Source: Paramacrobiotus metropolitanus (Eukaryota > Tardigrada > Eutardigrada > Parachela > Macrobiotidae). From it: a stretch of DNA of 64,000 nucleotides. The stretch covers positions 186,001 to 250,000 of the forward strand of contig NW_026570371.1 in NCBI RefSeq assembly GCF_019649055.1, read 5' to 3'. Position numbers and translations under genes: made by a program. The notes beneath the pieces are model-generated. The model saw nothing but the letters and a program-made list of their open reading frames with translations. It was not told the origin of the DNA and made no database searches. Positions 1-64,000 of the stretch are shown here, piece by piece (the first letter of the stretch is position 1; each line of letters starts with the position of its first letter).

Positions 1-81
1 GAATTCATATTCAAACATGCTGTGCATATACAGTACATATGAAGACTAATAAGGACCTACTTTCTGTTTCTAAATTTACAG

Positions 82-1262
82 CGACAGCCATCCCCTTTCA
101 TTTCTGGAAATTTTTTCCCAAGCTTCAATACCTTGACATGTCGGGGAACAATCTAACAAAGTGGAATTTGTGGACAGACTTTTGGAATCTTTTGATTGGT
201 GACACCAGTTACGACATGCCATTTCGCAACATCCATACTATTATTTGGGCCGATTGCAATATTTCACGCTTACGGCCCTACCACTTCTCCATGTTCACTA
301 ATTTAAAGCACTTGGATTTATCCCGAAACCGATTTCTGAACATCTCCAACCATGCGTTTGCTTTTGTAGAACACTTGCATACACTTAATTTATCCGGCAA
401 CAGTCAAATGGACTTTCTCGGTGCGGACGTGTTTGCCAACCTGACGGTGCGAAATCTGGACATGTCGCTCTCGGTGCCGGCGACCATTCCATCGTTGTGG
501 ACGCGCAATGTCATCGCGCGTCTCCAACCCGGAGTGGTTTCCCTTAACCTCAGTGGGCAGGTCATCCCTGATGGAAAGGTCATTGAACTACACAAATTTC
601 CGCAGTTGGAAGTCGCCAATCTCTCTCGAATGAATTTGAAATCCGAATCGCTGAAGATCTTCTCCAGCAGCCTGAACGTTTCCAGAAAACTTAAGATTGT
701 GGACCTTTCCAACAATGACCTGACGGTCTTCCCCAACGACACCGGTGCAGCATTTCAACGGTCGTTGGGCATGAAAACGCTGGAGAAACTGCTGCTGCAT
801 AACAATCCACGTTTACAATGTCGGTCGTGTGGCAATGCGTTTTTGGTGAAGTGGGTGAGCAACGGCAGCGATATTCACCAAGCGGCTAAGAATGTTCTCT
901 GCCAGCCGACAACCGAAAGGTCAGAATGCCCTGTGTGCACGGATGACAAGCAGTTGATCAAACCAATTGACCAGGTCAGTGCGGTGACGGTTTCGCACTG
1001 CGGACGTGTCACCACAGATACCACCATCACAAACACCACCGCCGATACCACAACCGGTAAAGTCACTGGCACCACCGCCACCGGTATCACCATTAGTAAT
1101 ACTACCGGTACCACACCCGGTACCATCTCTGGTGCCACTAGCGGTGCCACTACTATTACTACCACTGGTATTACTACAAACAAGCCAAACTACCGCTCTC
1201 CGCCGCCACTGACGACAACAAATCGCGGCTCCTTTGGGTTGAGGACTTGTGAATTATGCTAA
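82..1262 (+). CDS. Leucine-rich-repeat surface protein, 3' terminal exon (gene runs off the left edge)
   Basis: This is the last exon of a gene that begins outside the window; a pyrimidine-rich acceptor ending in CAG lies at 79-81. The frame reads LRR units such as LQYLDMSGNNL, LKHLDLSRNRF, LHTLNLSGN and LKIVDLSNNDL, then a cysteine-containing C-terminal cap (around CRSCGNAFLVKWV and CPVC). After that comes a long Thr/Gly/Ile-rich low-complexity stalk of TTG-type repeats and a short tail ending CELC. Extracellular LRR proteins of animals have this order. I see no transmembrane helix or TIR domain after the stalk, so the product could be secreted or GPI-anchored, or may have an unusual end. 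Many N-glycosylation sequons (NLT, NIS, NLS) fit an extracellular location. Family assignment is firm; the ligand or pathway is unknown. Confidence 0.8.
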
Positions 1263-2089
1263 TATCTCTCATATGACTTTCATAATCCGTACTTGCTGCA
1301 ACAATGACACAAAAGGTCTGTAAATTGCGACTGTGTTACAATTTTATGGATGGACTTCGATAACTGACTTGCAACATATCCCAAGTTCCCTAATGCTTTT
1401 AGGCAACGTTTTAAAAAAATTTATTTATTCTATATGGTTACCAACTGCAGTTTTTAGGTACGCGCAGAATTTTCATGATTATTCGCTCTGCTCATGTGGT
1501 TGATAATATGCCGCTATATGAAACTAGTCCGATAGACTCTTCTGACAGCGATGCAAATAAAATAAATAATTATTTGTTTTCTAATCTAAACGATATGAAT
1601 GTAAGCGAAAAGTGGCAATAACACTCGGTTTTCACCGACTTCGGTTGTTGTAGCGATTACTTTGCGTGCCGGCATATTACGGCATATGTGTGCAACGTAC
1701 GCACCGAAATACATAGGTACGCATAGAAACACCAACATTTTCAGGGTCAAAGTCATACTCGTTTGCACGTATTACTCGTTTGTACGAGTATTAATTTTAA
1801 TTACACGACGCGCGAGTTACGGGTTTCCGCTTAAAAATCATTCATGCTCGTACTGTAGTGCTGTCTAGGGTCGAATGATTACGATAGGTAGCGGCAGTGA
1901 TCTGGACCATAGAAATTTTGCCAACTCAGATTGCAGATCCATATTCACGCGCACAACTGAAAATTTTTTGACAGTATTTATACCAGTAGACGATACTAGT
2001 ACAGTACACAGCATTTTTTTATGTGCAGTGTTGGTAAGTGATCCGTGATCACCGGTTTTTGAATAAGAACTTATTTTAATCTCAACAAC
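1263..2089. other. Intergenic, LRR gene to first P450
   Basis: No convincing gene. A TATA-like stretch (TATTTATACC near 1975) lies about 115 bases before the P450 start codon and may be its promoter. Short open frames on both strands show no family resemblance. Confidence 0.5.
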
Positions 2090-4902
2090 ATGTTACAGCT
2101 TCTGTCTCCTGTAACTGTTGTTCTCGGTTTATTATTAATTGTCTTGGCATGGATCTTCAGACCGAAAAAGTTGGCTAAGCTTCCGCCCAGTCCACCATGT
2201 ACGCATAATTACTGTATTTATAAATTCAATCAAACATTATTTCTAAATTCAGTCAATCATCGTCGTTGTTTATCAATGTATCGTGCTATTAGATGTACTC
2301 GTAGTATTGGGATACAGCTACGTAGCATTATAATTTTTGTTTCTGTTACAAATTTGCATAAAGATTTATTTGAACCTTTTTCAAAATTCTATTTAAATTA
2401 CAGTAATTCACTAATGTTAATTTAACTGCACGTTTGTTATCCCTGCAGGCACACCAGTAATCGGCAATTTAGATCGCGTCAAGGGCGAAGGGAACGATAT
2501 GCTGGAACATTTAACTCAGCTGACCGATAAATACGGCGACAATGGCATGTGCACACTGTATTTTGGTCCCCGGGCAAATGTATTTGTCAGCAACTACGAA
2601 ATCATCAAACAAATGCTCAACGATGATAAATACGCCGGGCGGCCGGCTGGATTGTTCGATACCGTTTTCAAGCGCAAAGGTGAACCAGAAGAAAACTGCA
2701 TGAATTTACTTATCTTATTTCGCAGATTATGAACAAAAAGGTATACCGACTGTTATCGCTAGTTTAAGGTAACTCCAGACCGGAATTTATTTCTTAGTTA
2801 ATAACATCACAAATGAACGCAATATTGCCGACTCCAGTAAGAAATGTAGCCGAAACATGGCGAAAACAAAAGCACTTTAATTCCAGTTTAAATTTTAGAA
2901 AAAGCGCTTATTTAAGCGCTGTGTAAGTTTTGTGAACGCACAAGTATGCTCAATTTTGTATTACAAATACTATTACATATAAGTATTAGACCCAGTACTG
3001 CATTCATTTAGCGCAAGTAATAAAAGGAAATGATAATAGAAGTGATTTTTTAGATGAATTTTTTTAGATGAAATGAACTGCTATTATTTTATAAAACTGC
3101 TATTATAATTATTATTACTGCTATTTGGTTCGCAATTACTGTAAATTTACCTTGCACATAATATTATGTTCTGTTCAAAATAGCCTAGATATTTACAAAG
3201 TTTGAATCTGATTAACCTTGCTGTTGCAGGCATATTATTCACGGATGGCGAAATATGGAAAGAACATCGCCGCTTTGCCTTATCCACCCTTCGCGATTTC
3301 GGACTGGGGAAGACTTGGTTACAAGACCTGATCATTGACGAAGCTCGCGAGTTGGTCGGCGACTTGGAGGGTGTAAACGGGCAGCCGATCAATCCCACCG
3401 ATTACCTGTCGCCCAGCATTGCCAATGTCGTCTGCGCTATTTCCTATGGACAGCGGTTTAGCCATAAAGACACCCGGTTTCGCCGGTTGGCCAATTTGGT
3501 CGCGGAGAATTTCCGGCTAATCGCCAAATTGCGCCTAGTGCAAATCTTTCCTATTATGCGTTTTATACCCTTTACCAGCTGGAGAAGAAATTTTCTAGAG
3601 CTAACGGCTAATCAAGCTCAGGAAATCGCCTTTTTTCGTGAATTGATTGAAGACCATAAGAAACACCTGGACGGTGAACTGCGGGATTACATTCATGCGT
3701 TTCTAGTGGAGAAAGACAAGCAGTCAAGCAATCCACTAAGCACATATACAGGTAACTCCCGCTTGGCGGTAGGTCGCATAATGTTCTACCGTACGGATAT
3801 GCATTATAACGTTATAAAAGCGAGCTGCAGTTTTGTTCACTGCGGTATACAGAAGGGTTTCTTCAGGTGTTAGCATGACCTTTGATCTATTAATGTATAA
3901 CTTGGTGTATACGTTTTGCAGAAGAACAGTTGGAAGTTGTAATGCTCAATTTATTTGGAGCCGGAACGGAAACCACATCGACAACGCTAACATGGGCGAT
4001 CATGTATCTTTTGGAGAATCCTAACGTGTACGCTAAGGTTCAAGCGGAAGTCGACGAATACATACCGGCTGGACAATACGCTACCCTGGATTTACGCGGT
4101 ACTAATAAAACACTTCACTCCGTTAACCGAATGTCTTTTGAGGGGTTTGTAAGAGTGTTCTTGAGTCGGTGTTAGTTTACAATTCTCTCAATCGAGTCTG
4201 ATATGCTACTTTATATATCGTATAGATAAATTACCGTATACGCAAGCGGTAATCCATGAGGTACAGAGGATGGCTAATCTGGTCCCGTTCGCCATTCGCT
4301 GCCCCACCGAAGATGTGAAAATCAACGGCTATGAAATTCCTGCCGGAACAATTATCACACCCAGCCTTTACGCTTGCCACATGGATCCAAAGTATTTTCC
4401 CGAGCCTCACAAATTCAATCCCGAACGATTCTTGGATGACAACGGACATCTACGATCTAAAGTGGAAGGTTTCATACCCTTCTCAATTGGTTAGTATACG
4501 CAGCTTGATTCAATATTCCAGATCTATTCGACCGGATGTGCTATTGCTATTCGACCGGATGTTTCGCTTAATCAAAATTTAGCGTATGTCGCAGCAAATC
4601 ACATCTTTTAGCGGATGCAGTTTCAACATCCAGCTTACCGACTAATTTAATTTGCACGCAGTTAATTAGTTAAATGTTGTGTGGACAGTGGACTTAATCT
4701 TTTTTTTTATTTAGGTAAGCGCTTTTGTCTGGGAGAGTCCTTAGCCCGGATGGAATTGTTCATTTTCTTTCCCAGTCTCATCCGACATTTCACCTTCAAA
4801 CGTGTATCCGGAAAACCCTTCGACACTGCAAAATCGATTTACGGAAACGTTGTTAATACCCCGCTTTACTTTGAAATTATTTTCGAAAAACGCCAAAATT
4901 AA
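2090..4902 (+). CDS. Cytochrome P450, CYP2 clan, six exons, 496 aa
   Basis: Exons 2090-2198, 2449-2679, 3230-3751, 3922-4098, 4226-4489 and 4715-4902 join in phase (all introns phase 1) to a 496-residue protein, normal for a microsomal P450. It starts with an N-terminal membrane anchor (MLQLLSPVTVVLGLLLIVLA), a basic stop-transfer patch and a proline-rich hinge LPPSPPC. The I-helix reads GAGTETTSTT, the K-helix ExxR is EVQR, PERF follows (FNPERF), and the haem-binding loop is FSIGKRFCLGE with the cysteine ligand. It should be an ER-membrane haem monooxygenase acting on small lipophilic substrates; the substrate is unknown. The second P450 at 30125 is a paralogue with identical exon lengths. 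Clan placement is by motif and by the hinge/exon pattern; subfamily is not assigned. Confidence 0.93.
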
Positions 4903-5652
4903 TTGTTATCACCGGCATAAGATGATCACAAGGATGATTTAGTCGAAGCCTGAAACACAACATTACGGTATGAGTAGCCATTGGTCATAATTAACCATTT
5001 TGAAGCCTTGTTTGTAGCTTGGGCCTTGGTGCAATCCGCACTAACATTAGTGTTATAAGTGGCATTTCGAATGCACAAACGCCAAAAACAGTACTCGTAT
5101 TAGTACTTAAAACAGGCAGGTCCGACATTTGGTGAGATCCAGTAAATTCATCGTGTATGTTTTGACATCGGAAATTCACAATTGTTTTAAACTAGAGTAG
5201 TATTTCGGTTTTATGTCTTGATTATGTTTATAATACAAACTCCAAACACGCAGGACCACATGCCGGTAGATCACGAGGGCTACAAAAAAGTGCCGGTAAA
5301 TTAATAGTTGTGACATTCATAAGCAACAAAACGGAACATCGTTTTACAAGTAAGTACGAGTGCTACCCTTCGTGAATGTATTGATTAGTCATCTCAATCT
5401 TATCCCCAGCTAACCGTTTTGCCACACCGTCGGCTGAATGGCAATACAAACAAAGTGCTACACATGCATCCACAATTTTTATAAATTCTATGTTTTGGTT
5501 CTCTATCCAGGCAGAATATACTCAGCATTAGCGTAGTTCCAACAATGGCGATGCCAATGCAATCATTCGGCCGATAACCATTGCCTATACCTTAATTTGT
5601 GACAGTTCTGTGATAGCTTCCGTAGTCCTCAAAATCTGACTTGGATGCCGCC
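4903..5652. other. Intergenic, P450 to YWTD gene
   Basis: No gene or RNA recognised. It holds the 3' flank of the P450 and the 5' flank of the next gene. Confidence 0.5.
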
Positions 5653-7350
5653 ATGGCGTTATCTGACGTTTTTTCGACGATGCTTTCGGCTTTCTGCTTA
5701 TTTCTTGCTCTTTGTTCATCAAACTCTCATTGCTTGGATGTCCTTAACAACTCATCATCCAGAGGTAAACGTTTAACCTGTTGCAACAAACAAACGAAAA
5801 TCTGAAAGCCAGTTGATTTATACGCGAGTTTTCCGAAGCCACTGCCAAACCTGACAGCATGTCAACCGAGAGCGCACCTACGGATGCGGGAATTTTGGTG
5901 TACAGTAGGGGAAACTCAGTGATGAAACTTCCCCTGGATAATATCTCATCCGGCCCGGAAGAGATGGTATCCCTGATCTACCAAATAGCCCTTGGTATGG
6001 CCGTCGACTGCCAAGAACGATTTATTTACTGGTCGGATCTCGAAGGACCCACCATCAACCGAGTGCGCTTCGATGGGACGGATCGCAAAGTGGTTCTTGA
6101 TCGCGATAGCGGTAATGGAAACCGTGGTCACTATAGTGTAACTGTGGTGTTATAGTGTGTCCTCCCGCTGCGGTTTAAGTACACGTTTACAAGCCCGTCG
6201 CTATGAATTTCCGATCACCGTATACGCGAGAAGCATAAGCCGAGTTAACATGTGCACGCGATCGTAGCGTAATGGCAGCAATATGTCCCACGAAAGCAAT
6301 GATACAGACTCGTTGCTACATTATTGCACAGTTGAAGTTTAAAACTTTAAAAAAAAGGTTTTTTAAATCTATGTTCAGAGAAATCGGCGGTCAGAAATTC
6401 AACGGACTGCATTGAATCCGCATTGATAACTATGCGTTTCGAAACTGTTACATGAAATTGTGTGCTCTTGCTTTTTTGCAGTGTATTCGGGCGATGGACT
6501 GGCCATCGATCCCATAAGCCGCACACTGTTCTGGACGGATGCCACGCATGGTCATATCGCCTGCGCCCGGTTAAACGATACGGAAATGCAGGCAAAAATC
6601 CTTATTGCGGATAATCTCTCGAGTCCGGGGTCAATCGCCGTACATCCAAGTAAAGGGTATGTTTTCGGTGTTTGTGGACTGTGATCTCAGTCCTAGGCAC
6701 CGATTTTTTTGCAACAAAAATGCCGGTTTGTTGGTTCATTTTTTTGCATTGTAGATTAATTTTCTGGGCCGACTGGGATTCGAGTCAGTCGTCTGCTCCC
6801 AAGATTGAAGTCGCCCGCATGGATGGCAGCGAGCGACGGACCATTGTCAGCAGTAATTTGATGCTGCCGCATGCACTGACGGTTGATCTCGACACCGATG
6901 AAATTTGTTGGGCGGATGCCGGTAAAACTGTCTGATTTCGCCAATATGGCGATGTCAGAATCTAATAAAAAGTTTCTTTTTTTCCTGGGAAGGGACGCAT
7001 AATGTGGAGTGCGCATCGCTGGACGGCAGTAATCGCAGCATCGTAGTTGCCGCAGATTCATCCATTTCTCCCTTTAGGATGACAGTCTACCGCGGTGTGC
7101 TCTATTGGACTGATTGGGCCCGGTGAGAGCTTTTGGCGTTGCGTTGCTGCCTTATTATCATACAATTCCGGCCAATTTAAAAAGCCAGTAATTGCTATGT
7201 GCATTTTTCAGTGACAACATTTTGAGTGTGCACAAAGACGGTGCGGGAGAATCGACAATTACCAGTCTCTTACCAAGTGGATCACCCGGAACATTACACG
7301 CTGTAACTGCCGTATCCCGGGAATGTTTTGGCTTTGGTGCATTTGTTTGA
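5653..7350 (+). CDS. Small secreted YWTD (LDL-receptor class B) beta-propeller protein, six exons, 331 aa
   Basis: A start at 5653 gives a signal peptide (MALSDVFSTMLSAFCLFLAL). Exons 5653-5764, 5839-6111, 6482-6656, 6755-6921, 6993-7122 and 7212-7350 keep one open frame; the acceptor at 5838 is chosen because the nearer one at 5857 breaks the phase. Five YWTD-type blades are visible: FIYWSDLEG, TLFWTDATH, LIFWADWDS, EICWADAG and VLYWTDWAR, each followed by a D/E-x-x-R-M-D-G or L-D-G turn. This is a single propeller like those in LRP, LDL receptor and nidogen, but without LDL-A modules, EGF repeats or a membrane anchor. It is therefore probably an extracellular binding protein. The exact first intron is less sure than the rest. 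Confidence 0.8.
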
Positions 7351-7551
7351 GATTTTTGCTCACAATTTTTTTACTAGTGACATAGTTTTGACCGTAAATG
7401 TATGAGACTGTAACGCGAAAAGATAAAATTATTATTACTTATTATGTGTGAAGGGATCGGTATTACATACCCGATATTCCTACTCTACAGATGCTGTTCG
7501 TATGTACAAATTAAAGCTACAAATGTAGTAAGTACCGTACTTTCGTATTAA

Positions 7552-7557
7552 TACTAC
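7552..7557. repeat. Polinton target-site duplication, left copy
   Basis: TACTAC directly abuts the left terminal inverted repeat and is repeated exactly at 29651-29656. Six-base duplications are the Polinton hallmark. Confidence 0.95.
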
Positions 7558-7740
7558 AGAAGATATGCCGCTAGTCTACCGTCAACTCGGTTTCGGTCCG
7601 GTTCGGCTCGGTTTCGGTCCGGTTTTCAGTCGAACCGGTTTGGAGCCGATTGAACCGGTTTGGAGCCGAACTGAATTCCCCTTTCTTTTGTTTATTTTTC
7701 CCCACCCTCTTTTTTTTTGTATGAACATGAATGAACATGA
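7558..7740 (+). repeat. Polinton left terminal inverted repeat (183 bp)
   Basis: It matches the reverse complement of 29446-29650. It contains tandem CCGGTT-rich units: a CGGTTTCGGTCCGGTT block twice, then GAACCGGTTTGGAGCCGA-type units twice, where the right copy has three. An oligo-T run follows near the inner end. Confidence 0.95.
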
Positions 7741-7753
7741 AATACCACACAAT

Positions 7754-8500
7754 CTAACAGAAGAAAGCCCAACACTTATTGAAAATAACACCCCGACAAA
7801 TCGGACACAGTAGCAGCTTGCTTGAACATTTTGCGCAGCAAACTAAATGACCGCAGGGTCTAAACATGATTTCAGAATCATTCTCGTAGCAAACTTTACA
7901 GCTCAACTTCTCTTTGGGATTTTCGGTCAGCGTAGCTGGCGGTGCTTTTCGCAATAGCACACAACACGTTGTTTCGGCTTCTTTGCGTTTTTTCCGAATG
8001 TCACTGATGAATGCTAAGCCTTTTGTCTGTATAAGATACGGACACTTTGGGTAAGTCCAAGCGTGCTCCTCCCACGGGACATCGTCTTTCTCCCAAGCAT
8101 GTAGTGCACCTCCACAGTGAAAACAGCGTACACGATCATCCTTGCCCTCATAATAAAAACCGGCCGCAGCCATATCCCTGGGATGCTGTTGTTTGTTTGC
8201 TGGCCATTCAGCGTAAGTAGCGAAGCGTGCCTTGTAGTCTTTCATTGCCGGTGAAAACGGAAGTAGTATTCTCTCATCTTCGCCCCTCACACAGTCTGGA
8301 CGGGCTAAGCGGTGTCGGTAGTATGGTTTATACCGTGAGTTCACCCAGTCACCCATAATATAGCCACAGTATGCACAGTGAATTTCGTCATGCACCCCTT
8401 GATAATAAAACCCCTGGCTTGCCAATTCTCTAGGGGCGAGCGACTGGTCCGGCCAGTTTTCAAAACTGTTAAAGCGATTGCTGATCAGTGTCATATCCAT
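7754..8500 (-). CDS. Inhibitor-of-apoptosis protein with two BIRs and a RING (Polinton accessory gene)
   Basis: The frame is open up to 8578, but a minus-strand TATA box at 8539-8548 puts the transcript start near 8510, so the ATG at 8500 (MDMTLISNRF) is preferred, giving 248 aa. BIR1 begins RFNSFENWP and has CAYC...H...C; BIR2 begins RFATYAEWP and has CFHC...H...C; the C-terminus is a RING (CKVC, PCGH, CAKC, CPIC). This is the layout of insect and baculovirus IAPs, which block caspases and act as E3 ubiquitin ligases. It lies just inside the left terminal repeat and reads toward it, mirroring the BIR-bearing gene at the right end. It was probably captured from an animal host. Cellular role in this element is inferred. 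Confidence 0.93.
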   Translation of the reverse strand: MDMTLISNRFNSFENWPDQSLAPRELASQGFYYQGVHDEIHCAYCGYIMGDWVNSRYKPYYRHRLARPDCVRGEDERILLPFSPAMKDYKARFATYAEWPANKQQHPRDMAAAGFYYEGKDDRVRCFHCGGALHAWEKDDVPWEEHAWTYPKCPYLIQTKGLAFISDIRKKRKEAETTCCVLLRKAPPATLTENPKEKLSCKVCYENDSEIMFRPCGHLVCCAKCSSKLLLCPICRGVIFNKCWAFFC

Positions 8501-8538
8501 TTTGATAATCAACTGAGCACCTGCAATGGGTAGTTGGG

Positions 8539-8548
8539 GTTTATATAG
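8539..8548 (-). promoter_or_regulatory. TATA box of the IAP gene
   Basis: Minus-strand CTATATAAAC about 40 bases before the ATG at 8500, with a CCAAT box (ACCCAATAG) further upstream. It decides in favour of the downstream start. Confidence 0.7.
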
Positions 8549-8722
8549 TGTCTTGGGACTGCGGCGATTCAAGACCACACCTCCAAAACAGTATGGTTAC
8601 CAGCTATTGGGTCATTAGTACGAAGTCCAACCCCTTGTTGTACCGTAAGGGTAGAGTATTGGCCGGTTATGGTGTTACTGCGCACAAGATCGTTTGCATG
8701 GTATAGTATGTACTTTGACACT

Positions 8723-9349
8723 GGGGCTCTCTGTTTAGTGTCTTTATCGTACAGGTTTAGCCTGAAACTGTATAAATGAACCGTGTTTGCTTTGTACTAG
8801 TACGAATGTTGTGTGTAATCAACTATGCATGCTTGAGTGTATTGGGATTAGCATTAAACTGTGTTTGTCATCAGTTCTGAGTAAGTTCTGTCTAATTTGT
8901 GTCTAGCACAATAGTCTAGCCTGTTTTCAGTGTATGAGCTTATTCAGTGATAGAGCCCGAAACAATTAGGCAAAGTTATTATTCCCTAGAAATTATTCTG
9001 CATTAAGTAAAGGTAGAATGTCGTTGAGTGTTTCAACCATCTTTTGTTATCCACTGGGTACAAAAGAAGAGCCAGATATTAATCCTGGTTTACTAGGTCA
9101 AACATTCTTTGGATTTTTGTTTCGTATATAATGTCATCCTGGTTCGTCGCGACAGTGTTAGCCCGGGTTTTTGTTTACGTCTAGACACATTAGTCTGGGT
9201 TCTATTGTCTGTCGAGAAATACAATACTTGTTTTTCTAGGTCAACATATAATAAGGTATTATATCAACAAAACTTTCAATTGTTAGAACAATCACTACTA
9301 TGCAATTCAGTTAGCTAACTAAACAAGGCAGCGGTCCGAGCGTAGCGAG
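8723..9349 (+). repeat. 627-bp inverted repeat, left arm (inside the Polinton)
   Basis: It is the reverse complement of 11368-11994; identity held at every stretch compared and both arms have the same length. The outer end reads GGGGCTCTCTGTTTAGTG, the inner end GGTCCGAGCGTAGCGAG. It includes a TCGCGACA palindrome box. No terminal target duplication is visible, so it is probably an internal inverted duplication and not a nested transposon. Confidence 0.95.
9147..9152. repeat. TCGCGA palindrome box, copy 1 (left arm)
   Basis: Core TCGCGACAG, followed about 30 bases on by TCTAGAC and TCTGGGTTCTATTGT, the same layout as copies at 13835, 13934 and 14043. Confidence 0.6.
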
Positions 9350-9503
9350 GACTATGTCACTGTTCTCTCGGCGTGTGCGCGGGAGGTCTCCTGCCGTGGC
9401 CGAGCGGAGTGAGGCCAGGCTGAGTAAGTATAGTTAGGGCGTATGTGGGAGGGAGTTAGGTACACTCGCTTAGGGAAGGGGAGGTATCTAGTAACGCCCA
9501 TTT

Positions 9504-9710
9504 GGTTTCTGTCTGATATTAGCTCGTTTCAGTCTTTCATTGTTTTCGGCTTGATTTTTATTGGTAGTTTGGATTTCTGTCTGATATTAGCGCGTTTCGG
9601 TCAATCATTGTTTTCGGGACGATTTTTATTGGTAGTTGCTTGGCAAGATACGCCTACCTCGGTTTCTGTCTGATATTAGCGCGTTTCAGTCTTTCATTGT
9701 TTTCGAGATG
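9504..9710 (+). repeat. Three tandem promoter repeats upstream of accessory gene A
   Basis: Units of about 45 bp begin at about 9504, 9571 and 9661. Each carries TCTGATATTAG followed by CGTTTC and CATTGTTTTCG, and units one and two are followed by TTTTTATTGGTAGTT (reverse CCAAT). Two related units lie in inverted orientation upstream of gene B. They look like upstream activating repeats. Confidence 0.8.
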
Positions 9711-9854
9711 GTTTTTGGTTGGTTCTTGGTCTGTACGCTAAAAGTTAGTCTAGTTAACTGTATTCAGCTAACATAACGTCATCATACAACGATATCAGAC
9801 AATAGATAGTACGATTTTCTGGATATCGAAAGTTGAAACTTCGTTTGGTTTCGG

Positions 9855-9864
9855 GTTATATAAA
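9855..9864 (+). promoter_or_regulatory. TATA box and initiator region of accessory gene A
   Basis: GTTATATAAA, with the phrase CTTCATTCCAACAGTTT about 30 bases on, which is also found downstream of gene B's TATA box. An ACGTCA half-site sits at 9776-9781. Confidence 0.8.
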
Positions 9865-9984
9865 CGCCGCGACCGGGCATTTTTACTTCATTCCAACAGT
9901 TTACTTTTCTCCATTGGATTACCTCCATTACCTGCTTTTTTCAGTTAGTTTTTAGTTGTTTAGCAGTTCCTCGGACCCTTAACC

Positions 9985-11031
9985 ATGCCTCGTCTTAGTT
10001 ATGCCAAGCGTGCAGCCATTTTGGCCCACCCCATGCCTCCTCACATGTTCCTATTTGTCAACCGGCAGCACTACGTCTTGTGGTCCATCAAGCAAGCTGG
10101 TAAGTTGACCTTTAATCTAGTTTTTCTTTTGAAATAAATTTAAAAAATAAAAATTAAAAATATTAATTTTCTATAGATGAAATTATGGAATACCTTAAGA
10201 TATGGAAGTCGAGATCTGATGAAGAGAATGTTAAACAAGCTCAGCATTTCAAGGGTATGTTTTAATTACTGTTTTTTCTAGTTTGATCATATTTCTAATT
10301 TTTATTTTATTTTCATTAGATATTGTAAGCACTGTACTTCGTGTGGCGTTGAAGGCTGATTACACGTGGGTTAAGGGCATTGGTCAGGATCACCGTGATC
10401 TGATGGATTGGTTGCACGAGCTAGAGGTATTATTTAATCAATTAGATAAACATTTTTTGAAACCCTATTATAGATTTTTTATCTTTAGAAACTGATTGAC
10501 GCTTTGTGCCCTGGTTTGTTTGTTAACGTGCGTGCCTGGAATTACGTTGCTGAGCTGCCAGAACCGCCCCTGTCGTATCGTAAGGCTAAACCAAAGGCTC
10601 AGCGTAAGGCTCAACCAAAGGCCAAGCCTCAGGTGAAGCGCGTGGTTAAGCCGAAGGCTAAACCCGTGTCTAAGCCAAAGGCTAAGTCGTTGGTGAAGCC
10701 GAAGGCTAAGCCTTTGGTGAAGCCGAAGGCTAAGCCTGTGATTCCACCCATGCCTCGCCTCACTTTCCCCAGCTGCTCCGAAGTCATCACCATTGATCCG
10801 CCTACGCCTCGCCTCGTCTTCCCTAGCTGCTCCGAGGTCATCACACTGGACGACTCTATTGCGGAGGGTGAGCGCACCATGGACTTCAGCAGCATTTGGG
10901 GTGAGCATACGCCTGTTCAACAGTTGACTGTGGAGTTGGAGGAGATGGTACTGGATGACGGACCTGTCTCACTGCATTCTTTTGATTTCAATGACACTTG
11001 GATGCCATCTGTTAACTTTAAGTTCAATTAG
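9985..11031 (+). CDS. Accessory gene A: intron-bearing Lys/Pro-repeat protein with SIM-like motifs (Polinton)
   Basis: From ATG 9985 the reading appears to carry three short GT-AG introns (about 60-80 nt) and ends at 11031, giving roughly 280 residues. The N-terminal third is predicted helical. The middle is a highly basic array of KPKAKP-type repeats typical of DNA- or RNA-binding tails. After it come two near-identical segments ending PSCSEVITIDPP and PSCSEVITLDDS, which resemble SUMO-interaction motifs with acidic flank. The C-terminus is acidic. I do not recognise a named family. Position (between the left terminal repeat and the polymerase) and the TATA promoter suggest an early nuclear regulator. 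Gene C shares the EVITID ending. The gene is bracketed by the 627-bp inverted repeats. Confidence 0.75.
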
Positions 11032-11033
11032 AA

Positions 11034-11049
11034 TGTGTGTGTGTGTGTG
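11034..11049 (+). repeat. GT microsatellite in the 3' flank of gene A
   Basis: A short GT run just past the stop codon; AATAAA-like signals follow at about 11091, 11142 and 11204. Confidence 0.7.
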
Positions 11050-11269
11050 GTTATTGCGAATGTTTTTCTGCTTCTTTAAGCTGAGTTCAACAATAAAACT
11101 GTGTTTTCGTTTTGTGTGATGGACTTTTTCAGAACATTGTATAATAAAAAACTGTTTGTTTTTTGTGATGGACTTTTCTGTGTTCTTATGGGATTTTACA
11201 TGGGAATAAATGTCGTTTGAGAAAATACGTATTATGTCTTTGATATAGTAGTTAGATTAGAGAGAAAAG

Positions 11270-11335
11270 TTAGAGAAAAAGAGAGAGAGAGAGAGCAAAA
11301 AAAAAAAAAAAAAAAAAAAAGAAGAAAGAAAGGAA
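11270..11335. repeat. GA-rich and poly-A simple repeat
   Basis: A GAGAGA run followed by about 24 A and a purine-only stretch, adjoining the right arm of the inverted repeat. Confidence 0.9.
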
Positions 11336-11367
11336 AGCCAGACGATAGCGAGCTGAGGCCACGCCGA

Positions 11368-11994
11368 CTCGCTACGCTCGGACCGCTGCCTTGTTTAGTT
11401 AGCTAACTGAATTGCATAGTAGTGATTGTTCTAACAATTGAAAGTTTTGTTGATATAATACCTTATTATATGTTGACCTAGAAAAACAAGTATTGTATTT
11501 CTCGACAGACAATAGAACCCAGACTAATGTGTCTAGACGTAAACAAAAACCCGGGCTAACACTGTCGCGACGAACCAGGATGACATTATATACGAAACAA
11601 AAATCCAAAGAATGTTTGACCTAGTAAACCAGGATTAATATCTGGCTCTTCTTTTGTACCCAGTGGATAACAAAAGATGGTTGAAACACTCAACGACATT
11701 CTACCTTTACTTAATGCAGAATAATTTCTAGGGAATAATAACTTTGCCTAATTGTTTCGGGCTCTATCACTGAATAAGCTCATACACTGAAAACAGGCTA
11801 GACTATTGTGCTAGACACAAATTAGACAGAACTTACTCAGAACTGATGACAAACACAGTTTAATGCTAATCCCAATACACTCAAGCATGCATAGTTGATT
11901 ACACACAACATTCGTACTAGTACAAAGCAAACACGGTTCATTTATACAGTTTCAGGCTAAACCTGTACGATAAAGACACTAAACAGAGAGCCCC
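11368..11994 (-). repeat. 627-bp inverted repeat, right arm
   Basis: Reverse complement of 8723-9349 with the same length. It lies between the 3' ends of genes A and B. Its palindrome box is at 11565-11570. Confidence 0.95.
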
Positions 11995-12090
11995 TATTAA
12001 CTGACAAAACATTGCGGCGAACTTACAAAAAAAAATAATAAAAAAACAATGCGGCGAATTTTTTAAAAAAGTGAAATGACCCGACAAGGT

Positions 12091-13165
12091 TTAGTGGCGG
12101 CGGAAGCGGCGAGGAGCCGAATCGTTACCTGGATCAGCCGAACGCTTCGGAGCGTAGACTTCTTCGTAGAAGTGGTCGGTTGGCGAGTCCTGGATGCGCT
12201 GGATTCGATCGAAAACAGTTGGCGAATCGGGGTCAAGGATGTAGCGACACAGACTGATGTCGTCGACAACCAGCCGCGAAATGGTCACAGGCGAGACAGC
12301 GTGCGTCGAATGGTGGGGAGTTGATGGGCGGCGGCGTCGACGATTTGGAGCATTCATAATGTGGGAGTGGAATGGGTCGGCCCTAGGCATTGGGGTTGGC
12401 GTAATCAGCGAGAGCGTATTGGAATTGGAAGGCTGACGTGGAGTTGGTGGAGTTGACGAACGGCGTCGGGGGCGTGGATGACGGGCTACCGACGGACGGC
12501 TGCGAAGTGGAGACAGGTCAGGAGTAGTCAGGCGAATCAGGTTGGAAGTGGAAGGCTGTCGCGGTGATGGTGGAGGCACACGCATTCTGACCACACGATC
12601 CACAGCCCAACGATTTTGAGGCGCTGGGCTAGCAAGGCGTCGCTCCAAATTCATCGACACAGGTGACAGCGATGGAGAAGGGGAGCGAGGACTGTACTCC
12701 ACGAGTTGTGGCAGCGATGGGGCTGGGGATGGAGAGCGTGGGTTGTACACCATGGGAGCTACCTCCGGCAGTGGGGTAGCAGGTCCCCGTGACACGGAAA
12801 AGGCTAGTTCCTCCTCCACATCGTCATCCATGTTAGTGAATATGACGTCACCTGGGGAAGGTAGTCTCTTGTTTTTTGAAACTTTTTTAAATATTTCTTT
12901 ATTCAACATTTTACAAATCCTGCTTACCAGCAGCTTGATCAGCATACGCAACCCGCTCTTCATAAGTCCCTTGGTTCCACAACCAGATGAACCTATCCAC
13001 CTCCACGGCCTCTTCAGCAAACTGACTCAATGGATCCTCCAACTCCAACCCGGAATAATCCTCCATAACATCAACAACATCAGCAACATCAGCAATGGCA
13101 ACATCATCAACGGACACGGACTCCCAGGAGGAATTGGAAGAAGCGGATTCGGATCGGGTAGACAT
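12091..13165 (-). CDS. Accessory gene B: Ser/Pro/Arg-rich intron-bearing protein (Polinton)
   Basis: ATG at 13165; one short GT-AG intron (about 76 nt) and a stop at 12091 give roughly 332 residues. The N-terminal part is acidic with a Val/Asp/Ala-rich run (DVAIADVADVVDVMED). The C-terminal part is rich in SP and TP dipeptides (SPRSPSPS, SSTPPTPR) and Arg clusters (NRRRRRPSTP), which look like proline-directed kinase sites and nuclear-localisation signals. No family recognised. Its promoter is a diverged copy of gene A's, including TATA, initiator and the upstream repeats, so A and B probably arose by duplication of a promoter-bearing unit even though I see no clear protein similarity between them. 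Confidence 0.72.
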
Positions 13166-13340
13166 CGTGAAAGGTCACAGAACTAACTGAAAGCTAGTAA
13201 AACTAAACTGGTAAAGAAGGTACGGTAAAAGTAACTGTGAACAATCTAACAAACTAACGAGTCCAACTGATCCATGCGGTAATAATCCAGAAGGAATAAG
13301 AAAACTGTTGGAATGAAGGAAAAGCGCTTGGTCGCGCTGC

Positions 13341-13350
13341 TTATATAACT
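13341..13350 (-). promoter_or_regulatory. TATA box of accessory gene B
   Basis: Minus-strand GTTATATAAG followed by CTTCATTCCAACAGTTTT, matching gene A's promoter. An ACGTCA half-site (minus) is at 13422-13427. Confidence 0.8.
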
Positions 13351-13500
13351 CGAAATAACATGGAGTTTCAACTTTTGATTTTAACGATCTGTACGACCAA
13401 TTGTTTGAATTCGTTGTACGCTGACGTAATGTTAACAGAGCGCCGTTGACTAGACTGATTTTTAGTGTTTAGACCAAGAACCAACCAAATCCATCCCTAG

Positions 13501-13636
13501 AACAATGAGTGACCGGAATATGCTAATATCAGACCGAAACCAGGTGTGGGTATGGTCTAACTTACTCAACCAATAAGATACCACTTGGAAAACAAAGAAT
13601 GACTGGAACGCACTAATATCAGAGAGAAACCAAGTA
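13501..13636 (-). repeat. Two inverted promoter repeats upstream of gene B
   Basis: Minus-strand copies of the TCTGATATTAG unit seen before gene A, with ATTGGT between them. Confidence 0.75.
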
Positions 13637-13778
13637 GGCGTTACTCGGGTCCTGCCTTGCTCCTAACCAACGTTGCAAACTCACGCCTCCTGTTTATGAT
13701 GTCGGGAGATTCCACAAGATGAATAAGGTACGAGAGGCTTTGTCAGAACAATTGAGTTCTGAGGCAAAACATCCATTG

Positions 13779-14110
13779 TGTCTTGTTTTTCTGGGTCAAG
13801 CGACTTGTTGATTCACCGTTAATCCCGGATCCTGTCGCGACAGCAGACTAGATTCTATTATTCAAAACTGCCTCGTCTTTGTTTTAAGCGCCTTATTGAG
13901 GTACCCTGTTACGTATCATGTATCCGAGATTAGTCGCGACAGTGTCTAGATTCTTTTGTGAGTAAAACTAATTAGAACTTGTTTTTCTGGGTCAAACTAC
14001 CTTTCATTTGGTCCTTTCTCAGTCTCTGGAATCCGGACTTTGTCGCGACATTAGTCTAGTTTCCATTGTCCAAGAAAACCTAATGGAGCACGGTTTTTCC
14101 GGGTTCTAAC
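13779..14110 (+). repeat. Tandem palindrome-box array (three TCGCGA boxes) upstream of gene C
   Basis: TCGCGA cores at 13835, 13934 and 14043 (spacing 99 and 109). Each is followed by a TCTAG(A/T)TT-like box, and TTGTTTTTCTGGGTCAA-type phrases lie between them. The units are diverged copies of a roughly 100-bp repeat also present once in each arm of the 627-bp inverted repeat. Possible roles are binding sites for an element-coded protein, an enhancer or a replication element. Confidence 0.7.
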
Positions 14111-14375
14111 AATGGTTCTGCCTTAGCTCTTTGATTAGTAAGAATTTTCCATCGCACTCTCCGCCCACCGTATGTTTCCACCTCCTACTAAAGGGGATGG
14201 CTGCCCATAAGACCGAGCAACCCCTTTAATGGTATTTCTTGGTCTAGTAAAGGACTGGGGTTGTCTTTATTCATACAACCTTCAGGGAGACACAACTGCA
14301 CTAGAGAAAAACGACACATGGAACGTTCTAGCCAATAGGAGTCATTCGAAAAAATCTTCCAAGTTGCGCGCGGTG

Positions 14376-14383
14376 AATATAAA
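14376..14383 (+). promoter_or_regulatory. TATA box of accessory gene C
   Basis: AATATAAA about 95 bases before ATG 14478. A CCAAT box (AGCCAATAGG) and an AP-1-like GAGTCATT sit just upstream. Confidence 0.65.
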
Positions 14384-14477
14384 CCCATGTTTCTCAAGCA
14401 AATCCATCATTTTCTGCCGTTACATCATTTGGTCAGAATAGTTTGTGCTTGATTATCGTGTGATTGTGAGTGTACTC

Positions 14478-15517
14478 ATGGCTTTGCCGGATCCTATGCC
14501 CACAACTTCAGAAGAGCTTCCGGGATTGATTGGTAAGTCAATGATAATTTTTGGATCATGATTATTTTTTATTCTACTTTCGTACCTTTAAATACTACTA
14601 CTTTTCAATTTGGTCGTACCGTAGCGTTTTTTATTCGGTAGTGTAATGCATGTGATAGCATAACCTATTATTCTGTATTTCGATAAAATTCTGTAAGATT
14701 TTTTAACAATTTATCGAGACTAGAAAAGGTTTTTCTGTAGAGAAAGCGGATAATCTGATTGCGGAATGGAAGGGTTATACTCTTGCCGAGAAAATCCTAA
14801 CGTACTTCCACTCATACATTCAAGCTGTGCTTCTGTGGAATGAACTTTCGTGGTTAGTCTGTTGTGAAGGAGGACTTGCTGCGTTTTATCGGGTGTCTTG
14901 GTTCAAGGTAAACGTCTTTGGTTTTTTAGCAGTTAGTAACTAAATCGAAAATATGATTGTTTTTAATAAGCAATTAAAGTTTTTAAATATCAAAGGTTCT
15001 GAACCGTTGGAAAAGTTTCATTGCAATTGTCACTAGTGTAATGGTTTTCTCTTCAGTAAATGGTACAGCGAAAATACGTTTGGTTTTTTTGGATATTAGT
15101 TCTCGCACATCGTTTATTTGAATATTTTTTTGGTAGATTGACCTTGTCGACTTCTACAATAATCGTATAAAGACTGATCCTGACAACTCTATGGATTCTG
15201 GCTTCTTGGAGCACGATTCGGACGAAGCTGACAGTGACGTTGGCGACGAGAACGACGAAGGAGGCGTGGCCGTCCTAGCTGACGACACTTTTGACGAACC
15301 ACCATCAGAAGTGGAGAGCGAATTCGTGCCGGAAACTGAGGACGAGCTGGAGGCTACTTTGCTGCTGGAGGAACTTGACTTGGCTGAACGAGAGGAGCTG
15401 ATTGCGTACGTCAGTGGCGAGAAGCGTGGTCATTCGGAGGTGGACAACGACGGCGACGACGACAACAACGAACCGCCAGCCAAGAAGCAGGAGATCGAGG
15501 TGATTACTATTGATTAA
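14478..15517 (+). CDS. Accessory gene C: LxCxE-bearing acidic protein (Polinton, oncoprotein-like)
   Basis: From ATG 14478 the reading appears to carry two GT-AG introns (about 210 and 230 nt) and ends at 15517, giving roughly 200 residues. A predicted helical domain ends in the run WLVCCEGG, which contains L-V-C-C-E, a match to the LxCxE retinoblastoma-pocket motif. It is followed by a long acidic tract with casein-kinase-2-like sites (EHDSDEADSD). The tail has a basic PPAKKQ and ends EIEVITID, like the SIM-like motifs of gene A. LxCxE followed by acidic residues is the pattern of papillomavirus E7, polyomavirus large T and adenovirus E1A; adintoviruses are reported to carry such genes. The function is inferred from the motif only. 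Confidence 0.72.
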
Positions 15518-15873
15518 AACTGGTTCCATCAGTGCATTTTTTTCAACCCGTATTGTTTTTTTGAATGCTGTTTGTAACAATTGTTTTTTATGACCCATAT
15601 TTGCTGGTTGAATTTAGCTTATTGTTATTACAAAACGTGTTTTTTTTTTCGATAATGCAATCTCATTTCTTTGCTGTATCCGTTGTCAGCATTCCATTCA
15701 ACTGTGTCTTGTGATATGTATTATTATGATGGGGTGACGGAATCATATTACCCGGGCCGTAATGATGTAGCTGAATAATACAATGCTGCGCTTTTTCGGT
15801 GTTTTTAATAGGTAACTTATCAGAAACATACAATTATCGTCATACATTTTTCACGTTTAAACATGAAAGGGGG

Positions 15874-15916
15874 AGTGGTTACTTACCGGCGCTGCTAGCG
15901 CCGGTAAGTATCCACT
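15874..15916. promoter_or_regulatory. 43-bp near-perfect palindrome upstream of the polymerase gene
   Basis: Two 20-base arms with one mismatch flank a 3-base centre; the inner 13-base arms (ACTTACCGGCGCT and its complement) are perfect. It sits about 110 bases before the TATA box at 16027. It may be an operator, a hairpin or a replication element. Confidence 0.75.
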
Positions 15917-15968
15917 CGCGCCCACTGGAACGCCCAAAGGTGGGGCCTAGAAACACTGCTGACCAATT

Positions 15969-16035
15969 ACGTCACGTTGCAGAAAACGACAAACCAATGA
16001 GCACAATCTACGCTTTCGCATCTCGTCTATAAAAG
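15969..16035 (+). promoter_or_regulatory. Polymerase promoter: CCAAT, ACGTCA and TATA boxes
   Basis: ACCAATTACGTCACG at about 15962-15976, a second CCAAT at about 15994, and CTATAAAAG at 16027-16035, 38 bases before ATG 16073. Confidence 0.75.
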
Positions 16036-16072
16036 CCACGCGGCACGCGTTTTTCTCTTTATTCTTTCGAAA

Positions 16073-19000
16073 ATGGCTTACCAGTTGTCTGCTTCTGATC
16101 GTGAGGCTATCGCGGCCATGCTTAACGATCCGTGGATGGATGTTGATGATGATCATGCTAATACGTATCGCTTAACCACTGAGGATCAGGACGCCATTAA
16201 CCATATGCTAGCTAATCCCAATGAATTCAATGAACACGATGAGCAGACTCTCGTAACCGCCTTACTACATCACGACGAAGTTAATCAGTTAAGTCCAGAT
16301 TCTCTAGCTGCCGCCCTTGCTCTTGCACACATGGATGACTGGCAATATGAGGATCCACCGCAAGCCGGCGGAAGTGTAGCCAGGGGTGAGTCGATCCCGG
16401 ATTTCACAGGCCTCTTCCAGCTTGTCAAAGAATCGGAGCGCGTTTTCAAAACTTTCAACAGCACCGAACAGAAGTACCGCGTTGAAATTGCCCCCCTACC
16501 CCGAATTTTCCAAAAGGAAGAGACCATGCTCATTATGCCAGAAATCTTACGCGTCATAATGGATATGTGTTTTAAAGAGTTCGCTCCTACGGACCGTGTT
16601 GTTGTGGCTCTGAAATCCGACGGTCTCGAAAGAGCGTTCTACTTAACCATGCGGAAGCTTTCTGACTTCAGCATACCCGCGTTTTTGCATCGTATTGAGC
16701 TGTTGAACTCTGGGCAGAAGTTAGTCATTGACGATTCATTCACCATACGTATCTGGCGCTCTATTATGCCTGCTGGTGGATCCTGGTTTCTCAGACATCA
16801 GTACGTTAAGCATGACAAGAATCGTTTCAAGACGTCCATTGTATCCGTCCGTGTAAACAATAACCTATGCTTACCCGCCGCTCTGTTTCTGGGAAAATTT
16901 CGCCTGACGCATGATTTACAAGTGCCGCAGCATAAAAATAAATGGAACAACTATATACGCTCGGACCGCACAGCCAATCTGGAAGACCAAGCTGTGAAGA
17001 TAATGGAAGAGTGTCTTCTACCCCCTGGCCGTTACTGTGACCTTGATGACCTGGAAGTGTTGCAGAAGGAAGCCTTCCCAGAGTTCCAAATCAAAATCAT
17101 TTCAGCCAACCAGGGTGATATGATTATTGCACGGGTACCAGAGCGTAAAACCCATGATATGCAGGAAATCTTTCTGTTGCTGGACAATGAGCATTTTAAC
17201 CTTGTCACCACGGCTACTGGGTTCTACTGCTCCCCCTACTTCTGCAATGATTGCGATCGACCGTACCATCATAAAGAACGTCACCGCTGCGGAGGCAAGT
17301 GCAGATTGTGCTACCGTGCCAAGAGCAATTGTCTGGTGGATAATCCCGTCAACTGCACTGACTGTCACCGCCGCTTTCTCAACCAGCAGTGTTTCGACAT
17401 TCATAAAAGAACAAGGAAAAACGGGAAAACCTACTGCCAGACCATGTTCATCTGCCAGAAATGCGGAGTGTTTGTGAATCTTTCCACTCGGGGAAAGGAT
17501 GCAAAGCATCAGTGCGGTGAATTTTACTGCAACACATGCTACGGCTATTTCCTCCAAGCCAACCATTGTTGCTATATAAAGCCTCTGAAGGCGCCAGCAA
17601 CACCCTGGCTTGGCGATGAAGATATGAAATATATTTTCTTCGACTACGAAACCTACAATGATCCTGTGAACGGACACGTACCCTCGTGTATTGTGGCGCA
17701 GTACGCCGACGGTTCCGAAGTCCGCTTTCCAGAAGACGGTCAGCCGATGAATACGGAAGTTGGTGATGCTTTTGGTCGTTGGTTGCTTCAAGAGAAGCAT
17801 CGTGGGTTTACCATTATCGCGCATAATTTTCGGGGCTACGATGGGCATTTTGTCCTGAAGTATATGTTGGATAATGGATTGAAAGGGGTGGAGGTCATCA
17901 AACGGGGTACGCAACTGCTGGAATTGAAGTACCGCAAACTGGGCATCCAATCCCGAGATACACTCAACTTCCTGGCACTGCGGTTGAGTCAACTACCGAA
18001 GGCTGTTGGTTTGGAGCTTGAAGTGCAGAAAGGTGATTTCCCTCATCGGTTTAATAAGCCTGAGAATTGGGATAAAGTCGATTTGCCTTGGCCCGATCCG
18101 GATCAGTATATGATTGATGGGATGCGGAAGCAGCAGAAAGCTGAATTCCTCAAGTGGCACGCTGAAGCAAAAGCCGCCGCTAATGGAGTATTCAACTTTC
18201 GCGAGCAGATGATGACGTATTGCTCGAACGATGTTACGGTCTTGCGGCTCTGTGCGTTGAAGTTTATCAACGACTACCGTACACTCACTTCGTTGAATCC
18301 CATGGAGAGCATAACCATGCCCGCCGCCTGCTATCGCTACTGGAAAACCTTTCACCTTCCTGAAAACAAAGTCGCTGCCTTAGCCAGCCATGGTCCTCAC
18401 AGAAACCGACGCACCAGTATCCAGGCCGCGCAATGGCTGGAATGGGAGAATATGAGTGCTAATGGGCGCATACGCCATGGTCGAAACGGAAAAGAAGTCA
18501 AAATTGGTCGATACTTTGTAGACGGCCTCGACGAGGAAACCCAAACCGTTTACGAGTACAATGGCTGTGTTTTCCATGGGCATCCCGCTTGCACCGACGA
18601 AAACGATGTGGTCCCGTACTCCAAGAAGAAAATGCGAGAAGTCTACGAAGAATACCTAGAACGTGAGCGTTTTCTCGAAAGCCAGGGGTACACTGTGGAA
18701 GTGAAATGGGGTTGTGAGTGGCTCAGAGAGCGGGAGGATCCATTTATTGCCGGATTTTTGCAGCACACGAACATACGAGAGCCAATGAATCCACGTGATG
18801 CCTTCAAGGGCGGGAGGACAAACGCCAGTCGTCTATTTTACGAAGTAAAGCATGGGGAAGAAATTAGACACTTTGACGTTGTCAGCCTCTATCCCTTTGT
18901 GAACAAAACGAAGGCGTATCCAGTTGGTCAACCTGAAATAATCATATCCAATTTCAAGGATGTCAAAGATTATTTCGGGTTTGTTTACTGTAAAGTCGCT

Positions 19001-20160
19001 GCACCGGATGAATGCCTGTATCCAGTCTTACCGTTGACGATCAACGACAAACTGATGTTTGTTCTATGCAAAAAATGCGCAATGGAGAAAGTGACCAGCC
19101 GCTGTGTCCATTCCGATGAAGAACTGTCTTTCGAAGGGATCTGGTGCACACCAGAGCTACATCATGCGGTGGATGTGGGGTACCGGGTTGTCGAAATGTA
19201 CGAAGTCTGGCACTGGGCGCAGACGGACACCAAACTCTTTGCGGCGTATATGAATAAGTTTCTGAAAGTGAAAATGGAAGCAAGCGGTTGGCCTGCGTGG
19301 TGCGATACGGATGAGAAGAAGGCAAATTTCATTCAGATGGTCAAAGACCGTGAAGGTATTATCCTGGACCCTGACGCCATGGTTTTTGATGCCGGAAGGC
19401 GCTCGCCAAAGTCGCGCTGAATAGTCTTTGGGGTAAGACTGGCCAGAGCTGCGATATGAATTCCACGGAATTCGTGTACGATCCCAAACGATATTCTGAT
19501 CTGTGTCGTTCAAAAGCTATTGAGATTCATGATGTGTATGGTGTGAGTCCAACGTGTCTGATGGTAACACATTCGAAAGTGGATGACTACAACGAAGGTG
19601 GCAATGGAACGAATGTTGTTGTTGCCGCTTTCACCACAAGCCACGCACGTCTCATCCTGTTGGACCTCATGGAAAAGTTAGGTGAGCGACTTCTCTACTA
19701 CGATACGGACTCTGTGATTTTCGTTCACCGCCCTAACGACTGGCTTCCTGAAACTGGTAGTATCCTTGGTGACTGGGATAACCAGCTAGAAGCTGGCGAA
19801 AACCATATTGTCAAATTCGTCTCCTGCGGTCCGAAAGTCTACAGCTACGAAACAGATACGGGACGCATTGAAATGAAAGTGAAGGGAATGACGCAGAACG
19901 GGTTCACGGAAGATATTCTGGATTGGGACTCGGTTACGAAGGAGCTGACAAGGACCGGCAAGGCGTTGGATTTCAACCAGCTGAAGCGACTGCTGGAGGG
20001 TGTGGATGAACATGTGCAGGTCGTGTATCCGGAATACATCAAGCGGAATGGAAAAACGCAAGAAATTAATACTGTTCAATTGGCTAAAAAGTTGAAGCTT
20101 GTGTACGATAAACGCATCATGTTAGATGATTTCACAACGCTGCCCTTTGGCACGCGATAG
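16073..20160 (+). pseudogene. Protein-primed family B DNA polymerase of the Polinton (fossil)
   Basis: Start at 16073 is supported by the TATA box. The region shows, in order, an N-terminal domain; a cysteine/histidine-rich zinc-binding segment typical of Polinton polymerases (CNDCDRPYHHKERHRC onward); proofreading exonuclease motifs (FFDYETYND, AHNFRGYDGHF, YCSNDVTVL); an endonuclease-like insert (YEYNGCVFHGHPAC); and polymerase palm motifs (DVVSLYP and YYDTDSV). This enzyme copies the element by protein priming from the terminal repeats. The reading looks whole apart from about one break, so it is treated as a fossil. Family is certain. Confidence 0.95.
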
Positions 20161-20205
20161 AAAAAAGAGGTGGTGGGGAAAAATGAATAAAAGAAAGGGG
20201 AAAAA

Positions 20206-20406
20206 TCACTCGGTTTGTGTCGCTTCGTCACTCACCATCACATCCAACACTTCTTTCGTAATTTTTTTAGATTCCTCCAACTGTGTACGGTTGGAGGACT
20301 TTACAAAATAGGAAACAATTTCTAAAGTATTGAAAACTAATAGCAGCATGGTCACCAGTACTGCAAAGAATACTGATGCTGCTTTTTTAGCTATCGGCTT
20401 AACCAT
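20206..20406 (-). CDS. Small single-pass membrane protein at the end of the late block (Polinton)
   Basis: 66 residues; its start overlaps the end of the protease gene by 8 bases. A hydrophobic segment (ASVFFAVLVTMLLLVFNTL, about residues 10-28) is followed by a charged tail ending SDEATQTE. TQT within this context resembles the dynein light chain LC8 binding motif used by several virus proteins. No family recognised; a virion or membrane role is possible. Confidence 0.55.
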   Translation of the reverse strand: MVKPIAKKAASVFFAVLVTMLLLVFNTLEIVSYFVKSSNRTQLEESKKITKEVLDVMVSDEATQTE

Positions 20407-20899
20407 TTCTTATAAGGTCGCGTATAAATGTTGCGTCGCGGACTACCGTCCTTAGTCGGAAGAACTTGTTGATGAATTTGCATACAAATTTATCGTTCAC
20501 CCCTTTATGCTTAGTGAGAGCTGACATGACATCTTTATATGAAAACCCGTAGCAACGAAGTAAAACAAAAAACATGCAATATTGACCGCATACAGTACTG
20601 TCAGTGTTTTGGCGTTCAGTGTTTGACATTATGACAAAGTCATCATTTATCCATTTTTTAATGTCATCTGAATAGTCTCCGGGATTTTTCCCGTATGAAT
20701 CAAAAACTTCTATCGTACCGGGTTTTGTACAATAAAATGCTACCCAGTGTTCACCCGCCGCGCCTGACGGTTGAGTATTTGATATGTATGCACCTGGAAA
20801 TTCTTTTACTGGTAATGTATCGCTGGCAAATACCCCAACAAAAATATTGCGAACGTTGGGATCTTGCTTCAGCGCTGTTTCTATTTGTAGGCTGTTCAT
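20399..20899 (-). CDS. Adenain-like cysteine protease (Polinton PRO)
   Basis: 166 residues, close to the usual length. The catalytic set is visible: His51 in GEHWVAFY, Asp67 in VFDSYG and Cys104 in STVCGQYC, the order found in adenovirus protease and Polinton PRO. It would cleave capsid and core precursors during maturation. It overlaps the major capsid gene upstream by 4 bases (ATGA) and the membrane-protein gene downstream by 8. Confidence 0.93.
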   Translation of the reverse strand: MNSLQIETALKQDPNVRNIFVGVFASDTLPVKEFPGAYISNTQPSGAAGEHWVAFYCTKPGTIEVFDSYGKNPGDYSDDIKKWINDDFVIMSNTERQNTDSTVCGQYCMFFVLLRCYGFSYKDVMSALTKHKGVNDKFVCKFINKFFRLRTVVRDATFIRDLIRNG

Positions 20900-22242
20900 G
20901 GTGCGAAGTCAAAAAGTACTTGGCGATTGTTGTTAATTTCGATAATATTATCGAAGACCATCATAGCTACACAGACTATACCTTCTGGTAGTGGTTTTGC
21001 AAATTTAACATTGATGTTTAAATTACCCTGCCTTATCAACGACAATGCTCCTCTACCCGTGTGGCCGCGAGTGAAGTCAAACCCGAAGATATTAAAACCA
21101 CCCTTGTTAAATACCGTCCTATCAAAAGGTAGCTCCCCATGGCCTTCATGCAGCCGCTCCAGAGTATCTAACAATCCTTCGTATCCCTCAATTGACGCGC
21201 CGTTCTGGAAATCTAGGTTATACCCACGCGTAGGAAAAAGCTGTCCATCAATTTCCGCACTTAAATTAGATATGTTGAAATGATGGAAATTGAATGGTGT
21301 CGATTTAAATTCGCCAACGAATGAACGATTGGGCGACATCGCGAAGAACATAACTTTGGGTAACTGTCCAATAACAATATTTGCCCAAGATAGCTGCTGC
21401 TGGCCAGATTGCATTGTTGTCTGTCTCAAAGCGACCCGTTCAATATGATATTTTGCATTAGTTGTGACCAGTTGTTTTGTCATGGCTGCTAAAAAGTCTG
21501 GAGAAGGCTCATACTTTCGAACTTTCAGCTTGGGGTTTCGAATAGCAAAATTTTTTGGAGCCGCTAGATCACTATCAGCAAGAAAACAAAGATTAGCTCT
21601 GTTTCGTATCAGTTTAATGCTCAACTCTACACCTGGAATTAGCGGTCGGTCTTGCTGAAACAGATCGCAATGTAGTTTACCAGACAACTGCAACGGACGA
21701 AAAGTCTGCAACCATGTTCTGCGCGTTTCAGCTCCCTCACTATGAAACGTTGCTGACCCATTTATTTCATTTGTGTATAACGGGTCTTTGTCAAGGTCAG
21801 TATCTAACGCAAATCCGCACAGGGTCAACTGACTGTTCTGAGCCTGAACAGTGAAACCCAAGAGGGATTCAATGTACGCTCGAATGTGGTACAAAGGGCT
21901 GTTATCGGTTATATTGCGACCACCCAGTGAAACCGTAACTGACTGGAATAAACTATGTAAAATATTGTTAATCGGGGCAAGACAGTCTTTGTCTGTTGGA
22001 ACAGCACCAGAAGAGTTAGTAACGTGTAAATCACATGAAAACCTAATGTCAGCTAAACTGATAAGCTCGGTTTGACAAGGTGAAATTGTAAATACAATAT
22101 CGTTTGAATCGTCGGTCACGGCTTGAGACGGCCCCAAGTCATAGTCATGTGTATTCCACCTTTCCGTAAGCGTCGCTGGAAGATAGAACAAATGACTTTC
22201 CAACAGCATGGAGGGTTCTGAGCCAGCTTCAATAAGAGCCAT
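20896..22242 (-). CDS. Major capsid protein, double jelly-roll type (Polinton)
   Basis: 448 residues. The start MALIEAGSEPSMLLESHLFY and segments such as WNTHDYDLGP, PINNILHSLFQSVTVSLGG and DNSPLYHIRAYIESLLGF are characteristic of the Polinton and adintovirus hexon-like protein, annotated in animal genomes as F54H12.2-like. It would build the icosahedral shell. It sits between the small core-like gene and the protease, the usual order. Confidence 0.92.
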   Translation of the reverse strand: MALIEAGSEPSMLLESHLFYLPATLTERWNTHDYDLGPSQAVTDDSNDIVFTISPCQTELISLADIRFSCDLHVTNSSGAVPTDKDCLAPINNILHSLFQSVTVSLGGRNITDNSPLYHIRAYIESLLGFTVQAQNSQLTLCGFALDTDLDKDPLYTNEINGSATFHSEGAETRRTWLQTFRPLQLSGKLHCDLFQQDRPLIPGVELSIKLIRNRANLCFLADSDLAAPKNFAIRNPKLKVRKYEPSPDFLAAMTKQLVTTNAKYHIERVALRQTTMQSGQQQLSWANIVIGQLPKVMFFAMSPNRSFVGEFKSTPFNFHHFNISNLSAEIDGQLFPTRGYNLDFQNGASIEGYEGLLDTLERLHEGHGELPFDRTVFNKGGFNIFGFDFTRGHTGRGALSLIRQGNLNINVKFAKPLPEGIVCVAMMVFDNIIEINNNRQVLFDFAP

Positions 22243-22244
22243 CG

Positions 22245-22628
22245 TTACAGTTTGTCTTTTATAGCGTCTATCGCGCGTTGACGTTTCGTGGTTTTGATCA
22301 TTCTCTTTCGACGACGACCCTTAATACCCGACCCCTGTTGTTGGGTTGTGTTGCGTAATTTCTCGCTAACACGCTCAACAGCTTTATCGATTACAGATTC
22401 CACAGCCTTGCTGGCCATTGTTTTCATGTGAGGTTGTGCAGTGGCAATTAAATTGTTTATATGCGGTGCAGCTTTGCTGAACAAACCCTTTGCAAAGCCA
22501 ATTACACGACCCCAGAAACTACCACCTTTCATGGGTGCGCCACGATAATATGGCATACCGTACCCATGCTGCTTGGTAAAGATCTGGGTGTAGCGGTGCT
22601 CGTCAAATTTTAACTCTTGTAGAACCAT
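22245..22628 (-). CDS. Small basic virion-type protein (Polinton, adenovirus core/pVI-like)
   Basis: 127 residues with YYRGAPMKGGSFWGRVIGFA and SKAAPHINNLIAT-type amphipathic stretches, then a very basic tail (GRRRKRMIKTTKRQR). Glycine-rich, amphipathic, basic proteins in this place are compared with adenovirus minor core or membrane-lytic proteins. It is two bases from the next gene on either side. Confidence 0.75.
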   Translation of the reverse strand: MVLQELKFDEHRYTQIFTKQHGYGMPYYRGAPMKGGSFWGRVIGFAKGLFSKAAPHINNLIATAQPHMKTMASKAVESVIDKAVERVSEKLRNTTQQQGSGIKGRRRKRMIKTTKRQRAIDAIKDKL

Positions 22629-22630
22629 TT

Positions 22631-23398
22631 TTAATGCTTCTTTGGTCGAAAGTGAAGTTTAATTACTGATGTACCGGGATGAAAGAGTACTTCTTTCCCT
22701 AAATCATCGCGCAACGCTATTTCTACGGTTTGAAATGTATGGTAGGCTAACGGCATATAATGCGGATTCTCGAAACGAATTACTGTCTCTCGAAATGAAT
22801 TCGCTTGAGTTGATAAGGTGCGTAGTAAAGGTACCATTGAATCACCTACCAACCCATGTGTAATCACGTCACAATACACGTGCACGAGACGATTATGCTG
22901 TCCCGGATATAACATATGAGTCAGGGCATCTCTGCTGTTATAAGTGTACTGGTGTAGTATGCCTAATGCGCGCGCATATTCAGAGCCCGTAAAAGTCAAA
23001 GCGAGGCCTGGTGCGATGTTTAACTGAGCTGCTTGACCACTGACCATTATTTGACCAAAGGTTTTCGAGTCCCTATCCTCTACGTCTTCCCTCAACAGTT
23101 TGTTAACCGTATGAAGTAAATGATTTTCATCCTCAAAAGCATGTACATCGACAAATCTAGTAAATCTAGACGGTAGACCGTCACGCGAGACAGTAATGGC
23201 TAATCCGGTATTAAACTTTATCCGCATAGGGGGTAGAATAATTTCTGAAAGACCAACTTCCCACGCACCGTCTAAATCTATGGGTCTAGCGAGAAGCGTT
23301 GTAAATTTACCAGGGCAGTTTTCAGAGTATAAGCCCTCTGACGCCGAAGACGGCAAAGTCATGTAAAAACTCATTTCAAATCTTCTTTGTTTTCCCAA
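22631..23398 (-). CDS. Minor capsid (penton-like) protein (Polinton)
   Basis: 255 residues. The N-terminal signature SFYMTLPSSAS...YSENCPGKFTTLLARPIDLDGAWEVGLSEI (split here) is the familiar Polinton penton protein pattern, a single jelly roll at capsid vertices. It overlaps the integrase gene upstream by 28 bases. Confidence 0.88.
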   Translation of the reverse strand: MGKQRRFEMSFYMTLPSSASEGLYSENCPGKFTTLLARPIDLDGAWEVGLSEIILPPMRIKFNTGLAITVSRDGLPSRFTRFVDVHAFEDENHLLHTVNKLLREDVEDRDSKTFGQIMVSGQAAQLNIAPGLALTFTGSEYARALGILHQYTYNSRDALTHMLYPGQHNRLVHVYCDVITHGLVGDSMVPLLRTLSTQANSFRETVIRFENPHYMPLAYHTFQTVEIALRDDLGKEVLFHPGTSVIKLHFRPKKH

Positions 23399-24456
23399 GA
23401 GTCATAAGCTGGACCGTATCCATACCAACGTACTAAGTATTGTACTTTTCCTTTATGTCTCCTTTCCCTTAATATCCTGGAGATCCTATGATATGGCTTT
23501 TCTTCCATTGTGACTTTAGATAACTCTTCCGGATAAAACTTACCATCCACGGGTTCGCCAGCTAAATCTTCGACAGTGTAAAGGTAATGGCTTCCACTCC
23601 GTGTAGTGTGAGTTATTTTAAAGATTTCTTCTGTGAAACGAGTCTCGTAACCTTTCTCAAAAGTCTGTTTCTTTTTTGCCAAACGTACATGATCGCCAAC
23701 AGCAAATGTTGGTTTTGAATTTTTCCTATCTTTCTGTTGATCAATCATCTTCTGGAGAATTTGCTCAGCTTCCTCAGGCCCTACATCTTTAGGGGCTATA
23801 CCTGTAGCAGAGTGTTTTGTGGAGTTGTAAGCGGATAAAACCTTAGGAAGGACATCTATGAACCGATACGTGTTGTTTTCGGTCATGAACACATATAACC
23901 GCTCTTCGATTGTGCGATTTAGACGTTCAACCATCGCACATTTTACGTCATCGTTTTTCGTTGTAAAAAATGTAACGTTACACTCTTCAAAAAACTTACG
24001 CATGTCTTTACTAACAAATTCCTTACCATTATCGCTTTGAACACGTAATGGAGGACAGTCACTCTTGTATATTTTTAAAAGCGCTTCGCGAATATCAGCT
24101 GGTCGTTTTGATTTAACCGGCTCAGCCCATGCATAACGAGAAAAGCAGTCGATGCACATAAGAATATACTTAAAGCCATCGTTATAACTTGCAAATTTCT
24201 GAAAGTCCACAAGATCAATTTGATGTTGGTCGCCCACATTAACAGAAATAATCTTTCGACGCTTAAACTTAGAGCGAAAGGGTTTGTGTTGTGTATATGC
24301 ATCTTTGGTTTCTAAGTAAGCTTTAACTTGCTTTCGTGTATATCCATGTTTTCTAGCTTCTTTGTACAAGCGATCTATACCCCCTAAACTGCCTTGAGAA
24401 GCAGGATTCAAATACAAATCATCTAAAGTGGGCTTCATCATGTGTATGAGAGCCAC
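23371..24456 (-). CDS. Integrase, rve family with C-terminal chromodomain (Polinton INT)
   Basis: 361 residues. The DDE triad is visible as Asp81 (QIDLVDF), Asp142 (QSDNGKEF) and Glu177 (VERLNRT), with a D-to-E spacing of 35. A chromodomain (YLVRWYGYGPAYDSWENKEDL) closes the protein and may bias insertion toward marked chromatin. It makes the 6-bp duplication seen at the ends. Confidence 0.95.
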   Translation of the reverse strand: MALIHMMKPTLDDLYLNPASQGSLGGIDRLYKEARKHGYTRKQVKAYLETKDAYTQHKPFRSKFKRRKIISVNVGDQHQIDLVDFQKFASYNDGFKYILMCIDCFSRYAWAEPVKSKRPADIREALLKIYKSDCPPLRVQSDNGKEFVSKDMRKFFEECNVTFFTTKNDDVKCAMVERLNRTIEERLYVFMTENNTYRFIDVLPKVLSAYNSTKHSATGIAPKDVGPEEAEQILQKMIDQQKDRKNSKPTFAVGDHVRLAKKKQTFEKGYETRFTEEIFKITHTTRSGSHYLYTVEDLAGEPVDGKFYPEELSKVTMEEKPYHRISRILRERRHKGKVQYLVRWYGYGPAYDSWENKEDLK

Positions 24457-25544
24457 CCGCCTCTTTGTATACCCCCCTTGTGTCTTTTAGCGGGAGGTTC
24501 TGAAGTTTTATTACGTTTCCTCAATTGGGTTTTGGCCTGACTTGAACTTTCAGGTTTATATGTTAGAGCTTTTAACGCCACTGCATCGGTAATAGCTGTC
24601 TGCTCTTTCCCACTGGCTTCGATTGCTAACCTGTGAGACCCAGTGGCAATTGCTGCCCTTTGCTTAGGTTTTGGTGTGACTTTTTGGAGCTTGTTGGACG
24701 TTTTCGGCTTAATTGCCACGGTTTTCGAACCTTCAATAGCAAGTTGCTGATCTTTTTCCTTTCGACGGAGCTTGTTTACAGTTTTCGGTTTGACGGCCAC
24801 CGCTTTTGACCTTTCAATAGCTAGCTGGTTATTTTCTAAAGCCGGAACAGCTCCACTGTCAGGTATTTGATATTCTAATACACCGTCAACTGGAAATTCA
24901 ACTATCGGAACACTAGGTGGAGTAGGAGCGTATTCTATAGCAGCTTTTAAAGTGGTATCGGATTTTGGAATGCGTCTTACATGGACTTTTTTAACCAAAG
25001 GTGGTTTTTTCGGCTTCCGATAAACGTGTTTAACCACAGATTTGCTTGGAACAAATTGTATTTGTGGCTCACCGGGCACTTGTACAAATTGTACAGCTGG
25101 TTGGGATGGCACCTCAACAACCTTAACTACTGGATCGGACTGGATGTACTCAACTAAAGGTGGAGCTGTTGCTTGATTACCCTGTTCATGAAATGTCGGA
25201 ACAGCCTGGACCGCTTGATGGGTTATGTTTGGACCTGCTTGAGTATATTGATCTTTAAGAACACCCGTGGAATGAGCTTGTACACTTTTATCAATCATTG
25301 TGGGTAATAGGTTGGGAACCGCTATTGGTTCAACTTGCACTGCTTCCAATATTGGAGCCGCGACTGGAGCGTTACCCGTATTGTTTAAACGCTGGTACTC
25401 AAAAGCGGCCTTGGCCATGAGCTGTTGTGTAATTTCATGACCAATCTCTTGAGCTTTTTTCCAGGCAGTCGGCGCGGGAACACCTTCCCGAGCATGCTTT
25501 TGTTTTAAAAATTCGGTTTCGGGGACTAAAACGTACGTCTTCAT
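24438..25544 (-). CDS. Pro/Val/Lys-rich structural-block protein of unknown function (Polinton)
   Basis: 368 residues. The N-terminus (YVLVPETEFLKQKHAREG) is of a type commonly seen in Polinton structural blocks. The rest is low-complexity with repeated LAIE-(R/G)SK-(A/T)VA-(V/I)KPKT units and a basic end. It overlaps its neighbours by 4 and 19 bases. A virion scaffold or DNA-binding role is possible; not recognised. Confidence 0.7.
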   Translation of the reverse strand: MKTYVLVPETEFLKQKHAREGVPAPTAWKKAQEIGHEITQQLMAKAAFEYQRLNNTGNAPVAAPILEAVQVEPIAVPNLLPTMIDKSVQAHSTGVLKDQYTQAGPNITHQAVQAVPTFHEQGNQATAPPLVEYIQSDPVVKVVEVPSQPAVQFVQVPGEPQIQFVPSKSVVKHVYRKPKKPPLVKKVHVRRIPKSDTTLKAAIEYAPTPPSVPIVEFPVDGVLEYQIPDSGAVPALENNQLAIERSKAVAVKPKTVNKLRRKEKDQQLAIEGSKTVAIKPKTSNKLQKVTPKPKQRAAIATGSHRLAIEASGKEQTAITDAVALKALTYKPESSSQAKTQLRKRNKTSEPPAKRHKGGIQRGGWLSYT

Positions 25545-25861
25545 TTTGCTAGAAAAGTGGAAACTAAAGTACCTAAAACAGGTAGCAAAACGTTGAGAAA
25601 TCCACCTTTTTGTTGTAATATTTTACGTTTCTTTGATCGGTCTGTACTGCGGTCAGCTAGACGCTTGATTGTTGAAGAATGTTTTCGAGCCCGAGCTAAA
25701 TCAACTTTGCTAAGGCCGGTGGGTTGCTTAACTAGATTTAAGCAGGCTTCTTCGATTGCGCTTATTTGTTGCTTAGTTGCCAGCTGGAAAAAGCTTCTTC
25801 TCTGACGTGGTGTCAGCAGCTTTAACGCTTCAATAAGTCGAAAAATTTCTTCTGGTTTCAT
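25541..25861 (-). CDS. Small virion-type protein with C-terminal hydrophobic segment (Polinton)
   Basis: 106 residues. It is helical and basic, with the ending QQKGGFLNVLLPVLGTLVST, a glycine-hydrophobic tail frequent in small Polinton and adenovirus core-type proteins. It overlaps both neighbours by 4 bases (ATGA), so it may be translated by reinitiation. Confidence 0.72.
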   Translation of the reverse strand: MKPEEIFRLIEALKLLTPRQRRSFFQLATKQQISAIEEACLNLVKQPTGLSKVDLARARKHSSTIKRLADRSTDRSKKRKILQQKGGFLNVLLPVLGTLVSTFLAK

Positions 25862-26493
25862 TTTTCTACATATATTCGTCTATACTCAAACACGTGCGAC
25901 TGAAGGCGAACATCGTCTGGAGCTTCGGGTCTAAGATTTATCAGTAAATATCCAAAAGGCTCCTTTATAGCCTTTCGGTAGGCCTCCAGCATATGTGGCA
26001 TACCTAACTGACGTGCAAGTGTTTTAACTTGCTGAACGTCACGAACTGATTTAAAAATTACCAAGTACTGAGAATTCAAAGCAATGTCACGCATGCTTCT
26101 TCCTTGTTTGTATAAATTTTGAGAAATGAAAATTACAGAAACATTTTTGTGATGAACGTCACGAGTAAAAATCGTCGAACACTTTGGCGTTCCAGCAATT
26201 TCTTCCATTAAATCATCTAACACTAGCAGACTCGGAACGTCTTTGTCAAAAAAATTTTCATCTTCTAAGATGGGTCTAAGCCCCTGGATAAGTTCAATAT
26301 TTTTATCAAAACCCTGGAAGGCATTTTGCCACGTACCGTAAGCATATACTATTCTTACTGGTGGTGGATTAAAGCTTTCCGTAAGACTTTGCAAAAGTTT
26401 CATTGTAAAAGTCGATTTTCCCGACATCGTTGGCCCAGAAATATAAATGGTGCACGGAGTTTTAAAGCGAAAATCAAAACTCAGTTTTTCCAT
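25858..26493 (-). CDS. FtsK/A32-type genome-packaging ATPase (Polinton ATP)
   Basis: The frame is open to 26565, but the ATG at 26493 (MEKLSFDFRF) gives the usual length of about 211 aa and begins just ahead of the conserved core. Walker A is GPTMSGKST and Walker B is SLLVLDDLMEE. It pumps the genome into the capsid. Confidence 0.92.
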   Translation of the reverse strand: MEKLSFDFRFKTPCTIYISGPTMSGKSTFTMKLLQSLTESFNPPPVRIVYAYGTWQNAFQGFDKNIELIQGLRPILEDENFFDKDVPSLLVLDDLMEEIAGTPKCSTIFTRDVHHKNVSVIFISQNLYKQGRSMRDIALNSQYLVIFKSVRDVQQVKTLARQLGMPHMLEAYRKAIKEPFGYLLINLRPEAPDDVRLQSHVFEYRRIYVEK

Positions 26494-26583
26494 TTTAAAT
26501 TTCTCCTGACTTAGTCTGCTAACTATCGAACACTTCACAGTATATTCGATCACAAAAACTCTCAAATGGTGTTTCTGAAATGA

Positions 26584-27258
26584 TTAGATTTCTCGTTTCT
26601 TCGACACCGAAGTGGTGTAATTTTCAAGGAGGTTTTTAATTTGTTCAATTGTGCGTTTAATCTGCAACAGTGATCTCGCTCCCAGAATTACACACTTTCC
26701 AGTATGGAAAACGTTAACGGTAGTTTTCAATAATGGGAACCGTAGTTTGATGGCTGGAAAAAGCTCAGGTTCATAGAAGAATGCGATACCCGTTGGCTTT
26801 TGTTTTAAAATTTGGCTATACAGCTTGTTCAAATTTATTATTTCACTGTAGGCGTACGTACAGACTATATTTGCCACAAAGCGCTCCTTAATAGTAACGT
26901 CGATACAATTTGCAATCAACATTCGCAAATACTGTTCTAACAGCCCATTCGATTCTTCAACGGACTTACCACCTATTACGATTGCCTTGCCATTTTGGAA
27001 AATCTGGCAGAATGTATGTGACTGCCCTATTAGTCTGATGTTGACTGCGTTAAAATTTTTCACCTTCGTAGCATGTTTCCCGAAAACTTCTAGGACTTGT
27101 TGAAGATCAACTTCCTCGTTGAACTGCACCGCCAGAATAACGTTGTGGATTTCCATGACTGAACGCATTACTTGCAACAGTGTCAGCAAGAAGGCTTTAT
27201 ATACTTCACTGCTGAGACTGTCGCAAATAACGGCGTTTTTCAGCCTTTTTTTTCGCAT
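26584..27258 (-). CDS. TATA-binding-protein (TBP) homologue encoded by the Polinton
   Basis: 224 residues with the two-repeat saddle of TBP. Repeat 1 (about 39-122) has NVILAVQF, IRLIGQSHTFCQIF and NGKAIVIGGKSVEES; repeat 2 (about 129-213) has NIVCTYAY, FFYEPELFPAI, TVNVFHTGKCVILGAR. The DNA-kinking phenylalanines in IFQNGK and VFHTGK and the YEPELFP turn, nearly invariant in eukaryotic TBP, are present. Starts at residues 31 or 35 are also possible. It heads the minus-strand structural block, whose genes show no obvious TATA box, while the accessory and polymerase genes do. It might direct RNA polymerase II to element promoters; that is inference. Confidence 0.88.
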   Translation of the reverse strand: MRKKRLKNAVICDSLSSEVYKAFLLTLLQVMRSVMEIHNVILAVQFNEEVDLQQVLEVFGKHATKVKNFNAVNIRLIGQSHTFCQIFQNGKAIVIGGKSVEESNGLLEQYLRMLIANCIDVTIKERFVANIVCTYAYSEIINLNKLYSQILKQKPTGIAFFYEPELFPAIKLRFPLLKTTVNVFHTGKCVILGARSLLQIKRTIEQIKNLLENYTTSVSKKREI

Positions 27259-27336
27259 AACAAGGGAGTTAACACGTAATAAACAAGAATACCAACAACA
27301 ACAACAATTTTAAAATGTTAAAAACGAAAAGCGCAG

Positions 27337-27897
27337 TTAAACAATAAGGGCTTGCGCTTTAAAACTATCGTCCAGGATTCGGGCCACATCAAGGAATCCC
27401 ATGTATGGCAGTTGAACAGAGCGCCCTGGTTGAGAAAACCTGATCGTACGCCCGTACTTCTCGTGCACCTTCAGAGTCAACTCCAGGCAGGCGGGGCCAT
27501 CGAATTTCATTTTCTCCTGTTTGCCTTCGGATGCTGCGTGATCCAGTGTGTCTTTCAGATGTCCATTCTTCAAGATCTTCAGTAGTTCGGTAATTTCATT
27601 GTATCCGAATCGGATCCCTTTATTCCATGCTTTACGCAAGCCCTCAGCATCCGCATTCGCTTCGAACACAAGAAATGCCCGTACTTCTTTAGCATTCCAG
27701 AACAGACTTACCACACTATTGACTTTGTATACAGTGTAGCCGTCATGATCGCCAACAACATCCAAAATACGTGCGAAATCCATTTTTGCTCTCGTGATAT
27801 TATGATAATAGAACTTGCTCTCAACTTTTTGCAGAATGATTTGGAAAAGCCAAGCCGCGTCGGTTTTATACTCGCGGATTGTTTCCAAAGAAGCCAA
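27337..27897 (-). CDS. Unidentified protein, divergent from the ARH3-BIR gene (Polinton)
   Basis: 186 residues from 27897, or 148 from the ATG at 27783 if the minus-strand TATA box at 27862-27871, which lies inside the longer frame, is used. Globular composition with segments such as VVSLFWNAKEVRAFLVFEAN and GRSVQLPYMGFLDVARIL. I recognise no family. It shares a 300-base intergenic region with the ARH3-BIR gene. Confidence 0.65.
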   Translation of the reverse strand: MASLETIREYKTDAAWLFQIILQKVESKFYYHNITRAKMDFARILDVVGDHDGYTVYKVNSVVSLFWNAKEVRAFLVFEANADAEGLRKAWNKGIRFGYNEITELLKILKNGHLKDTLDHAASEGKQEKMKFDGPACLELTLKVHEKYGRTIRFSQPGRSVQLPYMGFLDVARILDDSFKAQALIV

Positions 27898-27950
27898 AGT
27901 CTCACCCTATTGGGTGTAAATTCTCGCATAACCCCGCCTTTTTCACACAT

Positions 27951-28160
27951 ACGTCACTGGCAAACTGGAAAAAGTTTACTATGTCGATGATTGGTCGGAA
28001 AATCGAAAAAAACTACACCCTCATACACTGCGTAACCATACTGATTGGTCAAACAGCCCGTGACGTACCTCGGAAATTCAAAAAATTATTTGGAAATGAG
28101 CGTTGTGATTGGTCCAAAATTAAACTGGGGGGCTAACTGTTTTTTTCTGATTATATTTAA
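27951..28160. promoter_or_regulatory. Bidirectional promoter region between 27897 and 28201
   Basis: ACGTCA half-sites at 27951-27956 (+) and 28061-28066 (-), three GATTGGTC (reverse CCAAT) boxes at about 27989, 28043 and 28107, and a TATA-like TTATATTTAA at 28151-28160 serving the plus-strand gene. Confidence 0.65.
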
Positions 28161-28200
28161 GAGCTGGAGTTGCGTTACACAATTATCATTTGCAGAGAAA

Positions 28201-29424
28201 ATGGAGAAAGATCAGTTTCGCGGTTGCTTAGTCGGCGGCCTACTCGGGGAATGCTTGTGCGCTCCTTTGAAGGCATACAATGGTATTGTCCATAAGGTAG
28301 CGCAAATGTTTGTTGATACTCGAGATTACCGCTCTCATCGTGAAAAAACTGTATTAACAAACGCGCTTGGTAACGCATTGTTAAATGACGGTGGTTATGA
28401 TACAGCGAGTGCCGCTCGTGCATGCGTTAACGCATATTACAATGCACACCCCGTCATACGTTCGGCTTTTGGAGAGCTAAAAGATATAATACATCACTGG
28501 AAGTGGAGCAATTATGAATCCCTTGACACATTGCCGAATAAAATCGTACCACGTGTATACCAAAAAGGATATGGTCCTGCTGCGTGGATTTCAGCGTATC
28601 CACTATACTTCAAACATCAGACAGAAATAATGATCAGCAACGTACGTAACGTCGCCGAACTTACACATCCTACGATGGAAGCTTACGGGGCATCTGAGCT
28701 TCAAGCCTACGCTATTGCCGTAGCATTGCAATATCCCAACTTTACTCCCGCACAGTTTCTGGACATGCTAATCACTCTGTGTGACTCAGGCGTTAGCCTA
28801 CAGCTGTATCAATCAAAATTAGTGCACATAAAAACTCTACTGTCTCAAGAGACAAGTGTTGTGGTGAAAGCCCTTGGCAATGATTCCTCGGGACTGCAAG
28901 CTGTGCCTATGGCTATTTACTGTGTGATCAAAGGAGCCGATCTATCGCCTAAAAATGCTTTTGAAGCAACCATGGCACTTACACTACGTGTTGGTGGATG
29001 TACGGACGGAATCGCAACCCTGGCGGGCGCTATTGCCGGAGCTTGGCACGGTCTCAAAAGCATACCATCGGCGTGGTTTGAACTGTGTGACGGGTATAAG
29101 AACAGTATTACGCTAGCCGACAAACTTGCCGAACACGCCAGCAACACCCTAACCGATCGCGAAATTGATGATTTCGGCAACTACAGCACTTTAGGATCGC
29201 GTTTGGAGTCGTTCAAAGGTTGGCCACATCTCAAACCCTCTCCCATGGAATTAGCTGGAAATGGATTTTTTCATTTTGGTTCACTAGACTGTGTTCAATG
29301 TTATTACTGCGAATGTGAACTTAGAAATTTTGAGCCTCTCTCTGATCCGCGTTGGGATCACTTATGTAAGAAGCGCAACTGTCCGGCTACCAATGTTCCT
29401 GATAATTTATTTTTTCACTTGTAA
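28201..29424 (+). CDS. ADP-ribosylhydrolase (ARH3-like) fused to a BIR domain (Polinton accessory gene)
   Basis: ATG 28201, 41 bases past the TATA box, is preferred over the longer frame; it gives 407 aa. Residues 1 to about 320 follow ARH3/ADPRS: QFRGCLVGGLLGECL at the start, GYGPAAWISAYPLYF, LTHPTMEAYGASELQAYAIA, and TDGIATLAGAIAGAWHGL near the end. Residues about 335-400 form a BIR: RLESFKGWP, LAGNGFFHFG, CYYC...H...C. ARH3 removes ADP-ribose from serine and poly-ADP-ribose, and BIRs bind caspases or other partners. I know of no described fusion of the two. Whether the hydrolase half is active cannot be judged by eye. It closes the right end of the element, as the IAP closes the left. Confidence 0.88.
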   Translation: MEKDQFRGCLVGGLLGECLCAPLKAYNGIVHKVAQMFVDTRDYRSHREKTVLTNALGNALLNDGGYDTASAARACVNAYYNAHPVIRSAFGELKDIIHHWKWSNYESLDTLPNKIVPRVYQKGYGPAAWISAYPLYFKHQTEIMISNVRNVAELTHPTMEAYGASELQAYAIAVALQYPNFTPAQFLDMLITLCDSGVSLQLYQSKLVHIKTLLSQETSVVVKALGNDSSGLQAVPMAIYCVIKGADLSPKNAFEATMALTLRVGGCTDGIATLAGAIAGAWHGLKSIPSAWFELCDGYKNSITLADKLAEHASNTLTDREIDDFGNYSTLGSRLESFKGWPHLKPSPMELAGNGFFHFGSLDCVQCYYCECELRNFEPLSDPRWDHLCKKRNCPATNVPDNLFFHL

Positions 29425-29445
29425 ATATCATGAATAAATCTGCTA

Positions 29446-29650
29446 TCATGTTCATTCATGTTCATACAAAAAAAAAAGAGGGTGGGGAAAAATAAACAAA
29501 AGAAAGGGGAATTCAGTTCGGCTCCAAACCGGTTCAAATCGGCTCCAAACCGGTTCAATCGGCTCCAAACCGGTTCGACTGAAAACCGGACCGAAACCGA
29601 GCCGAACCGGACCGAAACCGAGTTGACGGTAGACTAGCGGCATATCTTCT
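29446..29650 (-). repeat. Polinton right terminal inverted repeat (205 bp)
   Basis: Reverse complement of 7558-7740 with one additional 21-bp CCGGTT unit and one longer homopolymer. An AATAAA signal for the ARH3-BIR gene lies just inside, at about 29433. Confidence 0.95.
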
Positions 29651-29656
29651 TACTAC
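29651..29656. repeat. Polinton target-site duplication, right copy
   Basis: TACTAC, identical to 7552-7557. Confidence 0.95.
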
Positions 29657-30124
29657 GAACACTTTTTCTATACTTCTATGCAGTAGCAGAAACGTGTGGC
29701 GACGTCTTGTGGGTTTAAAGCATGATTTATGACCATCTTAACAGCTGATCGTCTGCGGTAGAAATTAACAAGTTATATGCTAGTGTAAATGCATCGCGTC
29801 CGATATCAAATTACCAGTAATGGTTGTACGCGACACTAATTACCAACAAATACTGATAAGTTATTGGCAAATATTGCAGAGTCAAAGTACAAAATTAAAA
29901 ATCCCTATCGTAATCAACATTTTTCGCATCGCATCCAAGTGCCGAACACACAACGAGCCTAATGTATTCATAGGTTCGCATAATTATTTACAAATTTGCT
30001 CTTAATCACGCTCCATACTATTTATATACTCGTAGAATCCGATTGCACATTGGTTTACTGTATCCGACATAGTCACATATTTTAACGGTTTAACAAAAGT
30101 TGTATTTGTTCTCAACTGCTCGGT
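29657..30124. other. Intergenic, Polinton to second P450
   Basis: No gene seen. It is the former continuation of the sequence ending at 7557. Confidence 0.5.
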
Positions 30125-33002
30125 ATGTTACAATTTCTGTCTCCCACCACAGCCATTCTTGGCTTAGTCTTGGTCTTCGTAGTATGGTTCTTCACGCCGA
30201 AGAAACCAGCCAAACTTCCGCCTGGACCACCATGTAAGTAGTAATGGCGACATTGTGTTATGCATGGTTGCGCATTTGGCCAGTCGACCATATCCCAAGG
30301 TCATCGTAGGGGGTTAAACGTTGTTTGTGTTTTCTTAATTTTTCCAGTGCCGTATGTTTGTTTGCCATATGCATAGGGAAAAATAAATATGTCCAAATTA
30401 AGTTGCATGTCATTCCTGCGTTAAAGTTGGTTAATCAATGCCTGCATGGTTTTCTAGGTAAACCAATTATCGGCAATTTAGACCGCATTAAGGGTGAAGG
30501 AAACGCTTTGCTGGAGCATCTTACCAACCTAACCGGGCAATATGGAGATAACGGATTGTGCACGCTGTACTTTGGACACCGCGCGAATGTGTTTGTCAAT
30601 AATTACGAGATCATCAAGCAAATGCTGAATGACGACAAGTATGCTGGCCGACCGGAAGGGATGTTCGATATCATATTCAAGCGTAAAGGTCAGACTCATC
30701 TTCGGATGCCTTCATATTAATAAAATTTCGGTATCGAACTTCTTTCTTCTTTCACCACATAAATGTTTATTCGTCAATAGTGTTCGGTAATTTATGACAT
30801 TACATTCGCGCAGTTTGCGAAATTACGGATGCCATACAAAAAAATTTACTATTGATTCTGACACTTTATGTTTCGGTTGACGATATTTATATTGTTTCTT
30901 AAGATATTTGCGTAGAACACCTTTATTTGTATTTGCTTAACTGAGTTTTACTTTCGTTTTATTTTTTTTAGCTTTTTTAGGTTGAATATTTTAGCTATAA
31001 TCCCGTACATAAAATATGCGAATACGTTATCATAATAGTTTTTACATTGCAATTATTTTCCAGGGTTGCTGTTTACGGATGGTGAGCTGTGGAAAGAACA
31101 ACGGCGTTTCGCTCTCTCAACGCTCCGCGATTTCGGTCTTGGGAAAACCTGGCTGCAGGATTTAATTCTCGATGAAGCAAGCGAACTAATCGGCGATTTG
31201 GCAGCTGTTGATGGGCAGCCCATCAATCCCACCAATTACTTGACGCCCAGTGTGTCCAACGTCATTTGCGCCATATCCTACGGACAGCGCTTCAGCCACA
31301 CCGACCAGCGCTTCCGGAAGTTGGCCAACCTGGTCGGCGAGAATGTTAAACTGACCGCTCGATTACGGCTAGTACAGATTTTCCCATTTTTGCGCCATAT
31401 TCCATTTAGCGGCTGGCAGGAAGCCTTCGTGGCTTTGACCACCAATATGCGTCAGGAAGTGGCATTCTTCCGTGAACTGATTCAGGATCATAAAGCACAT
31501 TTGGAAGGAGAATTGCGGGATTATATTCATGCGTACCTGATTGAAATGGACAAACAGAAAACGAATCCGCTGAGCACCTTTACCGGTACGCTTCTACTTT
31601 TTAATATTTTATTTGTTCAGGAAATCTTCGCTCCAAATCAGCCAGGTGTCAATATAAGTGCGAATACAATGAAATTCCGATATTTATTATTGTGTAAAAT
31701 ATTGTGGGATTTTGGGCGCACGGGTTTGATTTTCGCTTTTCATTGTGGGAATGCCTTATATAACAAGTGTATCGTATTTTCTTCCATGCAGAAGACCAAC
31801 TAGAAATGGCAATGCTGAATTTATTTGGGGCCGGTACGGAAACCACCTCGACAACAATGACATGGGCGATTATTTACCTATTAGAAAATCCAGATATTTA
31901 TAAAAAACTTCAGGCTGAGGTCGACGAAGTTTTGCCGGCTGGACAGTATCCCACTTTGGATTTACGCGGTATGATGCTATACATATTCGACCCAAATTTT
32001 TAACATTACGTTAAGTTAAAAACTAAACCTTGACGCAGAGAAATATATGTATATATATAATTTAAAAGTGTGCCACACTATTTTAGATCGACTACCATAT
32101 ATGCAGGCCGTGATCCAGGAAGTACAAAGAATGGCCAATTTAGTCCCGTTTGCCATCCGTTCACCGACGGAAGATGTCAAGATTCACGGCTATGAAATTC
32201 CCGCCGGCACCATCATCACGCCTAATCTGTACGCGGTACACATGGATCCTCAGTATTTTCCGGAACCCCAGCGATTCAATCCGGAGCGATTTCTGGATAA
32301 GGAAGGCAATTTAAAACCGAAAGTCGAAGGGTTTCTGCCGTTTTCTATTGGTAAGGGCGCCTGTGATAGTTTTGAATTTACTTCATGATACGAGAATCTT
32401 ATGAACGTGAACCTGTCGGCGTCCTGTCGACGATATACACGCATTTATACGTCGTGGCCAACACGAGCAAAAATAACATTCAAGCACCTGAACTTAGTGC
32501 AGTGGTATTGTATAACAGACAAACTCGAATTTAGCGCAGAAGGTTACTAAATTGCTGCATATGAATTTGCGAGAGCTGTAACACTGCTTGGCTAATAACT
32601 TTAAATATTTGCTTTTTATATTATTTCTGTATTTCCAGTTCATTGTATTTTGTACACGCCAACTGTAATATAGCCCGCGCAAAAACGAGTTCTTCAGGGT
32701 GACCTTCCATTCACGCTAGAATTTGTTCATCCTAATTATGTCTTGGGTACCACGCCGTAAGAAAATTGTCATTTGTCAGAAGATAAAGCGTGTAACCTAG
32801 CATTATTCGTTTAGGTAAACGCTTTTGCCTGGGAGAGTCGCTGGCCAAAATGGAATTGTTTATTTTCTTTGCCAGTCTGCTGAGCCATTTTACCTTCGAA
32901 CGCGCATCGGGACGTTCTTTCAGCAGTAAGAAATCGGTCTACGGAAATGTGGTCAATTCTCCGGAGTACTTTGAAATAATTTTTGAGAAGCGCCAATATT
33001 AA
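30125..33002 (+). CDS. Cytochrome P450, CYP2 clan, six exons, 496 aa (paralogue of the gene at 2090)
   Basis: Exons 30125-30233, 30458-30688, 31064-31585, 31792-31968, 32087-32350 and 32815-33002 match the first P450 exon for exon in length (109, 231, 522, 177, 264, 188) and phase. Landmarks are the anchor MLQFLSPTTAILGLVLVFVV, hinge LPPGPPC, I-helix GAGTETTSTT, EVQR, FNPERF and haem loop FSIGKRFCLGE. It is an ER haem monooxygenase of unknown substrate. Introns differ in length and sequence, so the duplication is not very recent. The two copies once lay closer, before the Polinton came in. Confidence 0.94.
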
Positions 33003-34012
33003 CTGTTTTTGGGACCCGAAGATTGGCATGTATTTAACTCGAGAGCACGTAGCTTCACGGCAGCATATTTGGATTGCGCAGCATGTATTCCACTTTTCAC
33101 GCGATAATAATATAACATTCCAAGCAAAAACAAACTGCAACAATGAATTATGTTGAATGAAATTATTGGCACACTATTTACTGGCTCATACTGGCACACA
33201 AATTAGTGTTACACTACAGTATTATGGTCATTTCCAATACTGGTTTTCTGAAATTATGTTCGTTCTTGTGCAGATACTGGAGCAGTCAAAGAAAAAATGA
33301 TTTGTGCGATTAAACTTTAACTACTGCTTTACAAAGTGCGATCTACGTGCTGTATCGTTAGTATAAAGGGAACATTGACATGAAGCCATTCATTCCACCA
33401 TGATATTCCAAAAATCTATTGTGCTGTTACTAGTATACTTATTAATAGACACGGGTGGCTACAACTAAACGTTTGAATGCATTAAATTTTATGAAGATTT
33501 TCTACTCTAGTTGAGGACTGGAGGTTCACACTAGAAGGGCACAGAATTTCTTTCTTCATATAACGAGAGAACGCTTTATGTACAACGGGAAATTTATTCC
33601 ACACAAAAAAAACTGGTTTTTATTTCTTCGTTAGTCGTTGTTATAGCTCATTACAACAACATCATTTTATTCTGATTTTGGTCTAAAGGATTGTTTTATT
33701 AGTGCTAGTATACGTTAGGTGGAGTATTAGCGTTAGAGTAGCAGCAGTACTGCACTTTTGGCATACAGTATTTTTGATGTTTTGTTATGCACGACAATAA
33801 AACCTAATATCTTTGAAAACAACATACATAATGCATAAATGGATTAAAATAGAATCTAACCTGTATGAAAAATTGCTTAGAATAAGTCGCGCCATAGATT
33901 GTTTTAAATTATTTGCCAATTTCACCAGCAGTACTAGAACTGCTACGTAAACTTTCTCGATAACTGGCAAGATGTTGTCATGTTTCCCAATTCACCAATA
34001 ATATTTTCTTCT
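33003..34012. other. Intergenic between the second P450 and the DBH-like gene (convergent 3' ends)
   Basis: No gene or structured repeat recognised. Confidence 0.5.
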
Positions 34013-37000
34013 CTACTGGTTTAAAATCCTCCCGCAAGCGTCGGTCTTCGGTGGCAATGGTACCGCCACCCGAACCTGCGGTGCATTGTTCCAGTTTCCC
34101 GGGAATCGATGACCCGACGACATGTTGCACTGCATACTCAGGGGTGTTTCAGCATACAGGTCACGCAGTACGGAGGCTGTCAATGGCGTCCAGCGAATGG
34201 AATGGTAGTTTTCATTCACCGACTTCTCTGGCGCGGTATCGTCGTCATCCAGCGTGCGCATATGTTCAAAGAAGGTCATCAGCGCGTCGGTGTCGATGGA
34301 GCTTTTGCACACTTCCAGGTTGGTACGGGGATAGTAGTGGATGTAGTTGACGCACATCTCGTCCGAGATGGCGTAGCCGCCTAATGTTGCGTTACTACGG
34401 TCGAGTGTCCGGAATTCGCAAGTTGTTAGCAGCTCATCTCCCTAAACATAAAAACCGTGTAATATGTCATCAGACTTGCCACATTGAATTCGAAGTACTT
34501 AACAAATTTTCGTGCTTCTCAAAAACAGAAATACGCTACACGATAACATAAATAAATTTGTTTTGATCCTGCTGTTTGCATTCCATAGTTCCCTAACAAA
34601 TAAATACTGCGAGTATCGTAGCTCATTGGCACTGCTTATGAAAACCGATTCTTCGTTTTGGGGTAATTAGTACTGCGAAAATGTTGTGACATAATTTGGT
34701 AAATGTTTTAAGTTCACAAACCGTCCCTTTTTCAGCGGCATTAAAGGACTACGTACGTTGATTGCCTAGCATAATCGTGGAGTACTTCTAAACATTTCGC
34801 GACAAGTTTTCACTAATGCTCAAAACGTTACAGTCTTACAGGCAAAATAACCACTGGTTTTTTGAGCTTCCTAATTTCTTGAAACATGGTGTTATAGTGA
34901 TTGTCGCGATCCAATTCCGGCAGTTCAACACCGTCGCGAAAGTGTCGCGTCCACACCCGCATGCCGGTAAGATGCGTATGTAGCTGTGACGCGAAAACGT
35001 TTATACCGTCCGGCGGAACCCCCTGCGTTATTCAAAGCTAGCGTTACGGCAAAGAGCATAATGTTTGATTTTAATTCTTGCATATACTCAGCGATATAGA
35101 TACGCAGATCTGTAAACACGTTTACCTTTTCTGTGCATCCAGCAATGCAGTTCCCGCTCAACTGGAAGTGATCCATCCTCGGAGGAATGGCCATTTTGGG
35201 GGTGTACTCCAATCCCAGTTCGATGCATCCGGCATCGAAAGGTCGCAGTTGTGTGGTATAGTAAAAGCGTATCCCCGAGGAATCTATCCGCCCGGCTGTC
35301 TCTTCGGGGTTATTGTAATGCATCTCGATACGGACGTAGGGAGAGAATTCCCGGCCGCCGATCGGATAACCGGCTTCCGGTGGATACCGCAACGGTGGCG
35401 CCCCCATGGCCCACGCCCCGATGACGCGCTTGCAGTAATCCATGTCTTTAGGCGCCGAACCGTCATCGCAGTCACCCTCCCATTCGCTGATGTGGATGCC
35501 GGTTGGGATTTCGCAGTGGAAAACTTCGATATGGTGGACCAAGTCTTCGTTACCTTCTTGAATGGCCGATTCATACTGCCGAAATTGATAGAAATGTATG
35601 ACAGCTACTCTTACTTACAAAATGGAGCTAAAAATTGGTAAATAGTATTTTGAATAACATGTACGAATATTAGAAATAAAATATTAATAATAGTGGTAAT
35701 TATAATTTATACGAGTACTATACAGAAAATTATAATAGTACTAATACATAAAAATATAATGTGCGTAGGTAAAAACAGATGTATCTGTACTCGTACACTA
35801 TCAAACAAATGCAGTTTCTTGCACATGAGATGACACTATTCGCGCTACAGAAGCAAAATGATACAGAATACAGCGAATATCTTGGAGAACTGGTATGCAC
35901 CGGGCGGTTGAAATTCGCTTTACGATTATGCTTTTGGTGACTTAAAATATATACGTTATCAGTTTAAAACCGGAATTTGTTATACTTCGATATCCATTTT
36001 TGTTTTAGAAAACTTAACGCTGGTCCACTACTAGCACTATCCAAGTTGACATGAAATTGTGCTATTGTTTAGTCTGAGCTCTACCTGAATAATGTGATGC
36101 TTGGTGTTGAGATGTGGGAGCTTTTTAATGACGCACCAGTACGTTGTCTCCCGTGCCGGTACCTTCACGCGATCGGACAATACTTCCATGATTTGTACAT
36201 CACGCATGCCGGCAATATCCGTTTCATCATCGGCCGGAGCAGGATACGGCGGAAACATGCTCATACGCAGCATACTTTTGTACAACTTCTTTTTATTATC
36301 CTTAATGTTCAGTCCGTCCACCGACCGGATGTGCCCGGGTCCAATTAGAGCGAGTAAGTGCGTCGTACCTTCCTGCATAACCAGATACAGCTACATGTCC
36401 GTTGGCTGATTTCCACAAGTCGAATAACAGAAATATGCGGCGAAACTTACGTAAAAAGCATTTCGCAGATTGAATGGTCTATTCGCATATGAAGTTCATA
36501 AAAACAAATATATGATTCATATGGAGAAAATATCACCAAAATTAGGTTAAGTGATGAGCACAGGCGCAATCGAAACCTATCTATGTACCTGTATTCATCG
36601 AACCATGTTTTTGTAAACAATACACCAAAACTGACACGCAAAACAAATAACTGCACAATAAAATCAATACAGCAATAAACAAACCCGGTTGGATAATCGC
36701 TTAAGCTGTAGTGCCACATGAAAACGTTTCACTTGTTAACACGGCGTAGTACAGTGGATATAGGTATCGAACAACTCTGTCCTAACGTAAAGCGAATAAC
36801 ATTACTAATATTTAATTTTTCCTAACCCTGGAACGCGCAAAAATTTCGGTTGTCATCAGACACCAGCTCACCTCGTATTGATAATCGTTTTTATCGCAGG
36901 ATGTTCTTGGGCGAACGAACCTCCATACTGTCTCGTACTGGGTTTGGTTGACCGACTGCAGTTGGCAGTCTTGTTGCTGGTCAACACGCATAATTTCCTT

Positions 37001-37264
37001 ACTATCGGTGTACGTATCCGTCACATGTTGTCGTCCCCACAAATCCGTCCACAGTACACAAAAATCAGCGGATGCAAAGTCACCATAGTCCGATGCACCT
37101 ACCGCCATCCATGACCGCGGTGTGACACGTGCCCGTACTTCAAAGGCGATTATAGCGTCATTATAATTCCAGGATAATGTTAAACGGTGTTTTTCGATTT
37201 CCACGGAAAACGGCAGTGCCGAAACTTTTCCCAGTAGAAGGAAAAGCATCAATATAAAAATCAT
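34013..37264 (-). CDS. DBH-like copper monooxygenase (MOXD1 / tyramine beta-hydroxylase family), five exons, 580 aa
   Basis: Exons 37264-36872, 36372-36085, 35575-35126, 35022-34840 and 34441-34013 join in phase 0. A signal peptide (MIFILMLFLLLGKVSA) leads into a DOMON domain (LSWNYNDAIIAFEVRAR, WMAVGASDYG). The two copper domains follow: KHHII and VHHIEVFHC for the CuH site, HYNNP, FASQLHTHLTG with the His-x-His of CuM, and EEMCVNYIHYYP-type SDEMCVNYIHYYP supplying the methionine. These enzymes hydroxylate the beta carbon of phenethylamines (dopamine, tyramine) in the secretory pathway, using copper and ascorbate. Whether it makes octopamine or belongs to the MOXD1 branch is not decidable here. 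Length and motifs look complete. Confidence 0.93.
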
Positions 37265-39212
37265 GTTTAATTATTAGCGTGTGTAATAGAATGTACCGTG
37301 TTCGGCGAACGAATTAAAATTGGTTACTGGTACAAGAATGTGTACAATTACTGCACAGTCTAACTGTACACACGACCGAATAAGGGCCCACGTACAATTA
37401 TAATTGCGTGACCTTTTATTGAACGATAGCCGATATGAATGAGCCAACGCGATATTGTTCACATTTTTTATACATATACGTTGATCCCTTTTTCTTTCCG
37501 GTTTGGCGTTTGATTGTTAACGACTGTCAGACGCATCTGTCTGTCTGCGCTCTTTGTATGTGCGGATGACGCGCGCTATTTTTACGTGTTGGTCTAACGA
37601 GTTGGCTATTTTACTGCGGGTCCATATATCAATTATGGATAAGAATGTTCAAGTGTTGTATACAATTAAAAAGCGTTATGATGAGATGGGACTTGAAAGC
37701 GGTCTCATACGGGACAAAATGGATGTATCAATTTTCAAAGGTTATGACTGTCGAAAGGCTGTTAGATGCCGTCACTTCCAGGCCGATATTGGAGCGAAAT
37801 ATGTCAGCACGTTCGAATCCGTGATATGTACCGTAGATGCGCTCATTTTACACTTTACTGTATCGTAAAATCTATTTATATGACTTCAAGCCTACTGTTC
37901 ACTGGAATTCCATGACGCAGTCACAAAAAAAATCCTAAAATAAATAATTCTTCAGTTTACAGAAGGTGCAACTAATTATAATGCGGGATTACGGTATCTA
38001 GTTTCAGCCGAATTTTATTTATTCGTTTTGAATTTGGAAATGTAACCTAATTAAGCTTACTTACTCGCGGTAACAGCAGTAACATTGTCGGCGCGTATAC
38101 TAGATGATGTCAGCGCGTATACTATACGCGTCGGCGCGTGTACTAGATGATGTGTACGTGTCGGTGAGCACTGGCTAATTTCATCAACGACGAACCTCTG
38201 CAGATTCATAATTTAGTCGTAAATTTCCTATTAATAGTTAAAAATGGTACTGACCTACAGTATCTGTACGCGCTATGCAGTTATGCAAATTATGCCGCAC
38301 CTCAGAATGTAACAATCTTGGTTATAAAACGGCTTAAAAGCCTATCTGCTGCTGTAGATGCAATTAATTCTGCGTAAAATCCGTGCGATTATAATTTTCG
38401 TAACAGCAGAAGTAATTTGTGGTATTAGAACTGTCGCGTATATGTAAGAATATGGGTAAATTATTTGATAGTTTCTGCAGTTTTGCTAAAGTAGATGTGG
38501 ACATGTGGCTGTGATTCGGTTTTACCAATAAAACCAAACAGTTTTCTATTTTTGTTACCCTAAAGTTTGCGGTTTGCTAATTTCCTGCTGTTACACGTGT
38601 ACTTTGGATAAGTATGCTTACAAATCCAAAGTTTTACTTGGAAATTAAAGCTCCCGATCTCATTATGCATGACGGCCATTTGCTGGATTTTTATTTAGGA
38701 TGATGGCTATTGCGTTAAATATTTTCAACGTTGAGTTAACGCGTTGTCCATACACTGATTATCTAATTAAAACCACATAGGACTTTTTGCCGGCATTATC
38801 CCAGTGTGCTGTTTCCGCAAATAGAACCCCGTTCCAGAAAATTCGTTGCATTTATTTAGCCGACACGCATATTAAAATCCTATCACTTCACAGCGGGACT
38901 TAAATAGGAACATTGCATATAATGTCTATCAAAAGCACGGTGTGCATAAAGTACAGATATTGTGCAGAATTGTACAAACGAAATTGGCAAACGTTATTTG
39001 TGTGCAGAGTTTTAGCGAGAAAATAAATTAGGCAATAAAAATAATTCTGTGCAGGTGTATTTTCAATCAACTGAGGCCAACGGGAAATGAGTTTTCACAG
39101 TTTATGTCCAGATCAATTTCCTTTGTCTTAGTTTAGCTGCGCGTAGGAACAGTCGGAAAAACGGTTTGAATGACACACTCAGTTCATTTCCTTCCTTTGG
39201 TTTGCAGGCCGA
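37265..39212. other. Intergenic between the DBH-like gene and the DH31 gene
   Basis: Apart from the small tandem repeat at 38088-38151, nothing convincing. A 104-codon open frame at 37554-37868 shows no domain. Confidence 0.5.
38088..38151 (+). repeat. Three-copy 21-22 bp tandem repeat
   Basis: Units begin TCGGCGCGTATACTAGATG, TCAGCGCGTATACTATACG and TCGGCGCGTGTACTAGATG. Confidence 0.7.
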
Positions 39213-42200
39213 TTATTCGGCTGACCGGCGCCTCCGTCCGGGACCTGTAAATACATGGCTCGTTAAATTCATTTCTACTTGACCTTAATTTTGCATTAAT
39301 TTTATTGGATTTTTCTCATAAATATTTTTGTACCTGACATTCTATTTAATTTTGCATTTGCAAATTTAAAAACGTGGTCGTTGGAGAATCAGTACCAAAA
39401 TATTGAACTGATATTTCGCAAAAATTAGAATCTTCTTCTACGTTAATACAGATTAAGATAATACAGATACTTCAAAAATAATTAATTGCGGCATATACGA
39501 CAAAGAGTGTGCGGCTTTGGATTACGTCTTTTCTTATCTAACAGAAGCCAAAGGTCACGTTAATTTGTGGAAGTCGTAAAGAATTAGAAGATCGCTGATT
39601 AAAAGTGCTTTCTCGACCGTGCTTCGCTTCATTGCTCCTCTCTCACTCTTCCCGGTGGCGTTGTGACCGGCACGAGTTGATCTCATGACTTAATCGGACC
39701 GGATCAGGCGAATGTGCACACACCTGCCTTTTCGGAAAGGTTTATCCCAGTTAGGACTTCATCAATTAATCACTAACTTCCATAACGCGTAATATGCGGG
39801 CTACCGAACGCGCCTACGTACAGAGCGTGGTAACGTGAGCCCCACTAGGAATCAGACGCGCGGGAAATGGAAAACAGAAATATTTATCGCCAGCAGCCCA
39901 TATGTTTCTCCGTAAAAAATTTGCCGAACCCTTTGCGGATGAGTGAACCGTGTCTCAGTAATTTGGCTTTCCATTATCTCATTATAGCCATATTTTTTAT
40001 GCATTTTTACCTTTCATTATGGTAGGATATTGCTCACTATATTTTTTAAAAAAATGTTGGAAAAGAAGAGAAAAAATAATGGCGCTCGAAATCGCTAGCT
40101 TCAAATCATTTTATGTCGTCCTTTACTGACTAAAAAATGTTATTGAGCTAGCAAAGCCTGGATTGCATTATAGACTAATATAATCTGCTTTTACCTGATG
40201 GGCTTTCCGTGTCCAGGAGAGCGGCACCGTAACTGGCCAATCGTGCACCGGAATGTCCGCGCCCAAATCCCATATCCACCTTGGGCAAGCGGGCAACATT
40301 CCGCTTCACACCATATGGATAGTCTTCAAGGGAAAAGCGTTTCTCCGCAGACCTGCAAATAAATTTCTTAGTGCAAATGTTGTTTAGGATCTCAATAAAT
40401 ATTTAACTATACAAAATTAGCTGTAATGTTGGTACACTTTTACAACTTTGAATTATTCAGCTGGTTGCGCCCTAAAGTAGTTGTATTTGTACAATTTTTT
40501 TATTCTTCTGTTATATTTTACCAACATATTAATACGTAATAAATATACTCATTGTTCAGTTAAGTATTAGGATGTAGTACGTAATTATTATGTAACAACA
40601 GAACGTATTAATTAATTATGACGTTAATTTACTGCGTGCATTTAAGCAGACATTTTTCACAATTGAAACAGCGTAATGAAGTACATAATATAAGTTTTGA
40701 CAAGAAAACATATTCTCTCGGCATACGATTGACGTAGTACTAGTGTAATGTAACCCATTTTCTTTTAATTTGTGCCCATTAAACACTAAAATAATCGACG
40801 TATACGATGGCGTTGGCAAAGTAAAAAGTAATAAAATAACAATGAAGGCCCCTCCTCCGATCATAAGACGGTCTAATGAAGTACTTAGCAGCTGCTAGGA
40901 GTGTCGATGTGCCGGGTCTCCGCACGTTCCCTTTGTTAATGGGATATTCAACCCACTTATATCAACAGACGCCAGTACTCCCTGCTCATTACTTTCTCAC
41001 AATATTTGCTTTTCTTTTAGGACGAAAGGCAGTAGGAATCGTGACAAGAAACCGTAAAATGTCTGACCGGAAGCGGTACTTCTGAGAATGTTTTTCATAC
41101 TCGAGCATCAGCTTAGTTTTTTAATATTATTTTCAAAACAACGTTTGTGTGCTTTTGTTGACAACGAAGTTAGACAACAAAGTCTGGGGTTCGGTGGCCA
41201 CGTTGTGATGCTTTATAGTACTAACATAGCAACTCCGGTTTTCATTACAGACAGGATGATATTATAGTGTTGTTAAAAACATATAAACCGCCACAACTAC
41301 ACTACTACCGGTGTAATAGGTAGATATGATCCATTTCACAAATGCAATTTGTTTTGTCAATAAATTACGGTAAATTCCCGCTACCGCTCCGTCGCCGACG
41401 CAAAAGAGTGCAGAAAATAGTGTAATAATATTTGCACGCCGTATTCAATGTACACCTTCGCTCGTGCACGCACTAGTATCCCGTACGGATGCAAAAATAT
41501 TATTAGTAGCTGCGCGGTAAAAATGTGTCATACTCAGACTATTTCGGAAGTCTGAATACCGGCGTCTCACGTGCAACATCCGCCCAGCGTACGCATGTGT
41601 GCGCATTGCGGTTGTGTGTTTATGTTATGACTGCGCAAATCTAATTGAGCGTTACGGCGTAGAAAACGCGCGGTTTGTTGTTTATGATGAGGTGAGCATA
41701 ATAAACTAAATTATCGACTGGCTGATGCAATCATCACCAATAATTTTATCAAAATTTCTTTACGGATATTTTTCCCCAGGCAGGCAGGCTACTTCATTGA
41801 ACGGAAATAAGGTTGCGTGAAGAACCGGAATTAGTATAATACAGTGTTTACTTTGGTAAAGATAAGCAGTATTTTTGTGATTGTAGAATGCATGAATGTT
41901 GCAAAATTATTAACGATATTTGCATTACTTGATAAAGACTCGCATAACGGCTATTACGAAATGATAAAGACGGCAGTTATTAATTAAGATATTATTTTTT
42001 AACATTATAATTATTCATTAAATAAAATATTTCACTGAGTACTGGTTTGATTTACGTAAGCAAGGCAATAACAATACGGTTTATTCAGTAAGCCAACGGT
42101 TACATTGTGCTGATTAACTAATTAATGATTCTTCGATTGCGTTATTTGGAAACGTATTTATGGTGGCTTTTAATGCTTACAGTGTATCAGCTGGACCATT

Positions 42201-42622
42201 GTCGTAACCCAGATTCCGCAAATCGCCGGTTAGATCCAAATCTCCGTCGGCAAGAGCTGGCGATTTGTCAAATAGCCTATAAAGCAATCGTGTTGGTGAT
42301 TCCCACAAATCAACACCCAGTGTCAATCGGAAGTACAGAGTGTAATGCTTTATACGGTTCAAGGTCGATGACTGAATGCATGTAATTACCGACGCTCAAT
42401 GTAATTTCGTTCTCGCAAAATTGGCGCCGACTTAATCACCAGTTTCCTCACACTTTAAATAGGAATAAATAAAAGTGCACACATGGAATATTTTGAGAAA
42501 TGCAAAGGCCACAAAAGGGCTAAACTGTACCTGTAATATCCGAAAGGAACGCCGGCGACGTGGGTCAGGGCAACACAGAGCATACCAAACGATAGAAAGC
42601 ATAGCACGCTGGTCGACTGCAT
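39213..42622 (-). CDS. DH31 (calcitonin-like diuretic hormone) precursor, four exons, 125 aa
   Basis: Exons 42622-42531, 42276-42181, 40352-40195 and 39244-39213 join in phase with GT-AG borders. The first encodes a signal peptide (MQSTSVLCFLSFGMLCVALT). The second is an acidic spacer. The third has two dibasic KR sites and then VDMGFGRGHSGARLASYGAA, which aligns with the DH31 core V-D-x-G-x-x-R-G-x-S-G. The fourth supplies the end: the peptide closes SGP followed by GRRRR, the amidation and cleavage signal for a C-terminal Pro-amide, the DH31 hallmark. The mature peptide is about 30 residues if cut at the single Lys before VDM, or 37 if cut only at KR. The middle differs from insect DH31. 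It acts through a class B GPCR on fluid balance and gut movement in other protostomes. Confidence 0.83.
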
Positions 42623-45018
42623 TATCTTGGTAATGGGATAAAGAAATTACAACGTAGAACAAAATCCTTGGACGGACGGTAAATTATTAACCGGTAGGGT
42701 CAACGTGCGCCGACAGTTGTGACAAAGTAGTAGTCGTAGTGGTGGATAGTAGCTCCGACGTGTGAGAGAGACGTGGAGCGGCTGTCAAAAAACTGATGGC
42801 TGGCAAAAGGTCAATGAAGGCTGAAGTGCCTGCTTGAAGGTTGCCGCACGGTTTATATTGTAAACTTGCTGTGGTCTGCGGGCATTGCATCAGCACGGTG
42901 GTTGCGCTTACGCGGCTGATCGTATTGATCCGATTGGCCGGTTTTGGGGTGTGTGTGCAGCCGCAGACGGCGGAAAACGTACGGCTGTGGTAAAAACGCA
43001 ATTATCACCTGACACCAGCACAATACAACACGCCTAGAAAAATATAACGAACGGGGCCAAGACCGCACGTCAAGACTTTCATAACTTATGCGATATTATA
43101 TTTCATGACAGTTGTAATGTACATACATAAATAAATACATAAACATAAACATCTAAACAGACATAGTGCATACGTTACTGACACAACAAAACGAAAGACG
43201 AATTACAAGCAAAACTTTACAATTAAAGCATGTACGTAACGAATTCGCACAAACTAATGGCAAGTTTGAAATTTTTAAACAGATTGGTTACCGTATGGTT
43301 TATCGTAGTATTATTTAAAAATATTGTATCGCAACGTTGTTGGTTTGTGCATTTTTAACTGGAAGGACGAATGGTGAATTAATCGCAACTCACTGACAGA
43401 TTAATCTCGATGGACTCGACCCGCCCGACTTTTACTTTGAATCGCAACACTTTAAGGCTGCAACCGAAAAACGTTGTGCTGTGTATTACATATCGACTAT
43501 TCTTAATACTGTGTTATTGAATGGTTATTACAATAATTAATTATTATATTATGACAATAATTAATATATGTATATGTAAATAATAAAAGAGCTGGGCACG
43601 AGTTCACTGGAATCAATATTGTTACTGTCGTTTTAATTTTATATGAAAAATTTTAACAACAAGAAGCAAGACCGATAACGCCATTTGCAATACGTGCTTT
43701 ACTTTTGATGACAATAATTAATATAATTTGTGGCACATATCTTCGCATGGCATACTTTTTTAGTTATATTGTGCGTTCTCGTAAATCGTGCCAGAGCACG
43801 GCATTCTGTCCAATAAGCTATGATATAAAGGTACATAATTCTATGTTCTACATATGGTGCACCATGGTCAAATTGCGTCATGTAGGCCAGTTAAGCCATT
43901 AAAAAGTAGTCACGTTAAACCATTAACCACCCAACTTTCGGCCACATTTAGCATAATCACATCCAAATCGCATCCCGCGTGAACACTTTCCGCACTCAGC
44001 GAAAAGTACCATTTTTCCGCTGAACAGGCGGTCAGCAAATCCCTGGGCGCATTGACGACACGATTGGATTATCGCAGTCAGATTGTAAAATGTCGGTCGT
44101 CAGTGCTTTTTTTGTAGTCGCTCCCCTAGTTTCTTTTTCAACCTTTTAGCTGTTGCTGACTAATGGCCGTTGTAAGTTGTAACGTTTACGTTATGGCGTG
44201 TACCATAAAGTATAACATGCGATTTTAGAGATGATTTTGCTGTGCAAATATTTTGTGTTTAAGCGGTACAGTAATCAAAACACGCGACAGACATTATTGT
44301 GTTACGTAAATGTCTCCAGAGCTCTGTACATGTGCGTGGGGATTGATAATCTTGAAAAATAAACTGCTGGTAATCTTCTTTATATTCTTTGGTAATGTCT
44401 CAAATAACTTTTGATTAGATTACCTGACGCCACAATGGAACAACACACCCAGTTTTATGTTGTACATAAAGCTTGCTCAGTGTACTCATATGTCGTGAAC
44501 CTAGAGGCGCATCTCTGGAAGATAAAGAATTCAAAATGCTTGAAAAAGATTTTGTATGGCAAACAACGCTACCGGAATCGGTACAATAATATAGTTCTAC
44601 AAGTAACGCAATTTTTTTAATGCTGTATATCAATGTATTCGTATACTAAATTATATGCCCCCTTATCTAAATTTTCTTTGAAACAATTTGCTGAAAATAA
44701 AATCGTATACCGTACGTATACAGAATTAGAACAAATTACTAAAACACAACAAGTAACATCAGGCTCATAAAAAAGGCAAGAACGATGTTAATGATTTAAA
44801 CGAATTATTTATCAGTTTCAGAGCACGATATATACTGTACACGGTATACTGTATTTTGTGATCTGCAAGCAGTGTTAACAATTTTCTCTTCAAGTATCAT
44901 TTTCGATATAAATAAAAGTGACATCATTCATTCCAGTGACTTCGCTTTTACTAAACATTTTACTACGTCGTTGCTGAACAATTCTATTGTGTACTCCAAT
45001 TACATTACCGTCAGCTGG
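42623..45018. other. Intergenic between the DH31 gene and the Cys-rich gene (divergent)
   Basis: No gene recognised. An 18-bp ATGACAATAATTAATATA occurs twice (about 43551 and 43708). Short open frames on both strands look accidental. Confidence 0.5.
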
Positions 45019-45561
45019 ATGACCTTTCTGTTTTTACTATTAGTATTTACGTTAGGCATTGCGTCGAAATTGTTTTCTAAACAGTTCAGCGTAAGTGCGT
45101 TAAGGACAATTAAAATCGAATTATTCCCAGCAACCGTCAACAAGTGTGCAAGTGGCCAGGGACTGCTTCCGGTTGGTGTGGATTGTTTTCCCGATGATCG
45201 CTACGCGAGAGAGGTTAAACTGATCAGGATGCCAGCTTTTTCCACCAACACCAAACGCCAGTGTGAAACAATACGTAATGCAATTATTGGGGAAAATCAC
45301 ATCATGCGGCTGCATGATCGGTTAAGTAAATTAGCCAAATTATGTATACAACGAACCGGGAAATCTGTCAATCCCCAGGGATCCGGATGCTACGGCAGCT
45401 TGCTGGAACGATCGTTTAAATCATACGCTCCAGTTATCTATCTGCCTGCCATATATCTGGCTCTAGTGGCAGACTGGTACAACGTCTCACCATGCTGCGT
45501 AAGGGAACGAACGTGCAATTATTATTTCAGTAACTGGTTACGATTTTATAAATTAAAATAA
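45019..45561 (+). CDS. Secreted cysteine-rich protein, unidentified, 180 aa
   Basis: The first ATG of the frame, 45019, is followed at once by a signal peptide (MTFLFLLLVFTLGIAS). The frame is open further upstream but has no ATG. The mature part has about eight cysteines (NKCASG, VDCFPDD, RQCETI, KLCIQ, GSGCYG, PCCV, RTCNYY), suggesting a disulphide-bonded extracellular protein. There is no transmembrane helix after the signal. I could not match it to a cystine-knot or growth-factor family. Single exon as seen. Confidence 0.6.
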   Translation: MTFLFLLLVFTLGIASKLFSKQFSVSALRTIKIELFPATVNKCASGQGLLPVGVDCFPDDRYAREVKLIRMPAFSTNTKRQCETIRNAIIGENHIMRLHDRLSKLAKLCIQRTGKSVNPQGSGCYGSLLERSFKSYAPVIYLPAIYLALVADWYNVSPCCVRERTCNYYFSNWLRFYKLK

Positions 45562-47508
45562 CAACCTAAGAAGGAGCGCGTTAATTGTTTGCATAATATT
45601 ATTACAGTTTAATGTTCGACGTATACAAAATCGCATCCGAAATACACTGTACATACTCCATAGTCCAGGCCGTATCGCTACCAATTTATATTGCCCTGAA
45701 ATACAGACCTACCCAGTAGGGCTAACAAAAAGAGGTAAAATTAAAACTAACAATGGACGGTAATAGTGACTGACTGTGAGTATTTATTAGTTTGTTAGTT
45801 ATGGTTTACGCAATTTTTACTCAGGTAACATGTTACTGCTTACCGAAAGTAATAATAAAAAGTTTTGTTTAGTAGCTTCAGAAATACTGAATAAAAGTCA
45901 CAACATTAATAAAAACTCTATTGAAATAAAAACCCCCTCCGGTACACTTAGAAAAAATTCTCGACCCATTCGTGAGATATGGTACGGTATGCCATATAAC
46001 CATGAGACATTTTACCCTGTGATTTTCTAATTTGTGACGTTACAGACAGAACTTTTCTACAATTCAGTGTTAGCTGTCTTTCAAACCTTTTTGCATTATT
46101 TTCAATTTGAAGTTTTCGTTTTCAGGGAAAATCGTTCATGAGTTTTGATATCGGCGTTGGCGTTGCCTAATATTTAAGGCCGAGGACTTGCACTTTTGTA
46201 TCCTCTATTAATATCATTATATTTCGTAGACCATGTACTAAAGAAGGTTAAACTAAGCGACGACAACTCTTTTTAAACATCCCTCACTTTAACAAAACGG
46301 CGTTTTCAATCTGAAAAATATCACCGGTCTTGTTTAGGGCTTTCGGGCAACGCCGGGTTGTGAAACTCGCGACCGAACGATTTTCTCGGACACGAACCGG
46401 GAACAAGTGAAAACATTGCTAAAGTATCAGAAATTCATCGTCAGTTAATGTAAATTACAGCTAATGTGCAGTTAATAATTGTAAGTTACATCGTACAAAA
46501 ATGTAGTCTGTCAGATTACAAATTACAGAAAACTTTTTACATTTCTATATTGTATTACAGTATTTCATTATTGTAATAGAAAATATTGTATTACAATAAA
46601 TAATTACTTCACGATGAAATCTTTTCTATTTATATTTCCACATTCGAAGCACGTGCTCCACAAAACCACGCTATACTCTATACAATACGGCAAACTCGAG
46701 GGTAAAAACCACTTTTCTGTCTGTACCGACGTCACTTGGGCGACAGGGCATGCAGGGATTAAGAAAGTTTCTTTCGGCAGCGTCGAAGATTTCTGCCAAA
46801 GAATCGGTAACATTCCAGATAAATTACATAAACTGTATAGATTTTTTAAAGATACAGCTTATATAATTATGAACTTTACAGTCTCGATATAATCTGTCAA
46901 GTGTGATAAATTAATGGCCTCATGTAAAGATGGTTATTGTACGTACAATAAGTACTCTGCATACAGTATTAAATCGTATGTTCGCCCTACAGTTAAAATT
47001 CTTCGGTTAAAATCAGCGCTGCGAGGCTGCTATCGTCATCGGGCTTTAAACCAAAAACCAACAAGTACCGTGCAAATATGGCACACATAAAGCTGGCAGA
47101 AACCAAGTACGACGTTTTATAGATAATTATAATTTATCTGTATGTACATCAATACATGTGTGCGCCGCATATAGAAATAAAATGGAGCAGTTGTAAAATA
47201 GCGCCAAAACCAAACCGGTTCGGACTCTCGACGCCGCGAGACATCCGCAGACCCAACAAACACTTTATGAAAAAAATTAAACAACAATTACACTCCTGGC
47301 GTTTACAAATGCTTAAACAAGCTGGGCATGCCTGACTGAGCAAAATCCACAGGGCCATACAGTAAATGTTAATCGGCGATGATTAAACGTATTATTATCC
47401 GCTCATAAAAAGCGACAAGCACCACTTCTTCTTTTCCGCCTCTCATTGTGCATATATAACCCCACACATTTCCACGGCCCGAGCCGCGTCCTCACCGGCA
47501 GACCGAGC
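45562..47508. other. Intergenic between the Cys-rich gene and TMEM245
   Basis: AT-rich with ATTACAG/TGTAATT low-complexity around 46440-46610. A TATA box (CATATATAAC, about 47451-47460) lies 50 bases before the TMEM245 start. No other gene supported. Confidence 0.5.
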
Positions 47509-50500
47509 ATGCCGTCGCAGGTGCTGGACATTGTGGCCGCCATGGCGTACGCTAACCGCTCCCCGCAGGAGCGCATCCGACAGGAGCGCAACATGAGCCG
47601 TCGCATCTCCATCATTGCCGGCATCCCGGAGAAGCAGTTCCGTGTGGCGCTGCTCAACGGGTTCGGGCAGTTTTTTATTGTGGTCCTGGTGTTGGCCGGG
47701 TATCAGGTGTATATATTGCTGGAGTCTTTTCTGCGACCGCTAGCCTGGGCGGTTATCACCGGGATCGTCTTGTTTCCCTTTAAGACGGCCATGTCAGGAT
47801 GGGCCAAATTGTGGGTGGATTATCTGAAGGCAAGGCTTTGTTAAAATTTAATAACACGTTGCAATATTGGGGTCTCTGTGGGCAGCATTCACAGCGGCTA
47901 CCTAATTCAGCCGAGGCACTGCAATGGACAATAAGTAATGCAGACAGAATTTTTTATTCAGTTCGGTCTGTAATTGTAAAGCGGCATTGGTCGGTATTGA
48001 AAATTTTCCTTTTGGGGTTTTTTCTGGTTTTTGTCGATATTAATTTTTTCTTGGCCCAGACTCATGTGTCAAAAATATGAGAAGATGTTTGAAGAACAAT
48101 ATTGCAGGAATAATATTTTTGGATTAGCATTTCCCCGTTACATTGGTTTGGCACACCGTTATTTGGTTCTTTGGTGAAGCTGAATGTTAGGCCCTGAATG
48201 GAAAAGCAGTATTCTAATGGCGAACGTAGAGCAAGGCTGATACCTACGATGCTCCTAATCAATGGATTTATCATTTACGAACCTTGTAAATCACAGCTAG
48301 TTTGATGCAAGTAATAAGAAAATTATTTTTTCTTGTATAAAGAAAAGTGTGCAACGTAATAAGGGGACGGCGATACATATAATATTTCAGTTAAATGCTT
48401 TGTTGACGGATGGGCTATAGCTTATAACGCTCAGAAAAATGCTGCTCCTAATACTTCAGTACATGGCCAGCATACAGAACCACATATGGTTATATAGATA
48501 TGATATAAGCTAGGTCGATCCCGGAAAGTTGAATTATAATTGCAAGACTCAAACTAATTGCTAAAAAATTAAGATGCATGCAGTAATCACAGCCGTGACT
48601 ATAAACCGAAGACCTGCATTTTGTGTCACGTGCTGTTGTATATTTTAAAATTGTTATAGTATCAAAAACGATCTGTGCTGCTTAATTGAAATGTTGATTG
48701 ACACGGGATATCTGCAGAGCTGATCTTGATTTTGCGAGGACCGGTTGGCGTTTGGCTTTCGCAGTAATAAATCTGCCGTGTAAAGCACTCCCAGCCGGCG
48801 AATACATAATTTTTGTTTGTTTTGCGGGAGTGATTAACAATGAATGACACCTATGTAAAGCAGCCTAAAGCTGCCGGATGCATAATTTTTGCTTGTTTTT
48901 GTAACGCTTGAAAACGATCCCAGTGGCAATAAAACCATTTAAAACTCGAATACACCGAAAATTCTGGTACAATCGGAATTTCTGGTACAAAACGTTAAAT
49001 TTCTGCAGGAGACCAACACACCGCTGGCGGTGGGCATCGTTGGAACGCCGCTGAAGCTGGCGGATATGGGGTTGGACTATCTGGGCGATGTTGTCTTGGA
49101 AATATTCTACAAGCGGAAAACGGATATCGGCTGGGCTATAATCTTGTTTTCCGCGTCCACCGTCTTCCAGGTGGTGTTGTACGTGTCGGAAGTGGATGTT
49201 ATTACCTCGCTGTATACGTTTTCCGGCTTTTTGGTTCGCGTAGCCGCATCAAACTGGGTATGTTTCGTTAGACAGCGGCATCCTTGTATAGAAGTACACT
49301 TACAGAGTACTGTACATATTTTATAACCGATTTATGCACTTCTTGTATTTCTTCTTCGGTTTCATGATTATTTCAGAATACTGATTAATTTTTATAGTTT
49401 AGGTTTTATAACTATAAATTACGAATTTAATGACTTTTATAATCGACCGAAGCGAATTGCGACGGTCCTCTATGCTCAAGAAAATAAGAATTTTGTCGGC
49501 AACGTCGGTCGCGTCAGTCATGTCGGTCACGCATTAACACTTTTAAATAAAATATGGAAGAACACACCAAAAATTATTAAATCAAAAAAATTTATTTTTA
49601 AATATAAAAATGGTATTTTTAAAGCAGTTTATTAAGCTTGATTTCCCGCTTCGATTCGGTCTTTTAGTGCAAGCCACAGCGGTGCACTTTCTAGCATATC
49701 ACTTTTTAAAACTTATGTGCTCCAAGAAATACATACCTGCAGTATAATTATTTAGTCTTTATAAACATTGCCTGGCAGGTGTGGTCGGTGATCATCGCTT
49801 ACGTGGTCATCCTGACATTCTTATGGGAAGACCGGTACAAAGAACGCATCTGCACCGTGGCGTTGCCGGTGCATTTAGCCATGGCTATCCACCTGGCCGC
49901 GCAGTTCGGCGCCATGTCCCTGCCGGTGCTGGTGTTTGGTTTTGCCATTCTGGGCATCGGCTTCATCGGGGAGCTGAAGAGCATCGTCAAGAGCATCCGG
50001 GGTGGTGCCCACCATGAGGATATTCAGATGCGGATCGATTCATGGGGCCGGTTTGCCGTGCTCAGCCCGTGGCATTTCGCCTGGTGGCCGGCACTGGTCA
50101 GGGCAAAGCGCCAGATCGCCACGGCACAGATTGACTTCACGGAGCCGCTGCAGACACCGGAGGAGGAGGAGGACGAGAATCGATCCCGAAAAGGGGACGT
50201 AAGTCACAAGAACACATCCTCTGGGCATCACTTTATTTTATATTGCAAATATTGTTAAATTTTTGCAAAATAAGTTCAGAAGAATTAAATAGTTGCACGA
50301 AGTGAATCAATAGTTTCACAAAGTGTAATAATTGCACAAAGTGTTTAGAAAATGTAGAATAATGGCATGAAGATTTTGGAGTTCCAGTAGAAGTAATTAC
50401 TGCTGGTAAAAGGAATTATTGCCATTTACAGCGCATTCTCGATGCTGATGACAATTAAATTATCGACAGCTTTCCTCATTTCTTATTAGAAGGGAAATAA

Positions 50501-53500
50501 AGGAATATGGATAGAAAACATTTACTTTTAACAAGAAAAATGTGGACAGTTTTAATTGATGTCCCCTGTAACCGAAATTTAAAAATTACACTTTTGGAAG
50601 TATCTTGTTAATCGCCATGACTGCTTTTTGGTTAGCTGTTGCTAATTTTTCAATTTGCCAGTCGTTGCGCCGCTGTTCTACGTTTAGTTACGTAATTAGA
50701 CAGTAATGATTGCGTGTATATCTGTAACTGCTTAACAGGAAGAGTCGGAAGCCAACCGGTACATTGTAACACTGCTGAAGATGTTCTTTCTGGTGCAACT
50801 ATGGAAGAATGTCTCGATGGTACCCCTCCTGATCTTCCCGACAGTGTACTCTTATCTCAAGTATAAAATTCCCCGCAGCCGGGCATTCAACCAAATAGTA
50901 TTCCACGTCAAGAACGGTATCAGCTGGGTGAAAGCGCAATTGGGCGACCGGAAGAACGCCATTATTCCCACACCCATTGTCGGTGTGTGCAAGATGGCAC
51001 TGCATGGTGACCGGAAGATTCTGCATATTCTGTCGAATTCCATCGACGAAGCGGCGTCCAATTTGATTATTGTACTGATGTTTGTGTCGTTGCTGGTTGG
51101 TGGATTGATCGTGGTCTTCCAAGTGCAAAAAGAAACGTCATATCTGGTTCGGATGTCAGGTATCAATTAAAATTCGATTCTGAATTTTATTCAATTTAAA
51201 TCAATCAAATTTTAATTTAAATCTGATAATCTAATTTATTTTAAATTTAATCTAATTAATCTTCTAATTTAATTTAAATCTCTTAATTCTAAAATCTAAT
51301 AATCACAACGTTTAGGACTCTATGTAATTAATAATTATACTTAAACATACTAATTATTTTTCGAGGTGTTCACATTCCACAAAAATTTATTTATATTTGA
51401 TAATATACATTATTCCTTCTATCGTTACGGAAATAATATTCCTACGTAGCACGTACGAATATTCAGATTCGCAAAGTTTAATACTGTATTATTGCAAAAT
51501 AGTGAAAATGCGTTACAAAATACGTAAACATTGCAAAATACGTAAATTAATAGTACATACAATGGCATACGTAGTAATTACGACTGCCGACAACGCCGTA
51601 GTGAAGGGGCGCACATAGTCCGATCGTTCCGCCATTAGTGTGCATGGAAATGGATCTTCTCACAGCATTAATAAGTAAAATCCGAATTAATTTTATTTTA
51701 GGAGTTTCTACTTTTTTATTACAGATCCCCAGTGCGTTAAAAATACATTTGTGTACCCCAGAACAATTTCAGGGACACATCAATACTGAACTAATAATTA
51801 ATTCTTTCTGCATAGGGGATTTTATGAATACCACTATAACCGAGCACCCCGAATTACTGGCCTGGTTACCCGGAGGTTCGCAAGTGCAGAATCAGCTTCA
51901 AAACAGCGTAGATTCCTTATACATTTACAGCCGGGAATTCGTTGGTAAACAGGTACACATACAATGAACAGAATGTATATTTCGTGCAGTGTACTTCTAC
52001 ATCGTAAATCAAGCGGAATCTGTTGTCGGCCACATCAACAACCCTAAAGACGCCTTGCCTACAGCTTTCCTGTTCAGATTTTATTTATGAGCTCCCTCGC
52101 GGCATTGTACTCGTATAAAAGCTGCTGGTACTAGGATTTTCTCATTAAAAAATTGGAAGAAATAAGTAATAAGCGGTGTGTGCATGGAACGTAGTTTGGG
52201 TACAACGTTTTATTACCGTGGCCACTCTAAAATGGGCATCCTAAATCCTTCTAAATGCTTATATTTTAAAGTGGCCAAGAAAAAGAATCGTTGTAGAACT
52301 TTTTATTCTATTATTATTTCTGTATACCGGTCTCGTTACCTAACTTTCCGTCATCTTCGCGCCGTTAAACTGCCGCTGGTATACGAGTGACTGTACTCGT
52401 ACGTCATTAATATGCATTTATGACTTTTAGATCAAGAATGCCGTAAGCGGTGATAATGTGAATACCACAGAAAGCGATGTTATTGTTACGGAAATTATGT
52501 CGGTAATGGATAAAATCTACTATGCCTACGCAGCGTCCAATGTGTCTGCCGGTAATATTAGCGCCGTTACCAGTGACGTTATCAAAGGAGTTCGCGAAAC
52601 CAAATCATCGGTTTTCAGTTGGTCATTTATACAGGATTACGTGATGAATCATTTTGACACACTGTATTCGGTACGTGATTCAAACCACGCGGTGTTTTAA
52701 ATTTTTCCATTTCAGTTTTTTTATAAGTACATAAAGCATATAATGGCGTCGCTGATACATATCTACTGATCAAAGGAATAATATCTTATGGATGCTTTTG
52801 AAGTGATCCGTAAACGCTTTAGCAGTTGCTAAATCCTATATTCATCGAAAAAACTAACTTACATACGCACGCGCTACGTACCGCTCAAATGCAGTTTACA
52901 AGTTATATTTTAAAATGTATATTGAAATACTAGCTTCGTAAAATATTAAAAATTACTGTCAGCTTTTAATTTCACATAGCCTGAAGGAAGTTGCCGCTTT
53001 CGTTTGATCAATTCCAATTTGAAATTAAGCAACTACGTTCCTATTTTTTTGTGGTCTCCACTCCACTACAAATACGCTGCCACACACTATATTAATTTCT
53101 TTTTAAGCAGGATGTTCTGTTTTCAGGTGCTGAATTCAGTGACTGTGATTGTAACCGAAAATGCCGCATTAATTGCGTCGATGACCACATCCATATTCTC
53201 CTTTATCCTAACCTATTTCTCTCAGTTTTTGGATTTCATACTGAATGGGGTAAGCAAAACAATTTTATTTATTAACTTTTTTGATACCTTTTCCAAACAT
53301 GCGAATCGTGTAAGAAAGTTTTCAGAAGCGTTTTTACTGACAAGAATGAGCTGACCAATTTATTTATGTGGGATAGTTTCTTGAAAGTCCTTACATTTTC
53401 AGATATTTTTCCTCGCATCTTTGTCGTTCCTGTTAAGTTTAAGTGGTGACCAGTATTATCCCCTGGAAAAAATATCACGCATTGCGGAATATTTCCCGGA

Positions 53501-54227
53501 AGCAGGCAACGTGTCATTGGTTATTGAATCTACGATCAACGGCATATTTAATGCTTCTTTCAAATTGGCGCTGTTTTATGGATTATACACATATACCCTT
53601 TTATCCCTTTTCGAAATTTATGTACGATTCATCCCGGCATCTATCGCAAGTATTTTTGCCGTTATTCCGCTTTTTCCACCTTACATCGTCTGTGTACCGG
53701 CCATGATCGAAATCCTTTTTGTTAGAAAAGACTATTTTCTAACAGTTTTATTAGCGGTTGGAGCCTATATACCGACTACGTTTGTGGACGAAGTGATGTA
53801 CAAAGAAGTTAAAACGTAAGGAAGTTTTTCTATTTATACAATCATTTGTATACTACATATTTCCTCTGTCAGTGCATGCTTAGGTGATTCAAATTATTTC
53901 GTTGATAAAAATTATATTTTCAAAATATTTACGGTAGGTTACGTACTTGTGTGCTAATTCCGTACTAAATATTCGAATAACCAAATAATTTCACCTATTT
54001 GACTGATTGAATTAATGCAGTTTTTGACTGATTTTTTTAGAGCTCATCCTTATTTATTCGGCCTCAGTGTGGCCGGTGGATTGATGACAATGGGAATCGA
54101 AGGTGTCATAGTGGGACCCATTGTTTTATGTGCTTTTGTTACGTCGATAGAATTATCACGAATGATCCTCAAACCGCCCAGTGCTGATGACGATGTAGAA
54201 ACACGAAGTGCCATATCTAATTCCTAA
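47509..54227 (+). CDS. TMEM245: TMEM245 homologue, nine exons, 836 aa multi-pass membrane protein
   Basis: Exons 47509-47829, 49009-49257, 49779-50198, 50739-51159, 51816-51952, 52431-52670, 53127-53249, 53403-53815 and 54041-54227 keep phase throughout. Intron 1 appears to use a GC donor (AAG|GCAAGG). The N-terminal RPLAWAVITGIVLFPFKTA, the middle MNTTITEHPELLAWLPGG...YIYSREFVGK and the C-terminal pore region (YPTT-like YIPTTFVDEVMYKE and HPYLFGLSVAGGLMTMGIEGVIVGP) match TMEM245, an AI-2E-transporter-superfamily protein. Length is close to the human protein. About a dozen hydrophobic helices, with an acidic loop (TPEEEEDENRSRKGD). Function in animals is poorly known; it also hosts microRNAs in vertebrates. 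Confidence 0.92.
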
Positions 54228-55693
54228 AATTAAATTTTATTGTTTTGTTACGGGTTAGCAATCGGACTGTACAATATTATAACTGTTTATAATTCTGTAC
54301 GTTTGTGCCTTTGTGGTCTCTAACAGGGTTTTGTAATTTACGGCGTGATAGCACGTTTCCGAAAGTAAATATATGCAAAGACATACAGATACATACCTGT
54401 GCTCAGGAGCACTTAAAGTTAAAGTTTAATGTACTCAGGATTGGGCACACAAATGTTTGTAAATACAATAATTATTTAAGCGGTTATATGGAGATTAAGA
54501 AAGGAAACAACCAAAACACCGGTTGGTAAAGTAGCGGGTCATAAGACATTTTTCATAAATTATCGAAGTGCCGCGCTTAAGTAATTAAATGCGTATGTCT
54601 GCGCTTGTCAGCATGAAAATTTTCTGCGCCCTTGAAAACTCAATCATAATCACTCGAAACCGGCATGCGTTCAGACGGTAGGAAGTTAGGACTAGCTGTT
54701 CAGTATCTCAGCCGTACCCGGTATGTACCCGTTTTTGTGGGTAAGTAATTGTAAATGCTAACTTCTAACCATAAGTATGTGATACGGTTACAACCCACAG
54801 GCACTGATTTTAATGTGATTTGTATGCGTTGAGCATCCTGTCTGTGTTGGTATAATTTAGAACAATGAAAACTAAACTTTTATCACCATCGTGCAGTGAT
54901 ATCAGCTGCCTGCGCCTCAGTTCATTGGCATCATTGCGTTGAAAAGTGAAACCAAAAATCGCAGTTTTTGTTTGCGTAGTATTTTTTACGGAAATGTCAC
55001 AAGTGCCGGCTCAAGTCCCCACCGTGTGGCGATTGCATAATTATACAGTGCGTCATTCGCCGATAACAAGCAGAAGAATGCAGCTTTTTCAATGCCACAC
55101 CGCACAAATGACGGGAACGTGTGCTACGTATACATTGTCACTTGTCACTGTTGTGGTGTCAGTATTTAAACTTCTTTTTTACAAAACCGTAGCCGTATTT
55201 TGATCTTTTTCATTCGGGTTTCGAATATCTGTTGGCGTTAGGGAAGCGCCTTCAGATTGACTATTCCTTTCCAAGTATCTCATTTCCAGGTTGGTGGTAA
55301 ACGTATTTACCCAAATTTTTAAAAAGTTAAAACGGTAGCTCCCAATTCGTTCGTACAGAATGCATAGAATGAAGTCATGCTATGCATTCTGTACTATGCA
55401 TTCTGGTCGCCAGTCAATGACGCATTTTCTTGCTTATTGATTTGACGACCCAGGCAGCACCAGCGACTTATGAACATGCACGTTTTTCGCTTTTCCAGTT
55501 ACTGCTATGTTTTTTTAACTTAATCATTACTTACAAAATTGAGGAGTATGTCCGCTCCTATGATTTGCTGGTACAATAATTATGTTTAAGAATTTGGAAG
55601 CGTCACCGTCAACTTCGAGAATTGGCACTTGTTGCAACGGATTGTGTGAAGCAACTAACGTTACGAAACCATAATTTTTAGGTCCCCAATAAG
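54228..55693. other. Intergenic between TMEM245 and the ZYS3-like gene
   Basis: It contains a 15-bp inverted repeat at 55353-55394. A frame at 54946-55203 has a signal-like N-terminus but no ATG, so it is not called. Confidence 0.5.
55353..55394. repeat. Perfect 15-bp inverted repeat with 12-base loop
   Basis: GTACAGAATGCATAG and its complement, followed by a partial third copy (CTATGCATTCTGG at about 55394). Confidence 0.8.
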
Positions 55694-55960
55694 ATGCATC
55701 CCGCGAGAATCTGGAGCGCCATCGTTATGATGGCCATGCTGTTGGCAGGGCCACCACCAATCGAAGCTGGACCAGCAGCGTACGGGATCTGCCAGGCCGG
55801 ATGCGCTGCTGTCGTGGTAGCGTGCTACGCAGCGGGAGGTGCCGTTTTCGGCACCGTGACGGCCGGTGTCGGCATCCCGGCCGCCATTGTGGCCTGTAAC
55901 AGCGCGTTCGGGACGTGTCAGGCAGCGTGCTGGGCAGCGCTTTTCATTCCTATCCCGTAG
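55694..55960 (+). CDS. ZYS3-like small secreted Ala/Cys-rich peptide, copy 1 (88 aa)
   Basis: A signal peptide (IWSAIVMMAMLLAGPPPIEA) precedes a mature segment of about 62 residues: GPAAYGICQAGCAAVVVACY, AAGGAVFGTVTAGVGIPAA and ACNSAFGTCQAACW, with six cysteines. This pattern is widespread in small proteins annotated as similar to the Chlamydomonas zygote-specific protein Zys3, in fungi, rotifers, nematodes and other invertebrates. Function is unknown; short Cys pairs suggest disulphides. It is nearly identical in its mature part to the inverted copy at 62423-62698. Confidence 0.8.
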   Translation: MHPARIWSAIVMMAMLLAGPPPIEAGPAAYGICQAGCAAVVVACYAAGGAVFGTVTAGVGIPAAIVACNSAFGTCQAACWAALFIPIP

Positions 55961-55979
55961 TGGCGTAGTCGGCTTAATC

Positions 55980-56042
55980 CCCAGTTGTCAAGTGACATGG
56001 TAAGACGTTGTACTTGGCTGACTGTTGCTCTTGACAACTGGG
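55980..56042 (+). ncRNA. 63-bp hairpin in the 3' flank of ZYS3-like copy 1
   Basis: Perfect 13-base end arms (CCCAGTTGTCAAG and complement), beginning 20 bases after the stop codon. The same hairpin in the same orientation relative to the gene follows copy 2. It could be an RNA stem in the 3' UTR, a small-RNA precursor or a captured miniature element. Confidence 0.55.
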
Positions 56043-56612
56043 AAATTAACGTTGACCCAGTAGCTGAAGAGCGATATTTTTGGTATTTAGTCCCTGATTT
56101 TGTACGAGCAGTGGTTTTCTGGTGCATTGGTACTTGCTTAGCGGAAGCATAGGGGTCAATTTAACTTACGATTCAAGCAAGCATGTTAATTTTTGTTTGC
56201 AGCTTTTGTTGCAGGTATTAATCTTCCAAGAATTTCGCCTACAGTTCCAGCATAAGCGAGTAAACTACAATTTTGGAGTTTATTTTCGTCGATATTGATT
56301 TTTGTATTCCGTTGTCGCTCGCTTGGTCCTAATACGAATTACGAATGCCAGTTTATTGAAATGACATAAAATGAGCGGTGTCCAGAAATCGGTTTCCTTG
56401 GGTCAAGCAGTGACAAAATAAAATCAAATAATATGACAGAGCATATGTGGTAAAGATTTACAGCATTTTACTCACAGTAATTTTGGAGCAACTTGTGATC
56501 GCAATGCGGTATTGAACGACTTTAAATAAGGAAAAAAAGGGGGAAAAGAGTAGTAGTATGTTGCATTTAGTTTAGCCATTTACTACTTTGAGCGCCAATG
56601 GCTACTTCTGAT
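56043..56612. other. Intergenic, ZYS3-like copy 1 to HAAO
   Basis: Nothing recognised. Confidence 0.5.
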
Positions 56613-57882
56613 TCACAGAATCTGGTGGCCCCAGCGACCTTGCTTAGGATCCATTTCCACTACCAAACTGTAGCTTCGCTCGTCCTCTTCCTGTCTCGGT
56701 TTCAAAACGAAACTCTGGCCTTTCTTGATCAGAAATGAGCTATTCATTTGCAGAAAATATTCATCACCATTGGCTGATAAATCGTACTGCAGGTTCGCAC
56801 TTCCTCGTATCTGAATAAATAAAAGCGCCAAATGAAACTTTTATTTGAAAACTTTTAAGAATAACATTCTCCATTGGTCACTTAACAAAAGGTTACCCTA
56901 CCTGCCAAATCCACCGTTCCGCGTTCTGATTGGCTGCGAAGTCAGTGGCGTCTGTTCCGCCGACAACGACTACCTTTGACTGATAATCATGGTCAAAAAT
57001 ACTGACAACGCGCTGTTTCTCAATTCTCTCCGCATTCTCTTCCAGCCACTGGTTCAGAACGAACGGATCGCCAAGTCGCCTTTCCGAATCCGGAATGTAA
57101 GGCGGCGGAGTGAAGTGTTCGGAGCTGGTCGGTTTGCCGGTGCGGTGTTCTGGTGAAGCAAAATACTCTTTGATCAGCTCGGCAATCTGCGTTCCGAGAT
57201 TGGTACACTGGATCCAGCGTTCCCATAATGGAAGGACGGAGTTGTCCATAAAATAGCGAAGACAGTCTTTTTCAACCGGAAGACGTTGACGCTCGATCAC
57301 CAATCCCACTGTGTCGGGGAAACGCTGTGGACTGTGTGGAATGCGGCTAGGAAGGAGGAAGATTTCGCCTTCTTTGATAACTATGTCGCGCATTGTGCCT
57401 CGTTCCAGGACTCGCAAAGTCATATCGCCTTTCACCATGTAAAACAGTTCCTCACCTGCATGAAGAGTGAAGATTGCGTTTCTGCCTTTCTTTGCTAGTT
57501 ACCATTAAAGCAAAGGCCAAAGCTACCACATTATCATTATTGACCAAAGTTAAACTTTATCGACAATTAATGGTAAAACAATACTGTACAAAGCACATCA
57601 AATTACGTCTACATAACTGCTCGCTGTGAACCGATTGGAATTACGAGGTATTTTAAAATGTGCAGAATTGCCTCATAATATTGTCAGTAAAATACGAGTA
57701 GTTCCAGTACCTTCTTCCATGTGAAAATCCTTGCGCTGATTTGGTCCGCCAACGTACATCACGAATAACTGGCCATCAGGACCGTGCATTAGTTTGTTAC
57801 AAACCGGTGGATGAAATTGGTCCTTACTTTTCTCTAACCATACGCCAATATCGTTGTAAGAGCCTTGTTCCGAATCCGTCAT
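56613..57882 (-). CDS. HAAO: 3-hydroxyanthranilate 3,4-dioxygenase, three exons, 307 aa
   Basis: Exons 57882-57711, 57455-56902 and 56810-56613 join in phase. The start MTDSEQGSYNDIGVWLEK is chosen over an upstream ATG at 57945 because it fits the family N-terminus. Landmarks: PPVCNKLMHGPDGQLFVMYV, GGPNQRKDFHMEEGEELFYM with the His and Glu iron ligands, and EIFLLPSRIPHSPQRF with the second His. The C-terminal cupin half ends with IRGSANLQYDLSANGDEYF. It opens the ring of 3-hydroxyanthranilate in the kynurenine pathway leading to quinolinate and NAD, in the cytosol. Length is near that of the human enzyme. Confidence 0.95.
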
Positions 57883-60000
57883 TGCCGTGTTTCTGTGCGA
57901 GACCTTGAACCTTATGGAACACTGCAGCTTTTCACAAACCAGCACAAACGAGACGGTATAGATATGAAGTAAAATTTATATGGGAAACAAAATAACTTAA
58001 ATCACGCACAAAAATTGTGCTGGGATGCACAGTAATAGCACTGAGAGATCTTTAAAGTATCGCACTGACCATCGCGATGAAATGTAGCGATTAAAGATCA
58101 ACGATTATTGTCAGTTTGAGAAATTGTACTCTGTATTACACATGGAAAACCTTATGATTGTAGCCTGTAACGGCAAATACAGTAAGTACTTTACAAGTAG
58201 AGCCGTTCTATAGACACTTGAATCATTCTTCTATTATGTAATATACGTAACGTATACCGCACATCGGTATTTATCGTCAACTGCGGTGCAATTACTGCAC
58301 CGCGCAACATTCGTAGAATCACAATACTCGTACATTCCGGACTGTATGCTTTAATACAGATTGCAATAACACGGTAACAAGCAAACATCAGCGCCAGTAT
58401 TACCGGTAGCAAATAAGTCTTTGTACTTGTACTCGTAATCGACTTGGAAGTTCTACTATAGCTTGTAGAATGTAAGCGTGTTGCCGTGTAGCGTAACTGT
58501 ACTGCAGTAAGTTTTAATAATAAATACCTGCTGTGGCTTGGTTCCTGTTCGTACCCGGTACCGGTGCAATAACAACAACAGAATTAATTCCCAGTACCGG
58601 TGCAACAGCAGAATTAGCAGTGTAAACTGTACCGTTTAAAATTAAAAGTGCCGAAAGGCGAAGGACAAGAAATGTGCAAAAACAAGGATGTTTACACTTT
58701 TCAGGTTTCCAAACCTCCTGGGCACCAACCGTGCCTACAGAGCATGCATTTGCATGCATGCAAAGCTTTCCACACGCATCCAAGCACGATCTATCTGTAA
58801 GCATAACCGTAATTTTTACATCCTTCGGGTGTAAAAATTAATGTTAACAACCATAACATCCTTTGGCCCTTTGCTCTGCGTGCCCGTTTGCTATTAAAAT
58901 TTTGTTAGAAGCAAAAGCTCCTACGACACTTCTCCACTGGAGCGTGAAATCTAACCTTACGTATAGGAAAATGGGAAGTCTCCAGAACGTAGTGGACTCA
59001 GTCTTGTCAACCCGACTCAACTGTGAAATTCTGGATACCAGCAACGTCATACAAATCGTTGCAACACAAGGCTCTTGTCTATCCTACACTGACCACCTAA
59101 AATTCTGACAGAATCAGATCAAAACGCATCATCGGAAATATGTTAAGCAATAATAAACGAGAAAATAAACAGGGAAAGCGCCAAAATACTGGCCGGTTGT
59201 TTCGTAAATCAATGAAGGACAGCACATAAAAATCAAGAATGCAAGAAGGACCGAGCCTTTCTTACCGGTACCTTTGGGTTTGCGCTCTGCCTTGTCATAA
59301 AAAATTTTGCGGCATAAGAAGGCTGAATTTCGAAGCGAAATCCAACGGATGCTAACGTACCCAGGTACCCCGTAATGCTAACGTCCCTTGTTAGACAGTC
59401 GCCAATCAACAGCCAAAACTGCTTGCACGCCGTTCTCATTGCCTCGTAATTAACGATAAGTACTTATGACTTGTGTATTAATCAACTTTGCGTTTCAATA
59501 TCTTCATGACAGCGTTTCGAGTAGTCCCCAGATTTACGGATATGAGAATCCCATCAACGTCACTCTCATCTCCAACGTCAAGTGTTTCATACAAAATCGC
59601 CAACTCGGCAAGAAACAAGACAGAATCCACGCAGCATTCGTATCGTGGGATCGCTCAAGTTCAGTGCAAACGTGATGTCTGTGCCGCTAAAACGGGATTC
59701 GATTCCACTTGATATCATCCCGTTTTTGAAGTCACGAACCGTGGAAATACAATATAGTGTCGTATGGAGCTGCAGCCAATGTTGCATTAGTTTCTTACTG
59801 TGATGGAGGGCATCAGGAATACCAGGAAGCGCAGTAGTATCGTGTGTCGATGTTTACCATTCGTGCATTTTTTTTCACTAGTGAAGCTATCTATGGTTGA
59901 TGAAACCAAGTGCAAGGAAAAGTGAAAACCATTCTTTCAACCCGAGGCTTCGACGCTGGATTACGAGTTTGCGCTAATTCTTGTAAAACGGCGATCAAAA
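57883..60000. other. Intergenic between HAAO and the GPCR
   Basis: It holds a partial two-copy repeat at 58553-58622. Overlapping short frames on both strands around 58850-59800 show no domain and are not called. Confidence 0.5.
58553..58622. repeat. Two-copy direct repeat around GTACCGGTGCAA
   Basis: GTACCGGTGCAATAACAACA and GTACCGGTGCAACAGCAGAA, about 40 bases apart, both running into CAGAATTA. Confidence 0.6.
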
Positions 60001-61270
60001 ATGAATAACTCAGTTCGTGATTCCTTTAACCTCTTTCGAAATTCGAGCCCATTTAACAATACTAACGCTCCTGAACCAATCCCGTATACATTCGTAACCG
60101 TGGTGGCCGTAATAGGTTTGTGCACTATTGCATACAATCTGGTATTTATTTCTGTTTTCATCCGGTTTGCCGCGGTCCGCAATCCGTTCACGTACTTATT
60201 GCTGAATGTATCCATTTGCGATCTCGGGTTGGCTGTTTTCAGTATGTCCGGTTTTGTATGGTTTACTTTGTTACCGCAGTCTGATCCAGCATATTGCCCT
60301 TATTTTGCCGTCATTGACAAATATTTCTTTGTTGGCACGGGTTATACGGTGATGCTAATCAGTATCGACCGGCTGTTGTCTCTGTTTACTCCCGTTTACT
60401 ATCGGAATGTGCGATCGGTGCGCTTGTCACTGATACTGTGTGTGTCAATGTGGCTATTCCTGTTGGCGCTCCTCACACCATATGTTTTCATGGACGCGCT
60501 GTGGTATAACACGATGACCTTGCCTTGTTCTGTAAACTTTTCTGCTCAGTCAGCCTATTCAAAGGTCATTGAAGTGATTGGCTTCGATTTGCCACCGATT
60601 TTCATCATATGTAGTTATCTGATCATATTCCGCAAAATCTCACACCGGTCGTTAAAAAAACGTGTCCCTGTGGCAAGGAATACATCACCAACAAATTGTA
60701 AGTTGTCCGCAGTAAACAGGTACAGCACTTTGATATTCGAAGCCGCTTTCGAATAACACGATTACCACAGAATCTCGTTTTTGGGGAAAAAACAAAGCAG
60801 TATTTTGTTCGCAACTAGTGGCTTTTGCTTTATTGAATTACGCGCAGTAACACTTTCAGCTCTAAAGTACCAATCCTGTGGTAAGCGATTTCTTAAGCTT
60901 GGGAAAAAAATAACTTTAAAACCTATTTCCCGACTGTACTTTTGCAGCTCACTCTGGTGAACAACACCAAAACGTGCCTGCGCATCGAAATATACAGCAT
61001 CTGGTGCCTCTTAAACCCGCCTGCAGCTCACGGGATGATGACTTCAAAATGTACCAGCTGTTTGGACTACTGGCTCTATGTGTTTTTCTAAGCTACATTC
61101 CACCAATGATTTACTACTTGGTCCTGGAGTTCACGAATTACTCGAACGGTACCCTCTACGCTGTTGTAGTGTGCTTGCAGTACCTAAGCTGTGTTTTCAA
61201 TCCCCTTATATATCATTCGACGTTGCCTGCTGTGCAGAAAGCAATTCGGAAACTCTTGTGGTGTTGTTGA
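60001..61270 (+). CDS. Class A (rhodopsin-like) GPCR, two exons, 339 aa
   Basis: Exon 60001-60697 ends at a perfect GTAAGT donor, exon 60948-61270 begins after a TTTTGCAG acceptor, and the phase agrees. Seven hydrophobic helices are visible. TM2 has LLLNVSICDLGLAVFSMSG; a cysteine before TM3 (YCPYF) could pair with the one in loop 2 (LPCSVNF); TM3 ends in IDR where DRY is usual; TM7 has FNPLIYH, a form of NPxxY, and the tail ends KLLWCC, possible palmitoylation sites. Several N-terminal sequons (NNS, NSS). Orphan; the modest length and IDR motif fit lineage-expanded invertebrate receptors. Ligand unknown. Confidence 0.88.
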
Positions 61271-62349
61271 AAACTTGAAACAATAAAATTTTACTGATCT
61301 TTGATACTCGTACATATTTGCGTAGGTACCTCGCACTTCTGTCGGTTTGTATTCGTAATTCAATTATGACAATAAATTATGCAGCTAATTTGTTTTTACA
61401 TTCTGTGCTCGACCCAGACAAATCGTGAAAACAAGTATCCGAATTTAGTAGAACTTATTCTTATGACTGTTGTTATTCTTAATTTTATCTTGATAAGTTA
61501 CTTAATGTTAATTCTGTCTACACAACATCAATCTCGAAAACTTTATGACTTGATAAGCGAGTGCTGTAAACAACCATAACATAATGAAGCTAGTATCGAA
61601 ATGATAATGATTCTTCACTGCCAACCTCTTCACTGCCACTAAACATGCCAAGATAATAGGTACTTCAGTACAGAAATAACAGCAATACTCGTATAATAAG
61701 TATGCATAACGGCCGAATTGCTTACAGGATATATATAACACAGCATTCACAAAAATTGACTCTTACTGTACTTCAGAATATTATGTGTTAAACATATCCA
61801 ATCCAGGCAAAACACAGCTACAGGCAGTTTGGTGACATGTCTATCAGCAAAACTGAAAATTATATCAAAGTATTATTGACGGTCTGTTTGTCGTTTTATG
61901 ACAAAGCCACAACCGCTGCCAGATTAAGTGCGAAATGCGAATCGTGCTTCGTTATCACAGGTTAATGTTTAGTTTTAATTATTGTGCCATGGCTAACAAA
62001 TTTAAAACACAAAATTTTTGATACTAAACAGTTTGCATGTGCTCGATAAATTGCTACAAAATTCCAATACAGGAATAAATAGCATGACAGTAGACCAAAT
62101 CAGTGGTTTAAACAAAATTATCAAAGTATTATGACGCACTTGCTCATTTTAATCACCGCGAACATTTGGAACTGCAGACGGATCACTCTGATAACGATAT
62201 ACCTATAACAAAGAAAAACGATTGACCTTGAGAATTGTAGGCCAAATAACTGATGAACTTATGGTAAGCATTGACGATTAAAGCACAAAAGTAAAACCGA
62301 AATTATCGCCTCCACGCTCTTTGACAACTTGGGTCGATGCTTCGTCCAC
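61271..62349. other. Intergenic between the GPCR and ZYS3-like copy 2
   Basis: A 66-codon frame at 61379-61579 has a hydrophobic stretch but no further support. Nothing else seen. Confidence 0.5.
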
Positions 62350-62412
62350 CCCAGTTGTCAAGGGCAATGGTCAGCAAGGTACAACGTCTTACCATAGCAC
62401 TTGACAACTGGG
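62350..62412 (-). ncRNA. 63-bp hairpin in the 3' flank of ZYS3-like copy 2
   Basis: Same end arms as 55980-56042. Here the stem can extend to about 27 pairs with few mismatches and a short loop. It starts 11 bases after the stop codon of the minus-strand gene. Confidence 0.55.
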
Positions 62413-62422
62413 ATTTACCAGA

Positions 62423-62698
62423 CTACGGTGTAGGAGCGAGCAGAGCTGCCCAGCACGCTGCCTGACACGTCCCGAACGCGCTGTTACAAGCCACAATGGC
62501 GGCCGGGATACCGACACCGGCCGTCACTGTGCCGAACACGGCGCCTCCCGCTGCGTAGCACGCTACCGCGACAGCAGCGCATCCGGCCTGGCAGATCCCG
62601 TACGCTGCCGGTCCAGCCTCTGTTGGTGGTGAAACCGTCAGCAACATGGCCATTATAACTACGGCGATCCATATTCTTGATGACGACATCCTATCCAC
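62423..62698 (-). CDS. ZYS3-like small secreted Ala/Cys-rich peptide, copy 2 (91 aa)
   Basis: Signal peptide (SSRIWIAVVIMAMLLTVSPP) and the same mature core as copy 1, GPAAYGICQAGCAAVAVACY onward, with six cysteines and the ending ALLAPTP. A start at the second Met (62689) is also possible. Inverted relative to copy 1, with HAAO and the GPCR between them, and sharing the 3' hairpin, so the unit was duplicated together with its 3' flank. Confidence 0.8.
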   Translation of the reverse strand: MDRMSSSRIWIAVVIMAMLLTVSPPTEAGPAAYGICQAGCAAVAVACYAAGGAVFGTVTAGVGIPAAIVACNSAFGTCQAACWAALLAPTP

Positions 62699-62930
62699 TG
62701 CCTGAACATATGTAGTGGTTTCGTTATAAGATTAACACAAAGAAAAATCGTACCCTGACAGAGTTTATTGTAACTTGTATTCTGAATATTTTGCTCAAAA
62801 TCAAAGAACTGAACCATAGTAGTCCCAATGACATATGAGGTTTAGCCAGTCCGCGAAATAGCAATAACTAGCGCACAAAAAATTAGTACATTTTAGTTGA
62901 AATCTGACTAAACCTCTAATTATTTTGGTA

Positions 62931-63109
62931 CAGTAAAACCTGTGTAATCTGAACACCTACTTCGGTTCCTTAAAAAGTGTTCAATGTAAGCAACTTTTCA
63001 ATATTCGCAGTAACATTTGCAGTTAACGAGGTGCGGCGGTTCCTTACTGGGCGTTCAATATACGAGGGTGTTCACTTTTCACAGTTGTTCAATCTCACAG
63101 AGTTTACTG
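62931..63109. mobile_element. Miniature inverted-repeat element, Tc1/mariner (pogo/Tigger-like), 179 bp
   Basis: Ends CAGTAAAACCTGTGTAATCT and, on the other strand, CAGTAAACTCTGTGAGATTG, flanked by TA on both sides (62929-62930 and 63110-63111). No coding capacity. The family call rests on the CAGTA ends and TA target. Confidence 0.7.
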
Positions 63110-63111
63110 TA

Positions 63112-64000
63112 GTTTTGTTCTTAACATTTCCAGTGTAGTGGAGGGCGCTGCGACTGGCTGATTATGTACTTTTTTTAAAATAAACGTAAACACCATGGGA
63201 GTTTAGTGGACTAGCAATAAATAATATGCCTGTAAAAATATAAAGTTAGAATTTGTCCGAATGTAGGGCCGACCAGTTGCAAAGGCTTCGAAATCTAAGT
63301 TTTGGCCACCCGACATGTATTTATGAGATGCGTCATGGAAGGTGACCTCAGTATGACTGCGTCACTGCAGTCAGTCTGCTTGGTCTACGGTTTCAGAGCA
63401 AAAAATCAGTTGTATCCTTAAGATTTCAAGAACGAATTCTTAGAACTAACCTGAAAGACGAGACTGAAAACGAAGCAGTTGCTCTCGTGAATCTGTGATC
63501 GAATAGGCCAAGCGGCATCCGAATTTCTGGAGTATCAGAGATAAAAATGCGATTGCTGACTTAACAAGTGTGACAGCACAAGTTGCCTCACCAGCACAAA
63601 AGCGCAAATCTACATACTGGCATTTTTTATTACCGGCGGTTTATATACAGCCGCTGCTCCGTGAATCTCGAGCAAACAGCCCTCTAGAAACTGTAATGCA
63701 AAGAAAAGCGATGAGGTAATCATGATGTGATTTGAGTTCGAACACAATAAACGTAGGTACGGCAGCTGATATCATTGTGAGATACGATAAGTCATTATGG
63801 TTTCACATTTGCGTATCCAAGTCTTCAACACAAACGCACAATCAAGTCACAAGTGCCGTTAAAAGTACATACAGGCTGCACCTTTGGTAAGCCGAAATTC
63901 GGCCTGGACAAGCAGATACGCCTGGCGCATGCTGGTTTCGAGTGATTTTCAAGGCATAACAATCGGAATAAACTTGTTTATCTATGTGCACATTGTACGT
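63112..64000. other. Right end of the window, no gene recognised
   Basis: Only short frames without family resemblance. Confidence 0.5.

Follow-up and report, generated by a model that had tools for sequence, protein, structure and literature searches.

A TATA-binding protein gene in Polinton/Maverick elements of Paramacrobiotus metropolitanus: a candidate altered-specificity TBP for late genes

Many eukaryotic DNA viruses have been proposed to descend from Polintons, and we know of no account of how these elements time their capsid genes. The window analysed here, i.e. the whole 64,000-nucleotide stretch of a contig of the tardigrade Paramacrobiotus metropolitanus, contains a minus-strand open frame (26584-27258) that raises a key question: does it encode a TATA-binding protein (TBP) that belongs to a Polinton and, if so, which genes could such a protein serve?

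The TBP gene and the element that carries it

The frame specifies 224 aa and has the motifs IFQNGK, VFHTGK and YEPELFP, all of which had been pointed out in the initial annotation. The Pfam family PF00352 was matched with an E value of 9.2e-25 (86.8 bits against a cut-off of 22.9) in two stretches corresponding to both saddle repeats, which bears out the proposed identity. TBPs in the PDB were matched by sequence over residues 33-211 of the element protein (E 4.3e-10), its AlphaFold2 model, built with 30 aligned rows, has a mean pLDDT of 90.7, and in a Foldseek comparison of the model with the PDB, ranks 1-44 were, by title, TBP or TBP-containing initiation complexes (best E 3.1e-14). The frame encodes a full two-repeat TBP, the fold of which is predicted. 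The element in which it lies has the following features (window positions; the classes are defined below).

7552..7557 (left) and 29651..29656 (right), no strand: 6-bp target site duplication TACTAC flanking the element
7558..29650, no strand: complete Polinton/Maverick of 22,093 bp with ends AG...CT, terminal inverted repeats (TIRs) and the 6-bp duplication
7558..7740, plus: left TIR, 89% identical to 29446-29650 over 205 columns
7754..8500, minus: IAP-like protein with two BIR domains and a RING, accessory (PF00653 3.6e-37, RING 4.8e-12)
16028..16035, plus: TATA box TATAAAAG upstream of PolB
16073..19420, plus: PolB, N-terminal and middle part (PF03175 1.4e-41), the frame then being broken in the window copy
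19456..20160, plus: putative C-terminal part of PolB, from its position and strand after the frame break
20399..20899, minus: cysteine protease candidate, adenain-like (weak PF00770, E 0.04, below the cut-off)
20896..22242, minus: major capsid protein (MCP) candidate, from position and size
22245..22628, minus: small protein p127, conserved within the block
22631..23374, minus: minor capsid (penton) candidate, from position; conserved within the block, no Pfam match
23371..24441, minus: integrase with rve core and chromodomain (PF00665 1.9e-13, PF00385 3.5e-9)
24438..25544, minus: block gene p368, matched in class A copies only
25541..25861, minus: p106, conserved block gene
25858..26493, minus: packaging ATPase (A32/FtsK-like), head of the structural block (weak Pox_A32, 0.0078, below the cut-off)
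26553..26563, minus: putative late box of class A, GAGAGTTTTTG, 70 nt upstream of the ATPase ATG
26584..27156, minus: TBP gene, ~190 aa from the probable start (PF00352, TBP fold, homologue starts)
27196..27203, minus: TATA box of the TBP gene, TATATAAA, 47 nt upstream of ATG 27156
27337..27783, minus: p148, class A neighbour of TBP, with a TATA box at -87
28201..29424, plus: ADP-ribosylglycohydrolase-BIR fusion, accessory (PF03747 1.7e-27, PF00653 2e-13)
29446..29650, minus: right TIR, partner of 7558-7740

The start of the gene had been set at 27258; it is instead probably ATG 27156 (or 27168), as judged from homologue starts and the upstream TATA box. Homologues of the lineage to which the window TBP belongs begin at or near Met 27156 (MEI, MDI, MEM, MIH), and copy L040 has a frame that opens just ~20 residues ahead of MEI, so that no ATG precedes the TATA box in this copy. 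We judge a coding N-terminal extension (27157-27258) to be unlikely, since the TATA box sits inside this stretch.

The element is recognizable as a Polinton/Maverick by its PolB, its rve integrase with a chromodomain, its TIRs, its 6-bp duplication and its packaging ATPase, and the TBP gene sits within it, in agreement with the earlier claim that the gene belongs to a Polinton. Several homologues of the ATPase carry PF04665. The MCP candidate had 99 genome matches (identity 100 to 42%) and no match in Pfam or PDB, the capsid assignments being made by position and size; the frame at 19456-20160, searched alone and not joined to the PolB frame, had no DNA-polymerase match in Pfam. Among the PHROGs families, TBP had no match, the ATPase weakly matched an ATPase family (4.4e-5) and p368 weakly matched a family without an assigned function. 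The scanned element frames matched no RNA polymerase family in Pfam, and host Pol II is therefore presumed to act on the element.

Several other observations concern the element and its surroundings. The PolB frame is broken at 19420-19456, and the host TBP gene (G000:C4) is also broken, in a run of A, so that assembly errors may account for part of such breaks. The two accessory proteins with BIR domains (7754-8500 and 28201-29424) are perhaps directed at host defence. The segment 8723-11994 has inverted arms of 627 bp that are 100% identical and is perhaps a recent nested insertion. The stretches 9569-9921 and 13283-13633 are inverted relative to each other and 75% identical, each with a TATATAA box pointing into the intervening region, which contains genes with apparent introns. 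The products of 10504-11031 and 15191-15517 have in common an EVITID/EVITLD motif, which we take to resemble a SUMO-interaction motif. A 40-nt A/G-rich stretch occurs after PolB (20161-20200) and within the right TIR (29472-29509) with 90% identity. The element is flanked by two stretches, 2447-4907 and 30456-33007, that are 70-76% alike and are probably two tandem P450 copies, the right one having pieces of a P450 gene.

Recurrence, placement and relatives

These data lead to the question of whether TBP entered a single copy by chance or is a standing gene of such elements. Two TBP searches of the genome, with ~150 matches listed each, were merged and gave at least 196 TBP-like loci, one of which, at C4, is the host TBP gene. 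A related ATPase or MCP-candidate match was present within 20 kb of 145 of the 196 listed loci, compared with a mean of 5.6 and a maximum of 13 when positions were shifted by 60-250 kb. Counted from the other side, TBP lies within 20 kb of 131 of 150 ATPase loci and of 84 of 92 MCP-candidate loci. Vertebrate Mavericks (PMC8097293) are similar to the window element in having PolB, a chromodomain integrase, a packaging ATPase, protease and capsid candidates, TIRs and a 6-bp duplication; unlike their eight-gene core, the P. metropolitanus elements add TBP. The absence of TBP from the eight core genes listed there agrees with its initial description as lying outside the Polinton core set.

Views of element TBPs with flanks of up to 1.5 kb (36 views of 35 distinct loci, L020 and L033 being one locus) contained a core gene in 23 cases, an ExoL frame in 28 and one or the other in all 36, while two flanked views of the host TBP locus contained neither. 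ExoL is our own label for a frame that adjoins TBP at class B and class D loci (L066:3290-3760, L064:456-1007, L069:759-1475), where TBP follows it; this frame had no Pfam match above the cut-off, and P0066 had no useful PDB match.

The loci were classified by the position of TBP relative to the ATPase gene. In class A (73 of the 196 listed loci), TBP is just upstream of the ATPase on the same strand; in class B (42), it is 3-12 kb downstream; and in class C (13), the two genes are head-to-head. The remaining listed loci comprise eight with another placement, the host gene and 59 for which no ATPase match was listed; in some of these 59, close reading found an ATPase next to TBP that is decayed or diverged, and these loci are referred to as class D. 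In nine more copies read piecewise, the visible genes kept the order ATPase-p106-p368-integrase-penton-p127-MCP-protease, with p368 matched in class A only and some pieces decayed or outside the stretch. Since the placement of TBP differs by class around this stable block, the gene has at least three positions. Its proximity to the ATPase, which it adjoins at 86 of the 195 listed non-host loci (73 of class A and 13 of class C), would fit a role outside transcription, in which TBP bends TIRs or packaging signals during replication, integration or packaging; however, class B TBP is mostly ~7 kb from the ATPase and the TFIIB-contact residues are conserved (see below), and we regard such a role as very unlikely.

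Relatives were also found elsewhere. A profile of element TBPs retrieved 63 proteins, nearly all of which we take to be metagenomic (jgi, ena and lgn records), with P0051 coming from P. metropolitanus itself; an ATPase profile retrieved 313, and the 120 of these that were listed include one from the tardigrade Ramazzottius varieornatus and one from the fish Astyanax mexicanus. Outside P. metropolitanus, eight TBP/ATPase pairs have the same source and an identical length of the longest contig, a pairing that is based on matching lengths and not on contig names, and a ninth equal length (644) was left out, as the source differed. Jittered lengths gave a mean of 0.9 pairs (maximum 5) against these eight, and for lengths above 1,500 bp, which all eight exceed, a mean of 0.22 (maximum 2). 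Searches of IMG/VR with TBP alignments A2 and A3, with the MCP candidate, both as a single protein and as A6, and with the ATPase (A7) gave no relatives; TBP alignment A4 gave three loci (L059, L060 and L061) with archaeal-virus-like TBPs, at which none of the other element proteins was matched by tblastn. P0001 had no match in genome_contigs, and P0025 matched three phage records, which belong to two haloviruses.

The comparison with host TBP that had been suggested at the outset was made in a tree of 95 rows, which included 51 of the 63 profile-found proteins, the shorter or partial ones having been excluded beforehand. Host TBP grouped with human TBP (100/100), to which it is 86% identical over 154 columns, and the element and environmental TBPs were placed together, away from this pair (97/92), in a set that also contains P0060 and two archaeal-virus rows. 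Within it, class A and seven environmental rows formed one group (100/97), and classes B-D and 41 environmental rows formed another (100/95); the two archaeal-virus rows, which have long branches, came out next to class A (98/85), but we do not trust this placement. The dN/dS ratio was 0.07-0.33 in 17 of 25 element TBP pairs, the other eight having saturated synonymous sites.

A chance host insertion, which had been named among the findings that would undo the initial claim, is ruled out by the number of loci, mostly within elements, and by the tree position. That the host TBP gene was captured recently, or that a single insertion produced an artefact, is likewise scarcely credible in view of the same recurrence, the long separation from host TBP and the relatives elsewhere. 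TBP is thus a standing gene of a Polinton group in P. metropolitanus, with relatives elsewhere.

Protein surfaces and promoter boxes

Which DNA could such a protein recognize, and which partners could it recruit? Residues were tallied in 84 distinct family rows, after P0058, P0060, P0064, L061 and one duplicate had been dropped and with archaeal-virus and cellular rows uncounted; for residue numbers and roles, we assume yeast numbering for DNA contacts and human numbering for cofactors. The four aromatics that wedge into DNA are kept almost throughout (F 82/Y 2; F 19/Y 65; F 83/I 1; F 84), the repeat-1 stirrup aromatic being Y in 65 of 84, and the two TBP Asn are kept in 82 and 77 rows. Among the TFIIB contacts, E286 is present in 81/84, E284 in 51/84 and L287 in 55/84, while the TFIIA contacts are mostly lost (R205 1/84, N189 1/84, E191 8/84, A184 9/84). 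The absence of the TFIIB-contact Glu E284 from all 11 class B TBPs counts against the explanation preferred below.

The base-reading residues, of which host, human and two archaeal TBPs have the canonical set, are changed across the family: L114Q occurs in 80/84, T124N in 79/84 and T215L in 81/84, with the triple Q/N/L in 74/84, and V203T and L205V occur in 68 and 56 rows, respectively, and together in 40. The window TBP has Q, I, L, T and N at 114, 124, 215, 203 and 205. With the base readers changed in this way, binding of the element TBP to TATA boxes may not hold. A laboratory altered-specificity TBP, as reported in PMC2731028, binds TGTAAAG by virtue of three substitutions, two of which are V203T and L205V (mapped here from the Xenopus numbering used there); the 40 element TBPs with both changes are similar to it in this respect, but the element proteins are natural, have L114Q, T124N and T215L in addition and, in the rows tallied, have no Phe at 194. 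Our best reading is that the element TBP may be a naturally occurring TBP of altered specificity that serves late genes.

Another important question is whether the promoters of the element fit such a reading. Earlier, the structural genes had been described as lacking visible TATA boxes and the accessory and polymerase genes as having them. At -100 to -25 of the assumed starts in the window, TATAWA or TATATTTA was found in six of eight non-structural genes and in none of nine structural genes, so that the contrast between the two sets stands, but the TBP gene, which had been counted with the structural block, has a TATA box itself. Outside this interval, TATA occurs at MCP (-21), p106 (-108), INT (-119), p66 (-133) and one accessory gene (-128). 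Of 16 copies in which the PolB start could be located, many of them close relatives, 15 retain the PolB TATAAAA, and of four further copies without a located start, two are of class B and have TATAAA farther upstream. Upstream of TBP, a TATA box was found in 11/12 sequences of class A (a set differing in the last 60 nt), 0/9 of class B, 1/7 of class C and 0/6 of class D; since TBP in classes B and D lacks a TATA box of its own, an order in which host TBP simply acts first does not hold throughout.

The motif search in the 5' flanks that the initial annotation had proposed yielded conserved non-TATA boxes at the block heads of classes A and B. Ahead of the class B ATPase gene, ATTWAAG was present at -10 to -76 in all 16 distinct sequences (from 22 elements) and TATTWAAG in 12 of 16, with TATAWA in none; shuffled sequences gave a mean of 0.74 for ATTWAAG and 0.19 for TATTWAAG, with a maximum of 3 for each. 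Class A heads have a GGAGATTT-like box near -70, with the same spacing in five diverged elements, and 0 of 200 shuffles reached its score; the box was found in eight of nine located heads, with a pattern written after the fact and with three near-duplicates among them. About five independent elements underlie the motif. TATAWA was absent from these nine heads. For 20 further class A heads, the ATPase start was located by tblastn in none and by the P-loop in three, one of which has no class A box. Three heads, two of class C and one of class D, showed no ATTWAAG.

A box ahead of every structural gene was not found in the starts tested: upstream of structural genes other than ATPase, ATTWAAG occurred in 1/32 cases in class A and 3/20 in classes B-D, or in 1/41 and 5/29 with ATPase and TBP starts included. 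As the motif is not general before the other structural genes, the block would have to be transcribed as a single long RNA or from promoters that escaped notice. The gene strand in classes B-D has an ATTWAAG background of 0.109 per 120 nt and the other strand one of 0.018, so part of the strand bias is background. In addition, TATTTAAG also precedes an accessory gene (28154), which counts against the preferred explanation, and host TBP may tolerate TATTTAAG too.

These findings bear on two alternatives in which the protein would not read boxes of its own. If the element TBP had ordinary specificity and added TBP activity where host TBP is limiting, the kept DNA-bending residues and TFIIB Glu, as well as the ordinary TATA boxes of the early genes of the element, would be expected; the replacement of the base readers together in most members, against their canonical state in host, human and two archaeal TBPs, and the block heads without TATA make this unlikely. 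As a decoy, the protein would sequester host TFIIB or sit on host promoters and in this way shut down host transcription or defence; this would match a kept TFIIB face and a lost TFIIA face and would be in keeping with other likely host-manipulating genes in the element (IAP and ADP-ribosylglycohydrolase-BIR); yet a TFIIB trap needs no wedging aromatics, which are kept as F/Y in 83 or 84 of 84 rows per site, and the conserved non-TATA boxes that occur alongside would be left unexplained, so that we consider a decoy quite unlikely.

A proposed late transcription programme

The explanation that we prefer, and hold to be rather more probable than not on the grounds of residues and promoter boxes, is an altered-specificity element TBP that would drive the structural block late, with DNA binding, TFIIB recruitment and timing all put forward as predictions. 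Host TBP would first transcribe the genes with TATA boxes, i.e. PolB, the accessory genes and, in class A, also TBP. The element TBP would then bend DNA through its kept aromatic wedges and would still present the TFIIB contact; with its base-reading floor changed, it would use the non-TATA boxes of the element itself and put host TFIIB and Pol II on them at the block head, on GGAGATTT-like boxes in class A and on TATTWAAG in class B. Capsid genes would thereby be made late and from element DNA only. The early/late switch suggested in the initial annotation is in part consistent with the data, namely with the TATA boxes of PolB and of class A TBP and with the other boxes at the block head; it fares less well in that ATTWAAG is not general in the block.

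A further step would be that TBP and its promoter box co-diverged within one mobile-element family, giving a late programme that acts via host TFIIB and Pol II and is blind to host promoters. We regard this as a serious possibility, slightly short of an even chance; under it, T124N/I and L205N/K/H in class A would go with the GGAGATTT-like boxes and L205V in class B with TATTWAAG.

Virus-encoded TBPs are already known, and what appears to be new here is the family-wide change of the base readers with the wedges and the TFIIB Glu kept. African swine fever virus encodes a TBP, B263R (PMC5825884), and giant viruses and mirusviruses (PMC10132985) also encode TBP, as the element does, but mirusviruses in addition encode RNA polymerase subunits, none of which was matched in the scanned element frames. 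The best viral structural match to the element TBP in BFVD is 23% identical. The nearest working analogy for the proposed behaviour is the late factor of beta- and gamma-herpesviruses: LTFc is TBP-like and is used with host Pol II at the TATT boxes of late genes (PMC12197705); unlike the element protein, which is a compact TBP core, it acts within a six-protein complex and shows little identity to TBP. In the literature on Polintons, Mavericks, adintoviruses and virophages, which was covered partly by title, with most subscription papers outside the coverage, and which included the available parts of PMC8097293, PMC11071308, PMC10675990 and PMC10132985, we found no report of a TBP in a Polinton; a tardigrade transposon paper names Maverick once (PMC11071193).

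Because most lineages of one group retain a TBP whose DNA-reading residues have changed together, the timing of capsid genes becomes directly testable. If the preferred explanation is true, the engineered altered-specificity TBP would have its counterpart in nature, present in these elements as dozens of diverged copies of which many lie beside a candidate promoter, and the protein-DNA co-evolution of a general transcription factor would be readable from sequence. If the co-divergence of TBP and box is true as well, a 22-kb animal element would own its late transcription programme.
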